The notes below the pieces were generated by a model. The model worked only from the letters and a program-made list of their open reading frames with translations, did not search any database and was not told the DNA's origin. From Aspergillus flavus (lineage: Eukaryota; Ascomycota; Eurotiomycetes; Eurotiales; Aspergillaceae), in assembly GCF_009017415.1 (NCBI RefSeq), contig NC_092404.1:2963501-3027500 (forward strand): DNA of 64,000 nt, read 5' to 3'. This document shows, piece after piece, positions 1 through 64,000 of the stretch. Position numbers and translations under genes: made by a program. Every line of letters begins with the position of its first letter. Position 1 is the first letter of the stretch.

Positions 1-943
1 CGAATCTAATCGATCTCAATTCCAAACGCGACCGAGAAAGGATGGGTGAGTTTGGACCACCCCCTTGCGTGGAAATTCCCTTTGGAATGTGTGATGTGTT
101 CTCTCGACGTGCTGAGAGAGGAAGAGGAAAGGGGGCTGAGGGTACTCTAGGTTTATTTGGATCTACGACAGTGGTGAAACAATTCCGCAGTGAATGAGTA
201 AGTATATCCATATGAGGTGGAACATGACCAGTATCGGACAATTTCCCATGCAGAGACTGACCCCCAAAAATAGACTGTGTACATACAATCAGAAGACTAC
301 TGCTATTGCTCCCAGTCATCATACTATCGACGTGTCATCAATAGAGAAGCACGAAGGCTGGCTGATATTCCCCTTCGTTCAGCATGCACCCACATTGCAA
401 TTACTACTGGCTTGCCCCTGACGAAGTCCAGTCTCGTGTTACCAACCCAAGGGACAAGGGAGGATTTTAAATGTAGCCGAACTGGAAAATATCCATGAGG
501 AGACACGAAAGAGCGCAGTTGCCGCACGTCACCGTCATCCATGCGGGATCTTGATCTACGTTCTATGCCATTGCTTTTCTGCCCAGTGATGTCGTGGCTA
601 AATCGAACTGTTTATAGAATAGGACTGGGGATCAACTTCCTACCAGATTCTAAAACCGGTTGACAGTTCCGGTTGAACGTCATAACGGACATGCATGCTT
701 CAGGATGAGCCGCACGTAATATCGAGGAACGTGTACCAACATGTTCTCACACCATCGTGCGGATATCTTCAATATGTTCATACTCATGGCCTTGCAAAAC
801 CTGCAGAGTGCCACACATCTATCTAGGTCAATATATACATCCCATGCGTGAAGGAGGAAGAAAGAAGGAAAACGAAATGGTATACAACACCCAAGTCTAA
901 TGCACCAAAATGGGAGGAACGTAGGATCAACGTGGAATCATCA
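1..943. other. Intergenic region with left edge of duplication
   Basis: No gene is supported here. Short ORFs of up to about 100 codons show no family motifs and no splice-consistent extension. From position 38 onward the sequence is repeated at 10259. The bases before 38 are unique and give the undamaged left flank of the duplication. The right part is the 3' flank of the minus-strand AFG1-like gene. Confidence 0.6.
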
Positions 944-2747
944 TCACATATTATCCTCACTCCAATGACTCCTCACTTTCTTCCATGCGTCGTGCTCGCT
1001 TTTCCCCTGCTCAGCATTCAATCCGACCCCCAACCCCCGCTCCACCCATTGCTTGCTGCCCATCTCGGAGAGACGCGAGAGCGCTCGGGCAAATGCAAAC
1101 CGTTCCTCGTCACCGCTGAAGATGGATGTGGACTTGAGAGCTTGCATGGATAGACCAAGGTCGTCCATCATCATGCGCATTGCGTCGGAGAGATCGCTCC
1201 CTTCGCCATCCCCGAGAGAGCTCTTCATTTCCGCCTCGGAGAGGAAGAGGTTGGTCAAAGGCACTTCCGTGGTCAGGACTAGTTTGGCCTGGAGGAGATT
1301 AGTCTAGTTCGTCTCCGTGTGGTGGGAGTGCTTACCCTGCTTTCATAGACGGCATCAATGAAAGTAATGAACCGACGAGCGAGATCTCGCTGATTCAAGG
1401 TCATCCCGGGCACGTCCGTGATGATAAAGGCGTCATAGTTCCGAACTAACTCCAGGTAGTCTGCAGCTCCTGTCGCTCGACCGATCAGCTGCTGAAAGCT
1501 AAACTGAGCGGCTCTGCCGCTCGCCAGGGGAACCTCGATCTTGCGGCCCCAGACCTCCTGCGTTTCTGGATGGGGAGGATCTTTAGGATCACCCAGGAAC
1601 TCGAACCATTTCTGGGCGTGTTGGTCAGCATCCTGACCCAGTGGGTGGTGGTAGACGCCGGAAGGCGGCCGAGGGATTTTGCGGTAGTCTGTGGGGGAGT
1701 TCAAGTTGATCACGTCCAGAGCGGTTTTCAGCAGGTTGATGCACGGGATGAACGACTCCCGCTGGATGCCATTCTTGTATAGATCGTCGGGGTGCCTGTT
1801 GGAAGTGGTGATGAGCACGACCCCATGGGACATGAGGGACTCCAGAAGCCTCCGCAGAATCATAGCATCCGCAACATCCGTACACTGGAACTCGTCGAAA
1901 CACAACACACTCGATTTCTCGGCAATGGCCGCTGCTACCAAAGGCAACGCATCAAAATCATTGCCGTACTGCATTTTGACCACATGCATGCGCTTATGGA
2001 CATCTTGCATGAAATTGTGGAAATGAATACGAGACTTGGACACGATATTCGACGGCAAGGTCTCGTAGAACAAATCCATGAGCATTGTTTTCCCACACCC
2101 GACATCTCCATACATATACAGGCCTTTCGGAAGGTTCTCAGGGATGATTAACTCTTCCTTTGCCTTGCCACGCCCGAACAAAGAGCCCAGGAATGAAGTT
2201 TTCGGCTGAAGATCCAAGGATTCGGGATTCGGGTGGATGACGGCCGGAGGATGGTAGCCTCGTAGCCTTTCGTGTAAGTCCTGTAGCCTCCCAATTATCT
2301 CTGCGCGTGAATCCAATCATCAGCATTCACCATACCCCTTGGGGTTGACCGTAAATAGCGGAGAAGAGGGTAGGACGTACGTCTCTGGTATGGGTCATCC
2401 CGTAGCCGACCCTGTTGCACTCGCGCATCATACTCTTTTAAAGGACCACCCTGTAGCTCAGCTGCAACATCCGACCTGGCCTCATTCGCTGCTGCTGTTG
2501 CGTACTGTCGCATATACTCATGACCCAGCCGTGGCCCACGGGTATTCAAGCCTTTGGTTATATGGATGATTGCCGGGCTTGGCGTCTGGGAACGGCTCAC
2601 ACTGGCATATGACCGTTGTACACTTCTTCTGCATTGTCTGGCATAGGCCGGCCTCGTGCCTCGAGGCAGTATTGACACCCTTCGAGACCCCAGCGTGGCT
2701 GGAATGTAGTCCACGCAGAGTCTCGCCGACGACCCGCTCACTGGCAT
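944..2747 (-). CDS. AFG1: AFG1-like mitochondrial ATPase, copy 1
   Basis: Three exons on the minus strand: 2747-2381, 2300-1336 and 1288-944. Introns of 80 and 47 nt have GTACGT..GCGCAG and GTAAGC..CCAG ends. The spliced frame is 1,677 nt, or 558 aa. The arginine-rich N-terminus looks like a mitochondrial targeting sequence. It is followed by the family signature YDARVQQGRLRDDPYQRQ, Walker A GDVGCGKT, Walker B-like CFDEFQ and ITTSNRHPDDLY, with VPLTNLFLSEAE near the C-terminus. AFG1/LACE1 proteins are AAA-type ATPases of the inner mitochondrial membrane linked to turnover of mitochondrially encoded respiratory subunits. I chose ATG 2747 because the frame is closed just upstream. The gene is wholly inside the duplication, so an identical copy exists. 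Confidence 0.9.
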
Positions 2748-5709
2748 CGATGCGGTGTGTAAGAGTAGCTTCAACTTTTGCTTTGCTTCCTTGCGGGTTC
2801 CTTCAACTTTCCCCTGACTAACCGAGTGTTCTTGCGTACTCGGATCCGCGCATGTACGGTGTGTATCGTTCGTCGCGCAACAGGAATTGTCTTGAAGCCG
2901 AGGTTATTAATCGCGAATCGGAATGACGGAGGAAAATCACTGTTCGGCTGCGGGTGAAGGGTGGGGAACGTCTGGCAGAAGGTAGTCAGTCGTTCAACTC
3001 CATTGCATTTCCACATAAAAAGACCGGACAGGGTCAAGGTCGTAAGCTTACCAACTGTGAAGGGAACCGAGAAGCGTCTAAAACAACTTGTATGTATAGT
3101 GTATACTCCGTACTTACATCAAGTTCTGGAGCGAGTTATGGTCGGAAGAAGGTTTACCCTTTTCGACACCACCGCCTTCCGCTTCTAGTATTTAATGCCT
3201 TACGCCCAAGGCTTCATTATTTCCAGATATGGAAGCGTCAGCCACAACACTTGCACCGCCTCACAGCATGTTGCAGCCTTCGCCAACATGACTATAGAAA
3301 GCCTCGCAGGAGAAATCAGCTGTTGAAGGCCATTTATTTTGGTAGATATGATGGTTGAAAGGTATAATACAGCGAGAAAGCGTAGAGATTTCGACTCCGT
3401 ACAACTTCGGACTGACTGACCTCGTCGCTTTGACCGACAAGGCTCATGAACTGGGAAGCTATAATGTAATGCTTGAAATCAACTCGATGAATGATAGCTC
3501 AGCTTGTCGCTGCTCAAAACTCTCCGATCCGGTGCAGAACCTCAGGCGGATTTTGCGTTGATCAGGGAGTCCCAGCAGTTCCAGTGGCCTGCTGATAACA
3601 TTGGGCAAATTCTTGTAACCACAAAGCAGCCTCATATGCTGTGGACTTTTTAATTTCTTGCTTAATGAAACCTTCCCCTCGTCGTGTTTGTCTGGCGATC
3701 ATGCTCGCTTTGCTGGTAGCATTCAAATCATCGATTGATCTTGGTGTCCATGACATGGTTGGGTCTATGGTCACCCGTGAAAGACCTTGTACTCCCATAC
3801 ATCAGCTAATAACCCTGGACCACAGCGAGTATCTTCCTAATCGGCGTAGGTGTGGGCACGCTCTTCTCCAGACCTTCCCCGATCCCTTTGATTCAACCGT
3901 GTTCTACTTAATCGCCATTAACTTGTTCCATGGTTCGTCTTGGCTAAGACTGTGATGCCAAATCCCAGCACCATTATCACATTCTGGTTCCGGAGCCTTG
4001 TCTGCAACCACAGGTGGTGGTGGCAGAAGGCATTATCGGCTACATTTGGGCTGCTATCCCCTTTCAATGTGCCCTTAGCCAACCTAGTTTCATACCGGGG
4101 CTCTCAAAGCTACGACATGTGCCGCTCCCTTCTTAATAATGGTGTGAGATTTCAGCCAAGCCGAAGAATTAATTTTCCTGCGGCCGGACATGGCAGTGGC
4201 CACTTTGGTAGGTAGTTTTGAGATGGCTAACTACCAATGTGGCAAGATTGGAGTCTTTCAGGTGAGTCTCAAAAGCTAAGGTTGCACTGTTGCTCCCTAA
4301 CATCCTGTTTTGGAGACGCAACTTCTGGTCTGTTATTGACCTACGCACACGTGCGAGGTCTTATATCCGTAGTTCTAGTAGGCATACGTGATCTGATAAA
4401 TGATAATCCCGTGGGGGTGTATTGTAAGCATGAACACCCAGTTTGGCTTCATTTTCTTTGCGATACGTTGAAGAGCGTCCTCGGAGACTTCCTATTCTAG
4501 AGGATAACAGGAAATATCTGGTGATTTTCCTAGGTTAAAAATAAATGATTCTTCGACCAGCTGATTCTACTACAAGCTGATGTTGACATACACTAACTTC
4601 TATAAAATTCTCCAACAGGAGTTATACTTGACGGGAAATGCCTGGGTGCTGACCAAGTAAACCAAACAACAGGGTCAGGAAGCCCAGCTTCCACGCGGTC
4701 TTACGGCATATGTCTCTATTACTTGGTTTGCCCTAGTTGTGATTCCTTGATTAGGTGTGGGTTGGACAACTGCATGACACTGTGACGCCGTGGACTCTCT
4801 TGAGATGTGCGAGAGTCAGATAGACGTAATGCAATGCAAGGCGTGGACATAACTAGTTATATACACTGGCACTTTTCCAAATACTTACAAGTAGCCATCA
4901 GGACTGATAAAGCTCAAGAATCCGGGAAGGAATAGATAATGTGTTCAAGTAGACTTCTTACGTTTTGTCGAGCTGCGAAATGGGGAGATATCGTCTTCGT
5001 AGGTTATGATTCAACAGTACTTCGAATGCAGATGAGTCATGCATGTGTGCAGCATTACTACAGCCTCCAAATGACAAGCACAGGAATTCACTGGAGCCCA
5101 ATATCAATGGTCAATCACAGGCTCTGTGGTATTCGTGGCATACGTTCTACTTTACTAAAAAACCGGTCCATTGTCTAACTTAATATAGGCAGTCTAACCG
5201 ACCTCCTCTTGAAAACCCTCATGAGTCATGGCGCTCCCCCTATGCCGTAGTGATCGGCGGGGTAGTTATTGTGCGAGGCACGCTGTGTAATTGATAAGCA
5301 GATGTAGAGGTGAGTCAGAAGATGAGCAAGAAGGTAACTAAGGAGTAGTTACCTTGGAAGCATAAGCAAGCACTATGGAGTTATGGACCAGTTACGGTCC
5401 TGCCTCTGCCCGTTTGGGGGCTTAGGGTGCACGTGACCTCATCCGTTCATTTTGATTGATGGGATATAGGCAGACGATCACCTGACGCACAGCCATCTCT
5501 CTATCATCTTTCATTGTCAATCTGCCGTTATATATTCCGTACATTCTACTCGTATAGCTGTTACGTATCCAGTTGGGAGTGTATTCGTCGGTATCCAACA
5601 GTTCAGCCACAGACTCCAGTTGACGTGAACAAGCGCCACTGCCCGGTCTTCTACCACAATATATCCATTTCTCCTTCCTGCCAATCTTTACTCCTGCTCC
5701 AGCGGCATA
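2748..5709. other. Intergenic region, unit 1
   Basis: About 3 kb with many short ORFs but no recognisable domain in any frame and no convincing exon chain. Some hydrophobic stretches occur around 3640-4110, but frames are interrupted and I could not assign a family. The region before the methyltransferase holds a CACGTG E-box-like site near 5430. It may hide an unrecognised degenerate gene. Confidence 0.4.
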
Positions 5710-6393
5710 ATGTCTGACACGCCTGAAGGTATTGTTGAATACGGCTACGACAATATTACAGAATGGTATCTGCAGTGGGTGAAGAGCCAGAAGTCACCAC
5801 GAGAAAGATACACCAAGATGCTCCTAGACAAGCTGCAACCTTCACCCTCTATTCTAGAGCTTGGTTGCGGGCCCGGAGTTCCTATTCTAAGAATGCTTCT
5901 TGACCAAGGCGCTCAAGTGGTCGCCAATGATCTCTCATCCAAGCAGATCGAGTTAGCCAAGGCCCGTTGCCCGGAGGCCAAGCTGGTTACGGGCAGCATG
6001 ACCACCCTCACTTTCGAGCCTATGAGCTTCCATGGTGTCATTAGCTTCTATGCACTGTTCCACCTTCCACGGTCGCAGCTCAAGGCCATGCTCACTACGA
6101 TCTATGATTGGTTGAAGCCCGGGGGTGTCTTCGTCTTTAATCTTGCAACTGTCGATGAAGAAGAAATCCATGGCGAATTCCTAGGATATGGGATGTTCTG
6201 GAGCAGCTATAGTGTGGATCAGAACCGAGCAATGTTAACAGAAATCGGATTTGATATCTTACAGATGGAAGTATTGCACGCAAATGATGGAACGTTGGAG
6301 GAGGGGGATCCGGACTATGATTCCGAGTTTATGTGGGTAATGGCACGAAAGAAAGAATCTCCCGACGGTCTAAGAAATGTACAAGCAGTGTGA
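5710..6393 (+). CDS. SAM-dependent methyltransferase, copy 1
   Basis: Single-exon, 227 aa, starting ATG TCT GAC. The class I Rossmann methyltransferase motifs are clear. Motif I is ILELGCGPG near residues 48-56. An acidic strand-end VVANDLS follows near 75-81, then the SFYALFHLPR segment and WLKPGGVFVFNL near 137-148. Size and architecture fit a small-molecule methyltransferase (Methyltransf_25 type), and the substrate cannot be read from sequence. Neighbours are AFG1 and an NLR, with no biosynthetic cluster around it. The ORF is identical in unit 2 and has no visible lesions. Confidence 0.88.
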   Translation: MSDTPEGIVEYGYDNITEWYLQWVKSQKSPRERYTKMLLDKLQPSPSILELGCGPGVPILRMLLDQGAQVVANDLSSKQIELAKARCPEAKLVTGSMTTLTFEPMSFHGVISFYALFHLPRSQLKAMLTTIYDWLKPGGVFVFNLATVDEEEIHGEFLGYGMFWSSYSVDQNRAMLTEIGFDILQMEVLHANDGTLEEGDPDYDSEFMWVMARKKESPDGLRNVQAV

Positions 6394-7530
6394 TGGCTTC
6401 TCTGTATCTGTTCTGTTCTATTCGCTTTAGTTGAGTTTGTTGTCACTGGTAGTTATCAGAACTACCAAAAGTCACCACGCACCACTACACATTCAAGAAT
6501 GTGGAATTGATGGATATGTATCTATAATGGATTTGAATCCATGGGGGGAAAGGCGCAGGGAGTTCTCTGGTGGTTACACTAGAAACTGAATATATTCCTA
6601 TCCAAAGGTGCTCTAGCTCTTGTTCTCATCCTATTTCTCGCTCTCGTGGTCCCAACTAAAGGTTCAGTGGCTGAATAGTTCCAGCTAGTATTGCAGGAAT
6701 CGTCGAATCGGACTGACTCTAACACACCACAGAATGCAGAAGTTTGACCAATTCTACCACTGAGTTGCCCATAAGGAATAACTAATTCATGAATGTCAGA
6801 AGTCCTGACTGACCACACCACGCGAGATAACAGGGTTGGAATACAGAGGGGCTTCCTGGCAATACTATGTTCCCAAAGGATTATCATACAATTACACTAA
6901 GCTAGATTATATATCTTAGGATATGGATGTGCAATGCCAGTTGATTATTGTCAGCAATATTGTTGGGAAACTTGCCTGTTATTGGGATATGTATCATGTA
7001 CCCTGTACATCATGGATATCACCTTCAGACTAGCGCGTAGCCCTGCCACTTACCGCACACAACAATTGGTGGGACAGTCGGACTCTCGATTGTCGGAGCT
7101 ATTATGCAAACTAGACCGAGAGCGGGGTACGGACTGAGGGAAGGATACTTGTCTTCACTTCATGGAAGGAACCTTGTGGAAGCTGTGTTGCAAGATGGTC
7201 ATAGATGTATATTTAAAATCAATCCCATCATGTTCCAAATGACATTGTGGACAAGTGTTACTGACTAACGCTGAACTGAAAGGAGGCTTGGACTATGTTG
7301 AAGAATATGATTCGTCACATGGCCTAGTCAGTCAGCAGTGCCAGCTCATACCCAGACAGCCTCGTTTGCCTTCCCTGCTTTGCATTCAAAGGACCTGAAG
7401 CTCTGTGCTTATATTACCAAAAAATAAAATTTTGCATCTATTTTGTCCTTGAAAATCTTGTATTCTGTTATGAACTATCCTAGTATAAAGTTTCCCTGTT
7501 TGGTATAATCTGCGATGCCGTGGTTGGAAA
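6394..7530. other. Intergenic region, unit 1
   Basis: About 1.1 kb between the methyltransferase and the NLR start. Short ORFs on both strands have no recognisable motifs. The AT-rich last 150 bases before 7531 are likely the NLR promoter, but no clear TATA element decides it. Confidence 0.4.
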
Positions 7531-10270
7531 ATGGCGACCATGAAGCCTTCTCACCACGACTACACCGTTGCCTGGGTGTGCGCGTTGCCGCTGGAGATGA
7601 CAGCTGCGGAACTCATGCTCAAGGAGATTCATGACCCCCTTCCTCAACCTCCAACCGATCCTAACGCCTATACACTTGGCAAACTGGGGGAACACAATGT
7701 CGTTATCGCCTGCCTACCCTCAGGTGTTTATGGAATTACGTCCGCTGCAGCTGTCCTAGCTAAGATGCATTCAACATTCCCTTCCCTAAGATTTGCCTTG
7801 ATGGTGGGTATTGCAGGTGGTGTACCCAGCAGAAGCACCGATGTTCGTCTTGGGGATGTGGTAGTTAGCATACCATCCGGTACTTCAGGAGGTGTGGTGC
7901 AATATGATTTTGGAAAGACACTACCCGATGGACGCTTTCAACGCGCCAGCTCGCTCAACAAGCCCTCCCAATTATTACTCAACACCGTGTCCAAAGTGCG
8001 CAGCAAATATGCGATTACGGAGGCAGATATTGATGGGACTATTTCTCGTATACTGAACACAAATGAGAGGTTAAAACAACAATTCTCACGACCTCATAGA
8101 GACTGGCTTTTTAATGCAGAATACATACACGAAGGAAACCATCCTGATTGCTTGGAATGTGACCAGACCCAGTTAGTGAAACGAGCCTCCCGAGACTCTT
8201 CTGAGCCTCATATTCATTACGGTTTGATAGCGTCCGCAAATCAAGTTATGAAGGGCGCAAAAGCACGAGACTCTCTTGCCCAAGACTCAAATGTTCTCTG
8301 CTTCGAAATGGAGGCAGCTGGACTCATGGATCAGCTGTCTTGCTTGGTGATCAGAGGCATTTGTGACTACTGCGACTCCCATAAGAATAAAGAATGGCAG
8401 GGATACGCAGCGCTTGCCGCTGCTACTTATACTCGGCTCCTTCTAGCAGCTGTCCCATCTCAAGAAAATATTAGCCACAGAAATTACGCGTTAGCTCAAG
8501 TGAACGAAACGCTGATAAGAAGACAGATAGCTGCTCTGAGAAACCTTTATGTGTCACTCTATCAAGACCAAAAAAAACCGGAACCCTGATCGAACACCTG
8601 GAACGTGTGAATGGTTCATCTCACATCCGATTTTTCAAGACTGGGAATCAAGTCAAACATCACGACTGCTTTGGGTCTCTGCAAATCCTGGATGTGGCAA
8701 GTCTGTCCTTGCCAAATACCTCGCAGATTTCCTTCCCAAACTCGATGTGTCTCGAGCAGTTGGATATTTCTTTTTCAAAGATGACTATGAAGACCAAAAG
8801 AGTATCACAAATGCGTTATGCTGTATACTTCACCAACTCTTTGACAAGAAGCGTCACCTGCTGGATGATACCATACTTGAGCAATTTGAAATGAATGAAA
8901 GCGTCACCAGCTCATTCAGTGAGCTCTGGATTATTCTTCTCAAAGCTGCCAGCAAGGAAAATGCTGGGGAGATCGTTTTTCTTTTAGACGCCTTGGATGA
9001 ATGTGAACAACATGGAAGTTCCCAATTTATGGAGGCTTTGCGCAGGCTTTACACAGATGAGAGTCAACATAATTTCAACCTCAAATTCCTAATTACTAGT
9101 CGCCCCTATAGTCATATCCGACAGGGCTTTCAACCTCTTAACATACCTGGACAGCCTGCCATCCATCTTAGTGGAGAAAGCGATGTTGAAACGAAGAAGA
9201 TTTCTCAAGAGATTGATATTTTCATTGAAGTTAAGGTCAATGAGGTACACGATCGACTACAGCTCACAAATAATGAGCGCGACATGTTGCGTGAAAGCCT
9301 GACTCGTGTCACTCACAGGACATATCTCTGGGTCTACCTTACTTTGGAGGACTTGGTCCAAAATCAGGACTATATTGACGAGAAAAGAATAGCTGAGGTT
9401 ACTTCTAACCCCCCAAAGACAGTCGATGAGGCATATGAGCGAATCCTAGCAAGAAGTAAGGATCCTCAAAAAGCCAAGAGACTACTGTCTATTGTGGTTG
9501 GAGCGTTGCGGCCCTTAAGTCTCAAGGAAATGAATCTCGCGCTGAATCTAAGGAAGGGTCAACTTTCTTATGCCGACCTCACTCTCGAACCGGAAAACCG
9601 TTTTCATGAAGCGATCCGGTCTATATGTGGGCTCTTTATTATGATTGTTGATTCCAAAATTTATCTCCTCCACCAAACAGCAAGGGAATTTTTGGTCGCT
9701 CAGGAGGGGACAGTTGAAGATATTAATCGGCCATCTGGATGGAGACGTTCTCTTCGATTGCAAGACTCACACTGCCTTCTTGCCAATATCTGCATCCAAC
9801 ATCTGCTTTTCACTGATTTTGAGGAGACTCCGTTATCTGTAGCGGTCGGACCCAGTCGCGACCATTCTGTCTTTCTGGACTACTCTGCTACACATTGGAC
9901 AGCTCATCTATTGGAGTCAAAACTCCAACTAGAGGGCATGCTACCAGACCTTAATATAATTTGTGATGCAAGCACCACGCGCTGTCAAACCTGGCTTCAC
10001 ATTTATTGGGCTTCTTTAAACACAGAGTTCCCTACTGGTTTCACCACTCTGATGGTTACATCATATTTTGGGCTTACACCCGTCACCAAACATTGGATTA
10101 AAATCAACGGAATTGACTTTGACGCCAGGGATCATGTTTATGGACGGTCTGCGCTATCTTGGGCAGCAGGGAATGGCCATAGTGCTATTGTGAAGCTCCT
10201 GACCCAAAGGTCTTGGAAAAAGTTCCTACAAAGAAGGGCTCTTGTTGACTTCGCAGGTAAGGATGGGTGA
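7531..10270 (+). pseudogene. NLR (phosphorylase-NACHT), truncated and frameshifted copy 1
   Basis: Starts like the intact unit-2 copy: an N-terminal nucleoside phosphorylase (PNP_UDP_1) domain with VAWVCALPLEMTAAE, MVGIAGGVPS and [10 protein letters not shown], then a NACHT domain. Two lesions break it. An A-run at 8570-8577 has eight A instead of seven, so the phosphorylase frame ends after 352 aa at 8589 and NACHT lies in another frame. The 3' end is cut by the duplication junction inside the first ankyrin repeats, leaving a short foreign tail ending at 10270. It could still express a phosphorylase-only protein. The homopolymer indel may also be a sequencing error, but the 3' truncation would remain. 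Confidence 0.85.
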
Positions 10271-11164
10271 GTTTGGACCACCCCCTTGCGTGGAAATTCC
10301 CTTTGGAATGTGTGATGTGTTCTCTCGACGTGCTGAGAGAGGAAGAGGAAAGGGGGCTGAGGGTACTCTAGGTTTATTTGGATCTACGACAGTGGTGAAA
10401 CAATTCCGCAGTGAATGAGTAAGTATATCCATATGAGGTGGAACATGACCAGTATCGGACAATTTCCCATGCAGAGACTGACCCCCAAAAATAGACTGTG
10501 TACATACAATCAGAAGACTACTGCTATTGCTCCCAGTCATCATACTATCGACGTGTCATCAATAGAGAAGCACGAAGGCTGGCTGATATTCCCCTTCGTT
10601 CAGCATGCACCCACATTGCAATTACTACTGGCTTGCCCCTGACGAAGTCCAGTCTCGTGTTACCAACCCAAGGGACAAGGGAGGATTTTAAATGTAGCCG
10701 AACTGGAAAATATCCATGAGGAGACACGAAAGAGCGCAGTTGCCGCACGTCACCGTCATCCATGCGGGATCTTGATCTACGTTCTATGCCATTGCTTTTC
10801 TGCCCAGTGATGTCGTGGCTAAATCGAACTGTTTATAGAATAGGACTGGGGATCAACTTCCTACCAGATTCTAAAACCGGTTGACAGTTCCGGTTGAACG
10901 TCATAACGGACATGCATGCTTCAGGATGAGCCGCACGTAATATCGAGGAACGTGTACCAACATGTTCTCACACCATCGTGCGGATATCTTCAATATGTTC
11001 ATACTCATGGCCTTGCAAAACCTGCAGAGTGCCACACATCTATCTAGGTCAATATATACATCCCATGCGTGAAGGAGGAAGAAAGAAGGAAAACGAAATG
11101 GTATACAACACCCAAGTCTAATGCACCAAAATGGGAGGAACGTAGGATCAACGTGGAATCATCA

Positions 11165-12968
11165 TCACATATTATCCTCACTCCAATGACTCCTCACTTT
11201 CTTCCATGCGTCGTGCTCGCTTTTCCCCTGCTCAGCATTCAATCCGACCCCCAACCCCCGCTCCACCCATTGCTTGCTGCCCATCTCGGAGAGACGCGAG
11301 AGCGCTCGGGCAAATGCAAACCGTTCCTCGTCACCGCTGAAGATGGATGTGGACTTGAGAGCTTGCATGGATAGACCAAGGTCGTCCATCATCATGCGCA
11401 TTGCGTCGGAGAGATCGCTCCCTTCGCCATCCCCGAGAGAGCTCTTCATTTCCGCCTCGGAGAGGAAGAGGTTGGTCAAAGGCACTTCCGTGGTCAGGAC
11501 TAGTTTGGCCTGGAGGAGATTAGTCTAGTTCGTCTCCGTGTGGTGGGAGTGCTTACCCTGCTTTCATAGACGGCATCAATGAAAGTAATGAACCGACGAG
11601 CGAGATCTCGCTGATTCAAGGTCATCCCGGGCACGTCCGTGATGATAAAGGCGTCATAGTTCCGAACTAACTCCAGGTAGTCTGCAGCTCCTGTCGCTCG
11701 ACCGATCAGCTGCTGAAAGCTAAACTGAGCGGCTCTGCCGCTCGCCAGGGGAACCTCGATCTTGCGGCCCCAGACCTCCTGCGTTTCTGGATGGGGAGGA
11801 TCTTTAGGATCACCCAGGAACTCGAACCATTTCTGGGCGTGTTGGTCAGCATCCTGACCCAGTGGGTGGTGGTAGACGCCGGAAGGCGGCCGAGGGATTT
11901 TGCGGTAGTCTGTGGGGGAGTTCAAGTTGATCACGTCCAGAGCGGTTTTCAGCAGGTTGATGCACGGGATGAACGACTCCCGCTGGATGCCATTCTTGTA
12001 TAGATCGTCGGGGTGCCTGTTGGAAGTGGTGATGAGCACGACCCCATGGGACATGAGGGACTCCAGAAGCCTCCGCAGAATCATAGCATCCGCAACATCC
12101 GTACACTGGAACTCGTCGAAACACAACACACTCGATTTCTCGGCAATGGCCGCTGCTACCAAAGGCAACGCATCAAAATCATTGCCGTACTGCATTTTGA
12201 CCACATGCATGCGCTTATGGACATCTTGCATGAAATTGTGGAAATGAATACGAGACTTGGACACGATATTCGACGGCAAGGTCTCGTAGAACAAATCCAT
12301 GAGCATTGTTTTCCCACACCCGACATCTCCATACATATACAGGCCTTTCGGAAGGTTCTCAGGGATGATTAACTCTTCCTTTGCCTTGCCACGCCCGAAC
12401 AAAGAGCCCAGGAATGAAGTTTTCGGCTGAAGATCCAAGGATTCGGGATTCGGGTGGATGACGGCCGGAGGATGGTAGCCTCGTAGCCTTTCGTGTAAGT
12501 CCTGTAGCCTCCCAATTATCTCTGCGCGTGAATCCAATCATCAGCATTCACCATACCCCTTGGGGTTGACCGTAAATAGCGGAGAAGAGGGTAGGACGTA
12601 CGTCTCTGGTATGGGTCATCCCGTAGCCGACCCTGTTGCACTCGCGCATCATACTCTTTTAAAGGACCACCCTGTAGCTCAGCTGCAACATCCGACCTGG
12701 CCTCATTCGCTGCTGCTGTTGCGTACTGTCGCATATACTCATGACCCAGCCGTGGCCCACGGGTATTCAAGCCTTTGGTTATATGGATGATTGCCGGGCT
12801 TGGCGTCTGGGAACGGCTCACACTGGCATATGACCGTTGTACACTTCTTCTGCATTGTCTGGCATAGGCCGGCCTCGTGCCTCGAGGCAGTATTGACACC
12901 CTTCGAGACCCCAGCGTGGCTGGAATGTAGTCCACGCAGAGTCTCGCCGACGACCCGCTCACTGGCAT
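11165..12968 (-). CDS. AFG1: AFG1-like mitochondrial ATPase, copy 2
   Basis: Duplicate of the gene at 944-2747 with the same exon structure: 12968-12602, 12521-11557 and 11509-11165, 558 aa. Walker A, Walker B and the C-terminal family motif are unchanged, so both copies look functional. Its upstream region is also duplicated in full. Dosage of this mitochondrial quality-control ATPase would be doubled if the duplication is real. Confidence 0.9.
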
Positions 12969-15930
12969 CGATGCGGTGTGTAAGAGTAGCTTCAACTTTT
13001 GCTTTGCTTCCTTGCGGGTTCCTTCAACTTTCCCCTGACTAACCGAGTGTTCTTGCGTACTCGGATCCGCGCATGTACGGTGTGTATCGTTCGTCGCGCA
13101 ACAGGAATTGTCTTGAAGCCGAGGTTATTAATCGCGAATCGGAATGACGGAGGAAAATCACTGTTCGGCTGCGGGTGAAGGGTGGGGAACGTCTGGCAGA
13201 AGGTAGTCAGTCGTTCAACTCCATTGCATTTCCACATAAAAAGACCGGACAGGGTCAAGGTCGTAAGCTTACCAACTGTGAAGGGAACCGAGAAGCGTCT
13301 AAAACAACTTGTATGTATAGTGTATACTCCGTACTTACATCAAGTTCTGGAGCGAGTTATGGTCGGAAGAAGGTTTACCCTTTTCGACACCACCGCCTTC
13401 CGCTTCTAGTATTTAATGCCTTACGCCCAAGGCTTCATTATTTCCAGATATGGAAGCGTCAGCCACAACACTTGCACCGCCTCACAGCATGTTGCAGCCT
13501 TCGCCAACATGACTATAGAAAGCCTCGCAGGAGAAATCAGCTGTTGAAGGCCATTTATTTTGGTAGATATGATGGTTGAAAGGTATAATACAGCGAGAAA
13601 GCGTAGAGATTTCGACTCCGTACAACTTCGGACTGACTGACCTCGTCGCTTTGACCGACAAGGCTCATGAACTGGGAAGCTATAATGTAATGCTTGAAAT
13701 CAACTCGATGAATGATAGCTCAGCTTGTCGCTGCTCAAAACTCTCCGATCCGGTGCAGAACCTCAGGCGGATTTTGCGTTGATCAGGGAGTCCCAGCAGT
13801 TCCAGTGGCCTGCTGATAACATTGGGCAAATTCTTGTAACCACAAAGCAGCCTCATATGCTGTGGACTTTTTAATTTCTTGCTTAATGAAACCTTCCCCT
13901 CGTCGTGTTTGTCTGGCGATCATGCTCGCTTTGCTGGTAGCATTCAAATCATCGATTGATCTTGGTGTCCATGACATGGTTGGGTCTATGGTCACCCGTG
14001 AAAGACCTTGTACTCCCATACATCAGCTAATAACCCTGGACCACAGCGAGTATCTTCCTAATCGGCGTAGGTGTGGGCACGCTCTTCTCCAGACCTTCCC
14101 CGATCCCTTTGATTCAACCGTGTTCTACTTAATCGCCATTAACTTGTTCCATGGTTCGTCTTGGCTAAGACTGTGATGCCAAATCCCAGCACCATTATCA
14201 CATTCTGGTTCCGGAGCCTTGTCTGCAACCACAGGTGGTGGTGGCAGAAGGCATTATCGGCTACATTTGGGCTGCTATCCCCTTTCAATGTGCCCTTAGC
14301 CAACCTAGTTTCATACCGGGGCTCTCAAAGCTACGACATGTGCCGCTCCCTTCTTAATAATGGTGTGAGATTTCAGCCAAGCCGAAGAATTAATTTTCCT
14401 GCGGCCGGACATGGCAGTGGCCACTTTGGTAGGTAGTTTTGAGATGGCTAACTACCAATGTGGCAAGATTGGAGTCTTTCAGGTGAGTCTCAAAAGCTAA
14501 GGTTGCACTGTTGCTCCCTAACATCCTGTTTTGGAGACGCAACTTCTGGTCTGTTATTGACCTACGCACACGTGCGAGGTCTTATATCCGTAGTTCTAGT
14601 AGGCATACGTGATCTGATAAATGATAATCCCGTGGGGGTGTATTGTAAGCATGAACACCCAGTTTGGCTTCATTTTCTTTGCGATACGTTGAAGAGCGTC
14701 CTCGGAGACTTCCTATTCTAGAGGATAACAGGAAATATCTGGTGATTTTCCTAGGTTAAAAATAAATGATTCTTCGACCAGCTGATTCTACTACAAGCTG
14801 ATGTTGACATACACTAACTTCTATAAAATTCTCCAACAGGAGTTATACTTGACGGGAAATGCCTGGGTGCTGACCAAGTAAACCAAACAACAGGGTCAGG
14901 AAGCCCAGCTTCCACGCGGTCTTACGGCATATGTCTCTATTACTTGGTTTGCCCTAGTTGTGATTCCTTGATTAGGTGTGGGTTGGACAACTGCATGACA
15001 CTGTGACGCCGTGGACTCTCTTGAGATGTGCGAGAGTCAGATAGACGTAATGCAATGCAAGGCGTGGACATAACTAGTTATATACACTGGCACTTTTCCA
15101 AATACTTACAAGTAGCCATCAGGACTGATAAAGCTCAAGAATCCGGGAAGGAATAGATAATGTGTTCAAGTAGACTTCTTACGTTTTGTCGAGCTGCGAA
15201 ATGGGGAGATATCGTCTTCGTAGGTTATGATTCAACAGTACTTCGAATGCAGATGAGTCATGCATGTGTGCAGCATTACTACAGCCTCCAAATGACAAGC
15301 ACAGGAATTCACTGGAGCCCAATATCAATGGTCAATCACAGGCTCTGTGGTATTCGTGGCATACGTTCTACTTTACTAAAAAACCGGTCCATTGTCTAAC
15401 TTAATATAGGCAGTCTAACCGACCTCCTCTTGAAAACCCTCATGAGTCATGGCGCTCCCCCTATGCCGTAGTGATCGGCGGGGTAGTTATTGTGCGAGGC
15501 ACGCTGTGTAATTGATAAGCAGATGTAGAGGTGAGTCAGAAGATGAGCAAGAAGGTAACTAAGGAGTAGTTACCTTGGAAGCATAAGCAAGCACTATGGA
15601 GTTATGGACCAGTTACGGTCCTGCCTCTGCCCGTTTGGGGGCTTAGGGTGCACGTGACCTCATCCGTTCATTTTGATTGATGGGATATAGGCAGACGATC
15701 ACCTGACGCACAGCCATCTCTCTATCATCTTTCATTGTCAATCTGCCGTTATATATTCCGTACATTCTACTCGTATAGCTGTTACGTATCCAGTTGGGAG
15801 TGTATTCGTCGGTATCCAACAGTTCAGCCACAGACTCCAGTTGACGTGAACAAGCGCCACTGCCCGGTCTTCTACCACAATATATCCATTTCTCCTTCCT
15901 GCCAATCTTTACTCCTGCTCCAGCGGCATA
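12969..15930. other. Intergenic region, unit 2
   Basis: Duplicate of 2748-5709, including the CACGTG site near 15651. No gene could be supported in either copy. Confidence 0.4.
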
Positions 15931-16614
15931 ATGTCTGACACGCCTGAAGGTATTGTTGAATACGGCTACGACAATATTACAGAATGGTATCTGCAGTGGG
16001 TGAAGAGCCAGAAGTCACCACGAGAAAGATACACCAAGATGCTCCTAGACAAGCTGCAACCTTCACCCTCTATTCTAGAGCTTGGTTGCGGGCCCGGAGT
16101 TCCTATTCTAAGAATGCTTCTTGACCAAGGCGCTCAAGTGGTCGCCAATGATCTCTCATCCAAGCAGATCGAGTTAGCCAAGGCCCGTTGCCCGGAGGCC
16201 AAGCTGGTTACGGGCAGCATGACCACCCTCACTTTCGAGCCTATGAGCTTCCATGGTGTCATTAGCTTCTATGCACTGTTCCACCTTCCACGGTCGCAGC
16301 TCAAGGCCATGCTCACTACGATCTATGATTGGTTGAAGCCCGGGGGTGTCTTCGTCTTTAATCTTGCAACTGTCGATGAAGAAGAAATCCATGGCGAATT
16401 CCTAGGATATGGGATGTTCTGGAGCAGCTATAGTGTGGATCAGAACCGAGCAATGTTAACAGAAATCGGATTTGATATCTTACAGATGGAAGTATTGCAC
16501 GCAAATGATGGAACGTTGGAGGAGGGGGATCCGGACTATGATTCCGAGTTTATGTGGGTAATGGCACGAAAGAAAGAATCTCCCGACGGTCTAAGAAATG
16601 TACAAGCAGTGTGA
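15931..16614 (+). CDS. SAM-dependent methyltransferase, copy 2
   Basis: Duplicate of the gene at 5710-6393 with the same 227-aa product, including the glycine-rich SAM-binding loop ELGCGPG. Upstream and downstream flanks are duplicated too, so expression signals should be the same. No difference between the two ORFs was noticed. Confidence 0.88.
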   Translation: MSDTPEGIVEYGYDNITEWYLQWVKSQKSPRERYTKMLLDKLQPSPSILELGCGPGVPILRMLLDQGAQVVANDLSSKQIELAKARCPEAKLVTGSMTTLTFEPMSFHGVISFYALFHLPRSQLKAMLTTIYDWLKPGGVFVFNLATVDEEEIHGEFLGYGMFWSSYSVDQNRAMLTEIGFDILQMEVLHANDGTLEEGDPDYDSEFMWVMARKKESPDGLRNVQAV

Positions 16615-17751
16615 TGGCTTCTCTGTATCTGTTCTGTTCTATTCGCTTTAGTTGAGTTTGTTGTCACTGGTAGTTATCAGAACTACCAAAAGTCACCACG
16701 CACCACTACACATTCAAGAATGTGGAATTGATGGATATGTATCTATAATGGATTTGAATCCATGGGGGGAAAGGCGCAGGGAGTTCTCTGGTGGTTACAC
16801 TAGAAACTGAATATATTCCTATCCAAAGGTGCTCTAGCTCTTGTTCTCATCCTATTTCTCGCTCTCGTGGTCCCAACTAAAGGTTCAGTGGCTGAATAGT
16901 TCCAGCTAGTATTGCAGGAATCGTCGAATCGGACTGACTCTAACACACCACAGAATGCAGAAGTTTGACCAATTCTACCACTGAGTTGCCCATAAGGAAT
17001 AACTAATTCATGAATGTCAGAAGTCCTGACTGACCACACCACGCGAGATAACAGGGTTGGAATACAGAGGGGCTTCCTGGCAATACTATGTTCCCAAAGG
17101 ATTATCATACAATTACACTAAGCTAGATTATATATCTTAGGATATGGATGTGCAATGCCAGTTGATTATTGTCAGCAATATTGTTGGGAAACTTGCCTGT
17201 TATTGGGATATGTATCATGTACCCTGTACATCATGGATATCACCTTCAGACTAGCGCGTAGCCCTGCCACTTACCGCACACAACAATTGGTGGGACAGTC
17301 GGACTCTCGATTGTCGGAGCTATTATGCAAACTAGACCGAGAGCGGGGTACGGACTGAGGGAAGGATACTTGTCTTCACTTCATGGAAGGAACCTTGTGG
17401 AAGCTGTGTTGCAAGATGGTCATAGATGTATATTTAAAATCAATCCCATCATGTTCCAAATGACATTGTGGACAAGTGTTACTGACTAACGCTGAACTGA
17501 AAGGAGGCTTGGACTATGTTGAAGAATATGATTCGTCACATGGCCTAGTCAGTCAGCAGTGCCAGCTCATACCCAGACAGCCTCGTTTGCCTTCCCTGCT
17601 TTGCATTCAAAGGACCTGAAGCTCTGTGCTTATATTACCAAAAAATAAAATTTTGCATCTATTTTGTCCTTGAAAATCTTGTATTCTGTTATGAACTATC
17701 CTAGTATAAAGTTTCCCTGTTTGGTATAATCTGCGATGCCGTGGTTGGAAA
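16615..17751. other. Intergenic region, unit 2
   Basis: Duplicate of 6394-7530. It separates the methyltransferase from the intact NLR gene and should contain that gene's promoter. No other element could be supported. Confidence 0.4.
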
Positions 17752-20700
17752 ATGGCGACCATGAAGCCTTCTCACCACGACTACACCGTTGCCTGGGTGT
17801 GCGCGTTGCCGCTGGAGATGACAGCTGCGGAACTCATGCTCAAGGAGATTCATGACCCCCTTCCTCAACCTCCAACCGATCCTAACGCCTATACACTTGG
17901 CAAACTGGGGGAACACAATGTCGTTATCGCCTGCCTACCCTCAGGTGTTTATGGAATTACGTCCGCTGCAGCTGTCCTAGCTAAGATGCATTCAACATTC
18001 CCTTCCCTAAGATTTGCCTTGATGGTGGGTATTGCAGGTGGTGTACCCAGCAGAAGCACCGATGTTCGTCTTGGGGATGTGGTAGTTAGCATACCATCCG
18101 GTACTTCAGGAGGTGTGGTGCAATATGATTTTGGAAAGACACTACCCGATGGACGCTTTCAACGCGCCAGCTCGCTCAACAAGCCCTCCCAATTATTACT
18201 CAACACCGTGTCCAAAGTGCGCAGCAAATATGCGATTACGGAGGCAGATATTGATGGGACTATTTCTCGTATACTGAACACAAATGAGAGGTTAAAACAA
18301 CAATTCTCACGACCTCATAGAGACTGGCTTTTTAATGCAGAATACATACACGAAGGAAACCATCCTGATTGCTTGGAATGTGACCAGACCCAGTTAGTGA
18401 AACGAGCCTCCCGAGACTCTTCTGAGCCTCATATTCATTACGGTTTGATAGCGTCCGCAAATCAAGTTATGAAGGGCGCAAAAGCACGAGACTCTCTTGC
18501 CCAAGACTCAAATGTTCTCTGCTTCGAAATGGAGGCAGCTGGACTCATGGATCAGCTGTCTTGCTTGGTGATCAGAGGCATTTGTGACTACTGCGACTCC
18601 CATAAGAATAAAGAATGGCAGGGATACGCAGCGCTTGCCGCTGCTACTTATACTCGGCTCCTTCTAGCAGCTGTCCCATCTCAAGAAAATATTAGCCACA
18701 GAAATTACGCGTTAGCTCAAGTGAACGAAACGCTGATAAGAAGACAGATAGCTGCTCTGAGAAACCTTTATGTGTCACTCTATCAAGACCAAAAAAACCG
18801 GAACCCTGATCGAACACCTGGAACGTGTGAATGGTTCATCTCACATCCGATTTTTCAAGACTGGGAATCAAGTCAAACATCACGACTGCTTTGGGTCTCT
18901 GCAAATCCTGGATGTGGCAAGTCTGTCCTTGCCAAATACCTCGCAGATTTCCTTCCCAAACTCGATGTGTCTCGAGCAGTTGGATATTTCTTTTTCAAAG
19001 ATGACTATGAAGACCAAAAGAGTATCACAAATGCGTTATGCTGTATACTTCACCAACTCTTTGACAAGAAGCGTCACCTGCTGGATGATACCATACTTGA
19101 GCAATTTGAAATGAATGAAAGCGTCACCAGCTCATTCAGTGAGCTCTGGATTATTCTTCTCAAAGCTGCCAGCAAGGAAAATGCTGGGGAGATCGTTTTT
19201 CTTTTAGACGCCTTGGATGAATGTGAACAACATGGAAGTTCCCAATTTATGGAGGCTTTGCGCAGGCTTTACACAGATGAGAGTCAACATAATTTCAACC
19301 TCAAATTCCTAATTACTAGTCGCCCCTATAGTCATATCCGACAGGGCTTTCAACCTCTTAACATACCTGGACAGCCTGCCATCCATCTTAGTGGAGAAAG
19401 CGATGTTGAAACGAAGAAGATTTCTCAAGAGATTGATATTTTCATTGAAGTTAAGGTCAATGAGGTACACGATCGACTACAGCTCACAAATAATGAGCGC
19501 GACATGTTGCGTGAAAGCCTGACTCGTGTCACTCACAGGACATATCTCTGGGTCTACCTTACTTTGGAGGACTTGGTCCAAAATCAGGACTATATTGACG
19601 AGAAAAGAATAGCTGAGGTTACTTCTAACCCCCCAAAGACAGTCGATGAGGCATATGAGCGAATCCTAGCAAGAAGTAAGGATCCTCAAAAAGCCAAGAG
19701 ACTACTGTCTATTGTGGTTGGAGCGTTGCGGCCCTTAAGTCTCAAGGAAATGAATCTCGCGCTGAATCTAAGGAAGGGTCAACTTTCTTATGCCGACCTC
19801 ACTCTCGAACCGGAAAACCGTTTTCATGAAGCGATCCGGTCTATATGTGGGCTCTTTATTATGATTGTTGATTCCAAAATTTATCTCCTCCACCAAACAG
19901 CAAGGGAATTTTTGGTCGCTCAGGAGGGGACAGTTGAAGATATTAATCGGCCATCTGGATGGAGACGTTCTCTTCGATTGCAAGACTCACACTGCCTTCT
20001 TGCCAATATCTGCATCCAACATCTGCTTTTCACTGATTTTGAGGAGACTCCGTTATCTGTAGCGGTCGGACCCAGTCGCGACCATTCTGTCTTTCTGGAC
20101 TACTCTGCTACACATTGGACAGCTCATCTATTGGAGTCAAAACTCCAACTAGAGGGCATGCTACCAGACCTTAATATAATTTGTGATGCAAGCACCACGC
20201 GCTGTCAAACCTGGCTTCACATTTATTGGGCTTCTTTAAACACAGAGTTCCCTACTGGTTTCACCACTCTGATGGTTACATCATATTTTGGGCTTACACC
20301 CGTCACCAAACATTGGATTAAAATCAACGGAATTGACTTTGACGCCAGGGATCATGTTTATGGACGGTCTGCGCTATCTTGGGCAGCAGGGAATGGCCAT
20401 AGTGCTATTGTGAAGCTCCTGACCCAAAGGTCTTGGAAAAAGTTCCTACAAAGAAGGGCTCTTGTTGACTTCGCAGGTAAGCATAACCGGACTCCATTAT
20501 CGTGGGCAATCTTGAATGGTCATGAGGAAGCAGCTCGTGTACTGCTTAGGGCTGGATCTGACATTAATTTGGCTGATGACATTGGAGGGACACCGCTTTA
20601 CTATGCTATCTTAAGCGACCGTCGTCAATTATTAGAGCTTTTCACCAGAGAAAGAACTCTACTGGAGTCAAAAGATGATATACAAAAAAAGATACTACTT

Positions 20701-22510
20701 TCAGCAGTGAAGGAAGGACATGGACCGGTAGTGAGAATGCTGCTTGAACAAGGTGCCGACGTGGAGTCTAGGGATAATGAACATGATCGAACCCTACTCT
20801 CATGGGCATCTGGTAATGGTCACGTTGCAGTGGTTAAGGAATTGCTCGCGAAGAATGCCAATATGCAGTCCGAGGATTGCCAGTATGGTCGAACACCGCT
20901 CTCCTGGGCGGTTGAGAATATGCACTCAGCGGTGTTAGTACTCCTGCTTGATAAATCTGGTTTGGAGTCAATGGTACATATTCAAAAATTCCGGGACATA
21001 GTTGGAGCTATTATTACTCTTCAGGCTTCTGTCTCAGTTGATACACTTGCAAGGTTACTCGGTATACCTATGAGTGATATCCTTGATCAACTAAACTCAC
21101 TACAATCACTTCACCCAAGCCTTCATATGCCCACAGACCCTAACGCTCTCATTGAATTTTTACATTTACATTTCCGATACTTTCTCCTCCACACAACAAC
21201 AGCCCTTCGGGTAGAGAAGAAGGAAATGCACAAAATAATAGCCGACCGGTGTTTATACATCATGAGCAGTTTGCTGAAAGAGAATATTTGTGACTTACCA
21301 AGCAATGCAAGTGAGTTTGACGATATCAAGGACCAGACGATTGACCAATGCCTACCCAAACACTTGCAATACTCATGTTACCATTGGGCATATCATGTAG
21401 CGCAAAGCAATGGGCCTGTCAGTGACGAAGTAATAAGTTTTCTGGAACAGCATTTTCTTCATTGGCTGGAAGCAGTGAGTATAATGGGACGAATATATGA
21501 TGGCCTGGGTATCTTAAACTTTTTGACAAAGGTAAATTCTGCCCTAATCTAGTAAATTGCTATCCAGTCAAATAACAAATAGAATCTAGATGCCAGAGGT
21601 GAAACTCTCCGAATTCTTAAATGATGCGCGGCAATTCATCCTCAGAAACATGGCTTGCTCTGCCCCTCTACAGCTTTATTATTCTGGAATTACGTTTTCC
21701 GCTGGGGAGTCTATAACTGGAAGAAAGTTGAGAGATAAATCATGGAGCGCACAACTTCAGACCCTTAAGGGCCATTCGGGTATGGTCAACACTGTGGTCT
21801 TCTCTCCAGATAGTGAGATACTGGCCTCAGGCTCTGGTGATGGAACTATCCAGCTGTGGGATGCCAAGTCCGGAAAACAACTCCAGATCTTTGATAGCTG
21901 TTTGGGTTGGGTTAATACTATGGTCTTCTCTCCAGACAGTGAGGTACTGGTCTTAAGCTCCCTTAATAGAACTATCTGGCTGTGGGATATCAAGTCTAGA
22001 GAACAACTCCAGATCTCTAAGGGCTATTTAGATTATACTTATAATCTGGCCTTCTCTCTAGATAGTGAGATACTGGCCTCAGGCTCTGGTGATGGAACTA
22101 TACAGCTGTGGGATACCAAGTCCAGAGAACCACTCCAGACCCTTGACAGCTATTTAGAATGGGTCAATACTATGGCCTTCTCTTTAGACAGTAAGATTCT
22201 GGCCTTAGGCTCTGATGATAAAACTGTCCAGCTGTGGTGTACCAAGTCTAGAAAACAACTCCAGATACTCGAGGGCCATTTAGCTCGTGTTAATACTGTG
22301 GCCTTCTCTCCAGACAGTAAGATTCTGGCCTCAGGCTCTGGTGATAAAACTGTCCGGCTATGGTGTACTAAGTCTGGAAAACAACTGCAGATTCTTGAGG
22401 GCCATTTAGATTGGGTTAGAGCTGTGACCTTCTCTCCAGACGGTGAGATACTGGCCTCAGGCTCTGATGATAAAACTGTCCGACTATGGGATGCTAAGTT
22501 TAGGAAGTAA
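17752..22510 (+). CDS. Chimeric NLR: phosphorylase-NACHT-ankyrin-WD40
   Basis: Exons 17752-21531 and 21590-22510, 58-nt intron (GTAAAT..CTAG), 1,566 aa. Residues about 10-320 are a nucleoside phosphorylase domain, often the effector module of fungal NLRs. NACHT follows, with Walker A NPGCGKS near 385-391 and Walker B VFLLDALDEC about 100 residues later. About six ankyrin repeats are encoded at roughly 20330-20975. From about 20985 the frame enters a segment of the kind that follows NACHT in HET-E-like NACHT-WD40 proteins (FRDIVGAIITLQ, LHFRYFLLH, FLHWLEAVSIMGR). Across the intron comes FLNDARQFILRN, then six WD40 repeats of about 42 aa. Splicing in phase at 21531/21590 restores the usual order of that family. 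The protein thus seems to join an ankyrin NLR to the back half of a WD40 NLR. Presumed cytosolic heterokaryon-incompatibility or immune receptor. A TAA ends the frame inside the WD40 array. Confidence 0.85.
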
Positions 22511-22830
22511 CTCCAGACCCTTGATACAAACACTGCTGTCAGATCTATCAGTTTCTCTACGCACGGCCCATATCTAGAGACTGACATTGGTTCCCTTGAT
22601 ATCCAGCCCTTTTGGAGTAATTGTCAACCAATTCAACATGAGTCCTACCCCAGAGTATCCATATCCTTGAAAGGGGGCAGGGTGATCCTTGGAGATGTCT
22701 AAGCACTCTGGCTCCCGTATGAGTACCGCCAACCAGCTTGCTTAGTTTCTACAGGTGGAGGAGCTCTTGCTCTCGGGTATCATGATGGGTGGGTTTGCAT
22801 AATGAACTTCCGTAAGGACATTTACCTAAA
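22511..22830 (+). pseudogene. Decayed C-terminal tail of the WD40 NLR
   Basis: After the TAA at 22508-22510 the same frame continues with LQTLDTNTAVRSISFS, the degenerate last blade and C-terminal tail expected in NACHT-WD40 proteins, then LWLPYEYR and ALALGYHDGWVCI. A second in-frame TAA interrupts it near 22700. In the preceding repeats the codon before LQ is CAA (GKQLQ, RKQLQ) or a close variant, so the first stop fits a CAA-to-TAA change. The receptor has probably lost its last blade and tail. Confidence 0.75.
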
Positions 22831-24171
22831 TGTTGAGTGCCTTTTTCATTGTTCCTAACTAACCTCCTGTTTTATTTTCCAATCTCTTTTTAAACATGAG
22901 GTTGGGGGTCACTAAGTAATGTATATGGTGTATCTATACTGTGGACCCTTCGGAAATTTCGTAGATGATGTAACAAGTCGCCACTGTGATTACTTAAATT
23001 ATTAGCAATGGTATTTGAAATCTATTATGTATCTAACAAATACGGTCCCAAAAATACACGCATAATCCGCTAATCTTGAGATAGACTAGCGTCCCAGGAG
23101 TGACGCTAGAGAGAGTGGAAGAGTATAAACAACTGAAAGCCGATCTTGTCACCGACTGGATTCGGACATGACCGATTTCTGAGGGAGTGTTATAGACTAG
23201 AGTACTATAGCGGAGTCAGACTCTATCTACCCTTAGTAGAACGAGTTAAGTTTGCTGTCTGATTCGCTTCGTTCTCAACCTCCGATTAGCTATGCTCGGT
23301 CTCCATCCCCGGCGATTGTGTTCGTTGTGAAGGACAGAAATATGCTTTCCGGGTGGGATAAACAGCAAGTTGGCAAGTTAGCGAGGAAATAGTCATTGCC
23401 ACCTAGATAGTCTCCATTGTAAGTAGATTCCGATAGTTTGACTTCCCAAGATGTGGAGAATAGCGCTGGGCGAACACGACAGCTGGAAGATCCATATCGC
23501 CAAGCTTACATTGAACTGCCATAATTCTGGTACTTGTTTCTTTGATATCGGTAGTTGTAAGGAATCAGGGATGTACGCTACAACAGCGAACAAGCCGTTG
23601 CGGCCGGTTTTATCCCAGTATATCTGGCCCAATTCGTGACCACCCGCACGCGTTTCTTGTGAAGATGATAGCTAGATCTTGATATATTCCGAGCAATTGG
23701 CAGTGGTCTTGCATCGCTGCTTGAAACTAACAAAGAGCAACTAACTAACTTACTATGCGAAAAGGAGTATAGTAATCAAGGTAGCACCTAACCTGGGCTT
23801 ACATATACTGAGATTACTGGTTTAAGCGAATAGCAAGTGACATGAAACATTGCTCAGACCATTAGGCAATGATGCTATCTGAACTCAGGCCTGAAGAACC
23901 GGGTTTTATGGAGATGACAGGAGAGGTGGAAAGACAGGGTCTCTAGAGATTACTGACCTTTGACGCGTTCCAGCTCAGGCGGCGAAAGAAGGCGTCATTT
24001 GTATAGTAAGGACTATTGATGTAGTCCTAGCAAGATTGACTATTCTAGGACCATTCTGCTGGGACAACACATTCACATTGTGACTCAAGCTCCTACAACA
24101 GATATATTTCTCAAATAACTGGGTTACCTCCAGAGACATCCTAGAGTACTTCATTTCCTTCCCTACCGGAT
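22831..24171. other. Intergenic region with possible LTR remnant
   Basis: No gene supported. A perfect 8-bp inverted repeat CTAGCGTC..GACGCTAG lies near 23090-23112. Near 23180 a purine tract GAGGGAG is followed by TGTTATAGACTAG, which resembles a polypurine tract next to the start of a copia-type LTR. No second LTR, coding region or target duplication was found, so this stays tentative. Confidence 0.3.
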
Positions 24172-24408
24172 CTAGGGCATTCGACTGAACAACGGAATAT
24201 CAGCTCCAGCCAACTTCCTACCGGCAACGTTGGCTTTAATTTGGTAGGCCTGATGTTCGGGGTAGCCATCGACAGGGCCGTCGGTAGCCTGTAGATCCAT
24301 GCCTAAGACCACTGCACCCTCGCGAATGAAGGTCTCCATAATTCCGCGTCCGAAGCCTTGAGTCGACCCGGAAACTAGGGCTATCTTTCCTTCGAGGCGG
24401 CCAGGCAT
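24172..24408 (-). pseudogene. Short-chain dehydrogenase N-terminal fragment
   Basis: Starts MPGRLEGKIALVSGSTQGFGRG, the beta-strand and glycine-rich NAD(P)-binding loop (GxxxGxG) of short-chain dehydrogenases/reductases, followed by GMDL and IKANVA. After about 60 residues family similarity ends, and no YxxxK catalytic motif or further exon is visible to the left. A GTAGGA donor-like site follows NVAG, so the first exon may have lost its partners. It is divergent from the Zn2Cys6 regulator at 24704. Probably a truncated relic. Confidence 0.7.
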
Positions 24409-24703
24409 TCTGGTGGATGGAAGGAGAAAAGAAACCTGAAAACTCGATTGAATATAGCTGAGGGTTAAGAGTGCAAAAGTTGAGTTGAGGGTATACTCTG
24501 TCTCATATTGCTAACTATCTTATAGTAGCAAGAGGGGTGGTTCTTGCAGCTGCCCGGCCGAGATTAAATGGAGGATGGGGGGAAGTCGGAGGGCGCTTCA
24601 GACGGACCCCGTGCTGGCTTATCTTGAGTTAATTCTTGAACTTTGCTTCTCCCATCCATCGATCTATGTCGGCCCGTCCACTCAATCTGCCAACAGTTAC
24701 TCA
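24409..24703. promoter_or_regulatory. Shared region between divergent SDR fragment and regulator
   Basis: About 295 bases separating the minus-strand SDR start (24408) and the plus-strand regulator start (24704). This arrangement would allow a bidirectional promoter. No specific site is called. Confidence 0.35.
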
Positions 24704-26590
24704 ATGGCACCATCAACTGCGATGCCGACGGACTTGCATCGTGCTCCTGCGTGAGTTTTCTCCTTCTAGCTTGTGCCAGCGGAATTTCTTGCTACTCAAT
24801 CAAAGGTATGTACATACAGCAATGATGCGACAGTTCTAGTGCCTGCCTTGCATGCCCGGAAAGCGAAAGTGCGCTGTCTAATCTCACAACGCCGAGACCG
24901 ATGCGACCGATGTATCACGAACGATTTTGAGTGTGTTTTTGCTCAAACGAAGAGGGCTAGAGTGAGGACACAGCCGTATCCTCAGCGTCCGAGACCTAAG
25001 CCTAGGGCTGGCGAAGATGACAATCGACCGTCCGTGGATGAAGTGACATCAACTACAAATATAGCTAGTTCGTCACAGAATGAACCTAGTTCTGTACATC
25101 TGCCCCGGCGTTCAAACGGCCACAGAGCCATTTCTGTTGATAGCCAACCGCAGCTGTCGCAGAGGCAACAGCCAGTTATCACCAATGCAGTCCGTGCAAG
25201 GGTCATCGCGGCATTGGCCACGCTGAAAGGAAAGAGAGGCGCGCCGTTCAGCTTTGTCACATCGGGAGACAACCCCGCATTCAGTCTTGGACCCGGCGCG
25301 AATGATGGTCCTGCGCGTGATTCCGAGCCAGAATCTTTCGAGCATTCACAAGTGATACCCTATTCGCTCAAGCTTTCATGGCTCCTCCGTCCTTGAAACA
25401 CTGATGCTCATCGGGATATGAATGATAATGACCGTTGGCCCGCTGGCGTGGTCAAAATGCCCACCTACCTCTCGTCCATGACGCTTGGTCAGACCATTAA
25501 GGACCCGGTTCAGGGAGGCATGATCAGCCCATCGGCATCGAAAGCGCTGTTCGAATTCTTCATGATACACATGAATGCCAAATGGGAGTATATCCTTGAT
25601 CCTAAAGTCGACACACATGACGATGTTCAACGGCGAAGCTCCTTTCTGTTCGCCTCAATCCTCTTTTGCGCACCCAAATTAGCCAATTATATTGATGGAT
25701 GTATAGTCTCGGCGACAGATCCTTTCATACAGAGCAGACTTTGTAGTCTCGCTCGAAACCTGGCTATCAGAACTCTGGCGGAGGGTGACAGGTCCATCGA
25801 GACAATACAAGCATTTTATTTGCTGGTTTGCTGGAAGGATGCGGATGATGACGTCTCATATCTTCACAGTGGTTACGCCTTTCGTATTCTCCATGATTTG
25901 GACGTGGAGCAAAGTGATGGTGATGGGCGGCAGGTAGCGAGACGACGGAGAATATGGCTCGCATTATACCGGCAGGACAGATAACAAAGCCTGTTTTTCA
26001 TGCGAAGGCCATCGCTAGGTCAAAATGAAGATATCTCTGTACCTGGTGACCTAAATAGCTGGCTCAAAATGCAATATGTATTGCCATCGGACTTCGTTGC
26101 CTGCTGCAGCGCTGATTTGCGGCGTATCCAGTCAAAATTACGTGGTTTGGTTCAACGGGCCTCATCGATTATGCTACCGTGTCTTCTGGACCTCATGGCT
26201 ACGGAGTTGAGAGCATGGAGATCTAAGTGGAAAGATCACTTTGAGGGTAAAGACCGGCCACAATTGAATGATGACCCGTCTTTCAATCCGGGGTGGTACC
26301 ATCTCACTGTGCTGATAAATCTATGGGAGCACAGTGTCAGGCTTAATGTCGCATCCTCAATACTTCGGCAACACACTGATGGCCTCAGTGGCGTCATGCC
26401 TGGATTCTGGTCCCCCCCGGGCGATGTTCCCATGGACCTCGATCTGATGAGCATCCAACAGTCTATTCATTGGAACTAGGATCCTATCTCGACTACGTCG
26501 CGCTCACGTTCCAAAATGCCAGCAGTACAGTATTCAGAGCCAGCGAACGCTGGTGGAGTATGTCCCTTCCTCCCCTCAACCACCAAAGGT
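24704..26590 (+). pseudogene. Zn2Cys6 fungal transcription factor, broken
   Basis: ATG 24704 opens a 47-nt first exon. An 83-nt intron (24751-24833) joins it in phase to SSACLAC, the start of a Zn2Cys6 DNA-binding cluster that continues RKAKVRC..RCDRCITNDFECVF. The two halves are in different frames because of one extra C in the CCC at 24855-24857. The C-rich loop is followed by a basic linker and a fungal-specific regulatory region (MISPSASKALFEFF, LHSGYAFRILHDL, MRRPSLGQNEDISVPGD). In-frame stops occur at 25394 (TGA) and 25982 (TAA, where family proteins read DRQQSLFF), and the frame changes again near 26450 (LDYVALTFQNASS). The multiple lesions make it non-functional. Its position next to P5C dehydrogenase recalls pathway-specific regulators such as those of proline-use clusters. 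Confidence 0.8.
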
Positions 26591-26629
26591 CGATTTTAGG
26601 TAGGAACTAGTTCTAGCGTAAACTGGTTT

Positions 26630-28264
26630 CCAAGTTGTCTTACGAGCCTGGCTCAGATGAGAGGAAACTCTTGAAAGCTGCCCTCGCCGAGATGGAAAGC
26701 ACCGTCACCGAGATCCCGAGTATTATCAACGGGAAACGCATCCGCACTGGCCACAAGGGCAAACAAGTCAACCCCTGGGATCGATATGGCGCCCCCTTGG
26801 CTGAGTACCATCAAGTGGACCCGAAGACCATCAAGGCGAAGGCCATCCCAGGCGCCCTAGAGGCGAGAAAACATTGGGCCAACATGTCATTCAAGGACCG
26901 TTGTGCCATCTACAAAAAGGCTGCAAAACTTGTCGAGTCGCCCAAATACCAGTGGAAGCTGATGGCGGCATCCATGATCGGCCAAGGAAAGACGTGTGGG
27001 CAGGCGGAGGGCGACTGTATTGCGGAAGTCATCGATACTCTGAATTTCCATGTCTATTATTGCGCCCAACTTTATGACCAGCAACCCCCCAAGCAATTTG
27101 ACTCGTCATCGAGCCGGCTGGACTACAGACCCCTAGAAGGCTTTGTGCTCGCTATTTCACCCTTCAACTTTACCGCGTTGGGAGCACACATTGCTTTCAC
27201 TCCTGCTCTGTTAGGAAATGTCATCCTTTGGAAGCCCTCGCCCATGGCGGTCTTGTCGAACTACCTACTGTACCAAATAATGGAGGAAGCGGGTGTACCA
27301 ACAAGCGTTATCCAGTTTTTACCCGTCGAGGATCCCATTCGAGTCGTTGAGCCAGCCATCGCCAGTCCTCATTTCGCCGGTCTACATTATACCGGTTCTT
27401 CAGCTGTCTTGCGAGCACCCTGTACCCAGATTGGTACGAAAACAAACATTTACAAGAATTTCCCACGCATTGTCGGGGAGAGTGGCGGCAAGAACTTCCA
27501 TCTCATCCATGACTCCTGCAAGGATGATGTTGAACGGTTGGCGTCCGAAGCAGTTTGTTCGGCGTACAAGCAAACGGGACAAAGCACTGCACTTTTGACC
27601 CTGGAACTTGTCCCGAAAACCATATGGGAACAAGGTGATCCGAAAAGGCTCTCGTGCGAGAAGCGTCTAAGATGACACACGTCGATGATGTCAAACAGCT
27701 TCATCACCCGTTAGGCCCTATGATCTCAGAGGTCGCTTTTCAGCGATTTGAACAATTTGTCCAGCGCGCCCAGGAAGACGGTCATGAACTGATCTACGGC
27801 GGCAACACAAACGGCAGCAAGGGTTTCTTGGTCCAGCCTGCCATTTTGAAATGAAACCGACTGTCAAGGGTCTGGAGTCGGATTTAATGACCAAGGAGCT
27901 CTTTGGACCCCTCTTCGCCGTTCAGACATACAATGATGCATCACCAACTGACTTTGAGGACGTATGCGAGCTCATTGACAGCACCTCGGAGTATGCTTTG
28001 GCAGGTTCTGTCTTCGCCCGTGATAGGAGGGCTGTCAAAATTGCCGATGAGAAGCTGCGGGATTCGGTTGGAATGTTTTGCATCAACGACAAGAGTACCG
28101 GCGCCATCATCGGCGCGCATCCCTTTGGTGGAGCCAGGTCCAGCGGCACAAATGACAAGGCAAACTCGGTGAATGTTCTTCTTAGATTCTCGAGTATTCG
28201 TTGCGTTAAAGACACCTATGTCAGCAGCAGCAGTACCCTGAGTGCCTGCCATGTTCCAGAGTAG
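26630..28264 (+). pseudogene. Delta-1-pyrroline-5-carboxylate dehydrogenase, broken
   Basis: An aldehyde dehydrogenase of the P5CDH subfamily (P5C to glutamate, mitochondrial proline breakdown). The first frame, about 26635-27675, has IPSIINGKRIRTG, the NAD-fold ISPFNFTALG and WKPSP, and GESGGKNFH with the general-base Glu. Frame 3 resumes near 27660 (LGPMISEVAFQRFEQF), and a third frame from 27851 carries KELFGPLFAV and NDKSTGAIIGAHPFGGARSSGTNDK. There are thus at least two frameshifts. No upstream ATG is in frame, and the usual N-terminal residues are missing. The catalytic Cys motif GQKCSA is absent on the plus strand but present on the minus strand at 27571-27606, consistent with a small local inversion. 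Confidence 0.88.
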
Positions 28265-28970
28265 ATCGGGGATCAATGGAATTCAGTAGATTACGATGAG
28301 TCTCAACACTGGGCTTTCAGATTTAATGAATTAAATAAAGCATTGTGCATTATTATCACACTACGTACCAGCCAAGCTTGAACCAAGACATTATTCGCGC
28401 TCCGTACTAGAGAAGTTTAGTATCAGATATAATAGTGACAAAGTGCGTTGACATGCTTATGGGTAGGAAATAGAACACAAGTAACGAATAATATTGATCT
28501 CGAATGAATTTTGAGCTGAATACACCGAGGAAATTATCGGGAAAATTCAGGATATAGTTCTATTACCAAGGCTTGCCAGCGACACACTTGGCCACTATGT
28601 AAACTAATGCGACCCAATAACATTCCTGCTTTAGCCAGCGGGACTCATTATGATTCTTGTCATCTTCCTGTTCCTACATACGTTATGGTCCTGTATATCC
28701 TAGCCGCTCTGGGAGCAATCTATCAAATACGTCTGAAGCCAAAAGGGTGAGAAAGGACTGCTTGATTCAATCCGTCTTCTCGTAAAACTATCGTTTGAGT
28801 TGAATATTATTGCCCAACGCCGATGCCGATTTGTGGAAGAAACTAACCAGGAAGGTCAGGAATGTTACACTCAGGATATCAACTGTGAAAGTATACAATA
28901 GACAGGGACCTGGGTCATTTGCACGAGACAGTATAGTCACGTGCTCTTTGGGCGATACAATCCTCTGACG
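28265..28970. other. AT-rich intergenic region
   Basis: About 700 AT-rich bases with no gene, TIR or recognisable repeat. It separates the P5CDH relic from the minisatellite at 28971. Confidence 0.5.
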
Positions 28971-29050
28971 TTCCCCAACTTCCCCCAATTTTCCTCGACT
29001 TTCCGCTACTTTCCGCCACTTTACCTCACTTTCCCTCACTTTCCGACTCT
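28971..29050. repeat. 10-bp minisatellite, 8 units
   Basis: Eight consecutive 10-base units of the pattern TTCCnCnACT, starting ttccccaact and ending ttccgactct, with no length variation between units. The plus strand is strongly pyrimidine-biased. It lies just upstream of ATG 29136 and could be a promoter or 5'-leader element. Confidence 0.8.
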
Positions 29051-29135
29051 TTTCATCCACATTTTTGTCACTTCGCATTACTTCCTGCCAAGTCTCTGCT
29101 TCTGCAAACTTCTACCGACCCAAATCCTTTTCAAT

Positions 29136-29531
29136 ATGAAACTTAAACCATATGATGTTTGTGATACCTTAGGTCGGCAGCGGACTAGTTTTGGGCAAGA
29201 TAAGCTCCTGCTACTACCTAAGCATGATCTGTTTATACGACAAACATATTTCCATACCTACAGAAAACCTGGTAACAAAGACCACAAGAAGGTTCAAGAT
29301 CGTCTCCAATGTATTCTGAAATTAAGTGCCTACATCTGGATTCTGGTGGCTACCAGCCTTACATTCTCCCACATCGAGCAAATAAACGATTTTGATGAAT
29401 GCATTAAGAGAATATGGCATTGGAAGGATATCTATCCTATCTCTGAACATCTGGAAGAAAGTGCTCGTGGGATATTAAAAGGTCTTGACAAGCAGAAGGA
29501 AAGAATAATGCAGGGTAACGCACAAGAGTAG
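29136..29531 (+). CDS. Hypothetical protein, 131 aa
   Basis: From ATG 29136 the frame encodes 131 residues beginning MKLKPYDVCDTLGRQRTSF. A hydrophobic patch ILKLSAYIWILVATSL lies near the middle and a charged helical C-terminus ends at 29531. I do not recognise the family. The open frame extends upstream to 28941 through the minisatellite, but that part is low-complexity and unlikely to be coding. It ends only 91 bases before the JmjC gene in the same direction. It may be an upstream exon of that gene, although I found no clean in-phase splice that joins them. Confidence 0.4.
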   Translation: MKLKPYDVCDTLGRQRTSFGQDKLLLLPKHDLFIRQTYFHTYRKPGNKDHKKVQDRLQCILKLSAYIWILVATSLTFSHIEQINDFDECIKRIWHWKDIYPISEHLEESARGILKGLDKQKERIMQGNAQE

Positions 29532-29622
29532 GCTACTGAACCAAGCTAAACTCATATAGACGTGAAAGAAATCGGGAAAAAGGTCAGCCAGAGGAATGTA
29601 CCAAGAATGAATTGTAGGTGGG

Positions 29623-30873
29623 ATGGACCCTTCCCCTACTCTCTCTACTGATCTTGTAGTATTCCCAATGCAACCGGACACCACTGATATCCTGAGCCGT
29701 ACCATTATTCCAACCAACACCAGCACAAATGAGAAAGTCCAAGAGATATGGACATTCCTTCATTCCATTGATGCCATGTGCCAAGCCGATGAAGCCAGCA
29801 TCACGCGGGTGATGAGCGATGAGCAATTGAACAGTCTTCTTCTGCGAGACTTTGAGAAACCTATACTCTGGCGAAACTTTGCTGAACGGTATCCTCTTCA
29901 TGGCATCCCCAGTTCGATCTCAGACTTCCTCAGGGAGCTTGGACAATTGGGCATTGAAAAGCTAGAAGCCCATAACTATGCAGAGGAGGATACGAACGAC
30001 GAACTATATCTGAACGAGATTGTCGAGCATTTTGAAGCGCCGCCAGAAACTCGCCCCCCGCTAAACTTCCTGGATATTCGCAACCTGATCCTCTCCCGTG
30101 TCCCGGTCCATGTGAACAAGGTAGATCTTCTGCGTTTAGCACAGCGACGGAAGGCAGGATCTGCCGGGAAGGGCCGCCCGTTGAAGGTCCTGCGGGACTA
30201 TGCCGACCATGAATTCTTTCTCCTATCCAGCAGACACTCGATATCACCTCTCCACGTGGATACGGCGGGGCAGTTAACATATATTGTTGGCATCTCCGGC
30301 TGCAAGACCTGGTATCTACCCCGCAGGTTCACCGCCGCAAAGTACGAGATCCTTGCAAAATTCGGAAGCTCAACCCCAGAGGCATATTATGACGGCTGGG
30401 TCAAGGTCGATATCATGCCTGGAGATCTCCTGTAGCTATCTCCACCCTAAATTCACCTCCATCTGCTGACTCCAACTAGAATCATGCCGCCTGGATGTCC
30501 ACATGCTGTCTTCACGCCTGAAAATGCACTCACCTTCGGCGGAAACTTTTATACCCTACCCCATCTCGGGTCCAGCCTCCGGGTACTGGGTTTACAGGCC
30601 CAGTTCAACTTCGTCTTCAGCAATGAATCGATAACCGAGCAGGATTATGAAAACTTCCTTGTCATGCTAGAGGCATACAAAGATGAAATGGACCTTCAGC
30701 AAATGGGAAGCGTTGCTTCAAGTGGTATAATTTGGGGGATTACCAATCAGCATAAAACTCGGAAGGATGTGTCCAAGATTTGTGCGCGTGGACAGGGTTT
30801 TGGGAAGCTACAAGCGAAGTTACGACTATTGATCTGGGAGATACACATGAAAGGAGAGGCAAAGCTTTCCTAG
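29623..30873 (+). CDS. JmjC/cupin-fold oxygenase-like protein
   Basis: Exons 29623-30431 and 30480-30873; the 48-nt intron (GTAGCT..ACTAG) contains a canonical CTGAC branch site. The product is 400 aa. The core PLHVDTAGQLTYIVGISGCKTWYLPR, with the iron-binding His-x-Asp pair and a Lys that could bind 2-oxoglutarate, is followed after splicing by GDLLIMPPGCPHAVFTPENA carrying the distal His, then TFGGNF. The facial triad therefore looks complete. Family members are Fe(II)/2-oxoglutarate oxygenases acting on histones, other proteins or small molecules. Without PHD or zinc domains a small-molecule or protein hydroxylase is as likely as a demethylase. It lies between a P5CDH relic and two P5C reductases. 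Confidence 0.8.
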
Positions 30874-31460
30874 AAACTTTTGTTTTCAGACTAGACTTTC
30901 GGCCCTAGCACAACAAAGCATTGACATTTGAATCAGACGAAATATAGAGCGGTAGAGCCTGGTAAGCAGGACAGGTTTTACTTTTAATCTTCCTGAAACC
31001 TGTCTCAGATATGTCAGTGCACTCGCCATCACTGTTAAATCACACAGTAACAAATACATAGATAGGGATATCTGTAGCATAGATAGTATATTTGAGAGGG
31101 TAGAGTGTTACTGAATATGTGCGTGGCTTAATGTAAAACACAGAGGTTTCAATAAGAAATTGCTATCGTCCAAGAGTCCGCATTTCCGGAAGGCAGCCGG
31201 CCAGCAGCCGAATGACTCCGCAAGGCTACCACAACTCCAACTCACAAGCGCATTACCAGAAAAGGTGATCATCGGATCTGTCCTTTGACCCTCGCCGGAC
31301 CGAGATCGAGGAACCCGTTCTATGGTCGCAAGTGATGAATACGTTCCCTCAAGGGTGGTAGTAGCGTCAGGGTATGTTTAATAAATCACCCTTGACTCTC
31401 GAGAGCATTCGCTAATTTGTCAATGTGGTAAATACCTTCGGACGTGCTTGCTATCGAAAT
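30874..31460. other. Intergenic region before P5C reductase A
   Basis: About 590 bases without a supported gene, holding the presumed 3' flank of the JmjC gene and the promoter of P5C reductase A. No TATA element is obvious. Confidence 0.45.
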
Positions 31461-32406
31461 ATGGGAATTCACACTCAATTAACAATTGCCGTCATCGGCT
31501 GCGGTAAGGAATTTGCTATTATAGCCACCTTTTCAAGTACACAGACAGTATTAACGCCGTTGCGGAGCAGGAACGCTGGGAACTGCCATTGCTGCCGGTA
31601 TTCTCAGTCCAAAAGAAAGGACTGACCTCGAAGTCCACCATCTTACCGCCACTGTTGGAACCGAATCTTCAAAGCGGCGGGTTGAAAATGCCCTATCTCA
31701 ACATTCGTCACGACTCACGGTCCTTACCCAGGAAAGAAATGTCCGCGCAGTGTGGGAAGCTGATGTGGTATTGTTGGCTATGAATCCTGTCAAGAGAGCA
31801 GATGTCTTTGCCGCATCAGGATTCAGAGATGCTTTGCAAGGGAAACTAGTCCTCAGTATCATGGCAGGTATCACCACCAAAGCGTTGAATACCCTAGCCC
31901 TCGGTGAAAACTCTGCCCCAGACAATGAAAGCGCGCTTCAATGCGTGCATGCAATGCCCAATATGGCGGCCAAGATCCGAGAGGCTGTGACATTGTACAC
32001 TGCTGGCTCCGGCACAACCAAGGAGAATTTGGAGATTGCGTCCTGGGTCTTTAGTCAAGTTGGGGAGGCTCATAGAATCCCCGAAAGCTCTTTTGATATC
32101 TGTGCCGTTTCAGTTGGTTGTGCCGGCTCCCTGCTTCTCCTCGCGATCGATGGGCTACTGGATGCTGCCGTTGCGGAGGGTGTGAAGAGACCTGACGTGC
32201 AAAGCCTGGTGGTAAACAGTGCGATTGGGATGATGAAGCTGGTACCTGCTGGAGATCACCCTAGTGTTCTCCGAGAGAAGATTGCCTCTCCCGGAGGTTG
32301 CTCTATCCGAGCGCTCCTGGAGTTGGAAAAGTTGGGAGTTCGGGCGGCGTTCACGACCGCCATCATGGCGGCAGCGGAGAAATCTAAACACATGTCATTG
32401 TCTTGA
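31461..32406 (+). CDS. Pyrroline-5-carboxylate reductase A
   Basis: Exon 1 is 31461-31503 (MGIHTQLTIAVIGCG) and exon 2 is 31571-32406; the 67-nt intron (GTAAGG..GCAG) interrupts the glycine-rich loop in phase 1. The spliced product has 292 aa with the dinucleotide-binding motif IGCGTLGTAIAAGIL, LLAMNPVK, HAMPNMAAKIREAVTLYT and the C-terminal catalytic-domain motif LREKIASPGGCSIRALLELEK. P5C reductase converts pyrroline-5-carboxylate to proline with NAD(P)H. Without the intron the ORF seems to start late at 31750, so splicing is essential to recover the cofactor site. No lesion is visible. A paralogue lies 0.4 kb downstream. Confidence 0.9.
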
Positions 32407-32810
32407 AAGCTTGGTATTTGTTAGCTAGACCGAAATTGTATCTTGACTCCATCGGCAGAGCTAGTTTAGCTTTTTACGACAGCGCTCTAACCGGCTTTTA
32501 CCAAGCTCTAATCATGTAAGACCTCAAGGAATTGAGGTTGCACTGTGAATCCTGGCTACGTAGGTGACTTGCATCATATAAACTAGCCTCTGCATTCAAC
32601 TCATCCTCTAATACATAAAGTTTGAAACTATTTTATCGGCCTCGATTAGTGACGGAGGGTCTTCCGACTGCCGAGATTCTTTCAATGATATATAAAAGGA
32701 GCCAACCCACCCCAACCAATGTCAAACCCGACCTTATCCCATTCAAGCCTTTACCTCCATCTCATACCCCAATACCTTTTCCTTACCTGGCTTTTTCATA
32801 CTACTACACA
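32407..32810. promoter_or_regulatory. Promoter region of P5C reductase B
   Basis: Contains a good TATA element TATATAAAA at 32689-32697, about 115 bases before the ATG at 32811, followed by a pyrimidine-rich leader. No gene in this interval. Confidence 0.6.
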
Positions 32811-33753
32811 ATGTCAATCGTCCAAAAGCCTGTTCATCTGGCGTTTCTCGGCTGCGGTAAGCTGTCTCTGTTATTCCGTGCCCCGCCATTACTGGGGCTA
32901 GAATGGTGATTTGAAGATGGTTTTAGGCCATATCGGTAAAGCCCTACTTGGAGGTTTACTTCCATGTGCGGCGCAACCTGGCAGTCCTGTTTCCGAGATC
33001 ACTGTTGCTCTCAGGCGTAAAGAATCCGAAGCGCGGCTTCGAGACCTCTTCCACAGCAGTCTGGCTCCGGTGAACTTCATCTCCGGTCAAAATATCAATG
33101 CAGTGAAGAATGCAGACGCAGTTCTTTTTGCCTTTCCCCCGGAACAGGTACATGAAGTCCTTGGGGCAACCAAAATGCGGCAAGCCTTGAGAGGCAAAAT
33201 TATCATCAGCATTCTCGCGAGGACGCCTCGAGATGAACTCGAACGATTAATCGGAGGCAATGACAAGGCCGATGGTCTCGTGACGAATGACATCCGACTC
33301 GTTCGTGCAATGCCGACTATAGGAACCGAGGTCCACGAATCAGCGACTCTCATCGGCGATCTCAGTAGCCCTGTGGAGAAAGAGGCAATGGAATTGGCGA
33401 TGTGGATGTTCAATTTAGTCGGGAAGGTTTTCGAAGTCTCGCATGATTATTTTGACACCGCAACAGGTATGAGTGCATTTTGCAACGCGCTCACAACCGT
33501 GGCAATACAAACCATAACGCGAAAGGCTATTGCTGAGGGTATTCCAATGGAGAACGCCATTGCAATAGCCTCCCAATGCATTCGAGGAACGGTGAGCATG
33601 GTCTTGTCCGGAGCCAGTCCTCAGAAATTGGAGCATTCATTATCTGCACCGGGGAGCATAACCGAGCAGGCGATATTAGGACTCAGAGACAGTCAGCTGC
33701 TGGCTCTTCTTGAGTCTTCGCTCTCTGCGGCTATTACGAAGGCAAAAGGTTGA
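32811..33753 (+). CDS. Pyrroline-5-carboxylate reductase-like B
   Basis: Exons 32811-32856 and 32927-33753; the 70-nt intron (GTAAGC..TTTAG) sits at exactly the same place and phase as in reductase A, within LGCG|HIGKALLGG. The product is 290 aa. It shows the Rossmann loop GCGHIGKALLGG, VLFAFPPEQV, RAMPTIGTEVHESATL and a C-terminal SAPGSITEQAILGLRDSQ segment matching the SPGG..A motif of the family. It diverges considerably from A, so this is an old duplication, and the substrate may differ. Candidates are P5C or another cyclic imine. The gene is intact and next to A in the same direction. Confidence 0.88.
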
Positions 33754-34335
33754 GCAGTCATAGTCAATGGCTTGAATTTTAGCAATAAGATTATAATATG
33801 AGTCATAAAGGTTCTTGCTTTTTAATAAGCTGAACATCCCTGTGTATCCGGCTATATAATTCATCGTTCATGAAGCAAGAGTAAAGACATGTGATAGGGA
33901 AGAGACATCTTCTTTAATCAAAGATATCCAGTGTTTATATATGTAACCAAGGATCCACTATTCAGGGTAGGGTGGTCTGTCGGTGAGGTAAGGATACAAG
34001 AGCAGTTCGGGATATCGATATCTGATATTCTAATTATGGCAGAGTCTAATAAAGAAGCTGATTCTTGTTCTTCCTTCTACTTAAAACAACAGGATAACCT
34101 CCTTCCAGCATATATTTATAGTTGAAAACAGGACTATTTGATCAGCCGACCACTTTTTCAGGCCGGGTTGTCATGCACAGGATGCCAGGTATAATGTATA
34201 TTGAGCCAGGGTCCTTTGTACAATAACGGTCGAATATACCATTGCGCTTCTGAGATAGCTCACTGGTTAACCACTTACAATATCTAGAATCTGGCATCAG
34301 GAAGCACAAATATATCCTAATCGGTACGATTTTAC
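33754..34335. other. AT-rich intergenic region
   Basis: Short ORFs on both strands with no family signal. It may include eroded upstream parts of the BTB relic that follows. Confidence 0.4.
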
Positions 34336-34792
34336 CCAGGGGTAGGACTTGGAGACGATCTCCCTTCGTCAGACGCAAAAATATCCACTGAGCTGGTTGG
34401 CAAGCTTCGGCTATATCCTAGCCTTCCCAGAGTTGGTCATTACTACGACTATCTGACAGACTACAGCAATATACTGCCTGCTCACGCTTGTCTTCATGTC
34501 TCTGCGGGGAAATACGCTCTTGGGGAACTACGCGATATATCTATTTACAAGGTGCTACATGTGTTGCATAATTTCCCACAGCACCAAGTACGACAGAGAG
34601 AAGTCATACAGATGCTACGATATTCCTTCTAGGAGGAGGGCGTGATGTATAGGGAGATCCAGGAGGTAATGCTGTACTACGTGACTTCATACATTAAATA
34701 TTCTATACAAAACGAGGAGTTTGAGCAACTTTTGTTGGAGAACCCTTTAATGTCTTCTGTATTACTTAAAGCTTTTGTTGATTTCCTCTAAA
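34336..34792 (+). pseudogene. BTB-domain protein remnant
   Basis: One frame reads LPAHACLHVSAGKYALGELR, then an in-frame TAG, then SIQNEEFEQLLLENPLMSSVLLKAF. This matches the second half of fungal BTB/POZ proteins, in which an ADKYxxxxLK helix is followed by an arginine-rich helix and a C-terminal helix of the form DEEFxxLLxxxPxLxxxLLxA. The N-terminal BTB fold is not recognisable, and the frame has at least one stop. A non-functional relic. Confidence 0.55.
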
Positions 34793-35322
34793 ACTGATTT
34801 GTTATGTTGTGCGCTGTTCGTCAATCTTTCATCATAATTATTTGACCCCCGTGCAATCTTTTCAGACGCTAAGCCATGTTATTTACAGTGACATCTGAAA
34901 AGGCTTCCGTCTAAATCGCTGTTTCATTTTCTTGGGAGCTCATTCCCAAGATTAGAGCACCGCAATCTAACATTTCCTGGTAAGGCCAATATAGAGGAAG
35001 AGCGAGTAGTGGAAGCGTTCACCCTCTTGGCATAACATTATATGATCATTCCAATTCGTCTCCATGCCAAAGGTCAAGAATCCAATATAAAGTTCGACTA
35101 TTCCTTACTATTACAACCACGTTTAGCATATGAGTATCATCCATGTCGGACTCTCATTTTTGGAGTGATATTTAAAAAGGAAAGAGAGTATTCTTATGTT
35201 ATATAACCGCTCAATATTGTCGGCATCAGAGATACACGTGATAATAATTATTCAAGGCCTGTGTAACACAAATCAGGGTATGTACATATTTAATCTAGCC
35301 GCAGTAAAAGGCTTAACGTAGG
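34793..35322. other. AT-rich intergenic region
   Basis: No coding or repeat structure recognised between the BTB and NB-ARC/TPR relics. Confidence 0.4.
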
Positions 35323-36440
35323 TCATTGTCTCCCGAATAGTCTCCCGAAAAAACTCTCGAATGCCTGTCTTTTGCCGGCTGTAATAGGTTCACGATTTGA
35401 TTGCATCAGCTTGGGAGGATTATCATGAATAGGCAAGGCAGGAGATGTTACCGCTGAAGTTTCCCTCTTTAATAGGAAATTCACTGCTCTTTTCCAATCT
35501 CTAAGAGCGCTAGAGAAGGATATAGCATCTGGATGATCGGGACCTAATAAGTTGCGGCGGAGCTCTACACAGTTTTCCATCAGAGTCAAGGCATCTTAAA
35601 TCTTTCCTAGTGATTTCCATGTATAGGCCATATTATGCATACTGGTCAGAGTATCTGGATACTCTGGGCCCAGGACTTGCTTGCGGAGCTCCAGTACCTG
35701 TATCTGTAATCTTTCTGCTTCTCTCCATCGTCCCTGGTCCAAGCATATTGATGCCAGATTGGCTATACTGGTTAGAGTATCTGGATACTCTGGGCCCAGG
35801 ACTTACTTACAGAGCTCCAGTACCTGTACCTATAACCTTTCTACTTCCTTCCATCGCCCGTCACTATACAAACACGTCCCGATATTATTAATAAAATTAA
35901 TATAATTCTCCTACTCCTTCTGGAAGTCAGCTTCTACAATTAGTAAAAGTACATACGGCATATATTCTCGCCACACCTTCCAATAAATATGATCATCGTT
36001 CGGAAAGCTTCGCTCAATTAGTCTACAGTTTTCAATATTTACAGGCAAAACTGTTGGCACTTTCTCATCCAGTTCCGAGTTGCAAGGTGGACTAGTCTGT
36101 GTAGATTTAGAGAACCATCCCCACCCCCCTCACTAACAAAGAAGAACGCCTTGAGGAGGCCGATAGCATCAATCTTTTTCTTAATTAAGTTCGGCTGAGG
36201 AAGCAAGGACTGTAGAATATTTCGAGAATTAATACAGGCCATAAATAATAGATAGTCCGCCGCGAGTTTATTTGATCGCTGAATCTACTAAAAAAAGATG
36301 AACCAGATCAAAGCCACAGGATTCTAGGTTTCTTTATATCGCCCTTCATCCCTAAAGTTTTCACTAAACAATTCAATAACACCTGGCTCCTGATCCTTTA
36401 AAAGCATAAGATAGTCAGAGAGACCAATACTATTTTCATT
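35323..36440 (-). pseudogene. NB-ARC/TPR-type NLR remnant
   Basis: Read right to left, the minus strand gives YLMLLKDQEPGVIELFSE, NPVALIW, ACINSRNILQSLLP and GSLNLHRLVHLATRNWMRK, the winged-helix end of fungal NB-ARC proteins. Kinesin-light-chain-type TPR repeats follow (LGPEYPDTLTSMHNMAYTWKS, LLGPDHPDAISFSSALRDW). Two TPR units about 122 bases apart at 35645-35720 and 35767-35845 are nearly identical. Stops and frame changes throughout make it a pseudogene. The 5' part, including the P-loop, is missing where the Fot1 element begins at 36449, so the transposon may sit at the break. Confidence 0.7.
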
Positions 36441-36448
36441 AATAACTA

Positions 36449-38321
36449 ACGTAATCGGTAAGCGAACCGAACATGTAAGCGAACCGAACACCACCTGTCA
36501 TATAGAAATTTAAAATGATCAAAACACCATGAATTCTGACTTCTATATAAAAATGAGTAGTTCTATCGATTCGGGTAGTGTATAATTTTATAACCCTATA
36601 CACCACAGCCAGAACATCTAGATAGAGCGCGCCTAGAAGCCAATTTAGTAGACAGAGATCTATCTGCCTGTATAGCTTTATCTGCCTGATTTCGGCGCTC
36701 AATAAGAATTCGGGCTTCAGATACTAATATACCTTCTTCAAAAGTAATCTATTTAATAGAGCGCTTTCGCTTTTTAAGCTGCCTTTTGTAGGCGGCCTAA
36801 TATTACTCTAATTAATACTTTAATATTATTATATTATTTATAGCTTGTTCGGCACCTTTAATCAATTGATTTAAACTGGTTTTAATAGGCGAATCGGAAC
36901 TGTAAGATAAACTTTTAAGCAGCTTTTTAAGCGTAGATTCTAACTTCTTTAACTACTTAACTATATGAGGTGTTTTAGGCGCTGAGCTGCCCCGGCTGCT
37001 GGGTCTACTACCTGAAGGCGTAGGGGTCTTAAGCTGAACTGTTAGTTGAGAAAGAACACACTCAGGGCTTAAAAAAACTAAACCAGTAGCTCTAAAAGCA
37101 CTATAGATATTACTATCGGTAAAGACCTCTACGTGGGCCTAAGAATATGCCTCTAAGAAATCAAGTTTATCAATATGATTAAACCCACAGCGTATTTTAG
37201 ATTTAATCAGGCCTTTATACGAGCCTTTTAATGGCGAGAAAATGGCAACATCAAGCGGCTGAAGCTTATGAGAAGCGTGCGCAGGCATACAGATTGGTAT
37301 AATATTATTCTCTGAACAGATCTGATCAAATCGAGACGTTAGATGACTATCGTGGCCATCTAGAACAAGTAAACGGTATTTTCCCACAGATCGGCCGGTA
37401 GTATGAGGTATAAAATGATTCTGTAGCCAACGTAGGCCAATCTCATTGCTTGTCCAGCCATTAGGACTGATCTCGATCCTCCAATCAGAAGGAACCTTAT
37501 CATTCTCGTACCAGGCCTCCATATGCATCTTGCCTTTAAAAATAATGCAGGAAGGTAGAGCCCATCCATTAGAACTAATACATCCTATGGCAGTGGCCCA
37601 TTCCCGGTTCCCTGGCTGCAATAAAAATGGTTTTCCTGGCATATCAGACCTAGTAATAACTTTAACTGCAGCTATCAGGCCCATTGCAAACCCCGTCTTA
37701 TCAAAATTGTATATATCGCTTGAAGCTATGCCGTACTTCTGAATAGCCTCATTTACCTGCTCAAACCAAGCACCTAGAATCTTGGGATCCTCTACTTTAG
37801 CACGCTGATAGTTGTAGCGACGTGCAAAGCAGGCTTTGAGCTCAGGTGTACGCTTGGTAAAGTTGTATACCCATTTCTCCCCTACAGTAGTAGGGGGGGA
37901 GGTAGTATCACGCTTTGAAAGCAGGATATTGGCCATTTCTCGTACGTGTGCAGGCCGAGGAGGTGCTCCACGTTTATCTAGTGATAGGATCCATTCTTTA
38001 AGTGATTCCTCTTCACTAGAAGTCATTTTATGGCTATTTGCGCGTGTATCTGTTCGAAATGTATATCCCGATAGGCGTCTTTGAAGTGTTGTACGGGGTA
38101 TATTAAAAGCACGAGCTGCCGCACGAATATTGGTAATTTGATTTTTTTTAATAGCTGATATAGCTAATAAGACCCTGCCTTCCTGCTCCACCTGATATTT
38201 TGATGATTTAGGCATTTTTGGTGGTATGGCTGGTGGTTGAATAGCCTCAAAAGAACAGACGCGTAGAAAACGCGTACGTTGGCCCGCTCGCTTGCATGGC
38301 CCGCTCGCTTACCGATTACGT
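36449..38321 (-). mobile_element. Fot1/pogo-family DNA transposon
   Basis: A 1,873-bp element bounded by TA dinucleotides (36447-36448 and 38322-38323) and inverted ends. The left end starts ACGTAATCGGTAAGCGA and the right end is its reverse complement. Each TIR contains an internal 17-bp direct repeat of the type (G)TAAGCGAACCGAACAT on the left and GCAAGCGAGCGGGCCA on the right, so the two ends have diverged after the first 17 bases. Size, TA target and transposase family all fit Fot1/pogo elements of filamentous fungi. Confidence 0.85.
36830..38215 (-). pseudogene. Fot1/pogo transposase with nonsense codons
   Basis: Open from 38215 to a stop at 37139-37141 (358 aa): an N-terminal psq-type helix-turn-helix (NIRAAARAFNIPRTTLQRRL), a CENP-B-like domain and a DDE catalytic core with IYNFDKTGFAMG and LLVLDGHDSHLT. 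The same frame continues beyond the TAG with HVEVFTDSNIYSAFRATGL and LSQLTVQLKTPTPSGS, the normal C-terminal region, then meets another TAG near 36965. Family proteins have Gln at the first position (AYPQAR-like), so CAG-to-TAG is likely. Too damaged to be autonomous. Confidence 0.85.
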
Positions 38322-38559
38322 TAGTCTAAGTGGTATTACGTAAATCGATCCTTTTGGGTATGGTCAAAACCGTAGCCGATCCCAAAGTCAAATTGAAGGA
38401 ACGGTAGAAAAGGCATTCGACAAGCAAGTTGAGGCTTGTGTGTAAGACATTGCCGGTCAAGAACAAAAGCTGCATAGAGTAATATCTCCCACATTTAAAG
38501 CCACATTTGCGCAAAGTCGAGTATACACATTGTAACATTTGGTTACTGCCGGGTTAAAA
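38322..38559. other. Short intergenic stretch right of the Fot1 element
   Basis: No gene or repeat recognised. It does not continue the NB-ARC/TPR relic on the other side of the transposon. Confidence 0.4.
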
Positions 38560-39735
38560 TCATCTCAAGTTTAGCCATTGACGCATCCGCGGCGACTCTT
38601 CCATGTCGTAGTCTACCAGTTGATTGGCTTGATTCTCCTGCTCCTCTTGGGACCCATGTTGCACCCGTCGTCGCCTGGGGAAAGGTAGCCTTTGGCCGCC
38701 TGATCTGACCGCAGACTGTGGTCGCCGCCGAAATGAAGGCGCAGGACGCGTTATCGCAGAGATATGCCTTAGCTGTCCTGTATGGAGACGCCGAGTACGA
38801 GACCTCAGCTGCCGAGCAGTTAGCATAGCAAGCGGCTGCCGTTCACTACGGTCATTCCCGGACAATATCTGGAGGCCATTTGGTGCCGCTTAAACACGCA
38901 CATGTCTGCGTTAAGTGTGTGCTCTGCTACTGACCGTACCAGGCGCACCGCTTTCTAATATATTAAGAGGCAAATTTAGCCTCGACGCTCCAATTTATGT
39001 AGCATGTTCAGTTGAACTGCCATCTCTCGTCAACTTATGGAAAGTACTGTCATCCGGATCTAATCCCCTTTCGCGCCTCAAATTGTTGTAGTAGCTGGCA
39101 GTCCTCTCAATTTCTTGCTCAAAATCACGATACATAACCTTCCAGTCAGCAGAGTAATTCATATTTTAGACACGTTCCCATATAAAGTCCTGGACATCTT
39201 CAAAGCGTGCCGTAGAATAGAAATAGTAGTAGTCGCGTACGGACAGATCGAGCTGCTCGCCTGCATTTCTCCAGTTAGCAATTTTAATAACCGCTGTTCC
39301 CGGGTCATGGTTGTGGTTTCTGTTAGACCGGCTTATTCTTCTATTCAGTGATTCTAGCTTTCGTACTGCTCTTCTGCGGGCTTCAGAACTTCCCCATAAA
39401 AGATCCCTAAGAGAACCAGTGGCTTCTTCCCAATATGACCTGTAATGGTCCACATCGTCCACATGGCATCTCAACGAGCTTTGTGATTCTGATCGGATAA
39501 AAATCCCGTATGGGCCAGCTGTCGGACGCACGCCGCGCGGAGGGACAGTGTATCGCTGTACAGAAAGAGCCATTGAGAATGACTTGCCTGGACTACATTC
39601 TAATGTTTTGCTTGCGCAATTTGAGTACTGCCTCTGCCTTGAGCCAGGTCTAGTCTTGTACTGATACGCAAGGGCGAAAATGTCATATTGTGCAATTGAC
39701 AAATCCATATCAGACACATATAAAGCCCGTTGCAT
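38560..39735 (-). pseudogene. Family ABC paralogue A, broken
   Basis: One minus-strand frame carries the helical domain shared with B and C: LLWGSSEARRRAVRKLESLN, then GTAVIKIANW, GEQLDLSVRDYYYF, FEDVQDF. An in-frame TAA at 39166-39168 interrupts it, after which the same frame continues NYSADWKVMYRDFEQEIERT, matching LHYPEDWCINPDRFIAFVTE of B. Another TAA lies at 38995-38997 and two more stops further on. The still-open tail 38865-38560 is arginine-rich and disordered, like the tail of B. The conserved C-terminal domain of B and C is missing. It is divergent from B with starts 56 bases apart. Family unknown. Confidence 0.65.
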
Positions 39736-39791
39736 CCTGAACCAGCTGGTATGAGCGCCATTTTTGGTACGTATGGTTATTTTCGATCAAG
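39717..39791 (+). promoter_or_regulatory. TATA element and leader of gene B
   Basis: CATATAAAGC at 39717-39726 lies 66 bases before ATG 39792 and is a reasonable TATA box. It overlaps the first codons of the longest frame of paralogue A, suggesting that A starts at an internal ATG or that the two share this region. Confidence 0.45.
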
Positions 39792-40703
39792 ATGCCCCCA
39801 AGAGGCAGGCCCCCGAGAGCAAAGCAACCGACATTGTCACTGGAAGACCAAGCTCCAAAAGATCTTGAAACCACCCCAAGAAGAAGAAAAATGCCTTCTA
39901 CAAAAGACCCACCCACCACGCCATCCACACGCAAAGACAGGAGGAACCGGGATTTATATATCACACCACAGAAAAAGAACACTCCACATACCACAACTGC
40001 GTCGCCAGCCACGCCTTTCAAAGATCCGCGCAAAGGGGCGACGCCCAACCCTAAGACGTCTGCGTCGGCCGCCTCCTCGTCGAAGGGCAAAAAGAGGATA
40101 GCGGAAGATCCTCGTTATCGAACGTTTAAGGAGACAAGTCCTTGCATCAACGCAATATTATGGTCAACGGATAAAAATAAACGCAACAGAGCCGAGCACA
40201 AGCTTCGCCGGATTAATATAGAGATCAAGAAGCTTGGACAGGACGCGATCGATATCAATGTGCTTATGACCGCGGGCGATGATCTTCTCAAAGCCGCAGA
40301 CGCATACATTAAAACAGAAGATCTGAGTCTATATACCGAAACCAAATCGCAGTTTAATTCCATGCTCAACAAGCTCCACTACCCCGAAGATTGGTGTATT
40401 AATCCCGACAGGTTTATTGCATTTGTTACTGAACTGAAATATGCCACCGAAGCCGCTACGAGAAGCGTCACTGATATGTCTGAGAACGGTACTCGATCAG
40501 AGGACCAATACGCTGAAGACAGTGTTGAACCTGGCCCTTCCAGACGCGGGACGCAGGCGAACGCCCAAAGATCATCGGCACCGGGGCAGTTGCCGGATGA
40601 ATATTACGAAAGTGACCCGGAGGGCCCAGGAATACCCGCAACTTCAACCACTAGAAAAGATCCTGGGGGCGAAGATAGACATGTCAGTCGTTTCCCCGGC
40701 GAA

Positions 40704-40717
40704 CTGAGCAGCGAATA
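40704..40717 (+). repeat. Target-site duplication, left copy of LINE 1
   Basis: CTGAGCAGCGAATA, identical to 47399-47412. It is coding sequence of gene B (Leu-Ser-Ser-Glu-Tyr). Confidence 0.93.
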
Positions 40718-43700
40718 TCAATCAATCAATCAATCAAAATTCATTAACCTGATGTAGCCTAACTATTGAAACGTTTAGCTATGCAAGGCGTCTCACCAGA
40801 GACAGAATTTTGGACCGGGAACGCCTGAAATCAAAACCCATATTATATATAGAAACGTAGGAGATATAATTGAAAAGCTTCTACAACTAACGTACCTGCT
40901 ACTACATCCCCCCTAGTTTTACTATCCTCTGCGTCGGTCTATTATCCTATCTACTGTATATGTTCCGTCTATTTCTAGACTACTGGTCTAGATTGACCCC
41001 CATCTAGACCATTACATACCCGTTTAACCAGCGTCTTCCCCTTCTATTTCTATCGTAGTTGATTCTAGCGTCTACGTGACCAGCTCCGCTTCGCGAAACT
41101 AATCTAGTAGGCCTATGTTATATACAAATTCGGTAATCTAGCGGAGTGCCTACAGGTGTAATATAACCGAGTTATAGTTGGCTGTCTTTTCTTGAAGTCC
41201 CTAGATTCTATTAATACGGTTAAGTATGGTCCCTTATAGATTAATATATAGTAAGCGCTGCAGGAAAATATATCTTAAGGTCTGGAAATTCTTTTGGTAA
41301 CTATACTAATCTAACTTGACTACATTGTTTTTATATAAAAGGTGCTGCAGGCCGATCCATTATATACGCATCTGGATGGCGATCGCGGTGTGCGGCTTGA
41401 AAAGGTTTTTTTAGAGTTCTAGAACCTTCCTAGTCAGCTTATTTACTAGTCGATAGATCGGGGCGGCTACTAGATATATCTTTTTCGCGTCCCGCTGCTA
41501 CTCCGTCTCCCACTATTGCTTAATCTTATATCGAATTAAATGTTTGGCCGCCGCGGCTAGATAAACTGGGCCGTCCTAAAGTTGTAGGTATAGATTAGTT
41601 ACAGCCTCTTTTATGGTCTTGTCGGCTTGCTCGTTTCCCGGCATTCTAATATATACTAGAATCCAGTTAATCGTTGTTTAATCTACTAGACAATAGTGGC
41701 GAGCCACCGCGTAGATCTCCTGTAGTAGAAATTGATCTAAAGGTCGGCCAGGGTTCTACACCGTCTAGATCGCGGCCTGGCTGTCTACGAAAACCGCGAC
41801 CTATTGTGATAGCGGATAGCGGGCGGTTATTATTATAGCTATCTATAGATTACGCAGCTCGCCCGCGTAGATTATTAACTCCATCTCAGTATTTAAGAAT
41901 CTCTGTTACACCTAACCAGTTTATAGATAGACCGCGGCTATACCAATATAGTCTAAGAATCTACTACTATTAATATATACCGTGGTATCCCGCCGACCCC
42001 AGTAGAAATTGTTATGGTAGGAGACGGCCTCGTCGTGGATCCTAATAATATAGATTAGAGGCTTTTTCTATGGTATTAGTATATACGCCCTACGCGTCTT
42101 CTATATCTCGCGGGGCCCTATCGGGGTTAGGGCCTTTTTTCTCTTTTATAATGTTTCTAACAGTGTTAGACTACTACGCTTAGTTTTAAAGCCAGGTTAT
42201 AATCTGATAAGACCTACTATATATCTAATTACCAGCCCGGTTTAGATTTAGACCGCGGTCTCCTCGATAGCCTATTACATCTATAGTTTAATTGGTAAGA
42301 TATAGAGTTCTATATCGAGAGCGATTACCGCGGTACTTTTAAAAGCCCTATTAATTAAAATCGCCGCTTACTTTTAAATTTTTATAAACTTATTCTAAAT
42401 ATATCGGCTCTTTATAGCGCTAAGACTGCTTTTAGTAAAACTAAATCACGCGGTGATTCCATACAGTATTTACAAGACAGCAATAGTTTGATATATCCGC
42501 CGCATTACCAGTAGACTAATGCCCCACATAGATCCCATAATCCCTTTAAGCATCTCTAGTATCGAGTTGGCCTTGGCCAATATCTTGGCCCGATATAATT
42601 TAAAATAGAGCTTTTTATTAAGCTAGATTTCTAGATATTTAGTAGATTTCTTTGGCGTAATAGTAGTTTCTTAGTATTGGAGTTTTATCTAGTTATAACC
42701 AAGAGACTCTTTGGGGATCTCCTAGAATTTATTATCGTCCTTGGTCAGTAGTTGGTCTACCTGTGGCCGGACCGGTTTAGCCTGGGTCTTTACCACAATC
42801 TCCTACTCAAAGGTCGGGCTCCCATGGATTTATAAAATAGATAAGTTTAAATTTATCCAGAGTAAACTTTAAAATATACATCGCAGTCTAGTAGTCTACT
42901 CTAGCTAATGTCTTTTGTAAAATAATAATATTATCTATGTAGGATTGCGAGACCACAATCATGTAGATATCGTTAATCTATTTAAAGATCTTAACCTAGT
43001 TGTTTTCCGGTCGGTGCATCGCTAGTGTCTTAATTAAAGGTATATTATAAAGTAGATATAGAATTAGAGACAGGGATAAGTTTTATAGGATTTCAATCGC
43101 GGTGTCAATTATATCGCTGATATAGTTAATAAAAAAATAGACGCGTGCTTTAATTAGTTAGAAAAGATTAGATCTAGAGCGCGAACCAGCCGAGCTTTAA
43201 TATATATATATTATTAATTTAGCGAGTATAAAAGATATTGTTGAATATGCTAGACACATCTAATAAAAGTATACTAACCTTCAGCCTATGTTTCTAGGTA
43301 GATAGTATATGGTTAAGAATTAACTAGATAGCGTGGTCAATAGAGATCCCCTTTCGCCCCTCTAGATAGATTTTAGATAGGATTTAATATTCCTCCAGCA
43401 TCCAGCTGATCCTGGTGGCAATTATCGACTCTAGTATTTTCCCCATGGTATTGAGGAGTACCATAGACTAGTAGGACTTTAGTATTTAGTAACCCCGCGG
43501 TCCCGGCTTACGCAGCACCACCATAATAGAGCTCTAGAAGTAATATAGATTGTGTCTAGTCTAAATATATATATTAAACAGCATCGTTACTATCTTTAAA
43601 AAGATGGGGATAGCTATAAGCGTGTACTAGACCTTGTTTAGAATTGTATCTAGATTAAGTGCCTTATCTAGCAGTGCTCGGCGTATGGCTTTGCTAACCT

Positions 43701-46700
43701 TAGCTTTAGTGATAGAGAGGAAATCAATTGGTTTAGGGTATTGTATAAAATTAATATCGGTTAAGTCCACCAATAGAGGCGCTGGGAAGAACGTCTTGTA
43801 GAAGACTTCTATTTTAGTTTTTATTAAATCGGCGGAGCTGTTTAGACTGTTTAATGTTGGGATTATATTAGCATTACCCAGCTGGCCCTAGTTTCAAGCC
43901 CACTTAACCACGCGCCACAGACCGCGGGAGCCTTAGTTAACTATATCGTGGATCCAGCGATAGTATCCACGCTTTAAGACTTTATTAATAATCTTATCTT
44001 TTCTATTCCGTGTACAGTAGTAGTTGGCTTAGGCCTTTTCAATCTAGGCCACTATCCATACTCTTCTTAATAGACGCGTGAATTTAATTATGGTCCTATA
44101 GTTATTAGTAAAGTTTAGGTTAGACTGGACACAGGGGTGTACCCAGAAAATTAATTTTTAAATCACTTGTTATATGGTCTTAATAAGATAGTTTATAACT
44201 TTATCAATCCACTCCAAACGCGGCTTATTATCTAGATAGATCTAGCTTGCCGGGTTAATATTAATTATTACAAAGCCGCGGAGTTTAACTGTATTTATAG
44301 CCTTCTAGTTTTTTTGTTGGGGAACCTCGGCCTCGGGCGTATTGATATCGATTAGAGTATAGATCAATAGATAGTCAGAGTTCGCGTGGATCTTAGAGGC
44401 CACTTTATAAATAATAAAGCGGTCTATCAGACTCTACAAGCCCTAGACCAGATCAATTATCATCTAATGGTCATTAAATTCCCGTGTAATTATTTCCGGT
44501 TCAAGCCATAGATCCAACAACCGTGAATTGATCAGCTCAAGCAGTTTGTCGGCGCTTAGATTCTACTATATCCTCTAATTTAAGCCCCGGGTTCTGTATT
44601 TTTTGGAAGTTAGCTTTAGCTTTGGGTCGTATTGATTAAGCTTCTCTAGTTCTAGTTTAGACAGAGAGTCTATATAAAATTAAATATTGGTTCTGATAGA
44701 TTTAGTATTGGTGTCGATATAGTCCTGGATCTCTAGTATATCCCACACATCCGGGTCGCACCAGGCTAGGTGGTGTAGGTTGAAATCTCCCAGAATTATA
44801 TTTTCTTGAGATCGGCGGTCGACTATTTTGTTAAATAGATCAATAGTATTGAATATAGCCGTTTTGTCCTATAGTCCTGAGTTATATATATTAATAATCT
44901 AGAGGCGGCTCTATCTATATTATATCTTAATTTCTTGGCAGTCCCGCGAGTATATGGTGTGCTTCTATATATAAGGATTAATTCTATGTGATATATATAT
45001 ATAGACGCGGGCCCTGTCGATACCAATATTGTTTACTATTGGATACAGCAACTGGTATATCTAGTTAGTAGGATGGTGTAAGGTGTCCTGGAAGAGGTTT
45101 CTTTACAGTTCCTAAATGGCGATAATATCAGCTTACAGTATCTATAGATCTCAAAGAAACTGTACTATAATAATATCTTTTAAATAGTTCACATTATACT
45201 GGAGAATCTAGAGAGATATTTTAGTTATTCTAGAGTAGAGTAGTTAACTGGTTCCCGTTAAATGCTATTAATTCTGTAGTAAAGTTTATATCCGGCTCGT
45301 AGTTAAGGGTCACGCCGATCTAGTTTATGGATATATTCTTATAGCGGCGTGCCGGGTATTTTTTCTTTTGTTGTATTTAAACCGCGGGCACCATTACTGA
45401 GCTGATAAGTACTAGAACTATACTTGGCTTATTAGCTAGTGCTGGGGTCGTGGCTGTTCTATCGGTTTTAATATTCGATAATTGGTGAACTATTTTGGTC
45501 TATTTCGCTGGTGGGGAGCGGACGGAATCCAACTTCTCATCAATAAACAAGACACTGTTCTGGTTAGTATTCCACGTCTGTTCGATGAACCCGAGGTCTT
45601 GCTGGGATCTGGCTGAGATACTAGATTAGGTTATAAATCGCGTTGTACGTCTAGTAATAGTTATTAACTTGGTCGCGGTAGGTGGCGGGCTGGTAAACAT
45701 TAAATTGGTTTGGGATTCGACAATAAACCGTTTAATTTCTATCTCTATTGATAGAGACTCTGCAGGGGCCGTAGAAGACGCACTGGTCTCTAGCTTCTAT
45801 TAAGTCTCTATAACTAGCTCTGTTTGACTACGCCTGCGGGACGCGCGGGATCTCTATTTAATAATATAAGATACTACTTCCTCTATTCCCTTCTTCTATT
45901 CCCCAGATCTTGCTTTGGTTGGTGTAGAGCTCTATTCCGCGCTGACAGAACTAGAGCTCTGCTAGATAGACTCTAAGTTGCTGGTCTCAGTATCCATGTT
46001 AAAGTCTTGAAGATATAAAGAAATATAGTAATATATCTCTCGGTAGATCGACGTCGCCGCTATTTTGGCTATTTTGTTCTAATACTTCTTATACTTGCTA
46101 TACTAGATCGCGTGTAGCTTTCTACAGTTGATGTACTTATAATCCTAGCCGGGTGCCCGCTATATATAGATTTGGGTCTGGTACCCTTCCACGCAGATCC
46201 TATAGATTATAGGGTTGAAGCAGATAGTTTCTATGTAACTAAATTAATAGTAGTTAAAACAATATCAAACACACATTGATCGGTCGTAAAAACCCGTAGT
46301 TAGTATTTTTAAATTCTAGATAGTCCCTCAATCAATCGCGTTATTCGCAGGTCTAGGGTAAATAAACTTAACCATTATCGCAGACAACTTCTTCCCCGCG
46401 GTAGATGTTCCGGTTAGTTAGTATAGATATATCACCTCCACCTTGCCCCAGGTGTACCGGTTCGCTGCCAGGAGATCCTTAATAATCCAGTCCCGCTCCC
46501 AGAGTTGGGCCAGGTCTCCCATTAACTGCACGGGGAAATCGTACACCACCACATCCCAGATAGACAGGCGGATGGTGGCCTTCGCGCCTAGAGAGATAAC
46601 CCAGCTACGATAGCAGCGGGCGATCTCCGCCTCCTTAGCGTTCTATAGAGTAAGGCTCAAATCATCTAATTTTAACTGGCGAGTCGCTATAAACTAAGTA

Positions 46701-47398
46701 GAGATTAGCGTCGCGGTCTTATCAATCTTAGAGCCCTTCAAACAGGCCCGTTCAGCGCGCATCTGGATCTCAGTGTACTTTAGCTTATAAAAGATCTCGA
46801 TAATTGTAAAATCACCTAGCTTGATAATGACCTCGCAGTCCTTGCCAAGCTCGGAGAGAGTGGTAACCGGGATACTGTTAAAGCCGTGGGAGAACAACCG
46901 GGCGCTAGGCGGCAGTGTCTATCTAGTCGATTCGACCCAGCGCGCGGTAAGAGGGAGGTGTAAGATCACAATCATCTATTCGTTGGCAGACTTTTTAATC
47001 CAATAGATAGTTCAACGGATTTCCTCTAGCACGGTTCTTAGATCACCGCTAAGAGGCATTTAAACAAGTTCCTCGGTTAGATCCGTAACGAACGTCTAGA
47101 GAGTGAGTATCTAGGAGTCTTTCTTCGCTTGGGTATCCGCCAGCATCGAATTTATATTATGATTAAGATCCAAAACGCGTTTATTGAGGTTATATCGCTC
47201 GTTCCTATAGTTGGGCGCCGCGACTGTGAGGCGCGGCTATACGATCTTCGACGGTACCATCGTAATACCCTAGATTGGCTGGTATTAGAGGAAAGCGCGC
47301 GTCGTTACGAGAAACTTGACGAATTCCTGGATGGTTCCGCGTTATGGTGGTGGAGAAATTTCAAAAATTCGTTCTGCGTAGAAGTTGTTGTTTTTTTC
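40718..47398 (-). mobile_element. LINE 1: Tad1-like retrotransposon, heavily mutated
   Basis: A 6.7-kb element with its 3' end at left, marked by a (CAAT)n tail at 40719-40735, and its 5' end at right. No long ORF survives. The sequence is full of CTA/TAG/TATA and lines up with LINE 2: the RNase H region (tgtttggccgccgcgg near 41550 against 57030), the endonuclease region near 44823-45026, and the 5' end gaaatttcaaaaatt(c/t)gtt near 47355 against 61475. An ORF1 zinc-knuckle relic INCRKLHA is readable on the minus strand near 46120. Perfect 14-bp target-site duplications bound it. The loss of C/G to T/A is typical of RIP. Confidence 0.9.
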
Positions 47399-47412
47399 CT
47401 GAGCAGCGAATA
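47399..47412 (+). repeat. Target-site duplication, right copy of LINE 1
   Basis: CTGAGCAGCGAATA, matching 40704-40717 exactly and rejoining gene B in the same reading frame. Confidence 0.93.
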
Positions 47413-48922
47413 CTACGGGTCCGATTCTGCTGGTGATCATGCAGAAGAGGAGGTGGAAGCTTCGCGACGGTCCTATATTCCGTACGCTGATCTGCGCAGA
47501 GAGACCGCGAAGGATTGGAGAATCAGTGGTGGAATCAGCAAGGTTTTGGCCTGGCGCCCAAACGGCAAAGTCGGTTGCTCGGTGATTGCCGCTTATGAGG
47601 AAAACGGGGTCCAAACCGCGCGAGTTGAGGCCGCAGGACGACGCCCGTTCCGCAAGACCAAGCGGACCCATATTGCATACCAGTGCAGAGGCAAGAAGAA
47701 ACGACGTGATGGGAAATACTGGCACGAGGACCACATTATCGGAATTGGCCTCGTTTCCTGGAGAGTGGAAGCGACATACCTGAAAGACCCGACTGCGATT
47801 CTCCGCCCCACCGAGAAGGCCTGGTATCCGGAAACGTACATTAACATCCTATGGAATGACAATGTCTGGACCTGGGAGTCGCGAGACAACTTTCGATTTA
47901 TTCGAGGTAGTCGCAGTTATGAAACCAACATTTACATATATTGTGTCGCCATTGCGTAAGAAGGGAACTATCAAGAAGAGCTCACTGGCGTGCGGCCTCA
48001 ATATCCGGACGGTGGCACGATGAAAAACAAGCACTGGCGCATCCTCAATACTGCTGGAGAAGCATATTGGAAGCAGCCATGAGCCCGGTGGGACAGGAAG
48101 ATTGTGAACGTCGACGAAGAAAGGTTGACTGACCTTGAGGAAGAGTCAGTGGCTGATGCCAACTCCGTGGGTGAGAGTTTGGAGGACTTTATAGACGATG
48201 CGGTGGAAATACCCGAGACGGAGTATGCCGAATCGGTTGGGGAAGATGGCCGGCCTGTCTACGATGAAGCCGTTTCTGAGGAGTATGACTCTCAGTCAGC
48301 AGCGGAAGAAGAGAGCCAGCAATCTAACCGGATCCGCTATCAATACCCTCGGCGAAGGAGCAGAGAATCCGTGGTCGCTGAAACCGTTGAGCACCGACGT
48401 TCATCAAGCCGGATAGGCCCCCAGCGGCACACGTCTCGAGCAAGGGAAGACGACCTTCAGGATATACCGGAGTCAGTGCACCGTGGTCTGTCAGCCAGTC
48501 GATCGGCCCTACAACGGCAGACGTCTCGCCGGAGAGAGCTAGAGTCTCAGACGCAGAACATATCTTCGTCTCGACACACGGCCAAAGACAGACGCCGCCA
48601 CCCCCTTACGCCTCCAAGATCCCGCACAGAGACACCTCGCGCGGTGCAACAGCACCATCGGTCGAAGCAGAGCCGTTCTAGATCCGCTATCCCTCCGCTC
48701 TCACCGATCTCACCGATCTCCGAGGTTGGTGGCAGCCGTAGCAGAGGAAGTCAGCCTAGGAATCATAGAGGCCATGGCCAACCGAGCTCTCGCCAGACCC
48801 TTGCTCCCAAGAGAAGTCAAGAAGAGGAGTACCGACGTAAAGCAAGTTCGATGCCGCGGGAACGCGATTCTAGCAGGATCCCCTCCCAAAGGCAGTCTGG
48901 CAAGCTTCGTAGGAGTATGTGA

Positions 48923-49331
48923 TATGAATCATGCTAGATGCTAGAGTTAGTTTATGTTAGTTTAGTGTTTTAGGTAGGATTATATTTCTCAATCAAGCTT
49001 ATACGTATCTTTCACATGATTTGAAATTTATAATCGCTGGACTGCAATGGTCGTGAACAAATTACAAAAATGTCAGCTGATTGACTTCAATGTACATATA
49101 AACAGAGGCTCTATGGGACTACATTTACTTGGCGCGGCGCTTCGTGCGTGACAAGCGCCTCATCCCACCAATCACATGCTCAGCAGGAAGCGCTCATTTG
49201 CGACATTCATCAATGCTGCAAAGGCACATTTGTACCATCTTGCCCAAGAAAGTTATATAGGGCCCCGGCGCCATATTTAAAGGGGCTGAGCGATCGTTAG
49301 GATGACGTCCTTGCCATCACACATCGTCACT
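48923..49331 (+). promoter_or_regulatory. Intergenic region and promoter of gene C
   Basis: About 400 bases between the tail of B and the start of C. CATATTTAAAGG at 49272-49283 is a TATA-like element about 50 bases before ATG 49332. No other feature seen. Confidence 0.45.
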
Positions 49332-50826
49332 ATGTCCAAAGGCAGCAAGAAACCACGACTTTGATGCCGTACGGCAGGGGCTGTATCGAGAAGAATACGA
49401 CGCCGCCACAACCCTCATCGCTTCGCTTATATGGAGCGAGCCAGGAGAACGACCGCAACAGGCCATTGACCAACTGAATGAGCTGAATGTGCGGATTCGA
49501 GCCAAAAATCCACGCTCCAAAAGAAAGCCAGACTATGGCACCGTTGACATTGCCTTCTTCTCCAAGTTTGGCGACGACATTGACAAGGCAGCCCTTGCCT
49601 ATATCAACAACAAGCGGCGGGACAAATTTTTCAAGGCCCAAGGAGTCCTTCGATCTGTGATCAAGAACCCCAATCTACTAGACAACTGGAATATAGACTG
49701 GGAGCAATTCCAAGATTATTGTGGGGGAAGGCGATTGGAGGTGGAGAACAAGCCTCCGAACTCGCCAATGGACAGCTTGAGAAGGCCTTAGTCTCCAGAG
49801 ACCGAAACTGCCTATGATGATCAAGGAAGCGATGACGAACAATCCGTCAGCAGTATTATTTCCAAGTACGAGCAAGGATCTGAAGGGGAGGATAATGCTG
49901 CCACATCCTCGCTTGATCAGTCCAGTGACTCTGCCTCAGAGAGCAATGATGACGCAGACAGTCTTTCGGTAGAGTGGCGGTCTTGCGAGTCCCTAGAACA
50001 CAGCTGCCGTCAGGCAGAAAAGGAATATGGAGTACCATTTACCCCTGGGGTGACCCTGGGGTGGCGCAGTTTTGGCAGAACCAAGTATTCGCTGATTGTT
50101 GGCCACCAATATCAGGGCAAAATGATCGCTAGAGTGGTATCGTCGGCCAACACGCCAAAGAACCGTGAGACAAGCATCGATCTGAATGCGCGAGGCCATA
50201 TCAAAGGCACCAGGAAATACACTTCTGCATTCGTGCAAGGGACCGGTCTTGTAGCGTGGAGAGTCGGCGAGGCGAATGAGCTAAATCCAACTGCTTCTCT
50301 ACGCCCAGACAGAGATATGTCATACCCTGAAACATATGTAGGGGTTCTGTGGGACGACGGAGCCTGGACATGGGAATCACGAGAGAACTTCCGATCTATC
50401 ATGGGGGATCTGACTCCTTTGCAGACTGATATCCTGATATATCGATGGGCTACGTCGCAGGATGCGGAGTATAAAGAGGCTCTGACAGGTCAAAGACCCA
50501 AATACCCTGCGATTTCGCCGTTTGATGTCCAACATACAGACACACTGTTCAACGATGAGGGCGACACAGGGAGCGAAGCAGAGAGCCTCAGCATTCGTTC
50601 CTTCGCCTCAGAACGATCTACTACGCCATCCTATTCTAGCGAAGGCAGCCTCCATCAGCCACCCACTCGCAGTCAATCAAATCAAGTACGTCCCGCTCGG
50701 ATGTTGCGATTCCAACGCCTCCAACCCGCCTCAGTGTCACAGACCTCCATCATGAAAACAGATCAATATGATAATAGGCATCAATTCACTCGGTTCCCGA
50801 GATACGGAGGCACATTTAACCGCTGA
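49332..50826 (+). pseudogene. Family ABC paralogue C, frameshift plus stop
   Basis: ATG 49332 (MSKGSKKPRL) meets TGA at once, but the +1 frame from about 49357 reads DFDAVRQGLYREEYDAATTL and continues with the helical domain LIWSEPGERPQQAIDQLNEL..DDIDKAALAYI..DNWNIDWEQF. A single in-frame TAG at 49789-49791 interrupts an acidic disordered linker. The same frame then runs open to 50826 with the C-terminal domain GLVAWRVGEANELNPTASLR and YPETYVGVLWDDGAWTWESR, closely matching B. A one-base frameshift near 49360 and one nonsense codon are the only lesions, so it is the best-preserved family member. Function unknown. It lies next to the NLR at 51699. Confidence 0.7.
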
Positions 50827-51698
50827 GATAATCTTCAATCTATGACTCCTATCAGTCTGTCAACGCTCATATTGCCCCCTTGTCATCTGGAAAGAGGTAG
50901 GAAGCCAGCGTCCTCTGCTTACAAGCGAATGTTGGAATCTTTTTTCCTTGTCGCTGGTTTATTGTTCTTTCTCGGTCCGTGTTATCTATATTTATTGACA
51001 GCCCAGTTCATTCTGTTTTCAGCAACGAGAAGAATATTACTGTCACCCGCGTAGGAGCAGCAATACCTGTACGGTAAATTTTGCCTTGGGCGATATGTAG
51101 AGTGGGTGCATCAGTATAGTCCAATAGTTGGGCGTGCTGTCTACAGCCAGTCATCTTGAGTCGGATTTACCGCCTTATACAATATCCATGTTTCGGACAT
51201 TCAGTAATTCAACTTGAATATTTAATCTGTCTAGGTTCATTGGTTGACATGGCACCAGTGGAAGCGACTTTGTTTCTGACACGCATTAGTGCACTCATGC
51301 ATTCTTTGGGTAATTCATCTTTACTGGATGATGCTGTGTTTTGTTTAAGGTCTCTGCGGCTGCGCATTTACCATACATGCAAGCTGACGTGGCACATGTC
51401 GTTGCGGCTGTCAGAGTTTGTCCAACACCCCGCCAATTCACCTCGAGGCTGACTACCATTCTCCTTTTCCTCATAACCTCTAGCACTTCCTCCAGTATGC
51501 TACAATGGAATCCAGCTATCCAGCTCCTCGAAAGTTTCTGGGCTCTTGATTTCGTTGGAGCTTGTTCAGCCCAACGAAGTTCACAAACAAACAAGCGCAC
51601 ATCGAGCGGAACCAACCGACCCGATAGAATACCGAAACCGTGTTCGTCCTGCTACTACCTCATTTCCTGACCAGACCCCATCAGCCTCTGCCAGCGAG
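50827..51698. other. Intergenic region before the NLR gene
   Basis: Roughly 870 bases with no supported gene. The frame of the NLR stays open upstream to 51546 but lacks family similarity before ATG 51699, which begins the conserved phosphorylase N-terminus. Confidence 0.5.
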
Positions 51699-54600
51699 AT
51701 GTCTAATCCCAATGACTACAACGTCGGCTGGATCTGCGCCATAAGGTCAGAGTACGTTGCGGCGCAAGCCTTTCTCGACGAAGAGCATGACGGACCAGAA
51801 TATGTGCACACGCACGACAGTAACGATTACACGTTGGGCAAAGTTGGGAAACACAATGTCGTCATCGCCGTTCTTCCCCATGGGGAGTACGGCATATCGT
51901 CTGCCACAGGCGTCGCAAAGGATATGCTACACAGCTTTCCCAACGTCAGAATCGGTCTGATGGTGGGCATCGGCGGTGGTGCGCCAAGTCCAAAGCATGA
52001 TATCCGGCTTGGCGACATTGTGGTGGGTGCTTCTGGTAATGGAAAGAGTGCTGTATTGCAGTACGACTTTGGCAAAATAATCCAAGACCAGGAATTCCAA
52101 GAGTCTGGGTTCCTAAACCAGCCACCAACGGTTCTACGAACGGCGTTGAATGGGCTCATGGCTAGATATGAGCTTGACGGGCACCAGCTTGAAGAAAGCA
52201 TCAACGGTATTTTCGAGAAGAAACCAAGATTGCGACAAAAGTACAAGCGGCCGGACCTAAGTAGTGACCGGCTGTATCGAGCCGAAGTCACCCATCCAGA
52301 CAGCGAAGCAAGCTGTGCAGCAGTCTGTGGCAATGAACCATCGAACTTGATACCACGACGCGAACGGACTGAAGACGAGGATAATCCAGTAATTCACTAC
52401 GGTCTGATTGCATCGGCGAACCAATTGATGAAGGACGCTCGGCTTCGGGATAGATTTGCCAAGGAAAAGGACGTTCTGTGTTTTGAAATGGAAGCGGCGG
52501 GGTTGATGAACCAATTTCCCTGTCTGGTGATTCGCGGTATCTGCGACTACTCAGACACACACAAGAACAGGGAGTGGCAAGGATATGCAGCGATGGCGGC
52601 GGCTGCGTTCGCAAAGGATCTTCTTTGTCGAATCCCCCCGAATATGGTCGAAGCAGAGAAGAGGATAAGCGAACAGCTCCATGATGGTTAGTCATTTTAC
52701 AGTCTATGTAGCGGGATGGTAGCGAGTTCTAACAATACGTGAAGTTCTTCATGCTTTATCCACAACCGGAGCAAACGTTGCGCAGATGAAGTCCAAGTTG
52801 GACAGAGATGAAGATATCAAGATGCTCAACTGGCTTTCACAAATCGACTACGCTCTGCAACAGAAACACTTTATCCGAATACGACAACCAGGAACCGCCC
52901 AGTGGTTTCTAGACTCATCCGAGTACCAGGCTTGGTTGAAGACGGACAAGCAGATATTGTTCTGCCCGGGTATACCTGGAGCGGGGAAGACAATCATCAC
53001 AGCGACAATTATCGATGATCTCTACACCAGATTTCGAGATGACACCAGTGTTGCCATCGCATACCTATATTGCGACTTCCGTAGGCAACACGAACAGAAA
53101 TTGGAGGACTTACTCGCGAATCTGCTGAAACAGTTGACTCAGAGGTTATCTTCGATACCAGATGATGTGCGAGCCCTATATAAGCAGTATAAGGACCAGC
53201 CCAAACGACCATCCCTCGAAGAAATCTCAGCAGTCCTACATTCAGTCAATGCGTTGTATTCGAAAGTTTTCATTGTCATCGATGCGTTGGATGAATGCCA
53301 AGTAACCGACGGATGCCGCGCAAGACTTCTGGATGAGATCTTTAATCTTCGAGCAAGACAGAGAGCATATATCTGTTCGACGTCGAGATTCATCCGGGAA
53401 ATCGAGAAGAAGTTCAAAGGATGCGTGTCATTAGAAATCCGTGCTAGAGATGCGGATGTGCAAGCATACCTTAATAGCCATATGACACGACTACCACAAT
53501 TCGTCCGGAAGGACCTACATTTGCAGAATGATATCAAGGCTACAATATCCAAGGCTGTTGACGGAATGTATGTTTGATTCTCCTACTATAATAGAGACCA
53601 TTTCTTACTTTTCTCCAGGTTTCTTCTTGCTTCGCTTCATATAGACTCCTTAGCTCAAGAGCCAACGGAAGGACATCTTGAACGAGCGTTGCAGAAATTG
53701 CCTAAAGGATTAGATGACACGTACGTGCAGGCAATGGAACGAATTGAAAGTCGTGGAGGAGGCTCTAAAGAACTGGCGAAGATGGTTTTGTCTTGGTTAA
53801 CACACGCAAAGAGATTGATGTCTACAGCCGAACTTCAGCACGCGGTCGCAGTCGAGCCTGGACAGCGGGAACTAAATAAGAAGTTCATTCCTACCACTGA
53901 GATAATAGGGTCGCTCTGTTCAGGCTTGGTCACAATTGATACTCAGAGTGATGTCGTCAGACTGGTCCACTACACGACGCAAGAATACTTCGAGCGAACG
54001 CAGAAGCAATGGTTTCCAGATGCAGAGAACGATATTACCAAAATCTGTGTTACCTACCTCTCGTTCAACGTCTTTGAAAGCGGGTTCTGTCGGACACATA
54101 GCGAGTTGAAAGACCGGCTAGAGTCTAATAAACTCTTCAAATATGCAGCACAAAATTGGGGACACCATGCCCGCGTGTCGTCGATTCAAGGGGATCAGTG
54201 TATTTTGGATTTTCTTCAGAGCGAGGCTAAGGTTTCGGCCTGCGCCCAGGTCATGCTGGCACCTAGATTTTACTACCACCGCAGTTATGTAACCACTCAG
54301 ATAACAGGTCTTCATGTCACGGCATACTTTGGACTTGAAAAGCCGGTAGCGGCCCTCCTCGAAGGACAGCACACTCTGAATCTCTGGGACGTTAGCGACC
54401 GCACACCGCTACACTACGCCGCGGAGAATGGACATCAGGAGGTAGTGAAGCTACTCCTCAGCAAGGGCGCTGATCCTAATAGCCTCAACAGTTGGACACC
54501 GCTACACTGCGCTACGATAAACAGGCATCACGAAATAGTAAAGCTACTCCTCAGCAAAGGCGCTGATCCCAACATTACAACTAGCGATCGCGATGACAGC

Positions 54601-56238
54601 CGGACACCACTACACTACGCTACGAAGAACGGGCATCACGAAATAGTGAAGCTACTCCTCAGCAAGGGCGCTGATCCCAACATTACAACCAGCGATCGCG
54701 ATGACAGCCAGACACCACTACACTACGCTACGATAAACGGGCATCACGAAATAGTGAAGCTACTCCTCAGCAAGGGCGCTGATCCTAATAGCCTCAACAG
54801 TTGGACACCGCTACACTACGCCGCGAAGAACAGGCATCACGAAATAGTGAAGCTACTCCTCAGCAAGGGCGCTGATCCCAACGTTACGACCAGCGATGGC
54901 GATTACAGCCGGACACCACTACACTACGCTACGAAGAACGGGCATCACGAAATAGTGAAGCTACTCCTCAGCAAGGACGCTGATCCCAACGTTACGACCA
55001 GCGATCGTGATTACGGCCAGACACCACTACACTACGCTACGATAAACGGGCATCACGAAATAATGAAGCTACTCCTCAGCAAGGGCGCTGATCCCAACAT
55101 TACAACCAGCGATCGCGATGACAGCCGGACACCGTTACACTACGCTACGAAGAACGGGCATCACGAAATAGTGAAGCTACTCCTCAGCAAGGGCGCTAAT
55201 CCCAACATTACAACCAGCGATCGCGATGACAGCCGGACACCGTTACACTACGCCGCGGAGAATAGATATCTGGAGATAGTGAAGCTACTGTTTGACAAAG
55301 GCGCTGATCCCAACGTTACGACTAGCGATCACAATTACGGCCGGACACCGCTACACTGCGCCGCGGAGAATAGATGTCTGGAGATAGTGAATTTGCTGCT
55401 TGACAAAGGCGCTGATCCCAACGTTACGGCCAGCGATGACTTATACGGCCGAGCACCGCTACACTTCATCGTGATAAATAGGGACCAGGAGGTGGCCAAG
55501 CTGCTACTCGGCAAAGGCGCTGATCCCAATATTACGGACCGTCTCTACAGCCGGACACCGCTACACTACGCCGCGGAGAACAGACACCCGGAGATGGTAA
55601 ACATGCTGGTTGACGAGGGTGCTGATCCTAACATTACGGACGGGCTCTACGGCCAGACTCCACTACACTCTGCGGTAGAGAATAAGGATAAGGAAACAGT
55701 GAAGCTGCTGCTTAACAAAGGCGCTGATCCTAACATTATGAACTCTCTTAACGGCCGGACATCGCTACACTACGCCGTGATGAATAGGCACCAGGAGGTG
55801 GTCAAGCTGCTACTCGACAAAGGCGCTGATCCTAACATTATGGACCGGTTCTACAGTCAGGCTCCACTACACTACGCCGCAGAGAATGGGTATTACGGGG
55901 TGGCACAGCTGCTGCTTGACAAAGGCGCTGATCCTAATAGCCTCAACAGTTGGACACCACTACACTACGCCGCGAAGAACGGGCATCAGGAAGTAGTAAA
56001 GCTGCTCCTCGACAAGGGTGCTGATCCCACCGTTACGGATAGCCACTACAGCCAGACACCACTAGAGTACGCATTGGAGAACTGGCACCAGGAAGTGGTC
56101 ACGCTGCTACGCGACAAGGGCGCTGATCCCAACATTAAGACCAGCGGCGACGACAACTACAGCCGAACACTGCTACACTACGCCGCGGAGAACGGGTATC
56201 AGGAGGTTGGTGAGGCATTGAAACCCATAAGACAGTGA
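51699..56238 (+). CDS. NLR: phosphorylase-NACHT-ankyrin
   Basis: Three exons, 51699-52686, 52745-53567 and 53619-56238, with introns of 58 nt (GTTAGT..GAAG) and 51 nt (GTATGT..CCAG). Total 1,476 aa. Residues 1 to about 320 are a nucleoside phosphorylase domain ([40 protein letters not shown]). NACHT follows with Walker A GIPGAGKT and Walker [11 protein letters not shown], then a winged-helix region ([16 protein letters not shown]). The C-terminus holds 17 full ankyrin repeats plus a partial one, several identical over most of 36 aa. The last repeat breaks off into a short unrelated tail (GEALKPIRQ), and 12 bases after the stop a LINE tail begins. The native 3' end may thus be lost. Presumed cytosolic incompatibility/immune receptor; paralogous to the NLR at 17752. 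Confidence 0.9.
54390..56210 (+). repeat. Ankyrin-coding tandem repeats (up to 108 bp)
   Basis: Seventeen complete units of 93-111 bases plus a partial eighteenth. Units 2-8 share long identical stretches such as those coding [17 protein letters not shown], while later units are more diverged. Such near-identity between neighbours is typical of NLR repeat arrays that expand, contract and homogenise by recombination. Confidence 0.88.
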
Positions 56239-56549
56239 TTGCCTATCTTCAATCAATCAATCAATCAATCAAGATTCTATTAACCTGTTCGAGCCTAACT
56301 ATTGAACGTCTAGCTATGCAGGTGCTTCAAGGAGCCTAGAATCTGACCATAAAACGCCATATGCCCACAAAGGAAGTAATCGAAAGCTTTTATCACAACT
56401 AAAACCGCCTGCCACCTGACAGTCCCCCTGACCTATCTTCCCCAGCCCTTACCATCCTGCATTCTCTGGCTCCTTCTAGTGTTTCCTAGTAAGTAGGTGT
56501 AGGTGCGCGTACTGGGAGGGTTTGACCAAGTCCTCCCTGGTGTGACCGT

Positions 56550-59500
56550 TTACGCATCGTCTTCCACATCTGTCCCCCTTTTATAGTGACCAGTTTGCTC
56601 CACGTCTCTAAATTGACTGAGTAATCCTGTTTGGTGCATAAATTCGGCGATGTAGCGCATCGCCCGCGGGTGGGACATAATCCCGTTGTAGTCCATCTTC
56701 CTTCGTATCCCAGGATCTAGCTTATCCAGCATAGCCTTCCTAGGGTCGGTAAAAAGCGGACATTGAAGTAAAATATGCCGTGATGTCTGGGACCCCTGCC
56801 CGCAGTGGTATTGGTCTGAGTCAGACACCTTGATTTTAAAGAGAAAGTGTTTTAAACCGTTTCTCTGCGTCCGCATCTGAATGATAATTGACGCGTGCGG
56901 CTTGGGCAGGCCTTTATAGAGATCCAGTACTCTTTTATTCGGGATCTCGACCAGTTTGTGTGTTGTGCGGCCTGTTTTCTCTGCTTTCCATTCTCTAGTC
57001 CATCTATCCTTGATGCGGCGGCGTATCTGCCGTTTGGCCGCCGCGGCAAGACAGATAGCCTCCCCTGCTTTCTGGGTACCCTCGCGTGCGGCTTCGTCGG
57101 CTGCCTCGTTCCCTGGCACGCCGATATGTGCAGGGATCCAGCGGATCTGGACCCGGCCCTGCATGTTATATCTCCGTACAATATAGTAGATCTGGTCCAA
57201 TATATATTGGCCCGACGGTCTCCGCGGGTTCTGAACCGCCTGGATCGCGGCCTCGCTGTCCACAAAGACCGTGGCCGGTCTGGTTTCCTTCCGCAATCTA
57301 TGCAGGGCCATCCGGATCCCGGTCAGTTCCCCTGCGTAGACCGTTGACTCCTCTTCTGTCCCCAGCGTGCGGTTCCGTTTCCAGCCCTGCGAGAGGCAGA
57401 CAGTGCTGGCTCCAATCCGGCCGTTCAGACCGCTCCCGTCTGTATATACTGCGATCCCTTCTCGCCTGGCGCAGTATTGTCTATGGTAGAATAGTGCGGC
57501 TTCGTGGCTGTCAATCACGGTTGTCATCGGTGGTTCCCACGGTGCCAGAATATATGGCTTGCGGGTTTCCCACTCCTTCTTGCCCAGGGGCCACAGGGGG
57601 CCCCCTTTCCGACTCAGTGCCTCCATCGGTGTCCAGCCGCTGCGCCGGCGTTCTTGTGCCGTGCGCGGCCTGAGGACCGACTCCGGGCAGGCCAGCTCTG
57701 GTCCCGTCCGGATTCTGACCGCCGTTTCTTCAATGACCTGCTGCAACTGGAGGTGTACCGGTAATATATATAATTCTACGTTAAGAGCCGCTGCGGAGGT
57801 GCCTCTAAAGGCCCCGCTGATCAGCAGCGCCGCCTGTTTCTGAATCTGAGTGAACTCCGCCAGCATCTTCTGGTTGATCGAGGCCACGATCTGGCCACCC
57901 TTAGGACTGTACCAGGCCGCGGCTGCGTAGAATAGCTGGGGAACGACCACCGCCTGATAGATCCGGCGCATGGCACGCAGAGGGGCCCCCCACGTGGATC
58001 CTGCGATCCCCTTGAGGGCCGCCAGCGTCCCGTGCGCCTTGGCCAGGGCCTTGGTTCGATGGATGGAGAACGACAGGGTCTTGTCCAACCATACCCCCAA
58101 GTACTTGGCCGTTTCTGTCGGCTTGATTACCGTGTCCGTAAAGATGATCTCCATCTGGTCGTGTCCCGCTGGTGGCAGTGGCACCTCCCATATCTGGTCC
58201 GGATGGTCCGGTGGGAGGCCCGGGGACTGGGGCGGCGTTTCCGTCTCCCGTGGGTTAGTAAAATGGATGAGCTCGAACTTGTCCGGTGCGAACTTGGACG
58301 CGTGACGGCATGCCCATCGGCCTGCTCGGGTCAGAGCCGCATTCAGTGTTTCGACGTTCTCCGCGAAGGTGTCGGACACGGCCAGGGTACACGCGTCGTC
58401 GATCCAGCCAAAGGCCGTGGTCGAGCCGCCCTGGGGCCGCCGGACATGGAGATCCTGGATCAGCGGGGTGTTGTAGATCAGATATAGAATCGGGGACAGC
58501 GGCGAGCCCTGTGGGATGCCTGTCGGTGTAGGAAACTCCGCGCTGAGCTCCCCTGCGAGCGAGATCCGGGTCGTTCTGCCAGTTAGAAAGGACTGCAGCC
58601 AGTCCGCGAAGTGGCCCAGCTTAAGCTGGTAGAGATTAAAGAGCAGCCGGGCGTGGGACACGTTGTCAAAGGCACCGGACACATCCAGTAGGATCATACT
58701 TACCTTCTTACCCTGTCCCCATGCACGATATATATTATCGATGATAAGCTGGATAACGTGGTCTGTCGAGATCCCCTTTCTGCCTCCAAGATGGGTTCGT
58801 GGGAGTAAATTGTGCTCCTCCAAGGCCCACGCAATCCGTGTTGCTATGATCGACTCGAGAATCTTACCAAAAGTATTGAGCAGGGCAACTGGTCGGTATG
58901 ATTTTGGCTTGCGGTAGTCGCGCGGTCCGCCCTTGCGCAGGGCCACCGTGGTGGAGGTCTGGAAGTGCCTCGGATTGTGCCCTGTCTTGATACTCGCGTT
59001 GAACAGAGCCGTAGCCCGCTCTAGAAAGACCGGGACCTTGTACAGCTCGTGCCAGATCTTGTTCGGGACCGCGTCCGGCCCAGGGGCCTTGTCTGGCGGT
59101 GCTCGTCGGATGGCCTTGGCAACCTCCTCTTTCGTGACCTCTGGGAACTCGATCTGCGGCGGCTGGGTGCGTCTCTCGATATCGGATAGATCGGCCGGCG
59201 GTGGCTCGGGAAAGAACGATTCTCGCAGGACCTCGGCCTTGGCCTCGGTGGTGTCGGCCGGCCCGTGAGGTCCATTTAAGGTTGGGATCGTGTTGGCGGC
59301 CCGGCCCCCGCGGTTGCGGGCCCACTTGGCCACGCGCCAGATCCCGTGCGTGCCTTGGTCGATCGCCTCTGAGACCCAGCGGCGGAAGCCTCTCCGCAGG
59401 GAGCGGCTGATGATGCGGCCCTTTCGGTTGCGGGCCTTGACGTAGGCGGCCCAGTCTGAGGGTAGACGGTGACGCATATAGATCCTGCGGAGTTTCCTGG

Positions 59501-60548
59501 TTATTTTGACCGCACGTTTGCATTCCGGCGTGAAGTCTGGTTTGGCCCACTCGCTGGGACGGGCCCATGGGACCGCGTGTTGAATTGCACGCTGCACGAC
59601 CTCCATCAGGAAGTCGGCCGCCGCGTCAATCGAGGCCGCCGAGGGATTCGTCCCCAGCGCGTCCCAGTGAGAATATATATCAAGATTGCTGGCCACGAAT
59701 TCGCGCAGCTTGGCTGCATCCATAGCCTTCCACTGGCGTCGTTTCGGTGGTTGGTATGCGTGAGGCGCGAGGTCAAGAATTGTACGGATTGGTAGATGGT
59801 CGGAGTCCGTGTGGACCTTGGGGGCCACCTCGCAGGCGATGTATTGATCTGCGAGGCTCTGAGCCCCGAAGACAAGGTCAATCGTGGACCGGTGGTTGTT
59901 CTGGTCTCGGGTCACCGTTCCCGGCTCGAGCCACAGGTCCAGGAGCCTGGAGTCCGCGAACTCGAGCAGCTGGGGGGCCTTTCGGTCTGTCCGGGTCTGC
60001 CGGTCCCGGCTGGTGTCGTCGGTGTCGTCGTTCGTCGTCGTGGTCTCGCCGGCCGCGGCCGGGTCGTCGTGAGCGTCCCGTTCGGACCAGGCCGGGTGGT
60101 GGAGGTTGAAGTCGCCGAGCACGATGTGGTCCCCTCGTTCGGGCACCACATGGTCGAGTAGATCTACCGTGTCAGTACGTCCCGTGTCCCACGGCCCGGG
60201 GTTATATATATTGAAGATCCGCAGCCTCCTGCCGTGCACGTGGAGCTCGAGCTCCTGGCAGTCCGCGGAGTGTACGGTGTGTTTCCATGTCCTAGGGTTA
60301 ATCTTGCGTGAAATGTAAAGGGCCACGCGGGCCCTTTGGCCGCCGGTGTCGTCGGCGGTGGGATACAGGAGTTGGTGGCTCCCGAATGCCGGGTGGTGTG
60401 TCGTGTCCGAGTACGGATTTCTCCAGGGTTCCTGGATGGCGATGATGTCGGCTTGCCGCACCTCGGGGTCGCGGAGGAACTGGGCCATCACGGTGTCCCT
60501 GGATCGGTTCACGTTGTACTGTAGTATCTGTAGCTGTCTATTCATCAT
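56550..60548 (-). CDS. LINE 2 ORF2: endonuclease, reverse transcriptase, RNase H
   Basis: An uninterrupted 1,332-aa frame starting ATG 60548. Residues 1 to about 230 are an APE-type endonuclease (LQILQYNVNRSRD, IIAIQEPWRNP, VLGDFNLHHPAW). The reverse transcriptase spans roughly 480-760 (RPVALLNTFGKILE, GIPQGSPLSPILYLI, GWIDDACTLA). An RNase H domain follows with YTDGSG, AGELTGI, FVDSEAAI and the GNEAADEAA box. A C-terminal zinc-knuckle-like segment has CGQGSQTSRHILLQCPL. All catalytic acidic residues appear present (IDD in place of the usual YxDD, as in some fungal LINEs). The start overlaps the ORF1 stop by 11 bases, which suggests coupled translation. It looks potentially active. Confidence 0.93.
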   Translation of the reverse strand: MMNRQLQILQYNVNRSRDTVMAQFLRDPEVRQADIIAIQEPWRNPYSDTTHHPAFGSHQLLYPTADDTGGQRARVALYISRKINPRTWKHTVHSADCQELELHVHGRRLRIFNIYNPGPWDTGRTDTVDLLDHVVPERGDHIVLGDFNLHHPAWSERDAHDDPAAAGETTTTNDDTDDTSRDRQTRTDRKAPQLLEFADSRLLDLWLEPGTVTRDQNNHRSTIDLVFGAQSLADQYIACEVAPKVHTDSDHLPIRTILDLAPHAYQPPKRRQWKAMDAAKLREFVASNLDIYSHWDALGTNPSAASIDAAADFLMEVVQRAIQHAVPWARPSEWAKPDFTPECKRAVKITRKLRRIYMRHRLPSDWAAYVKARNRKGRIISRSLRRGFRRWVSEAIDQGTHGIWRVAKWARNRGGRAANTIPTLNGPHGPADTTEAKAEVLRESFFPEPPPADLSDIERRTQPPQIEFPEVTKEEVAKAIRRAPPDKAPGPDAVPNKIWHELYKVPVFLERATALFNASIKTGHNPRHFQTSTTVALRKGGPRDYRKPKSYRPVALLNTFGKILESIIATRIAWALEEHNLLPRTHLGGRKGISTDHVIQLIIDNIYRAWGQGKKVSMILLDVSGAFDNVSHARLLFNLYQLKLGHFADWLQSFLTGRTTRISLAGELSAEFPTPTGIPQGSPLSPILYLIYNTPLIQDLHVRRPQGGSTTAFGWIDDACTLAVSDTFAENVETLNAALTRAGRWACRHASKFAPDKFELIHFTNPRETETPPQSPGLPPDHPDQIWEVPLPPAGHDQMEIIFTDTVIKPTETAKYLGVWLDKTLSFSIHRTKALAKAHGTLAALKGIAGSTWGAPLRAMRRIYQAVVVPQLFYAAAAWYSPKGGQIVASINQKMLAEFTQIQKQAALLISGAFRGTSAAALNVELYILPVHLQLQQVIEETAVRIRTGPELACPESVLRPRTAQERRRSGWTPMEALSRKGGPLWPLGKKEWETRKPYILAPWEPPMTTVIDSHEAALFYHRQYCARREGIAVYTDGSGLNGRIGASTVCLSQGWKRNRTLGTEEESTVYAGELTGIRMALHRLRKETRPATVFVDSEAAIQAVQNPRRPSGQYILDQIYYIVRRYNMQGRVQIRWIPAHIGVPGNEAADEAAREGTQKAGEAICLAAAAKRQIRRRIKDRWTREWKAEKTGRTTHKLVEIPNKRVLDLYKGLPKPHASIIIQMRTQRNGLKHFLFKIKVSDSDQYHCGQGSQTSRHILLQCPLFTDPRKAMLDKLDPGIRRKMDYNGIMSHPRAMRYIAEFMHQTGLLSQFRDVEQTGHYKRGTDVEDDA

Positions 60549-61386
60549 CAGAGGTTGAGGCAGTGTTCCGTGTGACGTCAGATCGCGTGCGGCCGCGGAG
60601 GATGGCGACGGTGTCGGGGCCGGAGGAGTCCCTCGCCCGGCGGCGCTTCCTGGGGCTCAGCGATCTGGGTTGGGGGGCCGGCGTTGGGGCCCCGCGGAAA
60701 ATATACGGGTTGCGTGCCTGGGCACGGTCGATTTGTTGTACGAGTCTGGCGCTGCGCCGGGTGCCTTCCGTGGCGGAGGACGGCGCCTCTTGGCTGATCC
60801 CGGAGATTGACAGGGTCGGGGGCATGGTCGGCAGGGTGGTCAGGGTCGATTCGGTCGTCTGGGTTTCGGCCTGCGGAGGGGTGTTCCCGGTGAACCTCAG
60901 TCCCTCCATGGCGGTGTCGTCCGGCGCATCTGTGGCGGCCGCTGACGTTCCCTCTGTTCCCTCGTCTGTCCCGGAGGCATCTCTGGCGCCCTCGAACGAT
61001 CCCCCAGATCCCACTGTCCCTGTCTCGTGCGGCTTCCCGTTGGGGCCCTCGCGGAGTCATGGTTCGATTGATGGTGGCAGGGGGTCCTCGGTCCTGGCCG
61101 TGAGCTCATTGGTGTCTTTCCGGATGTCATTGACCGCGCGCTGGATCTCGTCCATCTGGACCTTCCAGGCGTCCCCCACGGGGTAGTGGGAGAGGGCCTC
61201 GGTCACCGCCAGGGTCGACTGGATGAACGTCATCATGCGCTTCGAGAGCCCCGAGCTGTGCTTCTCCAGCAAGCTGGCGGCCTCGCGGTTGAGGTCTAGG
61301 ACGCGTCGTTGGAGGGGTCTCGCCGGGTCACCGGCCGCGTCGACTGCGCCCGCAGGGGCCGGGGGCAGCGACCGGGTCGGCGCCAT
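60538..61386 (-). pseudogene. LINE 2 ORF1, interrupted and probably shortened
   Basis: The frame begins MAPTRSLPPAPAG at 61386 and has a helical stretch (LLEKHSSGLSKRMMTFIQST), but ends in TGA at 61057-61059. The same frame continues open to TAG at 60538 with a serine/proline/arginine-rich region. Total length about 282 codons. LINE 1 has roughly 1.7 kb between the matching 5' point (about 46975) and its ORF2, against about 0.55 kb here, and the zinc-knuckle relic of LINE 1 has no counterpart. An internal deletion near 61057 is likely, so LINE 2 may lack nucleic-acid-binding ORF1 function. Confidence 0.65.
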
Positions 61387-61518
61387 CTCCTACCAGGTCG
61401 ATGCTGGTATCAGGAGATAGCCCTCGTGCTTACGAGAAACTAGGCAAATTTTGAGCCGTTTCCGGCGTGGTTTCGTGGCGGAATTTCAAAAATTTGTTTC
61501 GCGAAAGAGTTGTTGTTC

Positions 61519-61826
61519 TGCCGCGACGCTACCATCTGCCGGATAATGGCTGAACGCCTCTAAGTCAGAATCCGTGCCGGAACGCGGCGATGTTGCCCCG
61601 CACGTCGTAGTTGGATACGAATAGGCCTCCGGGCCACGAACCTCAGCAGGCTGGCGACGGCTCCCCGGGAGAAGCCCCGGGGAGCTGGCTGGCGGATTGC
61701 AATGTCACCTCGCGCGGGGATGAATCCTCTGCATACGACTGAAGTGACCAAGCGGGTCGTGTAAGCGGTCAAGTAGCCTTGTTGCTACGAGTCGCTGAGC
61801 GTCAGCCCGACCTTGGCTAGATTTGT
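61519..61826 (+). rRNA. 28S (large subunit) rRNA, 3' end only
   Basis: The sequence tgccgcgacgctaccatctgccg, then tgaacgcctctaagtcagaatcc, ggatacgaata, gattgcaatgtcac, gtagccttgttgctacga and a final gatttgt is the conserved 3' end of fungal 28S rRNA. Everything 5' of position 61519 is replaced by LINE 2, so only about 308 bases remain. The gene points right, the same direction as the 18S at the window end. Confidence 0.9.
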
Positions 61827-62331
61827 GTACCACACCTCCCACCAAGGGGTCCGGCAGCGCCGGGCGCTTGGAGGGGGGACCGCCTGGGACCGCAGGGTCT
61901 CGGTGGTGCCCAACTCCCTCACGGACAGGACACGCCAGTTGGCCCATCCGACATGGCGACGGCCACAGGGTGGGCCACGGCGCGCTCGACCGGCCCGGGC
62001 GGATCGCCAGTTGCCTTGCTGGCATGGGCGACGCGCAGGGGGTCGCGGTGCCCAGACTGTGCAGTGCTTGCTCGATGGGGACGCCAGTTGCCCACCCGAC
62101 ATGGGCGCCGGTGGGCCACGGCCCGCGGCTCCTCAGGAGCGACCAGTCGACGGTCTGACTTGGGCGAGCACGGTGAGCGGGGACGGGACGCGCGCCCGGC
62201 CACGGCTGCGGGCCCACCAGTTGTCTGCGATCCTGGGCGATGACGGCACGGCACGGTGGGCCACGGCGTCGAGGCTCAGCGATCAGGAGGCCAGTTGGCC
62301 CATCGGACATGGGGACGGCGGGACGCGGGAC

Positions 62332-62435
62332 TGGCCCACTTTGTATGGCAGGACGGTGCCCCCCAGAATCGACTCCGGACACGGGAACGTTTGCACGGCA
62401 TCTCGCCCACCCAGGGGGGTCGGCGGTACTGCAGG
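62332..62435 (+). repeat. Spacer direct repeat, copy 1
   Basis: Begins ggcccactttgtatgg and contains ccagaatcgactccggacac and gaacgtttgc, then ctcgcccacc and a ggtcggcggtact end. A second copy lies at 63180-63313. Confidence 0.85.
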
Positions 62436-63179
62436 GGCGGAGGGCCAGCCGGCAGGGATACCAGTTGGGTGCAAAAGTTGACGGATTGGCGCTGCCGCGG
62501 GGGGGAGGTCCGGCGTTGGGCGCGGGGACTTGGGGGTTGCGGCGCCTCGCGTCAGGGGCCAGGTCCCTCAGGTAGACGCCTGCCTTGGCAAGAGCAGCGA
62601 GCCGGCCGTTCGACCTGGTGGGGGCGACGGCTGGGGCTCACCAGTCGACCGTTTGCCTTGGCGGAGGGGGACACGGTAGGCCGGCGTTTGCGGTGCTCGA
62701 CCGACCGGCCAGTTGGCCAGTTGGCCATGGCACCTGGCGAGACCTAAGCGTAGCGGTCACGTCCCTGGATCTAGGGGGCCGCAGCGCCTGAGGGAGGGGC
62801 CAGGGTACCCAAGAGCCCCGCGGCAGCGGCGAAAACGGTAAAGTAGGGAAGCAATGGGACGGAGAGGGCACCGGGACAGGCACCTGGGCAGGTAGGCAGA
62901 CTGTGGTACACATCCTCGCCGTGCAACCAGAGGACACCCAGACCAATATATATATCAGTATACAGGCACCGGTGCCACTCCACCAGCCACGGTCAGACGG
63001 CCCCGGATCACTCACCAAGGGCCCTAGCGGCCTTCGAGCGCCCCAGCAGAGCCCTCACCGGCGTCACAGCACGCCGAGGAGCCGGCGAAAACCGCGGGTC
63101 GGTGGGGTCGCCAGTTGGCCATGCGCCCTTTGCCGAATGGCGGACCTCCCATATCTGCGGCCAAGTGGGCGAAAGTGGG

Positions 63180-63313
63180 TGGCCCACTTTGTATGGGAAA
63201 TCGACCGAGTGCACGGACCACCCCATACAAAACCGGTCCCCCCAGAATCGACTTCGGACACGCGAACGTTTGCCCAAACTCTCGCCCACCAAGCGATGTC
63301 GGTGGTACTATGT
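63180..63313 (+). repeat. Spacer direct repeat, copy 2, possible promoter block
   Basis: Same order of blocks as 62332-62435, with about 30 extra bases after gtatggg. It ends gtcggtggtactatgtagg, about 640 bases before 18S. Duplicated promoter-like blocks in rDNA spacers can be spacer promoters; here this is inferred from position only. Confidence 0.75.
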
Positions 63314-63325
63314 AGGAGGTAGGGT

Positions 63326-63355
63326 GATCAGAGCCAGCTGAGCTGGTCTGAGATC
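63326..63355. promoter_or_regulatory. Inverted repeat next to spacer repeat 2
   Basis: GATCAGAGCCAGCT followed by AGCTGGTCTGAGATC forms an imperfect hairpin directly after repeat copy 2. It could be a polymerase I regulatory or processing element. No function can be proved from sequence. Confidence 0.4.
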
Positions 63356-63952
63356 CCGCTCCCCCTCCTTACAACTTCCCTGCCAGGCAGGTCGTCTCGC
63401 TGTGCCTCGTCGCCAAAGGTACCCGCTCGTCGGGCCTCGCGTGAGGAAACGGGGACGCCCGCCCACCCCAGCCGCGCTTATACCCGCCGAGGCCGTGAAA
63501 CGTCTCGGTGGTGCGGTCTGGGGTGACCGAAGCCCGGTGGCCGTTTGGTCGCCGGCACCGTTGGGGTCTGTGGATCGTTGGCCGCTGGCCATCATCGAAA
63601 AGCAGATTCCAGGGGGGAGCCGCCCTGCGGTAGCCGCCGTTCGTCGGCGTGTCCGCAGGGTCTGGTCCCCCCACCCGAGGGCCGTATGCCGCAGGCCTGT
63701 CTCCGCCCTTTGGGGTGGTCACGACGGGAACAACCTTGCGTGCGGACCGGATCCTGAGGGGTTCCAGTGGGGGCAATTGGATGGTCGCATGTGTGCCGCC
63801 GGTGCGCCGGTGGTGTCGCTGTGACCGGGCGCTCGTTCGCCCCGATCGGAGTAAACTCCTTGAAGCCAAACTTCTGCTCCTCCGGGGGCTGATGGGCACC
63901 GTGGGACGCCAGCGCTTCGCGCCGGCCCCTGCGGTGCCCGCCAGGAACAAGG

Positions 63953-64000
63953 TATCTGGTTGATTCTGCCAGTAGTCATATGCTTGTCTCAAAGATTAAG
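63953..64000 (+). rRNA. 18S (small subunit) rRNA, 5' end
   Basis: TATCTGGTTGATtCTGCCAG followed by TAGTCATATGCTTGTCTC and AAAGATTAAG is the universal 5' end of eukaryotic 18S rRNA and is cut by the window edge. Position 63965 is T where the near-universal sequence has C (GATCCTGCC). Confidence 0.95.

Follow-up and report, generated by a model that had tools for sequence, protein, structure and literature searches.

Gene content of the locus

The window, the whole 64,000-nucleotide stretch of Aspergillus flavus DNA that was analysed, covers positions 2,963,501-3,027,500 of contig 7 and ends 57.5 kb from the end of that 3,085,000-base contig. It contains a gene for a P5C dehydrogenase, the parts of which are collected in Table 1. 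Both gene pieces scored above the cut-off of 23 bits for the Pfam Aldedh profile (PF00171), with 147.3 bits for the open reading frame 26635-27675 and 52.4 bits for the C-terminal piece, which places both in the ALDH superfamily. The best NCBIfam model for both pieces was TIGR01236 (L-glutamate gamma-semialdehyde/P5C dehydrogenase), at 338.6 and 147.2 bits, respectively. These values lie below the curated cut-off of 613.6, and the full-length Aspergillus minisclerotigenes protein P0003 (intact, 557 amino acids) was also found just under it at 591.3 bits. The closest full-length relatives (P0003-P0005, P0007 and P0008) are 554-557 amino acids long, and the second-best protein match of the gene product is an A. 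flavus-named protein that is 98% identical.

The gene resembles TIGR01236-type P5C dehydrogenases, including the solved relatives 4oe4 and 3v9j, in sequence family and in the length of its intact relatives, but unlike them the window copy is frameshifted and has no GQKCSA motif on the coding strand. The motif is present at the aligned site in both solved structures, and its cysteine is the ALDH nucleophile. The window copy is damaged in three ways, namely by a flip of the 36-bp segment 27571-27606 and by two frameshifts further downstream.

Table 1. Positions of the P5C dehydrogenase gene parts, the inverted repeat and a P5C reductase piece in the window.
Feature	Position	Strand	Basis
Exon 1 of the P5C dehydrogenase gene, MPAVQYSEPANAGG	26516..26557	+	P0002 begins with the same residues
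Putative intron, 77 bp, GT...AG	26558..26634	+	comparison with P0002
Exon 2, pre-inversion part; open frame, Aldedh domain	26635..27570	+	Pfam PF00171, TIGR01236
Left arm of the inverted repeat, ACAAG	27566..27570	+	sequence
Inverted 36-bp segment; minus strand encodes FQGQKCSALSRL, Cys codon 27589-27591	27571..27606	-	sequence and segment scan
Right arm of the inverted repeat, CTTGT	27607..27611	+	sequence
Post-inversion stretch; first frameshift ~27640-27650, then stop	27607..27675	+	same tail in P0001 and P0002
Middle enzyme piece in shifted frame, with stop; second frameshift ~27840-27851	27645..27854	+	
C-terminal piece, 133/137 residues as in P0003	27851..28264	+	
P5C reductase piece, 176/218 residues as in the reductase part of Aspergillus ambiguus P0121	31750..32406	+	

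Two P5C reductase-like pieces lie downstream of the dehydrogenase (31750-33753), and A. ambiguus P0121, together with other fungal proteins of ~ 800 amino acids, unites a dehydrogenase with a reductase domain in a single model. Upstream of the enzyme are three adjoining open frames (24773-26479), the first of which has, by eye, a cysteine-rich Zn2Cys6-like start, for which no Pfam match was found. These frames may all derive from a single regulator gene that is now broken. The early part of the window is occupied by a head-to-tail duplication of 10.2 kb (38-10261 and 10259-20481), the copies of which are 99.99% identical and differ by a single gap in an A run just after 8576 (8 vs 7). The gap breaks the first-copy frame of a long NACHT/ankyrin protein (7531-8589 and 8549-10270 vs 17752-21552), and the first copy also stops at the edge of the duplication. 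The duplication is either very recent or an assembly artefact.

A 36-bp segment is replaced by its own reverse complement

Across the active-site region the plus strand reads KQTGQSTALLTLELV. The 12 residues of the segment itself are QTGQSTALLTLE, without a cysteine, where relatives have GQKCSA, and the catalytic cysteine by which a P5C dehydrogenase is recognized is absent from the coding frame of the window copy. The reverse complement of the segment encodes the peptide given in Table 1, with both ends in frame with the neighbouring sequence. When compared with P0003, the minus-strand peptide matched 12 of 12 residues and the plus strand 3 of 12; there are 335 12-codon segments in the reading frame, and the other 334 gave at most 3/12 on the minus strand.

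All in-frame segments of 4-60 codons in the 346-residue open reading frame (n = 17,955) were scored by their gain in BLOSUM62 units against P0003 upon reversal. The top gain, 55 units, fell on 27571-27606, with a sole tie at 27568-27609, which is one codon longer on each side and differs inside the arms only. The best segment without overlap gained 16 and lies within the frameshifted tail. The alignment to P0003 is ungapped over the inverted segment, and the flanks are in frame and collinear. In the 37.7-Mb genome, the segment gave one forward match and no reverse match at up to three mismatches. Since it occurs only once, the segment was flipped in place rather than added as a copy, and insertion of an extra copy from elsewhere could be ruled out on the same count.

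The arms directly adjoin the segment and pair over exactly 5 bp. Owing to this complementarity, inversions of 36-46 bp (even lengths, same centre) give one and the same product, and the breakpoints can therefore be placed only to within the arms. Complementary runs of at least 5 at the same spacing were found at 2 of 1,593 gene positions (0.13%, the event itself included) and at 0.12% of 63,880 window positions.

The preliminary description of this DNA, made from the letters alone, had proposed an inversion at this site, and its letters and coordinates all hold. The missing motif, its restoration in frame by the reverse complement of exactly these 36 bp, the perfect 5-bp inverted repeat (the sixth pair fails) and the loss of the cysteine motif without closure of the frame were each reproduced.

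The three P5C dehydrogenase-like paralogues in the same genome (C4, C1 and C2) keep GQKCSA, and their DNA was compared with the segment directly. The C4 paralogue matched the reverse complement at 26/36 positions and the plus strand at the same site at 13/36, the C1 paralogue at 23/36 and 11/36, respectively, and the C2 paralogue matched the window plus strand in the antisense direction at 26/36. The best chance match in the opposite sense anywhere in the paralogue loci reached 18-20/36, so that the 26/36 values are clear while the 23/36 of C1 is weak by itself. No second close copy of the gene was found in the window's genome, the next P5C dehydrogenase-type protein matches being 41-51% identical.

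The segment thus shows a reverse complement in place, collinear flanks and inverted repeats at its boundaries, as judged from proteins and with the paralogue DNA in agreement. It is very probable that this is a true micro-inversion of the A. flavus lineage, in which the 36 bp were replaced by their own reverse complement with ACAAG/CTTGT as the microhomology. The pre-inversion DNA would be that indicated by the orthologue proteins and the distant paralogue DNA.

Orientation of the motif in relatives

Among the matches listed, 117 of 120 proteins carry GQ[KR]C[SA], the exceptions being P0001, P0002 and P0077, the last of which reads GQKCN. The A. minisclerotigenes P0003 and Aspergillus nomiae P0004 proteins, both full length, have the normal orientation, as has Aspergillus parasiticus P0072 (YKFQGQKCSAL). 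The A. parasiticus gene model is degenerate, with 40 of 224 conserved columns departing and the right arm skipped. Two A. flavus records, P0075 and P0140 (the latter from AF70), also have the normal orientation; they are A. minisclerotigenes-like around the motif and truncated or mis-modelled elsewhere. Because there is no second close copy in the window's genome, P0075 and P0140 represent another allele class or a locus that is missing here. Both the A. parasiticus and the A. flavus AF70 gene models pass over stretches of sequence, and the gene seems, from these protein sequences, to be damaged in several related records. The AF70 protein is A. minisclerotigenes-like near the motif, yet it has the SAYHVPE end and the shortened SMNVL stretch seen in A. 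parasiticus. The sequences hint at a mosaic ancestry of the gene in section Flavi.

Origin of the left arm and order of events

The base alignment comprised P0003-P0077 and P0140, with P0001 and P0002 entered as pre-flip fragments and the window as its N-terminal and C-terminal pieces; P0078-P0120 were not used. Conserved columns were taken from 69 outgroup rows. The section Flavi records P0003, P0004, P0072, P0075 and P0140 were left out of these rows, as were P0074 and P0076, which are apparently mis-modelled near the motif.

The window, P0001 and P0002 share ten residues that are found in neither P0003 nor P0004. Of these, A. parasiticus P0072 has four (D307, E319, C322 and K326) and is without the other six (positions 22, 48, 120, 276, 283 and 315). 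Position 326, whose codon makes up the last part of the left arm, is Glu in the outgroup rows (rounded frequency 1.00), and both A. parasiticus and the inverted records have Lys there. Since the Lys that completes the arm is common to the non-inverted A. parasiticus, the left arm is probably older than the flip, as seen in one degenerate model compared over the left arm only. At the right arm, P0003 has Ile where the window has Leu, so that this arm may not be ancestral. The changes at E319, C322 and K326 affect near-invariant sites, and because they too are found in the non-inverted A. parasiticus, some relaxation of selection probably preceded the flip.

Conserved columns departed at 8 of 147 in the N-terminal piece, as compared with 3 of 238 in P0003 (Fisher p ~ 0.025, for column sets that are not identical), and at 1 of 60 in the C-terminal piece. 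These counts bear on whether the inversion was the first inactivating hit, with the frameshifts following later. The flipped segment still spells functional sequence at 12 of 12 residues and only 1 of 60 C-terminal columns departs, which argues that the decay is young and would fit such an order. However, at a departure rate of 8/147, a segment of 12 codons would stay unchanged in about one case out of two (0.52, hand calculation), so that the preservation of the segment says little. In addition, the inverted records also have the first frameshift, so the order is not visible in them, and the three changes common to A. parasiticus probably place the relaxation before the flip. The inversion as the first hit is thus possible, but the less likely course.

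A more specific history, which is offered tentatively and is somewhat improbable, links the left arm to A. parasiticus. According to this scheme, the Glu-to-Lys change, seen in the non-inverted state in A. parasiticus, completed ACAAG and created the perfect repeat, after which the segment flipped, and the 307-326 haplotype was exchanged or co-inherited between the species. If this were true, the sharing of residues 307-326 with A. parasiticus, and not of residues farther upstream, would reflect haplotype exchange or co-inheritance.

Other records of the inverted state

When residues 300-346 were searched by themselves, 12 candidates were scored and two matches were obtained, P0001 and P0002, both of which carry the inverted peptide. 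P0002 is an A. flavus-named cluster of 14 members with a longest contig of 92 kb, while P0001 is a cluster of 15 members with a longest contig of 2.2 kb. The inverted state was read in the two representatives of these 29 members, and both contain KQTGQSTALLTLELVP together with the same frameshifted tail. In other places they differ from the window, for example at residues 156, 238 and 249, and also from one another.

These records weigh on whether an assembly, consensus or cloning error flipped the 36 bp in this record only. The neighbouring 10.2-kb tandem duplication, with its one homopolymer difference, means that the region could hold assembly problems. However, two other protein clusters carry the same flip and the same tail with other residues different, which makes an error of this kind very unlikely. 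It also runs against the available part of the report on the published A. flavus NRRL 3357 assembly, whose figures agree with this genome, according to which the assembly was corrected with Illumina reads at ~ 650x (PMC8496237).

Mechanism and consequence of the inversion

When the single strand was folded, the arms paired and a partial inner stem formed. An unusually stable stem was not found at the site, since 30 of 200 shuffles of the plus strand and 28 of 200 of the minus strand folded at least as well (z = -1.16 and -0.94, for the derived allele only). Given these shuffles, hairpin stability by itself is no argument, and a stable hairpin or cruciform as the driver of the event is not supported. 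No Rfam match was present in the window at gathering thresholds, and a structured RNA was rejected accordingly.

As far as a molecular route can be drawn from the product, template switching or break repair would account for it best, though a hairpin is also conceivable. A DNA end or nascent strand would anneal at the opposite arm, the segment would be copied in the wrong orientation, and synthesis would return at the other arm. This could take the form of two-step template switching, or a break within the segment could have undergone microhomology-mediated repair. The length of 36 bp keeps the frame, but the motif with the catalytic cysteine has gone. The gene is one of several related copies, and with selection on it probably relaxed, the change would have persisted. 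Judged on sequence, the enzyme activity of this copy is presumably lost and the fate of the change was presumably near-neutral. The loss was probably tolerated because three P5C dehydrogenase-like genes keep GQKCSA. The locus is best read as a one-off micro-inversion, through the microhomology of a short repeat, in a P5C dehydrogenase gene that is decaying and has three paralogues in which the motif is kept.

It is highly improbable that selection favoured the new peptide for a new function. In favour, the frame is open through the inverted segment, but the window, P0001 and P0002 all have it closing 22 codons further on, the flip removes the catalytic motif, and conserved sites near the inverted segment are changed. 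A reversible switch, in which the segment flips between its arms to turn the enzyme on and off, is scarcely credible: yeast coding spacer inversions are described in the available part of one report as reversible through successive events (PMC8604942), and both orientations occur among A. flavus-named records (P0002 vs P0075 and P0140), but the arms are only 5 bp, the gene also has two frameshifts, and the non-inverted A. flavus records are a different sequence class, truncated and A. minisclerotigenes-like around the motif.

Further flips were sought by scanning segments of 4-40 codons. None was found among 4,292 segments of the C-terminal piece, where the best gain was -6, or among 7,289 segments of 31750-32403, the P5C reductase piece, where it was 3; the scans did not extend to exon 1, to the middle piece in the shifted frame or to the second reductase-like piece.

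Comparison with known micro-inversions

A study of 59 microinversions between human and chimpanzee, 17-33 nt in length, describes in its available part inverted repeats of 3-75 nt on the flanks of every one; only a single inversion was placed in an exon, and no overlap with a coding segment was reported (PMC8755829). The same text proposes microhomology-mediated break-induced replication and sees difficulties in applying template switching where repeats are imperfect or very short (PMC8755829). The A. flavus event resembles this set, as there described, in being an in-place reverse complement with short boundary repeats, which are of 4-8 nt in about half of the set and of 5 here. Unlike these non-coding inversions, the A. 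flavus flip is 36 bp long, coding and frame-preserving, and it falls on a catalytic motif (PMC8755829).

Coding spacer inversions in Saccharomyces cerevisiae have been described in a set of ten events with arms of >9 bp and 2-5 substitutions, with up to two amino-acid replacements, or five in the REG2 event, which began from a 5-bp arm; this is taken from the accessible portion of the report (PMC8604942). On that portion, the two cases are alike in that a spacer between inverted repeats is flipped in fungal coding sequence and amino acids are replaced. They are unlike in that the A. flavus arms, at 5 bp, are shorter than the >9 bp of the yeast set, the spacer is 36 bp and 9 of 12 residues are changed (PMC8604942). 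By analogy, the A. flavus inversion may work like a yeast template-switch spacer inversion despite its 5-bp arms. Short-range template switching in great apes offers a further parallel, since a two-switch route can yield a local inversion; as presented in the accessible text, it was modelled on DNA alignments of close genomes, whereas the A. flavus case was built on proteins and paralogue DNA (PMC7954356).

The A. flavus case combines the short arms frequent in the human-chimpanzee set with the coding place of the yeast set. The kind of mutation is known and rare, and this is an unusually long coding example. A literature search on the unhyphenated spelling, with subscription papers outside its scope, found no paper with both Aspergillus and microinversion, and no title or abstract beginning naming the locus was found for A. 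flavus P5C dehydrogenase within the same limit on subscription papers.

Short inversions are easily taken for substitution clusters. The present flip is unusually easy to prove because a catalytic motif kept by nearly all of the relatives listed can be read on the wrong strand, while the unflipped state is seen in relatives. As a fungal coding example, it is longer than those of the yeast set; it also points to A. parasiticus for a candidate precursor state and provides a marker for tracing the sequence classes of the gene within A. flavus. The picture of proline catabolism is unchanged, since three other motif-bearing P5C dehydrogenase-like genes are present.

Mobile elements in the window

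Two elements were observed further downstream in the window. A DDE_1 transposase with a Tc5-type DNA-binding domain lies at 37139-38215, with A+T-rich DNA beyond it at 42-45 kb. At 56550-60548, a long minus-strand frame encodes endonuclease, reverse transcriptase and RNase H domains and belongs to a LINE-type element in a G+C-rich stretch.
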